The notes under the pieces were generated by a model that ran no database searches, was not told the DNA's origin, and saw nothing but the letters and a program-made list of their open reading frames with translations. The translations under genes and the position numbers were made by a program. Shown in pieces: positions 1 to 47,008 of a stretch of 47,008 nt of DNA; positions within the stretch are counted from its first letter, which is position 1, and each line of letters starts with the position of its first letter. The stretch is from Thermoplasmata archaeon (GTDB lineage: Archaea > Thermoplasmatota > Thermoplasmata > Thermoplasmatales > GCA-001856825), in NCBI GenBank assembly GCA_021797915.1, contig JAJZYT010000012.1, positions 1 to 47,008 of the forward strand, written 5' to 3'.

Positions 1-164
1 ATCCCCACTTTTTCTATAACGATTCCTCTTGCCTGAGGTGCACCCTCTAAGGGGTCGCTCTTAATCTTTAACCTCAGTACTCTTCTCTTGTAATCTCTGT
101 CCGACCATCGTAATTTGTCCCTGTTGAGTCTAACTTGTTTTCCACTCATTAGTCCGTTAGGCAA
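1..164 (-). CDS. rps12: 30S ribosomal protein S12, N-terminal part (partial at window edge)
   Basis: The reverse strand encodes the start of archaeal S12 (S23 family), the small-subunit protein at the decoding centre. About 54 residues are visible, including the family signature around [14 protein letters not shown], and the frame stays open to base 1. I chose a TTG start at 164 because it gives the typical N-terminus MPNG and sits behind GAGGTGA at a good distance. An in-frame ATG at 149 is possible but has no such site. The 3' part lies outside the window. Confidence 0.93.
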
Positions 165-170
165 TTATTT

Positions 171-212
171 CACCTCAAGGCGCTCATCAAAATGGAGACG
201 CCATATATATGT
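171..212 (-). promoter_or_regulatory. rps12 promoter and ribosome-binding site
   Basis: Reading the reverse strand, an AT run ATATATATGG at about 199-212 looks like a TATA box. It is followed by GAGGTG (171-176) a few bases before the TTG start at 164. The short leader and strong Shine-Dalgarno support the TTG start rather than the downstream ATG. Confidence 0.55.
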
Positions 213-324
213 ATTATGCATATTAGAGACCTGTTCCAAAATGCTCAGGCGTGGATGGAAATCTAAGAATGAATTTCCTGATGCAAAGTCCAGACTGAGC
301 CAAGAGTCAGAATTTTTTGATCTC

Positions 325-753
325 CTATGGTGAGGATTCTCGGAGTAGGGAAATCACTTTCGGATAGAACACTTCCTCTTCCTGCTTGTGATGCCCTGCA
401 AGCTCTTCCTTCAGAGTGTTCAGATTGTTTTCAGTTTCTGTCCAACCCGTGTAGGTAGACTCGACTGACTGTTCCACTAGCTTCATTATCTTCGTGTGTT
501 CTTGAAGTATCTTGATATAAGGTTCAGATGCTTCCTTCCCGAGCCTGTCTAGAAGCAACTTTAACAGAACTGCTTCCTCATCAATGATGTGCTGGGAAAG
601 TGTTTCTCTGACGTCAGCAATTACTGGGAAGGCCCCGCTCAAGTTACCTGTTTTGTATGTTATAATGGCATCATCTATGATGACTGGAAGGTTGGTATGT
701 TCCTCCTTAAGCTTCTCTATCAGTTCGTTTACAGGAAGTTCCCTTGGTTTCAT
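325..753 (-). CDS. Hemerythrin HHE domain protein
   Basis: A 142-residue all-helical protein with the metal-ligand pattern of hemerythrin-like HHE domains: EEHTN near residue 19, QHIIDEE near 54, QEHTKI near 85, and HHKQEEEVFYP near 121. Family members bind a di-iron centre and sense or scavenge oxygen, nitric oxide or iron. The length fits a single-domain protein with no extra sensor. It is transcribed toward rps12 with a gap of about 160 bases, so co-transcription is possible but unproven. Its actual ligand cannot be read from sequence. Confidence 0.8.
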   Translation of the reverse strand: MKPRELPVNELIEKLKEEHTNLPVIIDDAIITYKTGNLSGAFPVIADVRETLSQHIIDEEAVLLKLLLDRLGKEASEPYIKILQEHTKIMKLVEQSVESTYTGWTETENNLNTLKEELAGHHKQEEEVFYPKVISLLRESSP

Positions 754-916
754 GTTTAGTTAACCTGACTTATCATTTAATCTTTTCAAAGATTTCTTTG
801 CATCGAATGAAACAATAGGTCAGTAATCCAGACTATTTTGCCGCAATACATTCTATGAGTTGTGCCTTCAAAGAATACCGATTTTTGTTTACTGGACAAA
901 ATTTGGCTCGTCATAA

Positions 917-926
917 AATTTAAATA
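917..926 (+). promoter_or_regulatory. TATA box of the permease-cyclodeaminase pair
   Basis: AATTTAAATA lies 21-30 bases ahead of the permease ATG at 947, the spacing expected for a leaderless archaeal transcript. No ribosome-binding site is seen before that ATG. Confidence 0.6.
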
Positions 927-946
927 TGACCGAATCAATTTAATTT

Positions 947-2548
947 ATGTCAGAAAATCTGCATCTTAAGAAAGAGCTATCATTCTATGATCTGATAATA
1001 CTCGGTATTGTAGGTGCTGTTGGAACCGGTATTCTTTTTTCTAGTTCAGCGATGACTGCGATAGCCGGGCCAGCTAGTTTGCTGTCCTGGCTGCTCGGCG
1101 GAATTTTTTACCTCTTCATCGGGTTCACTTTCGTGGAACTCTCAGCGACGTATCCGGAAGCTGGCGGCCCCTCTAGGTACGCGCTCTACACCCACGGATG
1201 GTTAACTAATCTGATAAACTCTTTTGCGGATCTCATTTGGTATCTTTTTATTGCGCCCATCGAGGCTTTTGCAATCGTCTATGGACTTACTATTTTCTAT
1301 CCGGGCCTTGTTACTGCTAGCGGCTTCCCTACTATAGCGGGGGCAGCGCTCGCAGTGCTCCTCTTGCTGATAATGATCCCGTTCAATTACCTTGGTACTA
1401 GGGTCTTTGGGAAATCAACATTTTACTTAGGAATTGCAAAACTAATCTTCTACTTGGCAGTTGCATTTGGACTTGCTGCAGTGGTATTTCATACTGTCAA
1501 TTTTACCATATACGGAGGCGTAGCTCCCTTTGGAGCTGCTGGAATTTTTGCAGCTACGCCGTTTGCGATGTTCGCATTTGGGGGCATCAGGGTTTTGCCA
1601 GATTACGCAGAAGAGACCAAGAATTACAAGAAATTACCTCTAGCAATAATAATTGTAGTGATCGGTCAGCTCCTAATCTACCTCCTGTTTGATTTCGTAT
1701 TCGTAAGCGGAATAGACTGGAGCAAGCTTGGACTTACGCCTGGAAATTGGGCTAGTGTCTCCACAATTGCTGGAAATCCATTCATTACAATGTCTCACAG
1801 CTACAATGCTCCATTTCTGTTTATTCTCACTCTAATAGTTGGAATAATCGGACCATTTGTTGTTGGCTATGTGTACCTCGGAGGAGGATCACGGGTAATA
1901 TATGCAATGGGCAGAACACAAATAATGCCACACATTACCAAATTTCTGCACAAGAAATTTATAATTCCTTACTGGGCGATAATCGTAATGGCTGCCGTTG
2001 GGGCGTTCCTTGCTTTCCTGGCTGCACCACTTCCGAACATTTACACTCTGATAGAAGATGCTGTCGTTGCTGGATATCTGGGTTTCTCTGTAAACCCCGT
2101 TGCATTGATTGTCACCAGAAGACAGGGTCAGACTAAATGGAAGATGCCTGGAGGCAATATACTCGCTCCGATTGGGTTTGCTGCTGCAGCATTGATAATT
2201 TTCTGGAGTGGCTGGATAACGGTCTATTACGCAGTCCTGATCCTCACTGCCGCCGTAATCCTGTTCGGTCTTATACTACCAGCAGTCAGGGGAACATGGA
2301 GAAGGGACCTCAAGCATGTACCGAATTCTTTGTGGTACATTTTCTATATCGTCTTCCTTCTCGTCATGACGTACATAGGAAGTGACGGGGCTCTGAACCT
2401 TGTATCGTTTTACGATGCAACCGCCATCACTGTCGTAGTATCGCTAGCTGTATTCTTCCCTCTGGGAGTCTTGTCTGGGCTTAAGACAAAGTTGGATGTC
2501 CCTGAATACAGAGCTGACATCCAGACGTATTCGGGAGTTACTAAGTAA
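947..2548 (+). CDS. APC superfamily amino-acid permease
   Basis: A 533-residue polytopic protein with about 12-13 hydrophobic segments. The first segment carries the APC glycine-rich signature GIVGAVGTGILF (residues about 20-31), followed by a WLLGG/FVELSATYPEAGG stretch typical of the family. It probably imports an amino acid or amine by proton coupling; the substrate cannot be read. It is followed after 11 bases by an ornithine-cyclodeaminase-like gene on the same strand. The pair faces a convergent FAD amine oxidase, so an uptake-and-catabolism module for amino or imino acids is a reasonable inference. Confidence 0.85.
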   Translation: MSENLHLKKELSFYDLIILGIVGAVGTGILFSSSAMTAIAGPASLLSWLLGGIFYLFIGFTFVELSATYPEAGGPSRYALYTHGWLTNLINSFADLIWYLFIAPIEAFAIVYGLTIFYPGLVTASGFPTIAGAALAVLLLLIMIPFNYLGTRVFGKSTFYLGIAKLIFYLAVAFGLAAVVFHTVNFTIYGGVAPFGAAGIFAATPFAMFAFGGIRVLPDYAEETKNYKKLPLAIIIVVIGQLLIYLLFDFVFVSGIDWSKLGLTPGNWASVSTIAGNPFITMSHSYNAPFLFILTLIVGIIGPFVVGYVYLGGGSRVIYAMGRTQIMPHITKFLHKKFIIPYWAIIVMAAVGAFLAFLAAPLPNIYTLIEDAVVAGYLGFSVNPVALIVTRRQGQTKWKMPGGNILAPIGFAAAALIIFWSGWITVYYAVLILTAAVILFGLILPAVRGTWRRDLKHVPNSLWYIFYIVFLLVMTYIGSDGALNLVSFYDATAITVVVSLAVFFPLGVLSGLKTKLDVPEYRADIQTYSGVTK

Positions 2549-2559
2549 GCCACTAAGAA

Positions 2560-3489
2560 ATGCTAGTAATCAACGATTCCGACATACCAGACTATCTGGA
2601 CTATAGGGTACTCTCTGGAGAGCTGAGACACCAGTTTATGGGGTTGAGTCGCGGAACCTCTAAGGTGCTTCACCGGAACAGGCTGGAAACGAGCCATGGG
2701 ATACTGGACGTGATGGGTGGAATAGATGAGGAGTACCGGATAGGAGCAGTAAAGCAGTATTTCTATGGTCGGCAGATTGATTTTCTTATTTCGTTGTTTT
2801 CAACGGAGAATTCCGAGATACTCGCGGTCTTTCCGGGCAGGAAGGTGACACGGATCAGGACCGCAGCTGCATCTGCCCTTGCAACCGATATACTATCGAG
2901 GGCCGATTCCAGAGTTCTGGGTTGCATAGGTGCAGGATACCAGGCGATAGAGCAAGTAAGAGCGATCTCTCAGATCAGAAACATAAAGAGAATCTTGGTC
3001 AGCGATGTAAACGCAGAGAGGTTACAGCACTTCAAGACAATGTTGGAGGAAGAACTTAGTATTGAAATTGAGACCTCAGGAAGTGTGAATAAAGATTTCA
3101 AGAATGCGGATATAATATTGACTGCCACTACGTCTGTCTATCCGGTGATAAGTGACGAGTTCATAGGCAACAACTGCTACATCAATTCGATCGGAAGTTA
3201 CACCCCTGATATGAGAGAAACGGAGCTATCTACGATGTGTAAATCTAGAATAGTGGCTGTGGACTCTATAGAAGAGACCTCGAGGAGTGCCGGGGAAATA
3301 ATAGTCGCCCTCTCTTCTGGATGCATAAAAAGGACGGAAATCAATGAACTTACAGACCTTGTTTCTGGAAGTATAAAGAGGAGAGTTGATTCGAAGAGTG
3401 AGAACAGCTACTTCAAATCTATCGGAGTTGGGATCGAAGATCTTGCGATAGCTCGGTTTCTCTACTACAGCTTGTCTGGTAAAGACTGA
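2560..3489 (+). CDS. Ornithine cyclodeaminase / mu-crystallin family protein
   Basis: A 309-residue protein. Family marks are a substrate-side lysine at about 65 (GAVKQYFYG), the conserved TRIRTAAASALA stretch at about 97-108, a Rossmann dinucleotide loop GAGYQA at 124-129, INSIGSYTPDMRE at about 208-220, and an aspartate at about 235 in VAVDS. Members cyclise ornithine to proline, deaminate alanine, or reduce cyclic imines with NAD(P)H, and sequence alone does not separate these. It starts 11 bases after the permease stop, which implies one operon. Confidence 0.8.
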   Translation: MLVINDSDIPDYLDYRVLSGELRHQFMGLSRGTSKVLHRNRLETSHGILDVMGGIDEEYRIGAVKQYFYGRQIDFLISLFSTENSEILAVFPGRKVTRIRTAAASALATDILSRADSRVLGCIGAGYQAIEQVRAISQIRNIKRILVSDVNAERLQHFKTMLEEELSIEIETSGSVNKDFKNADIILTATTSVYPVISDEFIGNNCYINSIGSYTPDMRETELSTMCKSRIVAVDSIEETSRSAGEIIVALSSGCIKRTEINELTDLVSGSIKRRVDSKSENSYFKSIGVGIEDLAIARFLYYSLSGKD

Positions 3490-3495
3490 CGGACA

Positions 3496-4695
3496 TCAAT
3501 ATATCGTACCTATCTCGGAATACCTCGAAGTCAACATTTTCCCATTTCTGAATCTGTCAGGGCTGAAATTTCTCCAGTCGAATGTAGATTTCTCTGGTTC
3601 AACGTCCGTGACCATCTCCGAAGTGATTAGACCGTATGCGGGAGAAAGCTTGAATCCGTGACCGCTCAGACCTGCGCACACATAGACTCCTTCAAATCCG
3701 AGATAGTCCAGGGAAGATATTATTGCCTGTCCATCTGGAGTCATATCATAGAGACCTGTTATGGACGAAACGACTGTTGCCTCTCCCATTGCCGGTATCC
3801 TGTTGACGAGTCGATCGACATAATCCACTGTGTAATCGTTATCTGCCGTTTCTGGTAGAATTTCGTCTATGTTTACGGGTCTCTTGTCTATCTCAGGATC
3901 CAGACTGCCCAGAGCAAAAAGAGTCAAGCCCTCCGGTTTATAGTATGCGAGATTGGGTGGATCCCAAAGTATAGGTTTTTCCCCTTGGAGCACAGGTGGT
4001 CTCTTCAAGTATAACACGGTGTGCAAGGAAGCTGTGATCGGTAGGAGCTTACCCCTAGAAACGCCAGACCACTCAAGCAACCTGTTGGTCCATGCGTTTG
4101 TTGCAAGTATGACCTTGCCACCCGTGATCGTAGAACCATCCCCCAGCAAGAGTCTAACCGAACCGTTCTCTGACTCTATCCTCTTTACTTCCCTTCCAAC
4201 CATTTGGACCACCCCAGAGTCTCTGGAGGATTCTGCGTAGGAATTTGAAACGGCCACTGGATCTGCATAACCGCTAAGTGGCTCGTAGACTACATAGTCA
4301 TACCCATCTAGAGAGATTCCTGGAAATTGCTTTACTATATCAGTTGCGGAACGCTCTTCCTCCCTTATTCCGAGCTTCCTAAGCATCTCCACATTTTCTT
4401 TCGCTACTTCCTTGTACTTCTCAGGAAATGGAAAGAACATTCCTAGTTGATGAAGACCTGAAAAGCCTATGGAATCGAAGTTGGAAATTGCGTCGAAAGA
4501 GTATTTTCCCATTGCTGCGATGAGTTCATTGCTGTAGTGAGTCCTTATGAGGGCGCTAGACCTGGCAGTGTTTCCTGTAGCAATTCCTTTCGCGTCAATC
4601 AGGAGTACTCTCTTCCCATATCTCCTAAGGTAGTACGAAATACTGGTTCCCGTGCTTCCTGCTCCTACTATTATAAAATCGAAGTCAGGGTCCAT
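3496..4695 (-). CDS. FAD-dependent amine/amino-acid oxidoreductase (DAO family)
   Basis: A 399-residue protein with an N-terminal FAD-binding Rossmann motif GAGSTG (residues 11-16) ending in an acidic strand LLID. Its C-terminal block, G.YDMTPDGQAI followed by GLSGHGFKLSPAYG, is typical of sarcosine, glycine and D-amino-acid oxidase-like enzymes. It would oxidise a C-N bond of an amino acid or secondary amine. It converges on the cyclodeaminase-like gene with 6 bases between stops, and AT-rich sequence just upstream (about 4714-4725) suggests its own leaderless promoter. The electron acceptor and exact substrate are unknown. Confidence 0.82.
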   Translation of the reverse strand: MDPDFDFIIVGAGSTGTSISYYLRRYGKRVLLIDAKGIATGNTARSSALIRTHYSNELIAAMGKYSFDAISNFDSIGFSGLHQLGMFFPFPEKYKEVAKENVEMLRKLGIREEERSATDIVKQFPGISLDGYDYVVYEPLSGYADPVAVSNSYAESSRDSGVVQMVGREVKRIESENGSVRLLLGDGSTITGGKVILATNAWTNRLLEWSGVSRGKLLPITASLHTVLYLKRPPVLQGEKPILWDPPNLAYYKPEGLTLFALGSLDPEIDKRPVNIDEILPETADNDYTVDYVDRLVNRIPAMGEATVVSSITGLYDMTPDGQAIISSLDYLGFEGVYVCAGLSGHGFKLSPAYGLITSEMVTDVEPEKSTFDWRNFSPDRFRNGKMLTSRYSEIGTIY

Positions 4696-4724
4696 AATGT
4701 GCTATAGAGAATCTATACTATAAT

Positions 4725-5762
4725 TTACCCGTCCGTTGACTTCTGCGGGTTGTCCGCTTCTTCGGTTCTTTCCGCAAGGTAATACTTGCTATTGAATCTG
4801 AAAATGTATATCGTCTTCGTCCCTTCAAGTCCTTTCCCGATGTTCCTTCTCTCTTCATAATATTGTGAAGGGTCTATTGAAAACCTCAACACTACATTTC
4901 CGGCTCCTTGTTCGATCAGCTTGCTCTTCACTTCGTTTATGCTCGCGGCATGGTCGAGAACGGAATAGGTTCTGATGAGAAACGAACTTGATCGCAATTT
5001 CTCCCCGGTCAAGAGAGTCTTCTGCCTATCTTGATGCAATAAACTCAGACCATCAAAAGTTCTCAGAAATTCTGGAATCATTTTTGAATGGTATATTGAG
5101 CCATCAAGGTCATAAATCCACTTTGATGGCAACTGAGCTACATCTACTGTCCTTGATAGGTCCTTTCTTGCTATTATTCTTTCCATAGATGGCAAAGTCA
5201 CGACACTCTTTTGGAACCTTCTTGCTCCGCCCAAATATGTACCGATTCTTTTCAGCTCTCCCGATAGGGATACATACTCAACCTCCCATTCTTCAGGTAT
5301 CAGCTCCAAGGGGAATAGTGCTGGAAGATCGAAGGAAAATATGTCACACCTATACTGTTTTATAACTTCTAGCGGATTTGGTGAAAGATCGGTAAAATTC
5401 CAGCTTTCACCTCCCTTCTTCCTTGACGGGTCTGAATGGATTGCATCCACGTTTCCTAGCTTTCTAACGACTTCGGAATCCAGTGCGTTCCCTAACACAA
5501 TTTCCAGATTCTTAGTACCTGCAGTCTCAGTATTTTTTCTTAACGATTCTGCTCTTTCCACATCAATTTCTACTGCAATTACTCGTTCTGAGACTTCTGC
5601 AAAACTCAGTGCCTGAATACCGATCCCCGCCCCAAGATCTGCAACTGTTTTAGTCTTAAGTCTCTCCGCCTTGTACCTTGCTATGGCCTGAGGAGTGCTC
5701 ATTCTGAAACCTTCCTCATCGTAAGAGACTGTTCCCTTCAGTTCCTTCTTTACTTCAGTCAT
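4725..5762 (-). CDS. Class I SAM methyltransferase, THUMP-like family
   Basis: A 345-residue protein. The SAM-binding motif I is VADLGAGIGIQAL at about 40-52, the acidic end of strand 2 is AVEID, and the DPSRKKGG block at 111-118 resembles the DPxR motif of the THUMP-like methyltransferases. The C-terminal half, with LPSKWIYDLDGSIY, fits the partner domain of that family. The target is probably RNA but is not established. It lies 29 bases upstream of the FAD oxidoreductase on the same strand; functional linkage is unclear. Confidence 0.75.
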   Translation of the reverse strand: MTEVKKELKGTVSYDEEGFRMSTPQAIARYKAERLKTKTVADLGAGIGIQALSFAEVSERVIAVEIDVERAESLRKNTETAGTKNLEIVLGNALDSEVVRKLGNVDAIHSDPSRKKGGESWNFTDLSPNPLEVIKQYRCDIFSFDLPALFPLELIPEEWEVEYVSLSGELKRIGTYLGGARRFQKSVVTLPSMERIIARKDLSRTVDVAQLPSKWIYDLDGSIYHSKMIPEFLRTFDGLSLLHQDRQKTLLTGEKLRSSSFLIRTYSVLDHAASINEVKSKLIEQGAGNVVLRFSIDPSQYYEERRNIGKGLEGTKTIYIFRFNSKYYLAERTEEADNPQKSTDG

Positions 5763-5876
5763 GGCGTTCTTTCAAGATTGACATGAGAAATTTCAGACAA
5801 ATATTTTTCTTGGATACTGGAAGGTGGAAATTGGTAGCTAATCAAATGGTCAAAAAGAACCAAGGGTTCCAAGCTT

Positions 5877-6467
5877 CTACTCTCTTGATTGTTCTTTCTC
5901 ATTATCCACAGTACCTGTCAATTTAACAAAGCCTTCAGAAATAGATTCCTTGATGTTCTTTACCCCGTAGACTTCGAGGAAGCACTTGACACCTGCGGCT
6001 GTGACTTTTGCTGATCCAATACTGTAACCAGACCCCATGACGATAAACTCAACATTTCCATTCTCGTTCTTGAGCTCCAATTTGCTCACGGGAACAAAAC
6101 TGGAATATTCTTTGATGTCGCTCGCAAGCCGATTGATGTCTGGAGTAGTACTCTTGAAAAGTTCTCCGAGGACTCTCCCGCCGTCACACCACAATTCTAA
6201 CGTTTTCTCTTCAGAATTCTCAAGAGCCACGTTCATAATCACGTCGAGTGCAACTCCTGGAATTGGAACAGATCCCATTTCCTTAGACATCTCCTGGAAA
6301 CGAAGAAGCTTAATCATCTGACTCTTGGATAACCCCGTTTGTCTTAAGGCAAAATAAAGATCGACCGACTCTGTGATTATTGAACTGATTGTCTTACTGT
6401 CTTCCTCTGAATGCTGTTGGATCTTTTTCGCAACCTCGTTAGTTAGGGAAATATTGAGCCTAGCCAT
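5877..6467 (-). CDS. Ribbon-helix-helix N-terminus with an unrecognised C-terminal domain
   Basis: A 196-residue protein. Residues 1-40 (MARLNISLTNEVAKKI followed by SIITESVDLY) match the ribbon-helix-helix pattern of CopG/Arc-type DNA-binding proteins. The remaining 150 residues are a mixed alpha/beta domain that I do not recognise; it may bind a ligand. The family often autoregulates. The gene diverges from the DUF981 gene across a 183-base region containing several GTGCA/TGCAC repeats (6559-6606), which could be its operator. That link is inference. Confidence 0.6.
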   Translation of the reverse strand: MARLNISLTNEVAKKIQQHSEEDSKTISSIITESVDLYFALRQTGLSKSQMIKLLRFQEMSKEMGSVPIPGVALDVIMNVALENSEEKTLELWCDGGRVLGELFKSTTPDINRLASDIKEYSSFVPVSKLELKNENGNVEFIVMGSGYSIGSAKVTAAGVKCFLEVYGVKNIKESISEGFVKLTGTVDNEKEQSRE

Positions 6468-6558
6468 TTTCGCGATTAATCGCAGTGTAATTATTAAATG
6501 TTAGGAGATTGTACCGTACCTAATTCTCCCTTTCAAGACCATTCAGTATGCCCGAAAA

Positions 6559-6645
6559 TGCACTTGTAGTGCTACGATATGTGCACCGCTGCACCCCGTT
6601 GTGCAAGGTAGCTTTTATCGCCTCTTTTGATACAGGTATGGTGAC
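6559..6645 (+). promoter_or_regulatory. Repeat-rich divergent promoter region ahead of the DUF981 gene
   Basis: The half-sites TGCAC or GTGCA occur several times between 6559 and 6606. They are followed by an AT stretch CTTTTATC (about 6611-6618) and a GGTGA ribosome-binding site at about 6640-6644, just before the ATG at 6651. The clustered half-sites look like a repressor or activator site between the divergent genes. Confidence 0.4.
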
Positions 6646-6650
6646 TTAAT

Positions 6651-7247
6651 ATGGCACTTATGACTGACCCATTGGCTGCGAATCTCTTTGTGATTGGAAT
6701 TATGTTCATTGGATTCGCGGGATATGTGTTGTACAGGTTCATTATGAAGAAGCAGAATACGGAAGTTGATTCTGGATTCGGCATATTCCTGATTGGAACC
6801 GGTTTGTATGCAGCATTTTATGGACTTATCTACAGCGTTCTATGGCCAGCCCCCATGGGAGGCTCCTACAGCATACTCTTTGGCGATCCGCTTGCTTTGC
6901 TCGGTATAGTTTCTGTCCTGACAGGAGTCATAGTACTCAAGAAGGCTTCGCTTGCATTCGGTGGAATATTTGCTTTCTTCGCAGGAATATACGCAGTTGT
7001 GTCGGGATACGGAGGATACGTTCTCGGAATGACCAAATCTCCAATAGCATTGCTACTGATGTACCTCGGAGCTGGAATCGGCGGAATATTTGTTGCACCC
7101 ATGGTCTCCACAAAGAATAAGACAGTTGTGACTGTGACTGCAATCCTGGTCGTAATAGCGTTCGTCGGTGCGGCATTGATCGCTCTATACACAGGCTACT
7201 CCGCAGTAGGAGAGCACCTAGCTGCCTTTAAGAATGCGGCGGGATAA
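6651..7247 (+). CDS. DUF981 family membrane protein
   Basis: A 198-residue integral membrane protein with about six hydrophobic segments and short loops, ending in a short polar tail. The pattern (LFVIGIMFIGFAG at the start, PMGGSYSILFGDP in the middle, CPIAL-like helices) matches the uncharacterised DUF981 family known mainly from acidophilic archaea. The function is unknown. A GGTGA site precedes the ATG. A hairpin plus T-run overlaps its stop codon, so the transcript may end immediately after the gene. Confidence 0.65.
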   Translation: MALMTDPLAANLFVIGIMFIGFAGYVLYRFIMKKQNTEVDSGFGIFLIGTGLYAAFYGLIYSVLWPAPMGGSYSILFGDPLALLGIVSVLTGVIVLKKASLAFGGIFAFFAGIYAVVSGYGGYVLGMTKSPIALLLMYLGAGIGGIFVAPMVSTKNKTVVTVTAILVVIAFVGAALIALYTGYSAVGEHLAAFKNAAG

Positions 7248-7261
7248 ACTCCCGCTTTTTT
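7239..7261 (+). terminator. Intrinsic-terminator-like hairpin overlapping a stop codon
   Basis: GCGGGA (7239-7244) and TCCCGC (7250-7255) form a perfect 6-bp stem with a 5-base loop that contains most of the TAA stop of the DUF981 gene, followed by a run of six or more T. It looks like a bacterial intrinsic terminator; most archaeal terminators need only T-runs. Confidence 0.6.
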
Positions 7262-7278
7262 CTTTCTTGGTGATCTCC

Positions 7279-7461
7279 ATGAATTCCTGCGTTGTAACCT
7301 GTCCTAAGTGCGGGTCGAGTAGCCTGAAGATCGAACAGCCTGCGGAGATTACCTACGAGTGTTTTCTTAATGTTTCTATTGAATGTTTGAAGTGTGGGTA
7401 CAAAGGCCAAGTCAAAGTAGAAGAGAGCAAGCAGAACGAACTCGATTTGTTCGTAGAATAA
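7279..7461 (+). CDS. Small zinc-ribbon protein
   Basis: A 60-residue protein starting MNSCVVTCPKCG, with two knuckles, CPKC and CLKC, about 30 residues apart. This is the layout of a single zinc ribbon. I chose the ATG at 7279, preceded by GGTGAT, over an in-frame ATG at 7234 that lies inside the upstream gene and terminator. Such ribbons occur in nucleic-acid-binding or transcription-accessory proteins; no specific function is claimed. A T-rich run follows the gene. Confidence 0.65.
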   Translation: MNSCVVTCPKCGSSSLKIEQPAEITYECFLNVSIECLKCGYKGQVKVEESKQNELDLFVE

Positions 7462-7507
7462 GCCTCAAGAACACTGCATTTTTGAGCCTGTGACTTTTGT
7501 GCTTACT

Positions 7508-7525
7508 TTCTTTTTTCTCTTTTTG
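7508..7525 (+). terminator. T-rich terminator after the zinc-ribbon gene
   Basis: TTCTTTTTTCTCTTTTTG is a two-block T-run about 50 bases after the stop, the usual archaeal termination signal. No stem is seen. Confidence 0.5.
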
Positions 7526-7641
7526 AATTGAACGGTGGTAGTCAAATTTGTAAGTTCCCTGAATTTAGGCACTTAGCTACTTTAACTAAATTATTTTGGC
7601 TAAAATCTATAAGCTACCTAAGAGTGCCTTTTTGAAGAAGG

Positions 7642-9054
7642 TTGGACTTTGTAAAGAGAGTTTTAGCCAGAAGAGAGGTCGTTGTCGCAGTAGTGATCAT
7701 CACGTTGTTCAGCTCGACTGTTGCCGCGGGAATGCTTAAGAACATAGAAAGCCCAGCTGTGATCGCCAAACACAACTCTCTTGTCACCAAGTTCAACGGA
7801 GGCTTTTCTTTCCTTTCAGAATTCACTTCGGGGGGAAATTATTCCAATTATGGATGGAAGTTAGTCCGGGGCGCAGACGTTCCGGTCATCTCATATTCAA
7901 CCACTTACTTCGGTGAGCCCTCCCTAGCTTTGACGGCGGGAACTATAATAACAACGAACCGAAACATTACGGGAGGATTTCACAATGTTTCTTTTCAATA
8001 TGCAATACGGGTAACGGGAGGGAATGGAACTTTTAAGATTACAGATTCCTCTGGGATAAGTGTTGCTTCCATAACCGTTGGTGGACGTGCCGTTCACGTC
8101 ACCACGAGTCCCGGGGTTGCGCCCATAGTGAAAAGCATACCAGATTCGGCACTTTTGCCGGGAGGTTGGCTCCTGGTCTCCGGTAACCTTTACCAAAACA
8201 ACACAAATGTGAGCCTTCCTTGGATTTTGCAAGTCTTTCTTGGTGGCACGGATTCGGTGTATGGAGAAATAAGCACGCCTCTTGGGGATTATTATTCTGG
8301 AGTTGATCTTTCTTCCAACAATGGTACGGTGTATTTCACAGATGTTATTGTGTCTAATGATCTGATCGGAGTCAATCAGCAGGGGCAGAACAGTATGGAA
8401 GGCTACGGACAGGGTTCGGGGTCTCTAGTGTCTTTACTGCAACCTTTTGATTTGATAAGAGCAGATGTGCTTTTGAATAACTGGACCTCCACACTCTTCG
8501 GAGTCTTTAGTATTCAAATCAATGTCATGAATTATACCGGGGCGATAAATCCAACCGGTATTGGCTTCTTTCAACTGGGAGTGGATCTTGACCCGAACGG
8601 CTTGATAGCGCCATGGCACGTCAATGGAGTCAACGAGGTTGCAGTGTATTTTCCTGAACATGTAGGTCCAGCCGATTTTCCAGGGTTTTATACTCCAAAG
8701 GGTACAATCCTGCAACTCACTATTTTTTATAATACAGACGCCCATAGCATCCTATTCCAGATAGTGGATGAAGAAGTGAATGGAGCGGGAAAGTACTGGA
8801 ATGCAACTATCCCTTACAGCGGTCCTTCATTCTATGCAGCCTACACACAAATGGAGGTTTCTGCAGTCAATGTGACACAGACTTCGGGGTTTGGGTTTAG
8901 CGGTGAGGTGTACAATATATCTTATGGTCAAGTGCTAAACTGCCTCACTCCATTCAACTCTAGTTACATGGTACCCTATTTCATCAACACCCCTAGTTCA
9001 TGGAACTTGGGATACTACAATCAGAGTATCTCAGGTTATTCTCAGTCCGCATAG
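7642..9054 (+). CDS. Large single-span surface or secreted protein
   Basis: A 470-residue protein beginning at TTG (7642), with CTATAAG at about 7606-7612 as a likely TATA box. Residues about 10-32 form a hydrophobic anchor or signal segment behind basic residues (RRE). The remainder is rich in Gly, Ser, Asn, Thr and aromatic residues, with many N-x-S/T sites and beta-rich texture, as in extracellular archaeal glycoproteins. Two internal stretches of similar build (around residues 60-215 and 240-430) could be lectin or LamG-like jelly-roll folds, but this is a guess. The function is unknown. Confidence 0.6.
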   Translation: MDFVKRVLARREVVVAVVIITLFSSTVAAGMLKNIESPAVIAKHNSLVTKFNGGFSFLSEFTSGGNYSNYGWKLVRGADVPVISYSTTYFGEPSLALTAGTIITTNRNITGGFHNVSFQYAIRVTGGNGTFKITDSSGISVASITVGGRAVHVTTSPGVAPIVKSIPDSALLPGGWLLVSGNLYQNNTNVSLPWILQVFLGGTDSVYGEISTPLGDYYSGVDLSSNNGTVYFTDVIVSNDLIGVNQQGQNSMEGYGQGSGSLVSLLQPFDLIRADVLLNNWTSTLFGVFSIQINVMNYTGAINPTGIGFFQLGVDLDPNGLIAPWHVNGVNEVAVYFPEHVGPADFPGFYTPKGTILQLTIFYNTDAHSILFQIVDEEVNGAGKYWNATIPYSGPSFYAAYTQMEVSAVNVTQTSGFGFSGEVYNISYGQVLNCLTPFNSSYMVPYFINTPSSWNLGYYNQSISGYSQSA

Positions 9055-9091
9055 CCATGAGAGACAGCTTTGAGAGTAGTTTTCTTAGATC

Positions 9092-9721
9092 CTAAGGGTT
9101 CTGTCTTTCTTCCAGACTGCTTTTGAAACTCGAAACAAGTTCATTGATATTGACTAACTCGTACTTCACTCTCTTACTGGTTATAGCATCTCTCACTCGC
9201 CTTTCCCTCTTTACAAGTCCGGAAGATTCCCCGCTCTTGATTTCTAGGAAAATCACCTCTATTTCCTCCGTATCCCCGCTCAACCCCTTGAAGGCGACGA
9301 AATCAACGGGTGTTCCTAAGTGCCGGAAATCTTTGAGGTTTACGCCGAACCTATTTGACAGAAGAACGGGAGAAAATTCCTCCCCTATTTTCCCGAGAAG
9401 TGTGTTTACCGATTTCTGGATTGCGTCTTCTCTGATCTTCTTTTCTTCCTGCTTCTTCCATGATTCTAGCTGTACCTGATAATCCTTCCTGACCGTATCG
9501 GTGATCTGGGTCCTAATTGCACCTACGCTGGTTTCGGTCCATTGATTAAAAAGCTTCTGTGCTAATTCTTGTGATGCCTGTTGCGCCACTAATCTCTCCT
9601 TCTCGATCAGTATTCTTAACCTTGAAACTCTCCTTTCAAAAATGAAGCCGATTGTGAGAATTATTACTATGGAGATCAGAAGTACCCCTATTATCAGAGT
9701 GACTGATAATGTCATCTTCAA
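9092..9721 (-). CDS. Membrane-anchored endonuclease related to archaeal Holliday junction resolvases
   Basis: A 209-residue protein with one N-terminal membrane helix (about 4-27), a charged helical stalk (about 30-110) and a C-terminal nuclease fold. The PD-(D/E)XK-like catalytic set is visible as D140 in TPVDFV and E160-x-K162 in FLEIKSG. This architecture fits the predicted secreted or membrane endonucleases distantly related to archaeal Holliday junction resolvase (COG4741-like). The substrate is unknown. It diverges from a broken methyltransferase gene with about 50 bases between starts. Confidence 0.72.
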   Translation of the reverse strand: MKMTLSVTLIIGVLLISIVIILTIGFIFERRVSRLRILIEKERLVAQQASQELAQKLFNQWTETSVGAIRTQITDTVRKDYQVQLESWKKQEEKKIREDAIQKSVNTLLGKIGEEFSPVLLSNRFGVNLKDFRHLGTPVDFVAFKGLSGDTEEIEVIFLEIKSGESSGLVKRERRVRDAITSKRVKYELVNINELVSSFKSSLEERQNP

Positions 9722-9773
9722 ATATGACTGTCGATTCTAAAAAGATTTAACCCTGGGTTCTTTAAACCAGTCA

Positions 9774-10335
9774 ATGGCAAAAATGACCGGGTTTGAAAAG
9801 TACTTTGTCAACAGAAGGGGCGAAAGATTCTTCGAGAAACTAATCGATGATCTTGAAACCTCTGGAACCCTCAAGATAACCGGCAATTCCAGGATTCTGG
9901 AATTGGGAGGAGGGAATGGAGCACTCTCCTCGCTGATATACAAGCGGTATCAACCAGCTTCCTACACCTTCACTGATTATGACCCGGATCAGCTTGCTCT
10001 CGCACAGGAATCAATGAAGGAAAGATTCGGAGAAGTTCCCAGAATCTTTCACTTTCCAACAGGCAGACGCAGCAGATCTGGTCTACAAAAACGGCAGTTT
10101 CGACCTGGTGATAGCCCATCTCATCCTTCACCATCTTGGCGGAACCGACGCTATCTTCAGCGGATTGAATGAAATATCAAGGGTTCTTGTACCTGGTGGT
10201 ACTTTCCTGTACACCGAATTTTCACACAAGAAGGAGATAAGGGCTAAACTCACTGAAATGAGTTACGCTATAACCTATAAGAAAGGACTACACCGTGAAA
10301 ATGTCGTTGCGGTGAAACAGACGGCGAAGAACTAA
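9774..10335 (+). pseudogene. Class I SAM methyltransferase interrupted by a +1 frameshift
   Basis: The first frame (from ATG 9774) carries the SAM motif ILELGGGNGALSSL and TFTDYDPDQL. After residue 93 the reading continues properly only in the next frame, giving QQADAADLVYKNGSFDLVIAHLILHHLGG and ISRVLVPGGTFLYTE, the usual motifs II-III of small-molecule methyltransferases. One extra T at 10053-10055 explains the shift. Joined, the protein is about 187 residues, a little short for the family. It could be a true pseudogene or a sequencing or assembly error. Confidence 0.75.
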
Positions 10336-10390
10336 ACTTTAGTCCTGATGCGATTCTCCTTTCATCTTGGGGATCTCTTTCACAACGTCG

Positions 10391-10756
10391 CTAAGAAGTT
10401 CCGTATGTCATAACGGGGGAAATATCCATGTAAATTCTGTAATCTTCTATCCCATTCCCTCTGTATTTCAGGACGCTCACGACGGGAAGGGAAATGTTTT
10501 TTCCATCCTTCATGGCATAGTTCGCAATTGCCTCGACAGCATACCCTTCCCCTTGGACGTATATTCCCTTGATATCGTGTTTGAGTCCATTAATTTTGGA
10601 AAAGAGATAATTCAACCCCGAAACAACTGCCTCCCTGCCTGTCCACACGTCGTTGTTTGAGAATCTGAAATTCACATCGGTGGTCAAGAGTTCAGAAAAT
10701 GCAACAGCATCCATCCCGTCCACAATCTTGAAGACCTTTGCTACATCCTTCGTCAT
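10391..10756 (-). CDS. NTF2-like / SnoaL-type protein
   Basis: A protein of about 121 residues with the NTF2-like layout: N-terminal helices (AKVFKIVDGMDAVAFSELLTTDVNFRF), a short helix after a turn (GREAVVSGLNYLF), then four long strands. These cone folds serve as small enzymes such as isomerases and hydratases, or as ligand binders, and residues alone do not decide which. The ATG at 10756 is preferred over an in-frame TTG three codons upstream. It lies in a run of minus-strand genes with a broken ridA and a PNPOx-like gene. Confidence 0.65.
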   Translation of the reverse strand: MTKDVAKVFKIVDGMDAVAFSELLTTDVNFRFSNNDVWTGREAVVSGLNYLFSKINGLKHDIKGIYVQGEGYAVEAIANYAMKDGKNISLPVVSVLKYRGNGIEDYRIYMDISPVMTYGTS

Positions 10757-10846
10757 GGTTCTCAATCATTCTCACTATCATATGCATTGTCATGGGTCTA
10801 AACCGATGCCATGATTGCTGCTTTAAACATGGACCAATTTACCTGG

Positions 10847-11175
10847 TTATTTCGAGGCAATTACGCTTATTTCTACCATAATCTCGCTGTTTGCGAACTC
10901 GTCACCACCGCTGTCCTCGCCTGAGGATTTGAAGCGAAGTGCTTAGAGTAGAGCTCGTTCATTTTCGGGAAATCTCCCGCTTTCGGTAGATAGACTGAGA
11001 TCTTGACAACATCCTCCATTGTATACCCACCAGAATCCAGGGTTTTCTTCACTTTAGCTATCGCATTTTGAACTGTTCTTATCTGCCCAGACAGGTAGGT
11101 AAAATTTCCAGCCACAACCTCGTGGGAATAGGGGCCGGCTTTTGGGATATCCGGTACCGTGATTACTTTACCCGT
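10847..11175 (-). pseudogene. ridA: RidA/YjgF (imine deaminase) relic with three lesions
   Basis: The family sequence is clear (KVITVPDIPKAGPYSHEV, YLSGQI, VVKISVYLPKAGDFPKMNELY, PQARTAVVTS) but damaged. The codon where ATG would be expected is ACG (about 11173-11175). About 17-20 residues are missing between SGQI and RTVQNAI. A one-base deletion near 10905 throws off the C-terminus, whose proper end, EIMVEISVIASK, is readable in the next frame to a stop at 10847. Intact RidA hydrolyses reactive enamine/imine intermediates. Several independent lesions argue for a real pseudogene. Confidence 0.78.
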
Positions 11176-11245
11176 GGGCTGAAATCCAGACTTGGAATCT
11201 AAAACGCTAGTGTGACGTCTCCTCTGTCCAGAACCTTGATGTTGG

Positions 11246-11911
11246 TTATTTGAGTGAGTTCCTTGCATCTATGAATTTCTTCACGTGCTCAGGTGTCTTG
11301 GGATTTGACGCAAATTCCGGGTGCAAGAACCTTGTTACCAGAGGAATTACTCCCGACCATACCTCCGGATTCGTTCTAACTTCTGAAGTGCCTCCCTTTC
11401 TCTCCTTGACAGAAAATTTATCCAACTTTACCCTGAAAACTGAAACTCCCTTCAATTCGTCATGATTGGGAAGCTCAGCGTTCTCCTTTCTTCCGGGAAC
11501 AAGTCGATCTATCCATTCGCTCACAAAAGATAGCTTCTCTTCCTCGGTCATAAGTTCTTCAGGCCTTCCAAAAATAACGACAGACCTGTAATTCATTGAG
11601 TTGGAAGCTATCCCTTTCGCAAGCACCAATCCCTTCAACTCCAAGATTGAGATTGCTATTGGATTCCCCGCTCTGAAAGTGCCTATTATCCTTGCGACAG
11701 GACTGCCGTGAAGGTAAATGTAATTTGAATCGTTATAGTACATCATAGGTATTACGAAGGGCTGTCCATCCACCTGGAATGCAACATGACAAGCAAACCC
11801 ATTTTTGAGAATATCAAGAAGTAGCTCCTTATCATAACTCGCCCTTTGTGGGTACCTTTTCACCTTAGTCAGGACATCAGCTGCCACTTGTTCTCGCCTC
11901 CTTATCCCCAT
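11246..11911 (-). CDS. Pyridoxamine-5'-phosphate oxidase-like flavin split-barrel protein (NimA-type)
   Basis: A 221-residue protein. The stretch from ILKNGFACHVAFQVDGQPFVIPMMYYNDSNYIYLHGS is typical of the FMN-binding split barrel of NimA/Pyridox_ox_2 proteins, followed by SMNYRSVVIFGRPEEL. Members bind FMN or heme and reduce small molecules, and some give nitroimidazole resistance. The C-terminal 60 residues, ending PEHVKKFIDARNSLK, are also common in the family. The ridA relic lies immediately downstream. A second split-barrel domain occurs in the UbiA fusion at 26282. Confidence 0.75.
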   Translation of the reverse strand: MGIRRREQVAADVLTKVKRYPQRASYDKELLLDILKNGFACHVAFQVDGQPFVIPMMYYNDSNYIYLHGSPVARIIGTFRAGNPIAISILELKGLVLAKGIASNSMNYRSVVIFGRPEELMTEEEKLSFVSEWIDRLVPGRKENAELPNHDELKGVSVFRVKLDKFSVKERKGGTSEVRTNPEVWSGVIPLVTRFLHPEFASNPKTPEHVKKFIDARNSLK

Positions 11912-12301
11912 TGGACTCTTTGAACAAAGAAAACACCTCAGTCATTGTTATGTTTTTGCTCATGCAATTAGAACCAGAAATGAAATAAATACCTTTAGAG
12001 TTGTAGAAGGTCTTCCGGGGAGTTGTAGTCTATGGTTTCTGGAAAAACACACAAGAATAACTAATCCCAAACAACAGGCCAAGACAAAGCCTTCTGGTTG
12101 CAACTAATGTTTTTATTATTACGATGCCGGTTCCTTCGGATACCGAGGGTCATACTGATTTTTGATACTATCAACTCTCGGTCCTCGACCTTTCTTCCAC
12201 CATCTTATCCAAGGAAGGATTTACTCTGTGATGATTTAGTGACTAACAAAGCTTAGAATAGAGTTTGACTAGAAATATGGATATAAAAATAATAAACAAG
12301 T
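11912..12301. other. Non-coding stretch before the integrase remnant
   Basis: No convincing gene is seen on either strand. There is a loose inverted repeat (ACCGAG near 12138 and CTCGGT near 12177). The rest is AT-rich and stop-dense, consistent with decayed DNA left by an excised or eroded element. Confidence 0.4.
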
Positions 12302-12400
12302 CTTGGCATCCTCATGGTGCAAATCCATCTCGGCCATCGTTCCCTGAGTGCTACTCAGAGGTACACTCACGTTTCACAGCAGGGGTGGCGGAGCAAGTCA
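12302..12400 (+). pseudogene. Tyrosine recombinase (integrase) C-terminal remnant
   Basis: One frame reads LGILMVQIHLGHRSLSATQRYTHVS. The part LGHRSLSATQRYTHVS is the hallmark of the tyrosine recombinase C-terminus: the second active-site histidine region and the nucleophile tyrosine. The frame hits a stop immediately upstream (taa at 12293), and the earlier catalytic Arg region is absent. It lies about 80 bases from the tRNA-Pro gene, the usual integration target, so it is probably what is left of an integrated element. Confidence 0.65.
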
Positions 12401-12480
12401 GGAAGAGGCTTGGGTTTTTTTCGAGGCGAAAAAGAAATGATGGAAATGGATGAAATGAACGAATTTGGTCATGAACTGAG

Positions 12481-12553
12481 TGGGGCTGCCCGGATTTGGA
12501 CCGGGGTCACAGACTCCCAAAGCCCGTAGGATGCCAAGCTACCCCACAGCCCC
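12481..12553 (-). tRNA. tRNA-Pro (anticodon UGG)
   Basis: The reverse strand folds as a 73-base tRNA: acceptor GGGGCTG/CAGCCCC, anticodon arm CGGGC with loop TTTGGGA, T arm CCCGG with loop TCCAAAT, and discriminator A. No CCA is encoded. A TATA-like stretch GGTAATTAAACC lies about 22-33 bases upstream on the same strand (12575-12586). Confidence 0.93.
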
Positions 12554-12588
12554 TTCCGACCACATTTTTACTCGGTTTAATTACCTTT

Positions 12589-13161
12589 TCATTCGGTTAA
12601 CTCTCTAAGATCATAGACTAAAATTTCAATAATAGAGTCAATGACTGCCCCAAGATCCCCGGTCGCATCAATCTCAACACCAGACTGGAACTCGGTTGAT
12701 TTTTTGTAGACCAATCTGACTGCTCTTTCTCCGAACACCACGTTCCTATGGGCATCTCTTTGTATGCAGACCTCAAGAGGAACCCTCAGAGTGAAGACAA
12801 AAGGCTTAAAGAAACTTAGACGTTTGATCAAGTCGCTTACCTGAGACTTGTAATAAAAATTGCCGTCGAAAATGACCGGATTCCCTCTTACTAACTGTTT
12901 TATTGCTTCATTGGCTGCTCGTTCATTTGCTTTGATGAAACTTCTAAGCGTAATGTAAGTTTTCCCCCACTCTTCAAGGTTGTTTTTTTCCAAGATCTCA
13001 TCGATCGAAACGTATGCGGCTCCCAAAACTTCTGCGAGTTTCAAGGAGACTGATGTTTTGCCTCCCCCCAGTGGACCCCTGATGATGACAAAGAATTCTT
13101 GCAATTCTCTTTCAGCTCCTGGCTCAGACCGTGTCTCAATTTCAAAATAATCCAAAGCCAT
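12589..13161 (-). CDS. P-loop nucleotide kinase-like protein
   Basis: A 190-residue protein. Walker A GPLGGGKTS lies at about 30-38. A shikimate/adenylate-kinase-like acid pair follows in AAYVSIDEIL, then VIFDGNFYYK and a lid-like basic stretch. It probably transfers phosphate to a small molecule or tRNA-like target, but the acceptor cannot be identified. Its ATG is only 33 bases from the divergent MBF1 start, so both leaderless promoters must be interlocked there. Confidence 0.65.
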   Translation of the reverse strand: MALDYFEIETRSEPGAERELQEFFVIIRGPLGGGKTSVSLKLAEVLGAAYVSIDEILEKNNLEEWGKTYITLRSFIKANERAANEAIKQLVRGNPVIFDGNFYYKSQVSDLIKRLSFFKPFVFTLRVPLEVCIQRDAHRNVVFGERAVRLVYKKSTEFQSGVEIDATGDLGAVIDSIIEILVYDLRELTE

Positions 13162-13194
13162 TAAAATTATCTACTCATTATTTCTTCTAAGATC

Positions 13195-13629
13195 ATGAAC
13201 TGCGAATTGTGCGGAAAGGTGATGGATCGCTACCACGAGGTTATCATTGACGGTGTGAAAATGAGAGTCTGTCAAGACTGTGCTAAATATGGAAAGGAAG
13301 TTACCAAGAAGCCAGCAGCAGTCCAGAGGGAACCGATTCCACAGAATACTGTTCAGAGGAACAACTTCATTCACGTCCCCCCTCCTCCACCCAGAAGGAA
13401 GACGCCTGGAACCGTGGAAGATACTGATGAACCTATCATAGACTTCGGGCATATGATAAAGAAGAGAAGGGAGGAGATGGGTCTATCACAGGAACAACTT
13501 GCAAACAAACTCCAGGAAAAGAAGAACTTGATCGCAAAGATAGAAAGGGAGGAGATCAAGCCGGACAAACACACGGCTAGGAAAATAGAAAAGCTCATGG
13601 GAGTCAGAATATTGGAAAAAATACAGTGA
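13195..13629 (+). CDS. mbf1: Archaeal multiprotein bridging factor aMBF1
   Basis: A 144-residue protein with an N-terminal zinc ribbon (C3, C6, C26, C29), a flexible Pro-rich linker (VPPPPPRRK near 63-70) and a C-terminal Cro-type helix-turn-helix (GLSQEQLANKLQEKKNLIAKIE). This is the full aMBF1 domain order. The family is linked to transcription and to ribosome binding in archaea. A leaderless start at ATG 13195 fits AAAATTATC at about 13165-13173. Confidence 0.93.
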   Translation: MNCELCGKVMDRYHEVIIDGVKMRVCQDCAKYGKEVTKKPAAVQREPIPQNTVQRNNFIHVPPPPPRRKTPGTVEDTDEPIIDFGHMIKKRREEMGLSQEQLANKLQEKKNLIAKIEREEIKPDKHTARKIEKLMGVRILEKIQ

Positions 13630-13657
13630 TTTTTTGAGTCGCTAGTCGTCCCTCATT

Positions 13658-15130
13658 CTATTTCTTGCCCGACGAATCCTCGTCGAGAGGAATTGACTTC
13701 ATCGGAGGGAACAGTATGACCTCCTTGATTGAAGTCTGGTTAGTGAATACCATTGCGGGTCTGTCGATAGATATTCCTATTCCCGCAGTGGGAGGCATTC
13801 CATATTCGATGGCGCTGAGGAATTCTTCGTCAAATGGAGGCGCTTCATCGTCTCCCTTCTTTCGCTCCCTCTCCTGTTCCTCAAACATCTTTCTCTGGTA
13901 GAGAGGATCTGTGAGCTCTGAATAAGAATTTGCGACTTCCATTCTTGCAACATACAGCTCGAATCTTTCAGCCAGCATTGAGTTCCCTCTCTTGGCCTTT
14001 GTGAGGGGACACATGTACGTTGGAAAATCCAGGACGAAGGTTGGTTGCAGCGTTTTGCCTTTCAGGTACTTGTCGAAGAGGGAGTCTGCAACGTGGTATC
14101 GATCTGGATGTTTCAGTCCAAGTTTTTCTGCTTCATTGATCCTCTTTAGATCTTCATCAGATATTGATGAGACGTCAATCCCGGATATATTCTTCAACTC
14201 GTCGACCCAGTACATCCTTGCAAAAGGAGGAGTGAAGTCGATCGTCTCCCCCTGATAATCTATCTTCAAGTTTCCAAATGTCTTCAAGACGAACGAGCTT
14301 AACATGTCCTCCATCATCTTCATGAATGTTTCATAGTCGCTGTAGGCCTCGTAGTATTCTATCTGCGTGAACTCAGGGTTATGAACGGAATCTGCGTCCT
14401 CGTTCCTGAAATCTTTGGAGACCTCGTACACTCTCTCCGCTCCCCCTATGATCAGCCTCTTCAGATAGAGCTCATCAGATATCCTCAGGAACATCTGTTT
14501 GTCATCGAGGGTGTGATACGTTGTAGTGAACGGTTTGGCACTCGCGCCTCCATAGAGGTCCTGCAATATAGGCGTCTCAACTTCGATACCTCCCCTCGAA
14601 TCGAGGATATCTCGAACGTGACGCATGAATTTTGCTCTTATTTCGAAGGTCCTGAGAACTTCCTGGTTCATCATGAGGTCAACGTGCCTCGATCTGTACC
14701 TCGCTTCCGTATCGGTCAGACCCTGCCACTTGTTTGGAAGCGTTCTCAGAGTCTTGGAGAGCATTGTTAGTTCCCTCGCACCGACACTCATTTCCCCCCT
14801 CTTGCTCTTCATCACTATCCCCCTTACTCCAAGGGTATCGCCGATAGATGCGTTCGCTAACACGATAAGGGACTTCTGATCCAGATCGTTGTTTCTGATC
14901 AAACTCTGGATTTTGCCCGATCTGTCCTGAACATCTATGAATGTTATTCCCCCCATCTGCCTCAGCTGCATTGCCCTTCCAGCGATGCTCACTTCTTTCC
15001 CTTCAAATTCGGAAAAATTATCTTTGATCTCCTTTGCGTGAGTCGTGACGTGGTATGAATACGGATATGGCTCTATTCCTGCCTTCCTAAGTGCTTCAAT
15101 GCTCTCCAGCTTTGCATTATCTATTGCCAT
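13658..15130 (-). CDS. lysS: Lysyl-tRNA synthetase, class II
   Basis: A 490-residue enzyme charging tRNA-Lys with lysine. The N-terminal OB anticodon-binding domain is visible (VSIAGRAMQLRQMGGITFIDVQDRSGKIQ). The catalytic class II core follows with motif 2 (VYEVSKDFRNEDAD then HNPEFTQIEYYEAYSDY) and motif 3 (GMPPTAGIGISIDRPAMVFT, ending VILFP). The length is normal. Many archaea use the unrelated class I LysRS, so the class II type is informative about lineage. It converges with aMBF1, with 28 bases between stops. Confidence 0.96.
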   Translation of the reverse strand: MAIDNAKLESIEALRKAGIEPYPYSYHVTTHAKEIKDNFSEFEGKEVSIAGRAMQLRQMGGITFIDVQDRSGKIQSLIRNNDLDQKSLIVLANASIGDTLGVRGIVMKSKRGEMSVGARELTMLSKTLRTLPNKWQGLTDTEARYRSRHVDLMMNQEVLRTFEIRAKFMRHVRDILDSRGGIEVETPILQDLYGGASAKPFTTTYHTLDDKQMFLRISDELYLKRLIIGGAERVYEVSKDFRNEDADSVHNPEFTQIEYYEAYSDYETFMKMMEDMLSSFVLKTFGNLKIDYQGETIDFTPPFARMYWVDELKNISGIDVSSISDEDLKRINEAEKLGLKHPDRYHVADSLFDKYLKGKTLQPTFVLDFPTYMCPLTKAKRGNSMLAERFELYVARMEVANSYSELTDPLYQRKMFEEQERERKKGDDEAPPFDEEFLSAIEYGMPPTAGIGISIDRPAMVFTNQTSIKEVILFPPMKSIPLDEDSSGKK

Positions 15131-15227
15131 GATCTCATCACCCCAGAGTTTGACGAAACAGGTGGTCTTATATCGACTTTCAATTTACTATTACCCAGGT
15201 TCTAAACGAAGTATATGAGTCGCCGCT

Positions 15228-15818
15228 TTACTTCAACAACCTGGCCCTTATGAGGGCCCTGATAGGCACTCCATCTATCTCATCCTTGGTTGTCTTGTTG
15301 GTTAGGACTACAACTAGAACTGGATTCCCTTTCTCTTTCTTCACTGCGCTCAGTGCTTTAGAGATTGTTTCACCTGTACTCACGACATCATCCACAATAA
15401 CGACATTCTTCCCAGAAACGTTTGCGTAGTTGCTTGAGAAAGTCCCTTCTCCCTTTAACGTTAGAGATCTGTAGATCGCAAGCTCCGTTCCAAGGATGTC
15501 TGAAAGGAATGTTGCATAAGGGATTCCATTTATCGTTATTCCGCAGATCGTATCGATTTCCTTTTCCAGCACGTGAGTTTCCTCTTCAATGATGTCCGCC
15601 ATTATTTCAGCAATGTTGTAGATTCTGTTTGAATATACTCCGATGCTTCTCCAGCCGATCTTGACATCTCCCGGAGCCTTCTCTATCTTTGATTCGCCGC
15701 TGAGTAACCATATTATGGTGTTGAGGGAAAGGTGCATCTCCGTAGCTATATCTTTGTCATTCATCCCTTTCTGTTTTAGCTGTTTTGCAGTCTCTGCAAG
15801 TTCATCTATACTCTTCAT
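15228..15818 (-). CDS. gfcR: PyrE-like transcription regulator GfcR
   Basis: A 196-residue protein: N-terminal helix-turn-helix (about 8-40, GMNDKDIATEMHLSLNTIIWLL) fused to an orotate-phosphoribosyltransferase-like domain with the PRPP loop VVIVDDVVSTGET at 139-151. GfcR proteins regulate sugar and central carbon genes in haloarchaea and probably sense a phosphorylated sugar or PRPP. The role here is inferred from the family. It lies upstream of lysS with a 97-base gap on the same strand. Confidence 0.85.
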   Translation of the reverse strand: MKSIDELAETAKQLKQKGMNDKDIATEMHLSLNTIIWLLSGESKIEKAPGDVKIGWRSIGVYSNRIYNIAEIMADIIEEETHVLEKEIDTICGITINGIPYATFLSDILGTELAIYRSLTLKGEGTFSSNYANVSGKNVVIVDDVVSTGETISKALSAVKKEKGNPVLVVVLTNKTTKDEIDGVPIRALIRARLLK

Positions 15819-16048
15819 TTATTATCACCATTCAGTACTCATAGGGGTCATCACAGCCTTAGCTCAGCTGACCCTTTTTCATCACTATTTCGAATATGCA
15901 ACAAGAATATATACTCTTTTTGAGGCATGTTATCTGCTCCTGCACTCTTGCGAGGGTTATATTCACCGGTCACTGACGACAAAGCACATGGAATCCAATT
16001 GCGATTGAAAGGTACCATATTCTGTAGAGCCAGTCTCTCTATGAGCTG

Positions 16049-16074
16049 GTGTGCGAAGCACACGTGTAAATATG
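16049..16074 (+). promoter_or_regulatory. Inverted repeat abutting the TATA box of nnr
   Basis: GTGTGC-GAA-GCACAC (16049-16063) is immediately followed by TGTAAATATG (16065-16074), 20-29 bases before the nnr ATG. The repeat overlaps where TFB would contact DNA, so it looks like a regulator site on a leaderless promoter driving the four-gene operon. Confidence 0.5.
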
Positions 16075-16093
16075 AGCGAATGATACTTAGCAT

Positions 16094-17506
16094 ATGCACA
16101 CTGTTCTTGACTCCAGAATATTGGACCTGAACGCTGAAGCATCCGGAATAGACATGGAAAAATTGATGGACAATGCTGGCCGAGCAGTGGCAAGATTGGT
16201 AAAATCACTCAAACCCCGTAAGGTAGTCGTTGCATGTGGGAGTGGAAACAACGGTGGGGACGGGTATACTGCAGCCTCGATATTATTGACGGATGGAATT
16301 TCTGTGGAGTGTTGTCCAGTTTCTCCTCCGGCTACAGTTCTCTGCAAGAAGAAATACAAGGCGTTCCTCAATAACAAGGGCAAGGTAGTGGATGAAATCG
16401 AGTTCGAGAAATATGATGTGGTTGTTGATGCGCTACTCGGCGTTGGACTGTCAAGACCTCCAAGAGATCGTTATCTTTCCATCATTGAAAGGATTAATGG
16501 TTCTGGAAAAAGGGTCATATCGGTAGACGTGCCCTCTGGATTCCCTTCACAGCATTCTGTCAAATCTGATTTCACAGTCACTATGCAGTTCCAGAAAGAG
16601 GGAATGAAGAAGTCCAACAGTGGGAAAATTGTCACTGCAGAAGTGGGATTCCCCCTCGAAGTCATCAATATGATTGGCCCAGGTGACACACTGGCTCTGC
16701 CTTCATCCGAGCAAAACTCCCACAAGGGGGACAATGGGATATGCGGGCTGGTTGGTGGAAGTAAAATGTACCATGGCGCGCCAACATATATGGCTAAATC
16801 TGCATTACGTATGGGACCCGACCTTGTGAACCTGTTTTCACCCTCTATCATTCACAATTACATTGCATCCAACTGTGAGGAGATCATCCTGAAAAAGTCA
16901 GGAATAGATTACATAGAGTTCAACTATGAACTAATGAAATTCATCAAGGAAAGAGCAAACGCACTAGCAATCGGACCCGGTATTTCGAGGAATGAGGCTG
17001 CGCTCGACGCGGCCTCAAAGATTATCCAGTTCACTCATTCTCAGAAGAAGAGCATAGTGATTGATGCGGATGCTTTGGAGTCGGCAAGATCTATCAGTGA
17101 TTTCAGAGGAAATGCAGTATTGACTCCTCACAGAGGGGAATTCAGATCCACTTTCGGACTGGAACCAGATGAAGAGAGCGTGAAAAAGGTCGCCAGAAAG
17201 ATCAATGCCGTCATCCTTTTGAAGGGGGAAATAGACATTGTCACTGATGGGGAAATGATGAAAAAGAACAAGTCTTACCATCACCAGAGCATGACCAGGG
17301 GAGGAACTGGGGATCTTGTCACTGGTGCGGTTGCGGGACTGCTTTCAAGAAAGGTAGATCCGCTGCACTCGGCCTTCCTGGCGTCTTACATCATAGGTAC
17401 TGCTGGCGTCACTGCATTTAACAGGATGGGCTACTCATACCTGATTTCTGATATGGTGGACATTATTCCAGAGATATTGGCTACTGGAAGTAAACAAAAT
17501 TATTAA
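16094..17506 (+). CDS. nnr: Bifunctional NAD(P)H-hydrate epimerase / dehydratase
   Basis: A 470-residue fusion that repairs hydrated NAD(P)H. The N-terminal epimerase domain (YjeF_N) shows CGSGNNGGDGYTAA and VVDALLGVGLSRP. The C-terminal ADP-dependent dehydratase shows GLVGGSKMYHGAP, AIGPGI, VIDADAL, LTPHRGEF and TRGGTGDLVTGAVAGLL. The length equals that of full bifunctional Nnr. It heads an operon: the CBS gene starts 21 bases after its stop. Confidence 0.93.
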   Translation: MHTVLDSRILDLNAEASGIDMEKLMDNAGRAVARLVKSLKPRKVVVACGSGNNGGDGYTAASILLTDGISVECCPVSPPATVLCKKKYKAFLNNKGKVVDEIEFEKYDVVVDALLGVGLSRPPRDRYLSIIERINGSGKRVISVDVPSGFPSQHSVKSDFTVTMQFQKEGMKKSNSGKIVTAEVGFPLEVINMIGPGDTLALPSSEQNSHKGDNGICGLVGGSKMYHGAPTYMAKSALRMGPDLVNLFSPSIIHNYIASNCEEIILKKSGIDYIEFNYELMKFIKERANALAIGPGISRNEAALDAASKIIQFTHSQKKSIVIDADALESARSISDFRGNAVLTPHRGEFRSTFGLEPDEESVKKVARKINAVILLKGEIDIVTDGEMMKKNKSYHHQSMTRGGTGDLVTGAVAGLLSRKVDPLHSAFLASYIIGTAGVTAFNRMGYSYLISDMVDIIPEILATGSKQNY

Positions 17507-17527
17507 CCAACGTAGCAATCGACAAGC

Positions 17528-18628
17528 ATGGTGTCGGTAGGAGAAATTATGACTACCAAGCTGATTACACTGACTACCGAAGATTTCATTTCTAGTGCGA
17601 TCGCTAAGATGAGTGACCACAAGATGCATCACATCCCCATACTCGACGAGAAGGGAGATTATGTAGGAATGCTTGACTACAACCTCCTCTACAAGAGGGA
17701 ATCCATTACTGTCACGACAAAAATCAAGACAATAATGGAACGTACGCCCTCTATTACTGCGGAGGCTTCAATAGCCGATACTGCAAGAGTCATGATAGAT
17801 AGTGGACTGAGAGCTCTTCCGGTCCTCGAAAAGAAGAAGATAAAGGGTATTGTTACATCGACCGACATTGTCCACGCGGTGAATTCCATTCCAGAAGTGG
17901 CGGGCATGCTTGCATCAGAAATCATGTCTGGGGAGCCGATCACTGTCTCCGAAAATGATGATCTAATGGAGGCACTAAGAAGGATGAGGGATATTGGCGA
18001 AACTAGCATACCTGTGGTCAACAAAGATGGGAGAATTTCTGGCATCGTGAACATCAACGATATCAGCAAGGAGCTGTGGAGAGAGAGAGGAAAGATGAGA
18101 CAGGGTCAATATTATAGGGACAAAGTAAGACCTTTGGTTAAGGAAGTGATGGTCTCACCTCACGTGATACGTCCTGACAAGAATATCTCATCATGCATGG
18201 ATGGTATGATCGATACTGAAGCCAGGATATGCACGGTGGTAGACGAAAATATGGTCCCGCTGGGAGTGATTGGACAAGGTGACATTCTCGGAGAGATAGT
18301 CAAAGGATCGACAGGCAAATCTGTCTTAGTCAACCTGTCGGGGATGAGATTTGAGGATCCTGAAGTGTACGATAACATCTACTCTATAATTGAGAAATCT
18401 GCAAAGTCCATAGCGAAGTTCAAGCGAATGCGGCCGATGCTGATAAATGTCCATGTAGAGGAGTATGACACTTCTGGAAAGGAAACAAAGTATTCTGTCA
18501 GGGGGAAGATGGTGACGGAATCTAAGACCTTCTTCTCGAAGAGCTGGGACTGGAACATTTTCAGGGCTGTCAAGGAATTGATGGGACAGTTAGAAAAAAT
18601 GGCACAGAAGAACAAGGAATACAAATAG
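17528..18628 (+). CDS. Four-CBS protein with an unusual C-terminal domain
   Basis: A 366-residue protein. Four CBS motifs in series (about 1-60, 62-125, 128-190, 200-255) form two Bateman modules, which normally bind adenine nucleotides. The last 100 residues (from about 262; SVLVNLSGMRF to KELMGQLEKM) contain a beta-rich stretch and a terminal helix resembling ribosome-hibernation (HPF/RaiA-type) domains; I infer this from pattern only. It is embedded between nnr and tldD with short gaps. A nucleotide-sensing role, possibly on ribosomes, is plausible. Confidence 0.75.
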   Translation: MVSVGEIMTTKLITLTTEDFISSAIAKMSDHKMHHIPILDEKGDYVGMLDYNLLYKRESITVTTKIKTIMERTPSITAEASIADTARVMIDSGLRALPVLEKKKIKGIVTSTDIVHAVNSIPEVAGMLASEIMSGEPITVSENDDLMEALRRMRDIGETSIPVVNKDGRISGIVNINDISKELWRERGKMRQGQYYRDKVRPLVKEVMVSPHVIRPDKNISSCMDGMIDTEARICTVVDENMVPLGVIGQGDILGEIVKGSTGKSVLVNLSGMRFEDPEVYDNIYSIIEKSAKSIAKFKRMRPMLINVHVEEYDTSGKETKYSVRGKMVTESKTFFSKSWDWNIFRAVKELMGQLEKMAQKNKEYK

Positions 18629-18641
18629 GTAGAGTGATAAG

Positions 18642-20024
18642 TTGGAGGAATTCGTAGAGAGAGCGCTAGATTACGCTTCAAAGAAAGCAACTTATGCCGA
18701 AGCTAGATACTGTTCGTCCCAAAGAAACGTTGTGCTGATGAAGAATGGGACCATCTCGGCTACAGGCTATTCTGTCGATTCTGGCCTAGCAATTAGGTTG
18801 CTCAACAGATCAATTGCTTTTTCGTCCGTCAACGTACCAGACTGGGGTGTGATCAGGGAAGAAATAGACAAAGCTGCAAAGGCATCTGAGATGATTGGGA
18901 GAAACAAATTTTCATCAGAAGTTCCCGTAAAGGATTCTTGGAAGGTTGACCAGAAGAAAAAGATAGAAGACTTTTCTTTCGAGGATAGAGTCCAGAAAAT
19001 GAGAGAGCTGGACGATCTCTTGGCTGGCGAGAAAATCTCAATGAGAATCTTGTCTTTGAACGATAACATTGAGGAAGAGTACAACACGAGTTCTGAAGGT
19101 ATGTCACTGAGATCTAGACTCCCCAAGATTTCATTCTTCGCTATGATAGGATTCATGGAAAACGGAAGCTTTGAGCAAGGTACCGTGGAGGTTGGCTATT
19201 CTGGAGGATATGAAGCGCTTGATGTCTGGAAACTGGAACAGAGACTCAAGCACGAATCTGACGTATTGAAGAATGCTGCAAGGGCAAAGAAACTGAGTGA
19301 TGGTAAATACGATCTAGTTGCAGGACCGGAAATCTCTGGAATAGTGGCCCACGAGAGCTGTGGCCATCCAACAGAGTTAGACAGAATACTCGGTAGGGAA
19401 ATGGCACAGGCAGGGGAGTCATTCATCAAGAAAAACAATAGAGGAATGAGAGTAGGATCAGACATAGTTAATCTGGTCGACGACCCGACGCTCGATCACA
19501 GCTTCGGATTCTATAGGTACGACAGGGACGGAGTGAGAGCGAAAAAGAGGTATCTGTACAAGAATGGCTTGATTAACGATTTTCTGAGCAACCGTGAGAG
19601 CGCGGGTAGAATGGAGGAGAAGAGTAACGGAGCTTCGCGGTCCTCCGAATGGGATAAAGAACCACTCGTGAGAATGAGCACCACATACATAGAACCAAAA
19701 GATCATAATTTCGAAGAATTGATTGAGAGCGTAAAGGAGGGGATCTACATGAAGAGTTTCACTGAATGGAACATAGACGATATAAGGTTCAATGAGAAGT
19801 ACGTGGGAAGGGAGGCATACCATATTCAGAATGGAGTGATAAAAGAGACGATAAGAAGACCGGTCATTGAAACGACAACGATCAACTTCTATTCCTCCAT
19901 AGACGCCATTGGGAAGGATTTGGAATTTTCTGCAGGTACTTGCGGGAAGGGTGATCCGATGCAGGGAGTTGATGTCTGGATGGGTGGACCACACATACGT
20001 CTTAGAGACCTAAACGTGAGGTGA
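18642..20024 (+). CDS. tldD: TldD, metalloprotease subunit
   Basis: A 460-residue protein starting at TTG, 13 bases after the CBS stop, behind GAGTGAT. The zinc-protease signature HESCGHPTELDR lies near residue 237 (HExxxH), and the C-terminal GTCGKGDPMQGVDVWMGGP is typical of TldD. TldD pairs with TldE to degrade unfolded peptides through a narrow channel or to mature peptide products. The partner gene follows after 6 bases. No peptide substrate gene is seen nearby. Confidence 0.92.
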   Translation: MEEFVERALDYASKKATYAEARYCSSQRNVVLMKNGTISATGYSVDSGLAIRLLNRSIAFSSVNVPDWGVIREEIDKAAKASEMIGRNKFSSEVPVKDSWKVDQKKKIEDFSFEDRVQKMRELDDLLAGEKISMRILSLNDNIEEEYNTSSEGMSLRSRLPKISFFAMIGFMENGSFEQGTVEVGYSGGYEALDVWKLEQRLKHESDVLKNAARAKKLSDGKYDLVAGPEISGIVAHESCGHPTELDRILGREMAQAGESFIKKNNRGMRVGSDIVNLVDDPTLDHSFGFYRYDRDGVRAKKRYLYKNGLINDFLSNRESAGRMEEKSNGASRSSEWDKEPLVRMSTTYIEPKDHNFEELIESVKEGIYMKSFTEWNIDDIRFNEKYVGREAYHIQNGVIKETIRRPVIETTTINFYSSIDAIGKDLEFSAGTCGKGDPMQGVDVWMGGPHIRLRDLNVR

Positions 20025-20030
20025 TAGATC

Positions 20031-21329
20031 GTGGAAATCGAAACAATTTACAAGAGGGTCGAGAGAAATGTCGATCAGGCTGCTGTAAAGCTCATAAGAT
20101 CAAAGATAACACAGATAAGATTCTCAAACAACAGCATCGATATCAGCAATGAATGGAACGAAGAGCTAGCGTCAGTCTTCCTGGCGAAGAATGGAAGGAC
20201 ATTCATTTTTGAATTGAAGAACGAAAAAGATCTCGAGAAGATTGTTCCAGTCTCTATATCTGCAATTGACAAGTTAGAAAAGAATGACGACTTCGTGAGC
20301 TTGAACGATAAGAAGAACACCTACAGGAAAAAGAGGATGAGAGACGAAAAATTGAGGGAGATCGGGGGACATGAATTTGTCAACTCCTTCATCGATGAGG
20401 TGAAACCATTTGTCAAGAGAGTCGGGGGTGTATTTTACAAGAAAGAAATCGAAGACAGCATTCTTACCCCATTCAACAGCGGCACCCAAAAACAATTCGG
20501 AGTAGAGTTTGTGTCCAGGGCATTTGATGAGAATGATTACCCCGTCCAGCTATCTATTGCAACATCCACAGATGAAGAGCTACCTGAACTGCTCAAACAG
20601 GGTGAAGAAGTTCTGGATCTGGCAAAGAAAATCCGGAACGTCAAAGAGGGTGTTGAAGGCAAGTACAACGTCATCTTCAGCCCGTTGTGTTTTGCATCTC
20701 TGGTATCTTACACCATCCCGATGGCATCAGCTTTTCAAATAGACTCGGGTATGTCCATGTTTACTAACAGAATGGGAGAGAGGATCGGGAAGAGTTCCTT
20801 CACAGTCTATGACGACCCATCTGATGATTCCATGTTCAACTCCGGAGCTTTCGATGACGAAGGCAGTCCAACCAAGAAGACTCCCGTAATAGAGAAGGGA
20901 GTCGTGAAGAATTTCTTGCATAACTTTTCGACTGCCAAGAAATATGAAGTAGAGACTACTGGAAATGCAGGAATTGTGAGCCCTAGCCCGTGGCAGTTAT
21001 CGGTAGAACCTGGAAACGAAGAGGTTGAAGACATGATTTCCTCAATGAGAAAGGGGCTATTCATCAACAACACCTGGTACACCAGATTCCAGGACTACAG
21101 GGAGGGAGTCCTTTCGACCATTCCAAGAGATGGAATCTTCCTCATAGAGAATGGAGAAATAAAGGAGAGTTGGGGAGGAATCAGGATTTCAGATTCTTTG
21201 CTGAATATGTACAAGAACATAGAGGGGCTAAGCCGGGAAACGAAGAAAGTAAAATGGTGGGACGAAACTATGCACACGAAGTCTCCGTTTGTAGAAGTCG
21301 GAGATGTGAATATTTCGAGGAGCAAGTAA
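20031..21329 (+). CDS. tldE: TldE/PmbA-like partner protein
   Basis: A 432-residue protein starting at GTG behind GAGGTGAT, 6 bases after tldD. It has the PmbA/TldE fold texture (SSFTVYDDPSDDSMFNSGAFDDEGSPTKKT-like block, GIFLIENGEIKESWGGIRISDSLLNM at the end) but lacks the HExxxH zinc motif, as expected of the non-catalytic partner. It closes the nnr operon. An AT-rich TATA and a structured region follow. Confidence 0.88.
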   Translation: MEIETIYKRVERNVDQAAVKLIRSKITQIRFSNNSIDISNEWNEELASVFLAKNGRTFIFELKNEKDLEKIVPVSISAIDKLEKNDDFVSLNDKKNTYRKKRMRDEKLREIGGHEFVNSFIDEVKPFVKRVGGVFYKKEIEDSILTPFNSGTQKQFGVEFVSRAFDENDYPVQLSIATSTDEELPELLKQGEEVLDLAKKIRNVKEGVEGKYNVIFSPLCFASLVSYTIPMASAFQIDSGMSMFTNRMGERIGKSSFTVYDDPSDDSMFNSGAFDDEGSPTKKTPVIEKGVVKNFLHNFSTAKKYEVETTGNAGIVSPSPWQLSVEPGNEEVEDMISSMRKGLFINNTWYTRFQDYREGVLSTIPRDGIFLIENGEIKESWGGIRISDSLLNMYKNIEGLSRETKKVKWWDETMHTKSPFVEVGDVNISRSK

Positions 21330-21413
21330 GGAAACGCAAAGAAGCTGTTATTTGCAAGTTGAATTGTGTTTTTCAATATCAGAAATGTAAATATATTAAG
21401 TTAAGTTAGGTAA
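21330..21413 (+). promoter_or_regulatory. TATA element ahead of an orphan structured region
   Basis: AAATATATTAAG at about 21388-21399 is an excellent archaeal TATA box. No protein start follows; a transcript would begin near 21414-21425, at a strong hairpin. Confidence 0.5.
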
Positions 21414-21618
21414 TAGCTCACTGCCCCTTGGCCCCTCCTATCGGGCAGTGAGTTTAAATTCATCCTGCTGAATCCCGATGCTGTAAGTTCAGTTCCGAAA
21501 CTGTAGCTCCATGACTTATTGCTGCCTTCCCGCTCACGTCCATTTGCGAGTTAAACTCCCTTGAATGGAAATTGCAAATCTTTTCAGCCCATTTGAATTG
21601 ACATTTGTATGTCTTTTA
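21414..21618 (+). ncRNA. Candidate structured non-coding RNA
   Basis: A strong TATA box is followed by a perfect 10-bp stem CTCACTGCCC/GGGCAGTGAG (21417-21426 and 21443-21452). Its 3' strand overlaps an alternative 6-bp stem ATCGGG/CCCGAT (21440-21445 and 21474-21479), so the two are mutually exclusive. A small hairpin GACAT-TTGT-ATGTC then TTTT near 21600-21618 could be the end. No known RNA family (tRNA, SRP, RNase P) was recognised, and no plus-strand gene follows closely, so it is not an obvious leader. Confidence 0.4.
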
Positions 21619-21786
21619 GTCCCCGGGTTCATACCCGTCATAACCACTTCCCAGATTGGAGAAGTAATACAAAAGGTAGGTTAACTTAGTAATGCAAAAC
21701 CAGGGATAGTGGAGACCCGTGTTTCAATCTCCTGAATCTATCCCCATATCCCCCAACTTTGAAGCTCTGGTGTGTATGGTTTTCAG
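21619..21786. other. Gene-free stretch with small hairpins
   Basis: The stretch contains CGGGT-TCAT-ACCCG (about 21625-21638) and a stem GGGATAG/CTATCCC (about 21703-21709 and 21738-21744) with inner GGAGA/TCTCC. The second lies just beyond the end of the superoxide dismutase gene and could act as a terminator for either strand. Confidence 0.35.
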
Positions 21787-22410
21787 TCAAAGCAACTTCT
21801 CAAGTTTCTTGTTCGCCTCATCCCAGTTGACTATGTGCCACCAAGCACCTACGTAGTCTGCTCTCTTGTTCTTGTATTGGAGATAATATGCGTGCTCAAA
21901 CTCATCCAAAATCAGGACAATTGGCATCTCTGCGAGATGGTTCATGAAATGATTTTCTACTGTCATTATGTTTAGATTGCTATTCTCCTTGTCATACGCT
22001 AGGACTGCCCATCCTGTACCGGGATTTGAGTTTGCAGCCTCGGTGAATATCTTCCTGAACTTTTCATAGCTACCATATTGCTGCTCTATCATGTCTCCAA
22101 GCTTTCCGCCGGGTTTGTCCCCACCTTTGCCTTCTGGCGCCATGTTGTTCCAGTATAGCGTATGGAGCTTGTCACCGTTAATGTTGAATGTGAGATTTCT
22201 CAAGACCCCATGAATGTCGTAGCTTTTTACCTCCTCCTTTATAATGCCGTTGAGCCGGTCAATAAGAGTGTTGGCTGTATTTACGTATCCTTTGTGGTGG
22301 CCGTTGTAATGAACATCCACTATGTCCTTGTTAATGTGGGGTTCTAGTCCGTCAATTCGGTACGGCAACTGGGGTAGCTCGTATTTCTTCAATCCCTTAA
22401 ATTCCACCAT
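21787..22410 (-). CDS. sod: Superoxide dismutase, Fe/Mn family
   Basis: A 207-residue enzyme that dismutates superoxide. Metal ligands are visible: His in [11 protein letters not shown], His in KLHTLYWNN, and Asp and His in [14 protein letters not shown] chose the ATG at 22410, preceded by GGTGAT, which gives the standard N-terminus; an in-frame upstream extension of 34 residues is unlikely. Iron versus manganese cannot be decided here. It is monocistronic by position. Confidence 0.94.
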
Positions 22411-22777
22411 TAAATCACCGCAATAAGATATGAAAGTTCGTTTTAATACTTTTGTTAGGATACTTGGAAATGCCTTTTGAATCTCTTTGTGCCCCTCGAA
22501 AAAATATAGCACCTAAATACAGCTCTTAGGTGAATTTTGGTTGCAGATGGAGAAAGTGGGTTATGGAGGGATTTCTCACTCTTTAAAAGGTGAACCTCAT
22601 AGACATGCAGTCGGTCATTGCTCACTACATTCCTAATCCCGCAGATACATTCAAAATTTTGAAAATCCGTCTGAAGTATATCTTATTTGTCACGTTGTTG
22701 CCTGAAGTCCACACGAAAGCGTAGGTTTCATCCTAAACTTCTCGTGACTATTTTGGATTGATTATTCGATCAAACAT
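22411..22777. other. Intergenic region with no secure gene
   Basis: It contains the AT-rich sod promoter on the minus strand. A TTTAAAAGG element at 22582-22590 is followed by a possible 39-codon plus-strand frame (22605-22724). That frame has no recognisable features and is not called. Confidence 0.35.
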
Positions 22778-23905
22778 CTATCTCTTAAGAAGAGCCTTCG
22801 CGATGACTATTTTTCTTATCTCAGTAGTTCCTGCTCCTATCTCATACAATATTGCATCACGCAAGTATCGCTCCAGGGGATAATCTTCCGTGTACCCATA
22901 ACCGCCGAATATCTGAAGGGCTTCCTTTGCTATCTGGGTTGCTGTTTCGGAGGCCATCATGATCGATGCAGCGGCGTAGGAAGGGTCAGATATCGTCTCG
23001 CCTACTAATGAAGCTGCCTTGTATGCGAGAAGTCTAGCTGCCTCCAGTCTAGTAAACATGTAAGCCAGTTTTTCTTGAATCAGCTCGAACTCCCCGATCT
23101 TCCTACCGAACTGTTCCCTCTGGTTGCTGTAGTTTATTGCCTCATCAAGTGCCCGTCTAGCTATCCCTATGGGGCCAAAGGCCAAAACGGCTCGCTCCGC
23201 GTTCAGTCCATTATAAATGATATTTCTGGCTTGCCCTTCCCCCTTCAATATCCTGTTCCCCCCAACTTGTACATTCCTGAAAACTATTTCACCAGTAGGG
23301 GAGCCCCTCATACCCATTTTCTTTATCTTCTTCGGCGTCTCAACCCCATCGTCACGCTCTAGAATAAAGGCAGTATATGATTTTCCATTCTTCGCGTAGA
23401 CAAGAAAAACACTAGCGAGTGGAGCATTGGTTATGAATGTCTTTGATCCGTTGATTGTGTACTTTTCGCCCTCCTTTTCATACTTTGTCCTCATACCCCC
23501 TAGTGCATCAGAACCCGCCCCTGATTCTGTCAGGCATAGGGATCCGATTTTTTCTCCCGACACGAGGCCCGGGAGATATTTCTCCCTCTGCTCCTTGTTT
23601 GCGTTTCTGAACAGGTTGTCCGCTACCAAGTTATTATGGGCACCGTATGAAAGACCAAGAGAACCTGAGAAGTATGAAATCTCTTCCAGCGCTACCCCTT
23701 CAGTCAGGTAATCTAGTCCGGCACCTCCGTACTCCTGTGAGATGGTCAACCCCAACATACCGAGTTTGCCCATCTCCCTGAATACCTCCATGGGAAAGTC
23801 GTCGTCCTTGTCGATTTTCGCTGCTATCGGTTCTATCTTTTTTTGTGAAAATTCTCTGACCATATCTCTAATCGCAACCGTGTTCTCTGGAAGATTGAAA
23901 TCCAT
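22778..23905 (-). CDS. Acyl-CoA dehydrogenase (isovaleryl-CoA dehydrogenase-like)
   Basis: A 375-residue FAD enzyme oxidising acyl-CoA to enoyl-CoA. Signatures: CLTESGAGSDALGGM, the C-terminal IFGGYGYTEDYPLERYLRDA, and GAGTTEI. A glutamate in the helix NAERAVLAFGP sits where isovaleryl-type enzymes place the catalytic base, which suggests branched-chain (leucine-type) substrates. No electron-transfer flavoprotein or ligase gene is adjacent. Confidence 0.88.
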   Translation of the reverse strand: MDFNLPENTVAIRDMVREFSQKKIEPIAAKIDKDDDFPMEVFREMGKLGMLGLTISQEYGGAGLDYLTEGVALEEISYFSGSLGLSYGAHNNLVADNLFRNANKEQREKYLPGLVSGEKIGSLCLTESGAGSDALGGMRTKYEKEGEKYTINGSKTFITNAPLASVFLVYAKNGKSYTAFILERDDGVETPKKIKKMGMRGSPTGEIVFRNVQVGGNRILKGEGQARNIIYNGLNAERAVLAFGPIGIARRALDEAINYSNQREQFGRKIGEFELIQEKLAYMFTRLEAARLLAYKAASLVGETISDPSYAAASIMMASETATQIAKEALQIFGGYGYTEDYPLERYLRDAILYEIGAGTTEIRKIVIAKALLKR

Positions 23906-23992
23906 GATTATTCAAGTTCATTATCTTTAACCGAGTTAAAATATTTCCTGAAAAGAAAGGTTATAAGCTCCAAAAAAGTATGGTGATGCGCG

Positions 23993-24727
23993 ATGGAAAT
24001 AGTGTTTCCTGACATACCGGAATACCACTTCATACTCAAAGGTCTGTACACTGACCAGTTCGCTTCATATCCGAAATTCCATTGCGAACCAGTTACTGAT
24101 TTCGGGACCACTTTGGAGGCGGATGTCGCCTTTGTGCCTTCCCCCGTGGCGATCCTGAATTCAGACGATTATGTCTTTCTCAAGACAGGAAATATCTTCT
24201 CCTACTTCTCGGGTCCGCAAATATATTCAAAAGAACCAGAAAACCACGAACTCTTTGTCAACGAAAAGGACTTTGTTTCGGAATACTACGCAAAGATACT
24301 CTTGGGGAACGTAAGTGTCAGGAAGGGTGACGGTTTTCCAAAAATCATGGAACCCAGGATTGCGTTGCTCAACTACCAGCCGGGTTATCCTAAAATAGAC
24401 CTGTACGGGAAGTGGAATGACGCAGCATCCAATCTCCCTTTCCCACTCTATTCTGGTATGATCAGGAGAACCCTGAGAAACCTGAAGGAGATAGTCGAGG
24501 AGGCGGTCCATTCATCTATTAAATATGCACTGGACAACTCCCCTTCAATAATCAAAGACATTGCGACGATGTACGGCATAGAAAATGTTGAGATGCTTAA
24601 GCGAGTGATGTTTCAGTTCATCAACAAGAATACTCTGTCGATTTCTGATGAAGAAGTAGAATCTTTGAAGGCACTCAGTCGGGAAATGGATAATAAGGGT
24701 TACAGAGTCAATAAATTGAAATTTTGA
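23993..24727 (+). CDS. MqnA-like (menaquinone futalosine pathway / periplasmic-binding fold) protein
   Basis: A 244-residue protein with the MqnA order of motifs: an early SxPVAIL-type segment (ADVAFVPSPVAIL), IYSKEP, a middle ALLNYQPGYPKIDLYGKWNDAASNLPFPLYSGMIRR resembling the DLGxxWxxLTGLPFVFA block, and a helical tail with SSIKYALDNSP. MqnA dehydrates chorismate in menaquinone synthesis. A UbiA-type prenyltransferase 2.3 kb downstream on the same strand supports a quinone role. Similar folds include MqnD and thiamine-precursor binding proteins, so the call is moderate. GGTTATAAG upstream looks like the TATA box. Confidence 0.55.
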   Translation: MEIVFPDIPEYHFILKGLYTDQFASYPKFHCEPVTDFGTTLEADVAFVPSPVAILNSDDYVFLKTGNIFSYFSGPQIYSKEPENHELFVNEKDFVSEYYAKILLGNVSVRKGDGFPKIMEPRIALLNYQPGYPKIDLYGKWNDAASNLPFPLYSGMIRRTLRNLKEIVEEAVHSSIKYALDNSPSIIKDIATMYGIENVEMLKRVMFQFINKNTLSISDEEVESLKALSREMDNKGYRVNKLKF

Positions 24728-24787
24728 ATTTCAGAGGGAGAAAACTGCTTGGTTACCTATTAATATTTAAAAATTCCATGACGATCG

Positions 24788-25717
24788 ATGGAATACATTG
24801 AAGAAATTACCTCCCTGAAGAATCAGGTATCGTTTCGAGGGACCTTGGAGGCCCCCGAAGGTATTGAGAATGTGGTAATAGCAGGGATGGGTGGTTCAGG
24901 CATTGCTGGCAAGATATTTCAGGAACTTTACACAAAGAAGCCTGTAAGTCTTGTCACCTCGTATGACGTTCCTGAGTTCATTGGCCAGAAGACCCTGTTT
25001 GTAGCAATAAGCTATTCTGGAAATACGGAAGAGACCATTCAGGCCGTGAATAAGGCAAAGAAGAGGGGGGCACAAATTAGAGCCATCTCGTCTGGCGGTA
25101 AACTTGCAGAATTAGTCGAGAATACGGTCATAGTGCCAAGGGGATTCCAACCGAGATCGGCTGTGGGCTATCTCAGCGTACCCCTACTGAGAGGTTTTGG
25201 ACTGCTGGACGATAAGGATGTTGAACTTACAAAGAATTTGCTGAACGACCTGGATACACACCAGTCTCAGTTTGAGAAATTCGGAAATGATATTTTCCAG
25301 AACAAGAGCATCCCTGTGATCTTTGGCACCCCTGGACTCAACGCGATCGCCTACAGATGGAAAACCCAATTTAATGAGAACGCGAAGGTACTCGCTTATT
25401 CAACTTCTTTCCCTGAACTAAATCATAACGACACCATGGCTCTGGAAAACACATACAGAAAGGATGAGTTCTACTTCTTTGTTCTCACCTCTAGAATGCT
25501 TGAAAAGGAAATATCCAATAGGATAAGGATAACTTCTGAACTCTGCAACATTGAAATGCATAAGGTTGAGGGCGAGGGGAACACCGTGTTTGCCAACACA
25601 TTTACCCTGATACACAAGGGAGACTACATCTCGTACTTCCTTGCAAAGAAGAGAGGGGTTGATCCCAGAGACGTCGCGATTATTGAAAATCTCAAGAGGG
25701 AGCTTGCAGAGTCTTAG
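24788..25717 (+). CDS. Bifunctional phosphoglucose/phosphomannose isomerase
   Basis: A 309-residue SIS-fold enzyme interconverting glucose-6-P or mannose-6-P with fructose-6-P. The first SIS half shows VVIAGMGGSGIAGKI and FVAISYSGNTEETIQA. The catalytic region PELNHND (about 209-215) supplies the Glu and His of the archaeal PGI/PMI family. The length is typical. TAATATTTAA at about 24761-24770 is a good leaderless TATA box. Confidence 0.92.
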   Translation: MEYIEEITSLKNQVSFRGTLEAPEGIENVVIAGMGGSGIAGKIFQELYTKKPVSLVTSYDVPEFIGQKTLFVAISYSGNTEETIQAVNKAKKRGAQIRAISSGGKLAELVENTVIVPRGFQPRSAVGYLSVPLLRGFGLLDDKDVELTKNLLNDLDTHQSQFEKFGNDIFQNKSIPVIFGTPGLNAIAYRWKTQFNENAKVLAYSTSFPELNHNDTMALENTYRKDEFYFFVLTSRMLEKEISNRIRITSELCNIEMHKVEGEGNTVFANTFTLIHKGDYISYFLAKKRGVDPRDVAIIENLKRELAES

Positions 25718-25816
25718 CGTGCTCTAAAGTAACAGCGAATCCAATAATACATGCAGTTATCAAACAGTGATTGACATAATTATTAATATAACGCCAACTT
25801 AAACCATGAAATCGAG

Positions 25817-26170
25817 ATGACGGTTATAAAAAGGGAGGAGCTGGTAACTGCCCTGAACGTCATATTCAAACCGTCTGGAATGAACCAAAAAGAGATTGAA
25901 GAATTGGCAGACTATGTACTGAGCTTCTTTGGTTTTGAGGACACATTGGTAGATAACATCCTGTCACAACAGGACAGAGATGTCTTTTACACCCTTGAAG
26001 AGACTGGAATACTTTCAACGAGTAGCGAGGACATTACCCTTATGAAAGGGAAGACCTGGAGAATACACTACTGGCACATCAACGACCCGAAAATCAAGAC
26101 GATCCTAAACAGCAGGAAAGAGGACGAAGAAAACATCTACGACAAGATATTCAAAGAAGAACTTAGATAA
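25817..26170 (+). CDS. DUF6015-like small archaeal protein
   Basis: A 117-residue predicted cytoplasmic, mostly helical protein (ELADYVLSFFGFEDTLVDNILSQQDRDVFYTLEETGIL, then WRIHYWHIN). It resembles an uncharacterised family of Thermoplasmata-type archaea (DUF6015), recalled from memory. Its own TATA box TATTAATATA lies about 27-36 bases upstream. No function is known. The C-terminal half with an IHYWHIN strand may be a winged-helix wing. Confidence 0.6.
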   Translation: MTVIKREELVTALNVIFKPSGMNQKEIEELADYVLSFFGFEDTLVDNILSQQDRDVFYTLEETGILSTSSEDITLMKGKTWRIHYWHINDPKIKTILNSRKEDEENIYDKIFKEELR

Positions 26171-26249
26171 ACCTGCACTTGAGCACAATGAGCGAAGAGC
26201 ATCTGAAGATCAATCGTTTTTTCTTGATGGAGTAGCTTGATTTGGTTAA

Positions 26250-26260
26250 TTTATAAATAT
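26250..26260 (+). promoter_or_regulatory. TATA box of the split-barrel/UbiA fusion gene
   Basis: TTTATAAATAT lies 22-32 bases before the ATG at 26282, an ideal spacing for a leaderless transcript. Confidence 0.65.
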
Positions 26261-26281
26261 TGATTTCGCATTTGCTAACCA

Positions 26282-27631
26282 ATGGAAAACGAGGTTCTGA
26301 GCCTTCTGCGAAAGGGTAGAACCATGGTACTTTCGACCGAAGGGGTGGCCCTTTGGTCTGCGAAGGTGTTTTATGCTCTTGAGGGAGGACTAGTTTTCTT
26401 GGTAGAGAAGGGCAGTTTGACCCTTAAGAATATACAGAAAAATGATAGCGTCGTTTTCACGATCGATTTTGAAACTCCAGACCTGTTCATCCAGGGAACT
26501 GGCAAGGTCACGGTTCTTGGGGAACCGAAGGACTTCCATAAAGAGAGAGGGACGTTGTTGTACAAGGTCCCGGAAGATACCCTGTTTGTGAAATCAGGAC
26601 ACGTCCTGATTGCTAAATTATTACCAGATAACGTGAGATTCAGCGATTTTACCGCACAGCCGAAGAAAACGGATAACAAATTCAAGCCGGAGGAACTCAC
26701 CGAAAATAAAACATTCAGGTACTGGAGAGCTCTAAGACCATGGTCATTCCAGCAGAGCGTCACCTCTCTGATATTCGGTGCCTTGCTTGCATTCCAGGTC
26801 AGCTTTTCTTATCGGATCAATCTCTATCTCCTCTTCCTTTCAGTTGCAGCGATCATCCTTGTTCACGGGGCTTTCAACGCTTACAGCGATTATTTCGATT
26901 TTACTTTGAAGACGGATAAACCTGAAGGAATGGGATCTGCTGGAGCCAGAGTACTCATAGACAGACTCATTCCAACTGGCAAATTCCTCTATTTCACAAC
27001 GGGGATTTTTTTACTGGGACTCGCACTGGGCGTCTACCTGATTGTACTGAGACCTGTAATTATTCCTTACGTTGTTATCGGCCTGATTGCTGGCCTCGTC
27101 TACGGGCTACCAAAATTTGGATTCAAAAGGATCGCACTGGGAGATCTCGCAGTCTTTCTTGCATTCGGACCTGGAATCTTCCTAGGATCGCTCGTTCTCC
27201 AGGGAGGAGTTGTTGGGATCCCTCAACTTCTGATCTCACTGTCACTGGGGATGATAATAGTTGCAATCCTTCACGGGAACAACTGGAGAGACATCAAGGA
27301 CGACAGAGAAGCTGGGGTCAAGACAGTGGCACTCTATCTGGGAGACAGAGGCTCCCTAATCTACTATGTATCCCTTATCTGGCTTTCCTATCCTCTATTC
27401 ATCATTGCAGTAATACTGGAACCCAGACTATTTCCTATACTGGGGGCTCTTCTGACGATTCCGTGGGCAATAAGACTTACTAGAATAGCAAGGAACGCAA
27501 AAAACATGAAAAGAAATCTTCTAGATATGCTGACTGCAAACTTTACATCTCTTCACATCTATTTCTCTGTGGTGTTCCTCGCGGTCTTCCTTGCAATAAT
27601 TTACTTTTTCCCGACACTACATCTCCCTTGA
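26282..27631 (+). CDS. FMN split-barrel domain fused to a UbiA-type prenyltransferase
   Basis: A 449-residue protein. Residues 1-125 form a pyridoxamine-5'-phosphate-oxidase-like FMN split barrel (LLRKGRTMVLSTEGVALWSAKVFY, GKVTVLGEPKDF). Residues about 145-445 are a UbiA/MenA-type integral membrane prenyltransferase with both Mg-diphosphate motifs, NAYSDYFDF near 199 and NNWRDIKDDREAG near 333. It probably prenylates a quinone head group such as dihydroxynaphthoate. The fused flavin domain is unusual and could reduce or hold the quinone. The single open frame and single TATA box argue against an artefact. Confidence 0.85.
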   Translation: MENEVLSLLRKGRTMVLSTEGVALWSAKVFYALEGGLVFLVEKGSLTLKNIQKNDSVVFTIDFETPDLFIQGTGKVTVLGEPKDFHKERGTLLYKVPEDTLFVKSGHVLIAKLLPDNVRFSDFTAQPKKTDNKFKPEELTENKTFRYWRALRPWSFQQSVTSLIFGALLAFQVSFSYRINLYLLFLSVAAIILVHGAFNAYSDYFDFTLKTDKPEGMGSAGARVLIDRLIPTGKFLYFTTGIFLLGLALGVYLIVLRPVIIPYVVIGLIAGLVYGLPKFGFKRIALGDLAVFLAFGPGIFLGSLVLQGGVVGIPQLLISLSLGMIIVAILHGNNWRDIKDDREAGVKTVALYLGDRGSLIYYVSLIWLSYPLFIIAVILEPRLFPILGALLTIPWAIRLTRIARNAKNMKRNLLDMLTANFTSLHIYFSVVFLAVFLAIIYFFPTLHLP

Positions 27632-27649
27632 CGTCAGTTCAAGAACAGG

Positions 27650-28216
27650 TCATCTTGCCAATGACTTTTGATTTTTGACCTCAAACACGAGATTGTTTAG
27701 TAAGTCTCTCATGAACTTCTCCGCAATTTCATCCACGAACTCTCCCATTTCATTAATCTTCTTGTCGACGAAATTTATGATAACTTCCGGTCTGTTTAAG
27801 ATCCTTGCATCAAGGAACACGAACGATTGCCGTAGGTGGTATTGGGCTCTGGCTCCCCCTATCATGCCTGTTGAGGAGCTCATTATCGCCCCAATTTTCT
27901 TTGCAAACACATTGTTTGGAACGGATGCCCAGTCAATCGCGTTCTTCAGGTAGCCCGGAACAGAATAATTGTATTCTGGAGTAACTATTAGGAATCCATC
28001 GGAATGGTCTATGAGATTCCTGAAATCTACGACGGGTGCACTGGGTTCCCTCAAGTGATCTGCGTTGAAAATCGGGATACTGGATATATCGGCTAACTGA
28101 AGGCTCGAGCCTTCCGGCATCAATTTTCTTGCCTTTTCCAACACCTTTTTGCTAAAGGAGCCGTTTCTCAGGCTTCCCCCGATCCCCGCTATGACTACCT
28201 TGTTCTCTCGGTTCAT
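27650..28216 (-). CDS. NAD(P)H-dependent FMN reductase
   Basis: A 188-residue flavodoxin-like reductase. The FMN-phosphate loop is GSLRNGSFSKKVL near 14-26, and TPEYNYSVPGYLKNAIDWAS near 80-98 is the family hallmark. Such proteins use NAD(P)H to reduce FMN, quinones, azo compounds or chromate. It converges with the UbiA fusion gene (18 bases between stops) and could supply reduced flavin to it; that is only inference. Confidence 0.9.
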   Translation of the reverse strand: MNRENKVVIAGIGGSLRNGSFSKKVLEKARKLMPEGSSLQLADISSIPIFNADHLREPSAPVVDFRNLIDHSDGFLIVTPEYNYSVPGYLKNAIDWASVPNNVFAKKIGAIMSSSTGMIGGARAQYHLRQSFVFLDARILNRPEVIINFVDKKINEMGEFVDEIAEKFMRDLLNNLVFEVKNQKSLAR

Positions 28217-28364
28217 GCACCCAGATTTAAACTATGTAATTAAGTTTCTTTAATTTAGTTAAATATTCCTTTAATCTATCTTGCCGTAGAACTGTTAGGA
28301 TGCTACTTCCCTTGTCATTTTAGACTCTACCAAAATTCTTAATTGATGATTGGTTGCCTTAGTC

Positions 28365-29165
28365 ATGGAAAGTGACTTCCCGAAAATAGATACAAGGGAA
28401 ATGGGTTCTACTGGAGAGAAAGTCTCTGCAATAGGGCTTGGAACTTATGGAATAAGCAATTACAAGAAAGGAGAGGAGGCATTTGCTTATGCAGTAGAGA
28501 GGGGAGTGAACCTGATTGATACCGCCGAGATCTACAACACTGAAGATTTTGTTGGCAACGTAATAAGAAAGGTGGGAAGGGAAAATTTGTTCATAACCAC
28601 TAAGGTTGCCCCCAAGAACCTGACCTCCAAGGAAAGCACTCTCAGATCAGCCAGAGGATCACTTAAAAAGTTGGGCATCAAGACAGTAGATCTTATTCTG
28701 ATTCATTGGCCCCACGATACGATGAGCATCTCTGAACAAGTGAAAAACATAGAGTCAGTCCAGAAGGAAGGACTGACAAGATACATAGGTGTCAGCAACT
28801 TTTCGGTCAAGCAGATGGAAGAAGCCAGGAGTTCCACAAAGTCTTCAGAAATTGTGTGCAACCAAGTCGAGTACAATATGTCAAAAAGGGATGTTGAAAA
28901 AGACGTGATACCATATTGTGAAAAGAATGAAATGAGTGTGGTAGCATATACGCCTATTGAAAAAGGGACCCCTAACATGTACAAGGGAATGAAGGATGTG
29001 TCGATTAGCACGGGTAAGACCTCTATTCAAATCTCCCTAAATTTCCTGATGCGATATACAAGCGTATTACCGATTCCAAAATCAGAAAATTTGGAACACA
29101 TAAAGGAGATACTCGGCTCAACTGGCTGGAGATTAAAGGACAAGGATATTGCTCTCTTAGATTGA
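28365..29165 (+). CDS. Aldo/keto reductase
   Basis: A protein of about 266 residues with a TIM-barrel NADPH-dependent reductase pattern. The catalytic tetrad is visible: D in LIDTAEIYN, Y in the same segment, K in LFITTKVAP, and H in LILIHWPHDT. The C-terminal PIPKSENLEHIKE segment binds NADPH. I chose ATG 28365 over the upstream TTG. It belongs to a broad family reducing aldehydes or ketones; the substrate is unknown. Confidence 0.9.
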   Translation: MESDFPKIDTREMGSTGEKVSAIGLGTYGISNYKKGEEAFAYAVERGVNLIDTAEIYNTEDFVGNVIRKVGRENLFITTKVAPKNLTSKESTLRSARGSLKKLGIKTVDLILIHWPHDTMSISEQVKNIESVQKEGLTRYIGVSNFSVKQMEEARSSTKSSEIVCNQVEYNMSKRDVEKDVIPYCEKNEMSVVAYTPIEKGTPNMYKGMKDVSISTGKTSIQISLNFLMRYTSVLPIPKSENLEHIKEILGSTGWRLKDKDIALLD

Positions 29166-29386
29166 GGTTGAACCAGGGTGGAGAGTAGATCCTTCGATCA
29201 GTGAATGCACTCTTTGATTCGTCACATGTAAGTTTGCCTCCTTCCAAATAAATGGTCCCTGAAGGCAAAATAACCCCGGACCGATTCTCTTTGGTAAATT
29301 AACAAAGATGAGTACTACTACCTTTTTACGACAATGTTTCGTGAATGAGTTGAACGCAGGCAATTAAAGGCAGGTAATCATAGATT

Positions 29387-29590
29387 ATGACTTCCATTGC
29401 TGCAGGAAATGGGTTTTATGCTGCCAATCATTTAGAGAAGGTTAAAAGACTGAGGCAGGAGATGAAACTGGATCCCCTACTCCCTCTCCTGAGCCTTCAA
29501 GTATCATTCTTCAGCGTTGTCATTGTATTTGTGACCATAGGAGTCAGTCCTTACTTGATGAACAGAAGTTTGGCAATTTCCGGTAGCTGA
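29387..29590 (+). CDS. Small single-span membrane protein (hypothetical)
   Basis: A 67-residue frame with a helical charged N-terminus (LEKVKRLRQEMK) and one hydrophobic segment (LSLQVSFFSVVIVFVTIGV). There is no recognised family and no strong ribosome-binding site, so it may be a real small membrane protein or chance. Confidence 0.35.
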   Translation: MTSIAAGNGFYAANHLEKVKRLRQEMKLDPLLPLLSLQVSFFSVVIVFVTIGVSPYLMNRSLAISGS

Positions 29591-29679
29591 GAACGTTCCC
29601 CGCTACTTCGACTGGATTGAGTTTTGGAGAATGCACAAGCATTCCCCGCGTCATTAAGCTTAAATGAAGAATACGATTG

Positions 29680-30105
29680 ATGAACCTTATGCGTAGAGAA
29701 GTTTCGCCCCTTATAGTAAAATATGGGTACAGAACTCTAGCTATACTAATTCTACTGGCTATCTTCTCTACATATCTCCTAACAGAATATTTTCTATCCG
29801 GCGAAAAAAATACTTTCTTGCTTGCTCTTTCTATTATATTTTATCCCATAACTATCATTCTCTTTGTTGGTTTCAGACTCACTGTAGTTGACAGGATTCA
29901 CAAGAAATATTTTCATAACGAAACCTTAATAAATAAGAGCGGAAGAGTCTCAAAGGAGTCAGGGGTCGGTATCAAGGGATCTGCAAACATTTCGAATGAG
30001 GAATGGAGTTTCATATGCGACTCAATCACGAACAAAGGGGATACAGTGGAGGTTGTTGGGATATTGGATGATAACGTAACATTGATGGTCAAAAAGATTG
30101 CTTAA
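29680..30105 (+). CDS. NfeD-like membrane protein
   Basis: A 141-residue protein: two membrane segments (about 15-35 and 48-65), then a soluble C-terminal half (GRVSKESGVGIKGSANISNEEWSF with KGDTVEVVGILDDNVTLMVKK) that looks like the OB fold of NfeD-type proteins. NfeD proteins pair with stomatins in membrane-protein quality control, but no stomatin gene is adjacent. ATG 29680 is chosen over a TTG just before it. Confidence 0.55.
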   Translation: MNLMRREVSPLIVKYGYRTLAILILLAIFSTYLLTEYFLSGEKNTFLLALSIIFYPITIILFVGFRLTVVDRIHKKYFHNETLINKSGRVSKESGVGIKGSANISNEEWSFICDSITNKGDTVEVVGILDDNVTLMVKKIA

Positions 30106-30266
30106 TCATCAATATTTTCCACTTCGGCAATACACGTCGATTATGGACTTTTCTATACACGTAAAAATTATTGATTCTGACCAGAAATGTCTTTTAGGAG
30201 ATGTCATGCGAGAAGTATTGTAATGTTGATTCGCCCCATGTAAATTAGTTACTTGGTGTATGTAAG

Positions 30267-30279
30267 TTTATTTAATATA
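30267..30279 (+). promoter_or_regulatory. TATA box of the DsrE-MFS pair
   Basis: TTTATTTAATATA lies 22-34 bases before the ATG at 30301, indicating a leaderless mRNA. Confidence 0.6.
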
Positions 30280-30300
30280 CTTTAAACGCTTTCTGGAAAT

Positions 30301-30642
30301 ATGACAAAAGTTTTGTTTCTATTGATGACAGGAAAAGAGGCGCCGGAGAAGGCGTATCTGTCACTTATGACTGTATCGAGGCAAATAAAGGCAAAGAGGT
30401 ATGAAGATGCCAAGGTTCTACTGTATGGACCGAGTGAAGAGTTTGTTGCAAATTTAGAAGGAGAGGGGAAGGACACTTTTAACGAAATAGTAAAAGCCGG
30501 AGCGGTGGACTCTGCCTGTGTCTTTATTGCCAAGAAATTCGACCTTGAATTGAAGCTTAAATCCATGAGTGTTGATCTCCTACCGTTCGGTGAAAGGTTG
30601 GCACATTATGTAAATAACGGCTATGAGGTAATCACTTTTTGA
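30301..30642 (+). CDS. DsrE-like small protein
   Basis: A 113-residue alpha/beta protein. The opening strand VLFLLMTGKEAPEKAYLSLMTV, the middle DAKVLLYGPSEEFV, and the Cys in VDSACVFIAKK fit the DsrE/DsrF-like fold used in sulfur relay or peroxiredoxin-like roles. The conserved catalytic cysteine pattern is not decisive. Its stop overlaps the next gene's TTG by four bases, so the two are translationally coupled. Confidence 0.6.
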   Translation: MTKVLFLLMTGKEAPEKAYLSLMTVSRQIKAKRYEDAKVLLYGPSEEFVANLEGEGKDTFNEIVKAGAVDSACVFIAKKFDLELKLKSMSVDLLPFGERLAHYVNNGYEVITF

Positions 30643-31832
30643 GGAGTGCTGGCGAAATAGGTAATAAAGTATCTAAAGAGTCAGTACTCGTAACCATCTT
30701 GGTTATTTTATCCACCACTTTTTTTATAAGGGCCAGTAACAATATGATGGTTACATCGGTCCCTCTGTTGGCAAAGTACTACCTTAATTTTTCTCAAACG
30801 GAAATTGGAATGATTTCCGCATTAAGTTATTTTAGTACTTTTCTGACAACATCTATCTTGAACGTTAGGCTTAATGCTGAAAAAAGGAGAATTGCTTTCA
30901 TCCTCTCTAACCTGATTTATGCTGTTGTGTTTATTGGATTTTGGAGATCGAATTTTATTTCAGTATGGATTCTTTCAGCGATTGGAGGGGGGGTTCTCGG
31001 ACTGATAATGCCAAACATAATAACAGCTGCGAGCCTGTTCAAAGACCCAAAAGTGAGAGAGAGGGTTTTGTCTTTATACACTGTAGCTCTCAGTCTTTCG
31101 CTTGTAGCTGGCCCCGCCCTTGAATCCTATGTCTTGAAATTCTATACTCTAAAGACTGCGTTCTTGATCTTTTCCTCTTTTGCTGTTGTTTCAGTTTCCA
31201 TTTCTCCATTCATTAAGTTTCCAGAGGAAAATAGGATAAAAGGGAAAGTCAGAGTATTCAGTAATTATGGTTTTAGGTCCTCCATCCTGAACATAATGGC
31301 CTATAACATCCCTTTCGCTCTTTTAATAGCCTTTGGAGGGATTTACGAACATGACACATATGGCATCTCCCTTTCACTTGTAACACTGTTCTTCTCCCTC
31401 TTCTTCCTCTCGTCCTTCATATCTAGAATGTTTCTCTTTTTTGTCCCTCCGAAAAGCATCAAGAGGCAGATGGTTCTCGCGATGACACTCTCTATAATTG
31501 GAATTACAATTATGGTGCTTTCAAGGAATATTTTTACATTTATTCTGTCTCTGGTCATACTTGGAATTCCTCATGGGTTTACATATCCCCTTTCTATACT
31601 TTCGATAGCAAGGTCTTTTGAACCAAAGGAACGAAATATTGCAAACAGTTACTTCTTCTCAATTATGACAGCAATGGGGGTTGCTCTCCCACTTGTCGGA
31701 GGGACGGTTATACAAGGATATGGATTTGATTCGACTTTTGCCGGCATACTTGTTCTCATTCTCATCCTCATGATAGCTCTCAATTTAAACTTCAGAGCGG
31801 AAAGAAGGTCAGGTGCTGTGATTGCAAAGTGA
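30639..31832 (+). CDS. Major facilitator superfamily transporter
   Basis: A 397-residue protein with about 11-12 membrane segments, starting at a TTG that overlaps the DsrE stop (TTGA). Loop 2-3 is weakly conserved (NVRLNAEKRR). The substrate is not identifiable. The tight coupling to a DsrE-like gene suggests a related small-molecule or sulfur role, but this is unsupported by motifs. Confidence 0.82.
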   Translation: MRSAGEIGNKVSKESVLVTILVILSTTFFIRASNNMMVTSVPLLAKYYLNFSQTEIGMISALSYFSTFLTTSILNVRLNAEKRRIAFILSNLIYAVVFIGFWRSNFISVWILSAIGGGVLGLIMPNIITAASLFKDPKVRERVLSLYTVALSLSLVAGPALESYVLKFYTLKTAFLIFSSFAVVSVSISPFIKFPEENRIKGKVRVFSNYGFRSSILNIMAYNIPFALLIAFGGIYEHDTYGISLSLVTLFFSLFFLSSFISRMFLFFVPPKSIKRQMVLAMTLSIIGITIMVLSRNIFTFILSLVILGIPHGFTYPLSILSIARSFEPKERNIANSYFFSIMTAMGVALPLVGGTVIQGYGFDSTFAGILVLILILMIALNLNFRAERRSGAVIAK

Positions 31833-32048
31833 ATATACATTGCGGCCCGCTTTGGCTTTCGGCTTCATCAGGCATTGGTTAGTTTCATCCTAAAACCCCT
31901 GAAGGTATGGGCATTCTCTATTCTGTTACGCCGATCCGCTGGAACTATTTAATTCTGCTCCGTTAAGTGAAATTACCTTAAGGAAATAGCCTATGACGCA
32001 TTCCTAAATGCCTTTCCTGAGGTTGGCTGCTTTACCAACATTTGAAAG
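31833..32048. other. Decayed region before the SDR remnant
   Basis: No open gene is seen. Short stretches such as MPFLRLAALP (frame around 32008-32037) resemble the C-terminal part of short-chain dehydrogenases, in a frame other than the recognisable tail that follows. Confidence 0.35.
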
Positions 32049-32105
32049 TTCATCTTTGTGACTGGAAGCGAGATAGTCATAGATGGAGGTTATTCCTCAA
32101 TCTAG
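32049..32105 (+). pseudogene. Short-chain dehydrogenase C-terminal remnant
   Basis: The frame FIFVTGSEIVIDGGYSSI followed by a stop is the standard C-terminus of SDR enzymes (TGxxxxVDGGY). The Rossmann N-terminus and the YxxxK site are absent upstream, so only a tail remains, probably after deletion and a frameshift. Confidence 0.65.
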
Positions 32106-32193
32106 ATAATGCCCCGGTTGGACTCCTCTCTGAAAGTCAGGGCATAAGACTAGGACCACCTTGCGACTGACGCTACTTTTGAAGTTTTTTGCA

Positions 32194-32211
32194 AGATTTG
32201 TATACAAATCT
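32194..32211. promoter_or_regulatory. Perfect 18-bp palindrome, candidate operator
   Basis: AGATTTGTATACAAATCT is an exact 18-bp inverted repeat, 47 bases before the TTG of the SnoaL-repeat protein and just upstream of a weak TATA region (GTATTTATG, about 32219-32227). A dimeric regulator, possibly the ArsR-like protein encoded at 33456, is the obvious binder. Confidence 0.6.
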
Positions 32212-32257
32212 GAATAACTGTATTTATGCATGGCATATTCATTGATCAGGTGATTGA

Positions 32258-33400
32258 TTGAACGGAAAAGCAGCAATAGGAGTGATATTGGTTGTGGTGA
32301 TAGTGGCTGCCGTACTGGGCTATGCGTACGCAGCTGAAGTGGAACAGTCTGACGCCCTCAGGAGTAGCAACAGTTCTCTAGATCAGAAGGTAACTGGGCT
32401 AAGCACGCAGGTTTCTGCACTAACATCCAATTACACGTCACTCAAGTCAAGCTACGTAGCACTGCAGAGTGAGGTCTCACAGCTTAACGGTAACATATCT
32501 CAGCTGAATGCCGATCTCCAAAACAACCAAACTAACGTTGTCCTGGACCAGGCGTTTGCTCACTGGGATTACATAGCCATTGAAAACAAAACGCTCCTTG
32601 CACCCCAGTATACGCCCAATGCAACTCTCATGTGGATAGGCGGTCCACTCGCGGGAACCTACAGCGGTCTGAATTCCATAGAGTCTACATGGAACAAGTT
32701 CTTCGGACTGTGGAGCGCAGTATGGTTCTATACGGAATCGCCACCAGTGGTCACCATTGATGGGGGAACCTATACAGTGAATGCCACAGTGCAATGGGGA
32801 TTGACATCCTTCGCCACCCCACAGCAGGTGAATACCATTGTAACAAACTATACAATTGAGATGCATTATTTCGGCGGGAAACCGTTGATAGTCATGGAAG
32901 TATGGCATATAGTTGGTGTTGGAGTTGTATCCTATCCAGCAAAAGAGGTTGAGAGTCTTCAAACGGAGGCCATGATGAATGCTTCGTTTTCGCACTGGAA
33001 CAATATAGCCATTGAGAACATTTCACTTGTTATGTCACAGTACATGCAGAACTCATCACTGCAGTGGATTGGAGGCAAACTTGCCGGAAACTACACAAAT
33101 TATTCGCAGATACAGTCTGTGTGGACAAAATTCTTCGGACTCTGGAATGCTGTATGGTTCTATTCAGAGGCGCCCCCCTTGATAACCGTGAACTTCACGC
33201 AGGGCAGTGCTGCTTCAGGGACGGTAACTGCAGACATACAGTTCGTTGTTCAGAGTTCATCGAACACCAGTGCCTTTGAATACATCAACGTAGTTTATAC
33301 CACAGACTTCGTTGTGATCAACGGGAGTTTCATAATAACCCATGAGATATTCGATAATGTCGGCATTGGTCCTCTCTCACAGGTGTCCACGTTTGCCTGA
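32258..33400 (+). CDS. Anchored extracytoplasmic protein with two SnoaL/NTF2-like repeats
   Basis: A 380-residue protein starting at TTG after GGTGAT. Residues 4-25 are a membrane anchor. About 29-90 is a coiled coil with heptad-like Ser/Leu/Gln. Two homologous domains follow, about 96-222 and 243-372, each containing AxxHWxxIAIEN, WIGGxLAG-Y and a KFFGLW-AVWFY core. These NTF2-like cones probably bind a ligand outside the cell. The internal duplication is clear to the eye. The next genes on the strand are an HTH regulator and a small membrane protein. Confidence 0.7.
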   Translation: MNGKAAIGVILVVVIVAAVLGYAYAAEVEQSDALRSSNSSLDQKVTGLSTQVSALTSNYTSLKSSYVALQSEVSQLNGNISQLNADLQNNQTNVVLDQAFAHWDYIAIENKTLLAPQYTPNATLMWIGGPLAGTYSGLNSIESTWNKFFGLWSAVWFYTESPPVVTIDGGTYTVNATVQWGLTSFATPQQVNTIVTNYTIEMHYFGGKPLIVMEVWHIVGVGVVSYPAKEVESLQTEAMMNASFSHWNNIAIENISLVMSQYMQNSSLQWIGGKLAGNYTNYSQIQSVWTKFFGLWNAVWFYSEAPPLITVNFTQGSAASGTVTADIQFVVQSSSNTSAFEYINVVYTTDFVVINGSFIITHEIFDNVGIGPLSQVSTFA

Positions 33401-33424
33401 ACATATTTACTTTTCTTCTATACT

Positions 33425-33435
33425 TTTTTATAAAG
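33425..33435 (+). promoter_or_regulatory. TATA box of the HTH gene
   Basis: TTTTTATAAAG lies 21-31 bases ahead of the TTG at 33456, which supports a leaderless TTG start and rejects longer upstream starts. Confidence 0.6.
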
Positions 33436-33455
33436 ACTATTCATTCACACTAGCG

Positions 33456-33782
33456 TTGAGGTACAGGGTAAACTTCCAGGACATAGAGATCGATGATATT
33501 GAGCTGAAGAAGTCGCTCTTCTGGCTTCTCATAGCCTCTCGGGGAGGCGACACGAGAATCAAGATTCTCGGCCTTCTCCTGAATAACCCCACGAACAGGA
33601 ATGAGCTGAGTAAAAGTCTTAGCCTGAACTACAGGACTGTGACCCATCACCTTAGCGTGCTTTCAGAGAACAACCTAATACGTGAGGATCAGAGATATGG
33701 AGGATTGGTTTACGTGAATAGCATGTTGGAAGTGGAATTGAAGAAAATAATTGACAAACTCATTGGGGGCAAAACGGAATGA
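33456..33782 (+). CDS. Winged-helix (ArsR-like) transcription regulator
   Basis: A 108-residue protein. The helix-turn-helix core is about 35-95 (TRIKILGLLLNNPTNRNELSKSL, NYRTVTHHLSVLSENNLI) with a short wing. It lacks the metal-binding cysteines of classical ArsR. The TTG start is fixed by the TATA position. Its stop overlaps the ATG of the following membrane protein (ATGA), so the two are coupled, and it may control the palindrome-bearing gene upstream. Confidence 0.75.
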   Translation: MRYRVNFQDIEIDDIELKKSLFWLLIASRGGDTRIKILGLLLNNPTNRNELSKSLSLNYRTVTHHLSVLSENNLIREDQRYGGLVYVNSMLEVELKKIIDKLIGGKTE

Positions 33783-34066
33783 TTGGAATACCATGGCTTG
33801 TGAACCTTGTGATGGAGGGAGCTGAAATAGCCATATTTATGGCCATCCTTCTTTCATTCGTTGATACCTACAGGAGAAATGGACAGGGTGTGATGCTTAA
33901 GCTCATTCTGTTCTCAGTGTTCATGGTCGTGTTTGAATCACTTCTTGTCTACCTTACGTACTTCCTCTCGGCAAGGTTCGGTCTGAGCCTAGCTTCTATG
34001 GTTATGCTGCTGAACGCTTTCCTGATAGCTGCATTGTACTTAATGCTCCGTGTGGTCGGCTCTTAA
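33779..34066 (+). CDS. Small three-helix membrane protein
   Basis: A 95-residue protein with about three hydrophobic segments (EIAIFMAILLSFV, LILFSVFMVVFESLLVYLTYF, VMLLNAFLIAALYLML). It overlaps the regulator by four bases. No family is recognised. It may be the sensed or protected partner of the regulator, as in HTH/membrane-protein pairs. Confidence 0.6.
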   Translation: MIGIPWLVNLVMEGAEIAIFMAILLSFVDTYRRNGQGVMLKLILFSVFMVVFESLLVYLTYFLSARFGLSLASMVMLLNAFLIAALYLMLRVVGS

Positions 34067-34385
34067 GTTTCAGCGATTATTTTTCCTGATAGTTAAGTAG
34101 TGTCTTTATCTTTTATTTCTTTGTGACAGTGTCATAGTCTGATTGATAAATACCTGTGATGCCAAAAGGAAGTATTCAGCAACCCATACTTTGTCTTGAA
34201 CTTTTGTTTCAGCAGGCAGGATTGAATGTGGAAGTGTTGTTCTGCAAGGCCAGATCCTTTCTTCACCTCAGGGTCATCTCCCTACTAAGAGTTCGTGAGA
34301 TTCATTCTGTGGTCAACTACATCTATCTCAGATTCATACTCTGGTGCTTCGCTACCTTGGAAAATACGGCTCTGCTAAGTCACTA
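34067..34385. other. Non-coding stretch between the membrane protein gene and tRNA-Gln
   Basis: I see no convincing gene. A plus-strand frame (34156-34485) runs through the antisense of tRNA-Gln and is rejected. No obvious hairpin terminator is seen. Confidence 0.45.
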
Positions 34386-34458
34386 TAGCCCCGGGCAGAT
34401 TCGAACTGCCGTCGTCGGATTCAAAGTCCGAAATGCTTGTCCACTACACCACGGGGCT
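34386..34458 (-). tRNA. tRNA-Gln (anticodon UUG)
   Basis: A 73-base cloverleaf on the reverse strand: acceptor AGCCCCG/CGGGGCT, anticodon stem TCGGA/TCCGA with loop CTTTGAA, T arm GGCAG-TTCGAAT-CTGCC, discriminator A. No CCA is encoded. GATTTTTAATC about 22-32 bases upstream (34480-34490) is the likely TATA box and touches the stop of the acyl-CoA dehydrogenase gene. Confidence 0.94.
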
Positions 34459-34489
34459 TCGGCTACTCTATTTCTCTGCGATTAAAAAT

Positions 34490-35725
34490 CTATCCTGATT
34501 TGTAACTGAGAAACTCCTTTCCAAGAAGCTCTCTGGCTATTATCAGTTTCATTATGTTTATGCCGCCTTCTGCTCCTACATAGTACGACATTACACCGCC
34601 CTGTGCTGCACCGAGCGGAAGATCCTTTGTATATGCCATCGCTCCATGCCATACCATCACTTTTGTGATAATCTCGTGTGCAGTCGGGGGCCCGGTCATC
34701 TTTGCAAGCGATACGGCAAGGTTCTGCTCAGAAAGTGGTACCTTCTCTTTGTTCTTGTATACCCTATCCAATATCCACGAAGCTTTCTGCGTTAGCAGTC
34801 TTGAAGATTCCAGTTTACCGTAGAGTTCAGATAGTTCAAACTGCAACCCCTCCTGCTTCCCCAGGGGCTGGTCAAATAGCATCTTCGACTTCAGATGCTC
34901 CCTCCCCATGTCCAGAGCTTCTAGTGCGGCACCATTGCACGCTGCTGCAACATATATTCTTGCGATATTGAACCCTTCCATTATTATGCGGAATCCCTGT
35001 CCGATCTCTCCCACCCTGTACTTATCATCCAAATCCAAATTGTTAAAAGAAAAACCACCGGTTGAAAGGCCTTCCCTGGCAATATTATTGAAAATAGTAG
35101 TTGATATTTCGCTTTTCAGTTTTCCGTCAGTGCCCTTGATCATTAATGCAAATGTAGTGAATGCCTTTGACCCAGCATTCTTATCTCCTGTTCTTAGAAG
35201 CGTCAGGAAGCCGCCTCCGCCTGAGAGATTAAGTGCTTCCCTAACTCCACTGATGTATACCTTTTCTCCAGATACAGACCAACTATTTCCCTTTCTCACC
35301 GCATTTGATTTCTCGTTCATCACGTCAGAGCCGCCCGATGGTTCAGTCGACCCTATTCCCATGAACGTCCTTCCTTTTACTATAGAAGGAAGCATTTCTT
35401 CCTTGATCTCCTCTGATCCATATTTTTCAAGCATTGCAGGCCATCCGTTCAAAAGAAGCACATAGACTGGGAGGGCCATGGATACATCCCCCCTAGCTAA
35501 TTCCTCAACAATTGCAGCCATTTGAGAAATGGAGCCGCCTGCTCCCCCGTATTTCTCAGATACAGTGAATCCGATAAAACCTGCATCTGCCGCCTTTTGA
35601 ATTATATCTTCTGGAATATTGTTGGTGTAGGAAATCTTGTCTCTCTTGGGAGTCACATATTTCTGGACGAACTCCTTCGCATTTTCCCTTATAAGTCGAT
35701 CTTCTTCTGAAGTGCCAAAGTCCAT
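34490..35725 (-). CDS. Acyl-CoA dehydrogenase family protein
   Basis: A 411-residue protein with GIGSTEPSGGSDVMNEK and SGEKVYISG, family blocks of the FAD/substrate domain, and a C-terminal LIIAREL. It differs from the enzyme at 22778: the helix position used as base in isovaleryl-type enzymes is GFNIARIYV (Ala), while a Glu is present in VGAEGG near the C-terminus, the MCAD-like position. The substrate is unclear. Confidence 0.82.
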   Translation of the reverse strand: MDFGTSEEDRLIRENAKEFVQKYVTPKRDKISYTNNIPEDIIQKAADAGFIGFTVSEKYGGAGGSISQMAAIVEELARGDVSMALPVYVLLLNGWPAMLEKYGSEEIKEEMLPSIVKGRTFMGIGSTEPSGGSDVMNEKSNAVRKGNSWSVSGEKVYISGVREALNLSGGGGFLTLLRTGDKNAGSKAFTTFALMIKGTDGKLKSEISTTIFNNIAREGLSTGGFSFNNLDLDDKYRVGEIGQGFRIIMEGFNIARIYVAAACNGAALEALDMGREHLKSKMLFDQPLGKQEGLQFELSELYGKLESSRLLTQKASWILDRVYKNKEKVPLSEQNLAVSLAKMTGPPTAHEIITKVMVWHGAMAYTKDLPLGAAQGGVMSYYVGAEGGINIMKLIIARELLGKEFLSYKSG

Positions 35726-35948
35726 TGTTATCCATTAGTGATTGATTCTAAATATTTTAATTCTAAACTTCAAAATGAAACTGTTTAGAAATTTGTTATA
35801 CTTTTATCATTAATTCAGAAAAAAAAATCAAATCCTACAGGGGAGGTTTTAGATCGTGGAGGAAGAGATCTTAGATAGGAATCTTTTCCCCCGACCCAGT
35901 AGGATCATTTAGCTTTTGCTGATTCTGATTTTCTCTGTGTCAGTTTGT
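35726..35948. other. AT-rich intergenic region
   Basis: It contains a run of A at 35819-35827 and T-rich/A-rich stretches. No gene is seen; it probably holds promoter and terminator signals of the flanking minus-strand genes. Confidence 0.35.
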
Positions 35949-36644
35949 TCAGTGAACAGATACCGTTCCTGCCATCCACCCATTTGTGTTCATCGCGCCT
36001 TCCCATCCACTCGAACCTGTACCACAAGCAACTTCGCATTGCCAGGAGTATGTCCCTGGAGCAAGAGTGAATGATGCCTGAATCACGCTTGACTCGACTA
36101 TGGGTAAGTTCAATACTTCCTTGCTACCATTGAATACCGTGAATGTATGAGCTATTATGTTAGGGTTAACAGATGTGACCTGCTGGCTGCCGTTAACTGC
36201 AATCTGACTTCCACCGTTCGTGGAATTGATGTTGGTGTTGTTGTAAATAGTCTCTTTTCCATTCAATGTTCCAGTTACATTGGCGTATATCGAAGCAATG
36301 GATCCATTTCCGTCATCATAGTTGATTATTGTAAGGTCAATCTGTCTATTTGCTGGGAGAGATATGTTAGAAGTAGATTCGAGAGTTCCATTGTTTAGCA
36401 AAAAGAATGCAGGTTGTGCCCCTACCGTACTATTGTATATGTTATTTGTAGTGATCACCATTACCACCGAGTATGGGGCAGCGTTTGCCGGTCCCGTGTT
36501 CACGTTTCCTTGGGAGTGTTCTATTGGGGCATTTGTCATAAAATAGCCTGCAAAAAGACCCGTACCTATTCCCACTGCGATTATCGCAACTACGGCTGCA
36601 ACCGCAAGGGCATTAGAGATGTTTGATTTCAATTTAATCCCCAT
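35949..36644 (-). CDS. Membrane-anchored cupredoxin / COX2-like protein with a degenerate copper site
   Basis: A protein of about 231 residues with an N-terminal anchor (NALAVAAVVAIIAVGIGTGLFAGYF), a Thr/Asn-rich extracytoplasmic stretch, then a cupredoxin-like C-terminal domain. A ligand-type His is in IAHTFTVF. The end reads WQCEVACGTGSSGWEGAMNTNGWM, with the Cys-x3-Cys of a CuA-like loop but without the following His in the usual place. It may bind copper atypically or be a distant COX2 relative. I chose ATG 36644. Confidence 0.6.
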   Translation of the reverse strand: MGIKLKSNISNALAVAAVVAIIAVGIGTGLFAGYFMTNAPIEHSQGNVNTGPANAAPYSVVMVITTNNIYNSTVGAQPAFFLLNNGTLESTSNISLPANRQIDLTIINYDDGNGSIASIYANVTGTLNGKETIYNNTNINSTNGGSQIAVNGSQQVTSVNPNIIAHTFTVFNGSKEVLNLPIVESSVIQASFTLAPGTYSWQCEVACGTGSSGWEGAMNTNGWMAGTVSVH

Positions 36645-36677
36645 TAAAGAATTACATCGTTGGGTATCTTTTATCGT

Positions 36678-36693
36678 GCACGTACACGTGCAT
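36678..36693 (-). promoter_or_regulatory. Inverted repeat at the cupredoxin promoter
   Basis: TGCACGT-AC-ACGTGCA is a perfect 7-bp inverted repeat with a 2-base spacer, about 34-49 bases before the ATG of the minus-strand gene. A TATA-like CTAGTATAAG (36699-36708) lies just upstream, so the repeat covers the expected transcription start, the position of a repressor operator. Confidence 0.55.
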
Positions 36694-36866
36694 CCCAACT
36701 TATACTAGTTCTAGTTCTTGAATGCATGGAAACGGCAATTTTCCTCCACATTATGGCCTAGATTCCTTAATTATTGGAGTGAAACCTCAATTTTTTTGGC
36801 ACCGCGAAATCAAAACTATGTAGTAATGCGCAAGAAGTTAAATTCAGAAGAAACATTTGCCCCAAT

Positions 36867-36951
36867 GCGGGGGTTGCCGAGCCAGGTTAAAGGTACCAGA
36901 CTTAAGATCTGGTTCCGTAGGGATTCGGGGGTTCAAATCCCCTCCCCCGCA
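36867..36951 (+). tRNA. tRNA-Leu (anticodon UAA)
   Basis: An 85-base tRNA with the long variable arm of class II tRNAs: acceptor GCGGGGG/CCCCCGC, anticodon stem CCAGA/TCTGG with loop CTTAAGA, T arm GGGGG-TTCAAAT-CCCCT, discriminator A. TATA-like AAGTTAAATT lies about 30 bases upstream. The accessory gene cluster begins right after it. Confidence 0.94.
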
Positions 36952-37145
36952 TCTACATTTGTAATCAAATCAGTCAATTCAAGCATCTAATTTAGAAATA
37001 AGAACAACTTCATTTGACTGAAGACATTCCTTCATTATTCAATGTAAATATTGGAAATTGGAATGTTAAATTAACAATGCACCTTGTTTGCAAATTCAAT
37101 GGTATTTCCCTGTCAGCAGGAGATTTGCTGTCTAGGGTAATGCGT

Positions 37146-38297
37146 TTATTGGTTCATAAAGGCAAACATTGGCACGTCGAAATATTTCAGTAGAAACCCC
37201 TCTGGAATTATTACATTTGAAATATCTATATTCATAATAGCTGAGGCAAGAATATATCTTGCTAAATCATAGACAATTAATTTGCCTCTTTCCTTGCCTT
37301 CAGATTTTATGACTACTTCAGCGTGATCGAATGAGTTGTCCAATCCACCACGAGCAGCAAAGTCATCTAGAACCCGCTTCGCGGAGTCCGGAAAAGAAAG
37401 CAAAATTTGAACAAGGTACTCAGAATATTTGGCTTTTTCTTTGATTTTGCTCTCAATGCCACCGTAAAGACTGAAAGGTATCAAGAAAGGAAAAAACAGA
37501 CCTGCCAATCTTTGGTCAAGCCTCTGTATGGATTCCTTCAGTTTTCCTGGTTCTTCTTCATCGCTATCTCCTTGCCTACTTTTCTCGTTGAAAAGATTAA
37601 CCAAGTTGTTAAAAACATTGTGCGTTTCCCACAATTCCATATACCTTTGGACCGTCAACGAATACGGATTCAATTCAAGCTTTTCAATCATGGATTCCAC
37701 ATATTTCAGTTGACTACGAAGCAGTTCTTCTTTAGCGGAGGAAAATTCAGGGCCTTCAATTGACCCATTCTGCCCATTCTCCGCGACATATTTCCGAGAA
37801 GAAGCTGCCTTTTGCCCAGCTAAGATCAGGTCATCATCCGCCCTGGCAGCCTTATCCTGAACTTCCTTTGGAACTGCTGTATCGACGCCTTCCTGCCAAA
37901 TAAATTTTGAAGGCGTAGACCCCAACTTTTCTTGGAGTGACGTCGATAGTTCTTGACAGCCTCTGTAATAGGCGTCAGTCCGCATATACTCTTTCAATTT
38001 CTTTGTGAGTTCCGTTTTTGCATACTTCGTTAGATCGAATATCTTGGAAGAGATTAACGCAAATTTTAGGGAGTCTTCTACTGGAAGCTCATAAAAGACC
38101 TTCTTAGTATTGGGAACACCACGGAGGTGTCCACTACGTATGCCTTTTATCAACCCCTCTTTTTCTAGGGATTGAAGTATTGCATGAACCGGTCTCTTGT
38201 GCATGTTCACTTCCTTTGCGATCTCAGACCACGTGTTTATCCCCATTGCTATTGACATCAGGATTAGCGCTTCGTTTCGTGCTCTATCCTTCCTCAT
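37146..38297 (-). CDS. Winged-helix regulator of the accessory element
   Basis: A 383-residue protein. Residues 1-60 are a winged helix-turn-helix (INTWSEIAKEVNMHKRPVHAILQSLEKEGLIKG). The rest is long, helical and charged, of unrecognised family, with an acidic linker (QGDSDEEEPG) around 247-256. It is transcribed divergently from the HerA-like operon across an AT-rich 190-base region, the usual arrangement of an element's own regulator. The target is inferred. Confidence 0.65.
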   Translation of the reverse strand: MRKDRARNEALILMSIAMGINTWSEIAKEVNMHKRPVHAILQSLEKEGLIKGIRSGHLRGVPNTKKVFYELPVEDSLKFALISSKIFDLTKYAKTELTKKLKEYMRTDAYYRGCQELSTSLQEKLGSTPSKFIWQEGVDTAVPKEVQDKAARADDDLILAGQKAASSRKYVAENGQNGSIEGPEFSSAKEELLRSQLKYVESMIEKLELNPYSLTVQRYMELWETHNVFNNLVNLFNEKSRQGDSDEEEPGKLKESIQRLDQRLAGLFFPFLIPFSLYGGIESKIKEKAKYSEYLVQILLSFPDSAKRVLDDFAARGGLDNSFDHAEVVIKSEGKERGKLIVYDLARYILASAIMNIDISNVIIPEGFLLKYFDVPMFAFMNQ

Positions 38298-38454
38298 TTA
38301 CATGCGCCGTGGATTGATATTTGTTTAAACTACTTGAATCTTATTAAAAAATAATTATTAACTGATGCTAATTAATATAAAATAAAGCTTTAGAGAACAT
38401 ATTAAAGGCTAATATTCATTATACGCCCCGTCGATAATGATGCTGAAACAAAAT

Positions 38455-38465
38455 GTAATAATATC
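38455..38465 (+). promoter_or_regulatory. TATA box of the HerA-like operon
   Basis: GTAATAATATC lies 24-34 bases ahead of the ATG at 38489, so the operon may start with a leaderless gene. An alternative AT run (38412-38424) would give a longer leader. Confidence 0.5.
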
Positions 38466-38488
38466 TGATTGCGGAATGAGCACTGATT

Positions 38489-38653
38489 ATGAACATTAGA
38501 ATTAGCTTTAGGTTCATGAAACAACACTCGAATGAATTCACGGAACCCGTTGCAACCTTGATCCAACAAGAGCCTGACGAAATGGATTTAGAGACATTTC
38601 TAGCAGATATAGCAATACTTGAAAAACTTCTGAAAATAAAAAAGGAGAAGTGA
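38489..38653 (+). CDS. 54-residue protein, first gene of the HerA-like operon
   Basis: The frame starts MNIRISFRFMKQHSNEF and ends LEKLLKIKKEK, 54 residues, with an acidic middle (EPDEMDLETFLADIAILEK). It is probably a helical small protein. The next gene's ATG (38658) is 5 bases after its stop, which supports translation. No known family is recognised. Its small size makes the call moderate. Confidence 0.5.
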   Translation: MNIRISFRFMKQHSNEFTEPVATLIQQEPDEMDLETFLADIAILEKLLKIKKEK

Positions 38654-38657
38654 TGAT

Positions 38658-38798
38658 ATGCACGAGAAATTTCCCGATACGTACAAATTCTCCAAATTTG
38701 GTGCTCCACTTTTGAATAAACTATTGAGAGAATGGAACAAGGGTCACGGCTATGAACCCAAGAACCTTGCTGAGTTAATTCAGGGGGTGCTAGAGTAA
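38658..38798 (+). CDS. 46-residue protein, second gene of the HerA-like operon
   Basis: It starts MHEKFPDTYKFSKFGAPLLN and ends NLAELIQGVLE, 46 residues. The ribosome-binding stretch GAGAAGTGAT overlaps the upstream stop. The next gene begins at the base immediately after its TAA. The sharing of ends and starts across six genes argues that this is real. Function unknown. Confidence 0.5.
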   Translation: MHEKFPDTYKFSKFGAPLLNKLLREWNKGHGYEPKNLAELIQGVLE

Positions 38799-39236
38799 TT
38801 GCGAAAAACTCTTATTTGCATGCTTATAGCGAGCAGTGTTGGAGCATTCATTACTGCAGGCGTTGACTTCATTTCATCAATGAGTTTCTTTTTCACTAAA
38901 ACACCGCCAATCGTGCAGTTTTTCAATCATACATTGTTCATCTTCAAGGTCGAAAGTATCAGCTGGTTGCCCAAAATTCTTGGGATAGGTAAAAGCGGCC
39001 AGCAATCACTCGTGATCGTATCCTTTGGCCAAATGTTTACGCTGATTTTCCTCATCATGTTTCTCATTTCTGTGATCTGGAGCATTAGGAATGCCGGTAA
39101 GCTCAGTTACCAAGAAACTTTGCGGGTCAGAAATAAAGCTAGAAATAAAGAAAATTCACAAGACGCGTCGAACACACGTACTATTTCAAATGTTAGGAAA
39201 CAACCCATAGATTCAACTGAAAGGAGGTCGAGATGA
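38799..39236 (+). CDS. Two-span membrane protein of the operon
   Basis: A 145-residue protein starting at TTG directly after the preceding stop. It has two hydrophobic segments (LICMLIASSVGAFITAGVDF and VIVSFGQMFTLIFLIMFLISVIW) and a basic, disordered tail. It could anchor the element's ATPase complex to the membrane. Not recognised as a known family. Confidence 0.65.
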   Translation: MRKTLICMLIASSVGAFITAGVDFISSMSFFFTKTPPIVQFFNHTLFIFKVESISWLPKILGIGKSGQQSLVIVSFGQMFTLIFLIMFLISVIWSIRNAGKLSYQETLRVRNKARNKENSQDASNTRTISNVRKQPIDSTERRSR

Positions 39237-39237
39237 T

Positions 39238-39804
39238 ATGATTTACACGATGGCAGTGGCCAATCTCGACGGCCATTATATCGAAGATATAAAAATTGAA
39301 GATAGCGACCCATCCCTGCTATGGAAAGGTGCAAGTATTAGAGACGAGAAGTTCTTTACGGGAAGGGATAAGAGTACCGGAGAAATCGTTAGATTTCCCC
39401 CTGGGAAAGTAACCACAAAACAGTGGGAAGATGGAACTATTAATGTGGGCGATACCGTAAGGGTCGCGTTTAAGGTCTCCAGTAAAGGCTACCCGTATGC
39501 CTATTTCGTGCTTATCAAATCGAAAAAACAAATCGAAGAAGAGAGCCGGGAGTCAGAAAGAATTCGCAAACTAGAGGAAGAAGAGAGAAGACGGAAAAAA
39601 GAAGAAGCAGAAAGAAAGCTCAGAGATCAAAGAGAAGGAAAGCAAAAATATCCTAACTTGAATAGGAGAATGCAAGACATTACAAGAAAGCTCCGAGAGT
39701 CGCATCCGGACGTTATTGGTAGCAGCCCTGAACATGAGAAAAAGTATCGAGAACTTATAGATGAATATAAGAAAATTAAGGCTAGGTTAAGAGAGGTGAT
39801 GTGA
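39238..39804 (+). CDS. Soluble protein with a beta-rich head and coiled-coil tail
   Basis: A 188-residue protein. The first 95 residues are beta-rich and OB-like (IEDSDPSLLWKGASIRDEKFF, GDTVRVAFKVSSKGYPYAYFVL). About 96-185 is a highly charged coiled coil (RKLEEEERRRKKEEAERKL). A strong GGAGGT (39223-39228) precedes the ATG at 39238, which lies 1 base after the previous stop. Possibly a DNA- or membrane-associated scaffold; function unknown. Confidence 0.65.
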   Translation: MIYTMAVANLDGHYIEDIKIEDSDPSLLWKGASIRDEKFFTGRDKSTGEIVRFPPGKVTTKQWEDGTINVGDTVRVAFKVSSKGYPYAYFVLIKSKKQIEEESRESERIRKLEEEERRRKKEEAERKLRDQREGKQKYPNLNRRMQDITRKLRESHPDVIGSSPEHEKKYRELIDEYKKIKARLREVM

Positions 39805-40119
39805 ATGAGTGATGAATTTGGAATAGTGCCATATGAGAAGCGGGTAAACGCAATGAAGGATGTGGAAAGAGAGATAGAAACGAAGCTGAAGCATTATCCG
39901 GAACAGATCGTAAGACAAATCGGAAATGAGTTCGTAGAATTGGTGGAAAGGAGCAGATTCCTAGACGTAGAAGGAGGAATGACGGTGCGAGAGTTCCTGG
40001 ACTACGTACTGAAGAAGTATGGGCCGGAACTGGGATACGCATGGATCCTCTATGAGATGAAATCCTGGTATGAATTCCAGTCATTCTTCAAACCCGACAA
40101 GAAAGAGGGAGAGGTGTGA
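39805..40119 (+). CDS. 104-residue helical protein of the operon
   Basis: It starts at ATG directly after the preceding stop, behind GAGGTGATG, and is helical throughout (MKDVEREIETKLKHYPEQIVRQIGNE, REFLDYVLKKYG). Its stop overlaps the GTG of the ATPase gene by 4 bases. No family is recognised. Tight coupling suggests it acts with the ATPase. Confidence 0.6.
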   Translation: MSDEFGIVPYEKRVNAMKDVEREIETKLKHYPEQIVRQIGNEFVELVERSRFLDVEGGMTVREFLDYVLKKYGPELGYAWILYEMKSWYEFQSFFKPDKKEGEV

Positions 40120-42047
40120 CGGAATATCAACTTCTGAAGCATGAAATGCTGAACGTGACGTTACTGTCCATAGTTGGTTTGGTTGCAGGAACCATTCTGG
40201 GACTCGGTGTTGGGTCCGCTTTAGGCGAGTCGTCATTCAGTGAAGTGATGAAGTATGCAACATTTCTTGCCTTCTGGATCGGTATAACCCTTGCCACTGC
40301 TGCACACGAGATAAACAGGTCAAGAGGATACAAACTTAAGGATGACCTGGCAGTGGTCGGTGTAGTGAGAAAGGTGTATCAGCCCATCAGGACCAGTCGT
40401 GGAGAACACGTTCGTTACGAAATAGCAAGAGAACAGGTATATCCCTTTTCAGCTCACTTGGCCTCCTATATGGAAGGGAAGGAGCACAACTTCAACATTG
40501 CCATTGCTGGACAGTCAGGAAGCGGGAAGAGTATTCTAACATACTGGCTAATCCGTAAGATGCCCTTCAAGCACATCATCTTCAGTTACAAGAATTCAGA
40601 TATGTACGTACAGCTGGGTTTTCCCGTATTATATATCAGAAATTTTAGCCCCAACGTATTTCTTGACAAGGAAAGCTTCGTGCAGGCATGGGTTACAGCA
40701 TTTGTCCCAAGTTCTCAAGGGATAACAGCGTCTGCCATAGAACCTCTTGTTAGAAGCATCGTCTCAAAGTGCAGCAACTGGCAGGAGTTCTCAGATGAGG
40801 TGGAGAGGAGACTCAGGAGGGCGGGAGACAACTATGTTACGAGTGGAGCACTCGCCGACATACAGAGCAAATTGGAGAGCGTATACAATGAGAAGATGTA
40901 TTCCCTGGATTTGCCTGACGAAATCACAATAGATTTCTCTGGCCTGAACGAGAACGCATTCACCTTCAATGCGGAGTATCTGCTGAGAAGCATTTACCGG
41001 CAGATAAAGGATGGCTCCAGGACCGGGACGATGATCTTTTGTGACGAAGCTGAACGGTTCCTCAGAGCAAAGAACACAATCTTACGGGAGATGAGTAGCA
41101 TGATAAGGTCCAGAGGGGCTTTCCTTCTTTCAACTCAAAGACTTTCTGATCTGCAGGGGATAGTGGGCAATGCGGCTTCACAGTTCGTGTTCAGGCAGAC
41201 GGAATCGGAGGACCTGCAGAGGATAAGGTCGTTATCTGAGGAGTTCAGGTGGACAGTCCAGAGATTGCATGCATATGAGTTCGTTGATCTTGCACAACAC
41301 GAGAGTCATCTGGGAATCTACATCTTCAAACTGATTGCTCCCAATCTCGAATTTTCAGAAATCAGAGAATGGAAGCCTGACAGATATTCTGACAATACGA
41401 ATGATGTGTTTTCCAGGAAAACTCAGGCGGGACCCGACAGCACTATCCTTGAACTCGAGAAGGAAGTATTTGAACAACTCGCACAACCAAGAAATGCCCA
41501 GGAGATCGCCAAAAGAATAGCAGAAAAAACAGGGGAGGATGTCAACACAGTGAGATTCCGGATAACTGCCACGAACGGGGCCATCGATAGACTGATGAGA
41601 CAGGGGAAGATATCTTCCCTTAAGCTGGATTTCGTGAAATTCGTAAACAACAGAACGTACTTCGCCGACACAGAAGCGACATACTACTTCAGAACAGGCA
41701 CATATGATTTCCATGATTTCGTCGTCTCGATGGTTGCTTCCATTCTCACACATAGAGGAATAGATTGCAGGGTGATGCACCATGGGGAAAGCGTCCCAGA
41801 TATCATTGCAGGGAAGATGGCAATAGAGGTAGAAACGACAGACAAAAGGGGAGAAAATTTTGAAAAAGTGAGAAGGAGAATAGAACGGGAGAAGCAGGAT
41901 GGTTATACCGTCATGGTGATAGTTTCTAGCCAAGACCTCAAAAGTAAATATCAGGGAATAGACGGAGTTTCTATCTTTACTCCGAGAGAGTTATGGCAGA
42001 CAGACTTATCAGATAAGAAGGACAGTTCAACAGATCGGGAAGGTTAA
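40116..42047 (+). CDS. HerA/TraD-like ATPase with membrane anchor, winged helix and nuclease-like domain
   Basis: A 643-residue protein starting at GTG. Order: two membrane segments (about 14-35 and 45-62); P-loop ATPase with Walker A GQSGSGKS (132-139), Walker B MIFCDEAERF (306-315) and sensor STQRLSDL (339-346); winged-helix-like region (about 443-515); and a PD-(D/E)XK-like domain (about 530-605; PD 561-562, E571-x-E573). HerA/FtsK/TraD ATPases pump DNA. The extra nuclease-like domain and its position at the end of a phage- or plasmid-like operon suggest DNA transfer, processing or defence. Confidence 0.82.
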   Translation: MTEYQLLKHEMLNVTLLSIVGLVAGTILGLGVGSALGESSFSEVMKYATFLAFWIGITLATAAHEINRSRGYKLKDDLAVVGVVRKVYQPIRTSRGEHVRYEIAREQVYPFSAHLASYMEGKEHNFNIAIAGQSGSGKSILTYWLIRKMPFKHIIFSYKNSDMYVQLGFPVLYIRNFSPNVFLDKESFVQAWVTAFVPSSQGITASAIEPLVRSIVSKCSNWQEFSDEVERRLRRAGDNYVTSGALADIQSKLESVYNEKMYSLDLPDEITIDFSGLNENAFTFNAEYLLRSIYRQIKDGSRTGTMIFCDEAERFLRAKNTILREMSSMIRSRGAFLLSTQRLSDLQGIVGNAASQFVFRQTESEDLQRIRSLSEEFRWTVQRLHAYEFVDLAQHESHLGIYIFKLIAPNLEFSEIREWKPDRYSDNTNDVFSRKTQAGPDSTILELEKEVFEQLAQPRNAQEIAKRIAEKTGEDVNTVRFRITATNGAIDRLMRQGKISSLKLDFVKFVNNRTYFADTEATYYFRTGTYDFHDFVVSMVASILTHRGIDCRVMHHGESVPDIIAGKMAIEVETTDKRGENFEKVRRRIEREKQDGYTVMVIVSSQDLKSKYQGIDGVSIFTPRELWQTDLSDKKDSSTDREG

Positions 42048-42384
42048 AACGTCTTCTTTCTGGTTTAAGATTGGTCACTGCCGGGGATCTGTATGCACTC
42101 TTTGATTTTTTTATTGTCTCTATTTTATAGTAAATTGACCTTTCCAAGAGACCTACTCCGTGTTACTAGTATAGTGGTTAGAAACAATGGGAGAAACCGA
42201 GGCAGACAAGCATGTTAATGGTTCATGTGTTGACAGATTTATATTGTTAGGTCTGCTCTTCTGTAGTCTAATTGCTTTCCCCCCCGGCTCTCGTTATGGA
42301 GCTCACCCTTTGCACTTCCTTTCCCTAAAGGTTCTAACCAGCCTCCGGATTGCACCAAACGGGAGAGGGGGGACAGACGCAACT
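42048..42384. other. Gene-free stretch with G/C-rich inverted repeats
   Basis: After the ATPase stop the sequence is AT-rich, then carries the arms GCTTTCCCC (about 42274-42282) and GGGGAAAGC (about 42387-42395), and a loosely complementary pair around 42283-42296 and 42357-42376. TAGTATAGTGGTTAG near 42166 resembles a tRNA D-arm but has no other arms. The stretch may be the right boundary of the accessory element. Confidence 0.35.
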
Positions 42385-42573
42385 ATGGGGAAAGCTACCA
42401 AAGGACCCAAACTTACCATCTAATCCATAGACAGGAATCTCAGGATAACAAGGAAGAGGTCAAGGGGAGAGAGACCATATTCCGTCATGAAGAGAACTTT
42501 CCATGGAGAGCACACTTTCGTCACAACTGTTCCGAGGGTGAGGGTCAAGGCAATGTGCAAGAAATTGAGGTAA
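42385..42573 (+). pseudogene. IS5-family transposase C-terminal remnant
   Basis: The frame reads MGKATKGPKLTI, a stop, SIDRNLRITRKRSRGERPY and VTTVPRVRVKAM with a terminal stop at 42571. GERPYSVMKR carries the last acidic residue of the DDE set of IS5-like transposases. An in-frame TAA at 42421 and the lack of the N-terminal two thirds mark it as a dead fragment. Confidence 0.65.
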
Positions 42574-42696
42574 ATACAGTGCAATAACAGTATTTCTTGT
42601 AACCTCAATCAGACTGAGATGCATCTTGTAGAAAATTTATTTGGTTGAAACTCAGAAAAGCCATAAAGAACATAAAAAATCCAGCCACCCAGATGA
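42574..42696. other. Short gene-free stretch
   Basis: It lies between the transposase relic and the MBL-hydrolase stop. No signal was recognised. Confidence 0.3.
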
Positions 42697-43413
42697 TCAA
42701 ATGTCAATCTCTCGAAATGGGAATATAATCCTTGGGTTTTTCTTCCCTTGTTCCCAAACCTGCTGTAGTGATTCTGAAGTGAAATGAACGGGAACAACCT
42801 TTTTGCAATTACTTTCTTCTGCCACTTTCATCACAGAGGAATATGTGGAATGCTTCCAGAAATTTGCCAATTCCCTATTACTGTCTGCATAGGTCATCTC
42901 GTGTATGAGATATTCTACTCCTGATGCTGCTCTGACTACGCTTTCAGAATAAGACGTGTCCCCGCTATAGACTAATGAGCCGTCCCGATGATCAATCAAA
43001 TAAACGTTATCAGTGATTATGTGATCTCCATTAGAGGAACTTATGAAATCGAGTCTATTCCCTTCCACGAAATTCACGTTTACTGCGGATATGTAGGTAG
43101 ACGGTGTGTTCAATAGGTCAAGCATTTTTTCAGTAGCTTCCTTTATTCCCTTCGGACCCATGATCGTCATCTCATTTTTCACCTTTTCCTCCGCCCTGTA
43201 CCACAGCAGTTCTGGGAGGCCTGAGAAGTGGTCAAGATGCATATGAGATATAAGGACAATCTCTATTTTCCTTGGGTCTATGTGGTTCTCAAATAATGAG
43301 TCCATCGTGTGAGGTCCGAATTCGATCACAATTTTGTCATCTATGGAGATTGAAACATTCCTCTGAAAGTCGATCAGATGAGAGGACCAGATGCCAAGGA
43401 ATTTTATTTTCAT
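42697..43413 (-). CDS. Metallo-beta-lactamase-fold hydrolase (RNase Z-like)
   Basis: A protein of about 238 residues with zinc-binding SHMHLDHFSG (HxHxDH) and later histidines in SGDTSYSESV, LIHEMTY and VPVHFT. The domain order is that of RNase Z/ElaC-type MBL hydrolases, but the exosite arm is not evident, so it could be another MBL phosphodiesterase. I chose ATG 43413, preceded by GAGGAA. A 20-residue upstream extension is rejected. Confidence 0.82.
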   Translation of the reverse strand: MKIKFLGIWSSHLIDFQRNVSISIDDKIVIEFGPHTMDSLFENHIDPRKIEIVLISHMHLDHFSGLPELLWYRAEEKVKNEMTIMGPKGIKEATEKMLDLLNTPSTYISAVNVNFVEGNRLDFISSSNGDHIITDNVYLIDHRDGSLVYSGDTSYSESVVRAASGVEYLIHEMTYADSNRELANFWKHSTYSSVMKVAEESNCKKVVPVHFTSESLQQVWEQGKKNPRIIFPFREIDI

Positions 43414-43423
43414 TTCCTCATCC

Positions 43424-44797
43424 CTATTTTTCTGTGAGCTCCTCGAGGCTCTTGTTTTTAGTTTCGGGTGCAAGAAATATTGTCAGCATCATCCCGATGA
43501 GCCCAGCTATTGCGAAGAACAAAAGGCCGTAACCCAATCCATAAAGCGTAACAATAGTCGGAAAAGTGGTGAGGCCCAGTATCGCTCCTATCCTGCTGAT
43601 TGATGTTCCCCATCCCTGTCCAGTGGCACGTATAGACGTTGGGAAGAGTTCCTGACCGTATACGAAGTCCGTGCTTCCCATGCCCCATGACTGAGTGAGT
43701 TCGAACAGTATGTACATCGACGCTATCAAGACACCCGTGATACCAACTGCAAATGCATCCTTGGGCGTCCTTGCTGCGATAAATGCTAATATAAGCAGCG
43801 ATATGAACATGCCTGAGAAACCTAGAACTGTAACGGGCTTTCTGCCCCACCTGTCGACTGTTAAAATGCACATAACTGACCCGATTATAGCGATTGACGA
43901 AAAGACTGCAGATCCCAGGATTGAAAGGCTGTGGGTCAAACCTAGCAGCGCAAGTATTGTTGGCGTAAATATGCCTATTCCGTAGAATGCAACGTCGTAG
44001 AAGAACCATGCTGTGCCGAAATATACAGTGTTCTTGATGTACCTTTTACTGAATAATGTCAGAAACGAAACCTTCTGCTTAGAAGACCCAAGGTCATCTG
44101 ACTTTCCAACCACCAGCTTCTCTATTTCTTTGGCTTTTGATGCATTCCCTTGATTTGCAAGCCACCTGGCCGATTCAGGTACCTTTCTCCTCAACACAAG
44201 CACGACAACTGCCGGGATTATGCCTATAGCAAACATCCATCGCCACGAATTTACCCCAAATGGGAGAAGCAAATAACCGACGGTGTATGCAAAAGCAGCG
44301 CCGACCCATCAAGACAGTCCATCGCTTGCAAGGAACTTGCCTCTAGATTTCTTCGGAGAAAATTCAGAAATTATCGTTGCGCCTATCGCATAATCAGCAC
44401 CTATCGCAAGACCTAGAATCAACCTAAAAATGAAGAGGGACCAAAAGTTGAAAGATACTGTTATCAGTGCCGTGAAGATGATGAATATTACCATATCCCA
44501 CATGTACATGAACTTCCTGCCTCTCAGGTCAGTCACATAACCTATGGAAAGCGCACCGAATAGCATCCCTATGACTGTGGAAGCCGCCATCAAACCCTTT
44601 CCCAGCGGAGTCGATGCATAACTGAATGCTGAAATCGCCGTTATGATTGTGAGTGCAACACCGATTATTGAAATATCATATCCATCTAGAAAAGTTCCCG
44701 CAACAGAAAGAGCTGTTATTCGAAAGTGTGTCCTGTTTGGTGGAGCATCATCCAGAGTGCCAAAAACAGAGCTTCCTTTCATCTCACTACTGCTCAT
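43424..44797 (-). pseudogene. MFS transporter interrupted by one in-frame TGA
   Basis: A single reading frame from 44797 to 43424 encodes about 457 codons of an MFS transporter (GTFLDGYDISIIG in helix 1; YVTDLRGRKFMY in loop 2-3; GWGTSISRIGAI near the end). At 44309-44311 the frame has TGA where ASDGLS and WVGAAFAYTVGY would join; a Trp codon TGG is the likely ancestor. Both sides remain intact, so it is a recent nonsense mutation, a sequencing error, or readthrough. It may have been a metabolite:H+ symporter. Confidence 0.75.
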
Positions 44798-45050
44798 AAT
44801 TGCGCCATCATCAGGGGAACATAGTCTTGATGCATATATTGTCTATACATGTTATGACAAACATTCCGCTACGTATCCATGCATAGAATAATGGCAATGC
44901 GCTGATATAATCTCTTCCACTCTTAATTCGGGTAATTGAAATGTATGAGGAATATTATTATGAATTGAACAAAAAGAAGGGAACGCACAGTGGAATCAAA
45001 GATACAGAATGACATGGACCCCTCAAACCTATCTTCGCCCTTTTGTACTA
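44798..45050. other. Non-coding region
   Basis: No gene or clear signal. It holds the upstream region of the MFS gene (minus strand) and the end of the IS ruin. Confidence 0.35.
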
Positions 45051-45535
45051 CTACAATCCAATCTTGAGCTTTTCTATCAACTCTCCCTGCTCCTTGGTGT
45101 ATTCCACATGTGCATGCGATCCATTCGCGTAAACAACTTCCCTGATGCCTGATATAGTCTTCAGCGCCTGATTGTATGTGATGGTGCACTTGGCTGCCAT
45201 GATTGCTATCATCGTATACCCAAGTATTGTGAGGAACAATCTCGCTCTGGTACTGTATGTAGTTGCGAGAGTTCTCAATGTCCCTTGATCTGTGGATCAG
45301 TTCATTCATGGACGGAGAGCGAAGAAGGGAGAGCCCCAATGACACTGTAGCCCTTCAGGTCATTGAGATTATCTACGCTGTAGAACCCTCGGTCGATGAC
45401 TATGAGTATCGTGAGTATGCCATAGTCCTTCAGTTCGCCGGAGAATGTATGAATGGTGGATACTGATGTATGGAACCCTCAATTATAGCCTAGTGTGCTG
45501 GGTACCACATGTTTCAAGAATCCTTAGGGAATGCT
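45051..45535 (-). pseudogene. IS1634/IS4-like transposase ruin
   Basis: Pieces in different frames of the minus strand together resemble a DDE transposase: HTFSGELKDYGILTILIVIDRGFYSVDNLNDLKGY (a catalytic Asp in DRGFYS), then RDIENSRNYIQYQSE, then TISGIREVVYANGSHAHVEYTKEQGELIEKLK with a stop at 45051. At least two frame changes and early stops mark it as dead. The N-terminal part is not seen. Confidence 0.65.
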
Positions 45536-45586
45536 ATCGCTGATTTTTCGAAGTGCACAAACATCCCTTGAAAATTCGACCGATGG
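45536..45586. other. Short stretch upstream of a TATA-like site
   Basis: No gene is seen; it leads into TTTAAATA at about 45587. Confidence 0.3.
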
Positions 45587-45740
45587 TTTAAATACCACTA
45601 CCAGATGGATAATAGGTCGTCGCCTGGCGGCGGGGAAAAGCATCTGGATCGTGTTAACAAACCTCAGGGCACATGTAGAGCCCGGGTTTGAGAGAACAGG
45701 GGACGGGGGGTGGCGATGGCCGGATTCCCCCGTCCATCCA
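45587..45740 (+). other. TATA-led GC-rich structured region, possible ncRNA
   Basis: TTTAAATA (about 45587-45594) is followed by a GC-rich stretch with CGCCTGGCGGCG and a stem GACGGGGG/CCCCCGTC (about 45705-45712 and 45727-45734). No recognised RNA family. A long frame across it (45531-45791) has no protein-like features. Confidence 0.3.
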
Positions 45741-45946
45741 TTCCATTTTCTGAACTATGATTCTGTGGGCAGTTGTGGAAATAGGAAGTAAAAGAAATAA
45801 GATAGGAGTGATCACCTTGACGGAGACAGGCAATTCGCTCTGGAAAGGGTCAGGGAGACCCAAACCCTGAAGAAGATGCGATGTCTCTTATTGATCGGAG
45901 CATTCCGGGGAGAGAATAAGTTTTCTTGCCAAATTCCTCAGGAAGG
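45741..45946. other. Non-coding remnant stretch
   Basis: A GGAGTGAT ribosome-binding site is followed by a 17-codon frame (about 45817-45870) that ends at once. This looks like the truncated start of a lost gene. Nothing else is recognisable. Confidence 0.3.
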
Positions 45947-46019
45947 TGCCCCTGGACAGATTCACCTTGTAGTCTCTGGGTTCAAAGCCCAGTATGCTTA
46001 TCCGCTACACCACGGAAGT
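45947..46019 (-). pseudogene. Degenerate tRNA-Gln-like sequence (UUG)
   Basis: On the reverse strand a 73-base span aligns without gaps to tRNA-Gln. It has a D arm like GTGTAGCGGATAAGCAT and a perfect anticodon stem CTGGG/CCCAG with loop CTTTGAA. The acceptor stem (ACTTCCG/CAGGGGC) has two mismatches and two G-U pairs, and the 5' T-stem (TACAA) does not pair with CTGTC. Decay is by substitutions, not by indels. Confidence 0.55.
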
Positions 46020-46021
46020 AA

Positions 46022-46094
46022 TGGCACCGGGATGATTCGAACGTCCGTTTACGCTCTCAGAGAGCGTCGTTCTTCACTCCTACACTACGGTGCT
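46022..46094 (-). pseudogene. Degenerate tRNA-Gln-like sequence (CUG)
   Basis: On the reverse strand a 73-base span has acceptor AGCACCG/CGGTGCC (one mismatch), a perfect anticodon stem ACGCT/AGCGT with loop CTCTGAG, and T arm GGACG-TTCGAAT-CATCC (one mismatch). The D stem does not pair and the GG of the D loop is shifted. The anticodon would read CAG (Gln). It lies 2 bases from the neighbouring tRNA-like sequence. Confidence 0.55.
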
Positions 46095-46162
46095 GTCTCT
46101 TGATTCGGTCCTGAGATTCAATAGTCCGGCGTTGACAAGAAGTACTATATTCCAAGAGCGAG

Positions 46163-46519
46163 ATGATATGTATGATGGACGATAATGGATTGAAGACAAT
46201 CAGTAGGGAGGCAAGGGATGAATACATAAGACTGGCACTGGCAGTTACAAAGACCGCCAGGGAACTGAAGAAACCACTGTCTGAATTGGACGTTGATGTA
46301 CTGGGCGCTCATCTGGAAGAGATGAAGGAGGCTGCTGCATTCATTGACAGTCTTCCAAGGAAGACCATAGCTGATGTTGTTGAAGAGGAAAGATCACCTG
46401 AGGGTGAGATGACACGGGAAGAGTTGAACGGAATGGTCGTGACTATAATACAGAACGTGGTGGTCCAGGTGGGGTTCCTGATCCACAACCTGCTCATAGG
46501 TGATCTTGAAGACCTTTAA
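46163..46519 (+). CDS. Small helical hypothetical protein
   Basis: A frame of up to 118 residues, acidic and helical (KTARELKKPLSELDVDVLGAHLEEMKEAAAFID, REELNGMVVTIIQNVVVQVGFLIHNLL). The start is uncertain: ATG 46163, or 46172/46175. The C-terminus has a hydrophobic stretch that may be a membrane or dimer helix. No family is recognised; located among decayed DNA. Confidence 0.5.
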   Translation: MICMMDDNGLKTISREARDEYIRLALAVTKTARELKKPLSELDVDVLGAHLEEMKEAAAFIDSLPRKTIADVVEEERSPEGEMTREELNGMVVTIIQNVVVQVGFLIHNLLIGDLEDL

Positions 46520-46639
46520 AATCTCGGACTGAGGCTTGAGTAGAGATTACGGTGGAAGGATGGGAGAGCATGGAGGTTGAAGGGGAGTGAATGAGCAACA
46601 GGGGCTTCCCTCCGGCCAGACCTCTTGTATATCACCGTT
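46520..46639. other. Short non-coding stretch
   Basis: No signal beyond GC-rich sequence leading into a foldable region. Confidence 0.3.
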
Positions 46640-46714
46640 GGATGGTCCACTGGCGAAGTCACTTCGCCTGGCGCTGGCGGTTGCTGCAGAGCCAGCAATG
46701 TCTGGTGGACATCC
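46640..46714 (+). other. Potential three-way-junction RNA fold
   Basis: Three stems nest without conflict: GGATGGTCCAC (46640-46650) with GTGGACATCC (46705-46714, one bulge); GGCGAA with TTCGCC (46652-46657, 46663-46668) around a 5-base loop; and TTGCTG with CAGCAA (46681-46686, 46693-46698). No known RNA family is recognised. It could also be subterminal structure of a mobile element. Confidence 0.35.
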
Positions 46715-46853
46715 GACGTTTGGGAGGGAGGGCACAGTCGCCCCCTTCCAATTTCAGGGCAAACGGAAGAGTGCTGAAGGAGTTGATGCTGGTCGTATAT
46801 TGCTTCTACGGTATTCGTCTCCCGAATGAGTGAAGAGTGCCAGTGGCGATGTC

Positions 46854-47008
46854 TCAAAGATGTTTCATCATTGTGATCGCCGCGTCCCGATACCCCATCT
46901 TCAGGTACATATTTCTCGCTGTGGAGTTGAACCCGAAGACGTTGAGCTGGATCCTCCCTGCTCCTTCTTTCCTGGCGGTTCTCTCGAGCTCCCTCATAGC
47001 CTCATTTC
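46854..47008 (-). CDS. GNAT-family acetyltransferase, C-terminal part (partial at window edge)
   Basis: On the reverse strand an open frame from the window edge to a TGA at 46854 reads ARKEGAGRIQLNVFGFNSTA then RNMYLKMGYRD. The pattern L-x-V-x-x-x-N-x-x-A-x-x-x-Y-x-x-x-G-Y is the acetyl-CoA-binding end of GNAT N-acetyltransferases. Only about 50 residues are in the window, so the substrate cannot be judged. Confidence 0.75.
   Translation of the reverse strand, partial: NEAMRELERTARKEGAGRIQLNVFGFNSTARNMYLKMGYRDAAITMMKHL

Follow-up and report, generated by a model that had tools for sequence, protein, structure and literature searches.

The final 10 kb of the window—the whole 47,008-nucleotide stretch of Thermoplasmata DNA analysed here—are almost certainly the left end, from 36940 to 47008, of an integrative element of Thermoplasmatales, ~49.8 kb long and inserted at the 3' end of a tRNA-Leu(UAA) gene. 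Close to this end lies an operon for a HerA-like ATPase, which we are inclined, though only slightly, to read as the conserved DNA-motor module of the element, acting as a DNA-transfer pump.

The element and its ends

The features that define the element, and its cargo within the window, are listed below. C10 is a contig of a second Thermoplasmata MAG, G004.

36866-36953, plus strand: tRNA-Leu(UAA), the integration target (ARAGORN and Rfam)
36940-36952, plus strand: attL core CCCTCCCCCGCAT, a match to the last 13 bp of the tRNA
36953-47008, strand not applicable: left part (~10 kb) of the integrative element (identity to G004:C10 and sibling divergence)
42697-43473, minus strand: metallo-beta-lactamase-fold hydrolase, cargo
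43424-44797, minus strand: sugar-type MFS transporter, cargo (frameshifted in the window copy, intact in G004:C10)
46022-46094, minus strand: diverged tRNA-Gln(CUG), borne by the element
G004:C10, 48525-49835: tyrosine integrase, homologous to the integrases of relatives (PHROG integrase, 1.4e-9)
G004:C10, 49891-49903, same strand as the first copy: second copy of the 13-bp core CCCTCCCCCGCAT (attR)

The left flank is shared with sibling genomes up to exactly 36952, at 96% identity in both G010 and G008, and the siblings diverge sharply at 36952/36953. The element starts at 36940 and runs past the end of the contig at 47008; the window's own contig stops before attR, and for the right end the sole source is G004:C10 (50,017 bp), which is 99.3% identical over 10.2 kb to window positions 36826-47008. 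This second contig supplies the remainder of the element: restriction systems, metabolic cargo, the tyrosine integrase, in which the R...HxxR..H...Y residues are visible, and the second att copy. The core CCCTCCCCCGCAT occurs exactly twice in its 50 kb, on the same strand, against 0.0005 occurrences expected from base composition, and the two copies are ~49.8 kb apart. Beyond attR comes a flank homologous to the sequence that follows the tRNA in G010; siblings carry such a flank directly after the tRNA. It is because the siblings match the left flank up to 36952, because C10 has attR followed by a G010-like flank, because there are just two att copies, and because the element encodes its own integrase that we assign the element as we do. 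It is missing from all seven of the sibling tRNA-Leu sites examined, and in one of them (G005) the conserved right neighbour stands ~63 bp after the tRNA, as at an unoccupied site.

A sequence-only reading of this DNA had proposed an accessory element by the tRNA-Leu gene, and the occurrence of occupied and unoccupied sites among siblings bears it out; a site that varies in this way argues against a fixed chromosomal system, the outcome that would have told against that reading. The extent it proposed, 37146-42047, is too short: an element of just those 4.9 kb is ruled out by an attR ~49.8 kb from attL. A composite or tandem element was also considered and rejected, as the 50 kb of C10 contain just two att copies. 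Mosaicism is evident inside the element.

The tRNA and 41-bp left flank of C10 match the lineage of the window's own assembly (G000) and G010, and in G004 a separate tRNA-Leu site lies on another contig, C7; C10 is therefore probably misbinned, and independent acquisition of the element by another species is, for the same reasons, unlikely. The final 3 kb of C10 were not found in G000. The attP junction predicted for the circular form, CGGGTACCCTCCCCCGCATCTACATTTG, has no match in viral contigs.

The operon and its ATPase

Just inside the left end, a divergent gene is followed by six tightly packed plus-strand ORFs (38489-42047), as the earlier reading had described; the six are separated by 4, 0, 1, 0 and -4 bp.

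37146-38297, minus strand: 383-aa protein with a winged helix at its N-terminus, encoded divergently to the operon (Pfam HTH_29, E 2e-5)
38489-38653, plus strand: 54-aa helical protein (hhalign against cluster c6, per-pair E 1e-4, ~0.02 corrected)
38658-38798, plus strand: 46-aa protein (hhalign against the small helical/coiled cluster c12, per-pair E 0.001)
38799-39236, plus strand: 145-aa membrane protein with two spans and a charged tail (hydropathy)
39238-39804, plus strand: 188-aa protein with a beta-rich head and a charged coiled coil (by inspection)
39805-40119, plus strand: 104-aa protein, not assigned to a family
40116-42047, plus strand: 643-aa HerA-like ATPase, with TM anchor, beta domain, RecA-like motor, winged helix and PD-(D/E)XK-like domain
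41457-42005, plus strand: predicted C-terminal winged helix (~residues 448-516) and PD-(D/E)XK-like domain (~521-630) of the ATPase (AlphaFold2 pTM 0.84)

The 383-aa protein is likely a regulator; it has essentially no relatives, only weak ones elsewhere. In the operon, the 188-aa head matches cluster c11 proteins of relative elements over 60 columns (hhalign per-pair E 1.7e-6, or ~3e-4 after ~180 comparisons), and these partners are encoded near ATPase relatives. The 54-aa protein is likely, by profile comparison, the counterpart of a ~70-aa protein (cluster c6) encoded beside HerA in relatives. The 46-aa protein is possibly related to c12, in a match that is not significant once corrected; for the two-span 145-aa protein no sequence relative was found, and for the 104-aa protein none that convinces among 117 genomes. 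Some of the small genes, those for the 188-aa head and the 54-aa protein, are conserved with the ATPase, and so the second outcome that would have told against the earlier reading, no such conservation, did not arise either. The two-span and head-plus-coiled-coil proteins themselves are present as first described. Since the ATPase has full-length relatives, and two of the small proteins match proteins encoded near those relatives, we take the operon to be more than a chance grouping.

The 643-aa ATPase begins with a hydrophobic segment (hydropathy) and has conserved Walker A (GQSGSGKS) and Walker B (FCDE) motifs. Its closest solved relatives by sequence profile are STIV B204 (the best, at 1.6e-8), HerA YjgR and VirB4; by fold they are HerA and VirB4, then TdpA and TrwB. 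Judged by these profile and predicted-fold matches, it is a member of the DNA-pumping FtsK-HerA superfamily, in keeping with the sequence-only reading. The B204 match, and one to a PHROG packaging family (2e-8), might suggest that the protein packages genomes for a virus, or for a satellite that depends on a helper virus for packaging. We think this very improbable: B204, HerA and VirB4 belong to one superfamily, which leaves the match non-discriminating, no capsid candidate was recognised, and neither 50,697 phage records nor IMG/VR scans contained a relative, for which reason a viral origin was rejected.

The membrane anchor and winged helix that had been proposed are supported, by hydropathy and AlphaFold2 respectively. 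The nuclease-like domain is a candidate: its predicted topology fits the alpha-beta-beta-beta-alpha-beta core of the PD-(D/E)XK fold, but the Foldseek matches listed (Hjc, I-Bth0305I, Bax1 and VRR_NUC) all have E > 1e-3, with no meaningful match in Pfam. Sequence matches to ACT-domain and SbtB-like proteins were judged to be chance, being at odds with the predicted topology. A D...ExET..K motif (D562, E571, E573, T574 and K577 in the window protein) is invariant in 17 of 17 sequences, with E at the usual K of D...(D/E)xK; some enzymes of PD-(D/E)XK type have ExE rather than ExK. On the predicted model, the motor is apparently joined to a DNA-cutting domain.

A HerA-type motor with a nuclease-like domain attached recalls HerA-DUF4297 and HerA-SIR2, and the operon could be a module for defence, or for competition between elements, directed against foreign DNA. 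The element carries further defence genes besides this operon, and PADLOC gives weak matches to mad8 and HerA (2e-6 to 4e-11). These matches are restricted to the P-loop core and hold at superfamily level, the HerA match of the window protein covering short stretches at E 0.015, and no DUF4297 or SIR2 partner is present in the operon. We know of no membrane-anchored defence HerA protein. The company kept by the ATPase, described next, also tells against defence, which we regard as improbable.

Relatives of the ATPase and their spread

Relatives of the ATPase occur patchily, in 31 of 117 genomes from the order. In 24 of 25 loci examined, mostly at tRNA genes, a tyrosine integrase, of the same family as that on C10, lies 0.65-5.2 kb away, and in 16 of these 24 a tRNA is directly upstream of the integrase. 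One relative is a 12.35-kb element at tRNA-Val, 99.9% identical between genomes G097 and G047 and 99.4% in G065, the flanks of which are unrelated in carriers whose IleRS proteins are 50-54% identical (50% between the G097 and G047 genera). Relatives of the ATPase travel in integrase-bearing tRNA elements that have recently crossed genera. In the 12.35-kb elements, the integrase and this ATPase are the sole large backbone proteins. Elements with and without restriction systems carry the ATPase; it is linked to the integrase, not to changing cargo. Because it is integrase-linked backbone, and restriction systems are separate cargo, its position favours transfer or maintenance over defence, although sequence alone cannot settle transfer versus defence.

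Maintenance is the more serious rival, if still an unlikely one. The ATPase might segregate, resolve or process the replicating circle, with its nuclease domain trimming or nicking intermediates, and spread would then be passive. In short-type elements, as in plasmid pPO1, its company is Cdc6, ParA and a serine recombinase; an element type with ParA and Cdc6 would suit plasmid maintenance. Its sole plasmid match is to ORF1 ('FtzK-related', HXY78_RS00025) of pPO1 from Picrophilus oshimae (29% identity over query residues 125-628, E 7e-42), with homology extending into the C-terminal region; pPO1 is a free 7.6-kb plasmid of 12-15 copies, whose authors label the protein FtsK-related. The 12.35-kb tRNA-Val elements retain the ATPase with no ParA or Cdc6 recognised, and a membrane anchor, in cis or via a neighbouring membrane protein, is unnecessary for simple resolution, though FtsK is anchored, too. 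pPO1 is a small thermoplasmatal element with Cdc6, a serine recombinase and, like the window's element, restriction-modification genes, but it is free, none of its six annotated genes encodes a tyrosine integrase, and its ATPase groups, on a long branch, with short-type rather than window-type ATPases. The earlier suggestion that the module may be undescribed needs tempering, since the ATPase family, through ORF1, is not wholly so.

A possible transfer pump

If the operon is a transfer pump, it might work as follows. The integrase would excise the element as a circle, in which its gene and the HerA operon would become neighbours, with ~3.2 kb, attP included, between them. The HerA protein would assemble as a membrane-anchored ring, its winged helix would recognise a site on the element, and its PD-(D/E)XK-like domain would nick or trim the DNA there. 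The motor would then drive the element's DNA towards another cell by way of a complex in the membrane, with the two-span 145-aa protein among its parts, acting as do TdtA of ICETh1 or TraB of Streptomyces, with no relaxase. That the ATPase itself carries out the step between cells, in the manner of TdtA, is by this analogy an even bet. A Pfam scan of ORFs on the 50-kb contig, only some of the small ones included, recognised nothing as a relaxase, a VirB6-like channel, a coupling protein or a pilin, so no full path for transfer can be traced; archaeal conjugative plasmids likewise lack a relaxase (PMC6563490). Spread between genera means that the elements move, but the mover need not be the ATPase: vesicles, viruses or natural uptake could serve.

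A close counterpart is ICETh1 of Thermus thermophilus, which is inserted at a tRNA 3' end and carries a tyrosine integrase, restriction genes, a nuclease, and TdtA, a hexameric, membrane-bound HerA-like ATPase essential for DNA donation (PMC5365140). Likened by features, the two elements share the tRNA 3' end, the integrase, the membrane ATPase with a nuclease or nuclease-like partner, and a restriction gene; ICETh1 is bacterial, however, and its NurA nuclease is a separate gene whereas the window's nuclease-like domain is fused. The NurA-HerA repair pair differs in the same way: no NurA match occurs among the operon proteins, and the fused domain is PD-(D/E)XK-like. Streptomyces TraB (a likeness drawn from PMC5365140 and general background) and, in type IV secretion systems, VirB4 and TrwB are also membrane-anchored FtsK-HerA motors, and VirB4 and TrwB are among the window protein's fold matches, but neither relaxase nor secretion channel was recognised in its element. 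The pT26-2 family comprises archaeal tRNA-integrating plasmids with a membrane-protein core and a HerA/VirB4/B204-like ATPase for which a role in DNA transfer has been put forward; it has seven defining core genes and is reported just from Thermococcales and Methanococcales (PMC6972569). Compared by description, it resembles the window's element in tRNA integration and HerA-like ATPase, and belongs to other orders.

Thermoplasmatales islands at tRNA-Leu(UAA) and tRNA-Val(GAC), including those of Cuniculiplasma divulgatum S5, were noted earlier (PMC12302457, PMC5155288); neither of these catalogues of acidophilic archaeal islands mentions HerA, and the parts consulted describe no shared backbone. 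What emerges here is an element family defined by such a backbone—integrase, HerA-nuclease-like ATPase and small partners—one member of which crossed genera recently, nearly unchanged.

To our knowledge, no conjugation machinery has been established in acidophilic Thermoplasmatales, despite the many genes they share, and how DNA moves among them is an open question. It is unlikely, but conceivable, that one polypeptide comprising anchor, HerA motor, DNA-recognising winged helix and nuclease, with a few small partners, replaces relaxosome, coupling protein and channel, and moves whole elements between archaeal genera. Should the transfer pump prove true, archaea would have a way of passing on DNA that needs no relaxase and little more than one protein, and genetics in Thermoplasmatales hosts could begin from it.

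Ends and content of the element

The window, contig C26 of a 1.32-Mb Thermoplasmata MAG in 29 contigs, carries the left end of an integrative element. The remainder lies on a contig from another MAG, C10 of genome G004 (JAJYUZ010000006.1, FK1.bin53; 50,017 bp), which begins 41 bp upstream of the tRNA and matches the window at 99.3% identity across the whole overlap. Principal features:

window 36866-36953, tRNA-Leu(UAA)
window 37146-38297, minus, divergent winged-helix protein, likely regulator (383 aa)
window 40116-42047, plus, HerA-like ATPase (643 aa)
G004:C10:48525-49835, minus, integrase gene, just inside the right end
rest of G004:C10, complete type I restriction system; D12 methylase with PstI-like neighbour; NYN RNase; MFS transporters; sugar-acid enzymes; unknown proteins

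The 13 bp that end the tRNA recur at G004:C10:49891-49903—there are no further copies of this 13-mer in the contig, and the expected count is 0.0005—and the sequence beyond is 77% identical to that following tRNA-Leu in sibling genome G010, and 72% to that in G008. Because the tRNA-end repeat, this sibling-like flank and the integrase come together at the right end of the contig, the element, as read from sequence, is ~49.8 kb long, its left 10 kb being in the window; the right end is taken from the second MAG's contig, which is probably misbinned. The integrase belongs to the same sequence family as the integrases of relative elements.

Window and G004:C10 show no differences in the first 6.2 kb (36826-43000), and differ at ~70 positions in 43-47 kb (43000-47008). 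Since the differences are confined to the latter stretch, neither copy is a simple clone of the other, and recombination or mixed strains may account for the unevenness.

The genes after tRNA-Leu(UAA) are those that the sequence-only reading described: one divergent winged-helix gene, then six on the plus strand, packed closely together. For the regulator and the 46-, 104- and 145-aa products, no significant relatives were found. Further along, an MFS transporter gene is frameshift-split in the window (43424-44272 and 44309-44797) and forms a single 457-aa frame at G004:C10:6599-7972. The element carries an extra tRNA-Gln(CUG) (window 46022-46094, minus) that has an A1-C72 mismatch and matches the host tRNA-Gln(CUG) on contig C14 of the same assembly at only 48 of 73 bases; G007:C74 contains a stretch with 83% identity to it. 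An interspersed repeat of ~250 bp (window ~42402-42646) recurs many times in G007 and in further genomes of the genus; elsewhere its halves stand 0.1-1.6 kb apart, and so it may be the remnant of a transposable element.

The tRNA-Leu site in sibling genomes

Same-genus siblings retain the tRNA and the genes to its left, for an acyl-CoA dehydrogenase and a cupredoxin-like protein. The closest, G010 and G008, are 96% identical to the window up to exactly 36952, where the similarity ends. We compared seven sibling tRNA-Leu sites, and at none of the seven is there a HerA operon or an integrase of the element's type. To the right is a conserved gene of ~202 aa (MEEFEIVEHVPDK), starting ~0.06 kb from the tRNA in G005, ~1 kb in G004:C7, 2.7-5 kb in G003, G010, G008 and G009, and ~12 kb in G001. 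The site had been predicted to vary, and these seven element-free sites, with their differing distances, bear this out. G001 retains ~60 bp resembling the element's left end, perhaps left by a related element that formerly occupied its site. At L044 (G004:C7, ~2520-14337), a ~12-kb insertion separates the two left-hand genes.

The ATPase and its relatives

The ATPase gives only sub-threshold P-loop matches in Pfam; in the PDB, a profile built from 18 relatives matches STIV B204, HerA YjgR, VirB4, DptH and defence HerA proteins. In the AlphaFold2 model (mean pLDDT 80, pTM 0.56) the protein has a pair of N-terminal helices, a beta domain, a RecA-like core and C-terminal domains, and Foldseek ranks Sulfolobus HerA (9e-11) and VirB4 (2e-10) at the top, with TdpA and TrwB lower. 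Modeled separately (pTM 0.84), the C-terminal 204 residues form a winged helix and, after it, an alpha-beta-beta-beta-alpha-beta fold. Foldseek matches to this part are weak, all with E > 1e-3, and include several PD-(D/E)XK proteins (Hjc, I-Bth0305I, Bax1, VRR_NUC) and winged-helix RosR. All 17 sequences keep D, ExET and K unchanged. The C-terminus likely contains a nuclease fold of the PD-(D/E)XK kind, with putative activity.

Relatives occur in 31 of the order's 117 genomes; class-wide, matches at 1e-8 were found in 37 of 400, nearly all long ones being confined to the order. A tyrosine integrase lies 0.65-5.2 kb from the ATPase in 24 of 25 loci, several of them near-identical and hence not independent; the lone exception is on a 3.2-kb contig. 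In 16 integrase-bearing loci, a tRNA (Ala, Val or Cys) is directly beside the integrase. The integrated form of the window's element has its integrase at the opposite end from the ATPase gene; in a circular form the two would be ~3.2 kb apart.

Two backbones can be told apart. In the short type the ATPase (~593 aa) has no membrane segment of its own, a membrane protein is encoded just upstream, and the neighbours are ParA, a serine recombinase and Cdc6. In the long type the ATPase contains membrane segments, and neighbours resemble the window's 54- and 188-aa proteins; the window's ATPase groups with this type (support 100/100). L052 and L053 (G001:C5, 20 kb; G001:C6, 8.8 kb), short contigs of a six-contig genome, have short-type backbones that are nearly identical and include ParA, serine recombinase and Cdc6; they are possibly plasmids, and no terminal overlap was found in the L053 contig. 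At L054 (G007:C146, 12383-15110), a relative is broken by a frameshift, and the winged-helix and nuclease-like region then appears twice in succession; the integrase beside it is a different one, and secreted or membrane proteins are also encoded there. L057 (G009:C20:12744-13085) is a degenerate ATPase C-terminus with two stop codons, the relic of a lost element.

Picrophilus oshimae pPO1 encodes a homologue annotated as FtsK-related (PMC3177234), and two papers catalogue tRNA-flanked islands in acidophilic archaea (PMC12302457, PMC5155288). Our search, with subscription journals mostly outside it, found no publication joining ATPase, integrase and tRNA islands as one family; novelty is not thereby proven.

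Mobility and possible mechanism

Relatives of the element are mobile, and one has moved recently. G097 and G047 share a 12.35-kb long-type element, inserted in tRNA-Val(GAC), at 99.9% identity; G065 has it at 99.4%, the flanks being unrelated, and in G104 it contains an insertion. Among these genomes, IleRS identity is just 50-56%. Contamination is unlikely because G047 and G097 are both single-contig assemblies. The element encodes an integrase, a winged-helix protein, the ATPase and small proteins, with nitroreductase-like enzymes, a transporter and an acetyltransferase as cargo; none of its genes was recognised as coding for a relaxase, capsid or replication initiator. A recognisable relaxase is missing, also, from archaeal conjugative plasmids (PMC6563490; PMC9905601).

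The nearest tested precedent for the window's ATPase is TdtA of ICETh1, which is required for DNA donation; ICETh1 is integrated in a tRNA and also carries an integrase, a nuclease and a restriction gene (PMC5365140). For the pT26-2 family, DNA transfer by a similar ATPase has been proposed (PMC6972569). We compare ICETh1, archaeal conjugative plasmids and pT26-2 with the window's element for how it might work, not as families to which it belongs. With integration site, integrase, motor family and integrase-ATPase linkage established, a scheme can be sketched: the element would excise as a circle, the winged helix would recognise that circle, the C-terminal domain might nick or trim the DNA, and the DNA would be exported by way of a small membrane complex.
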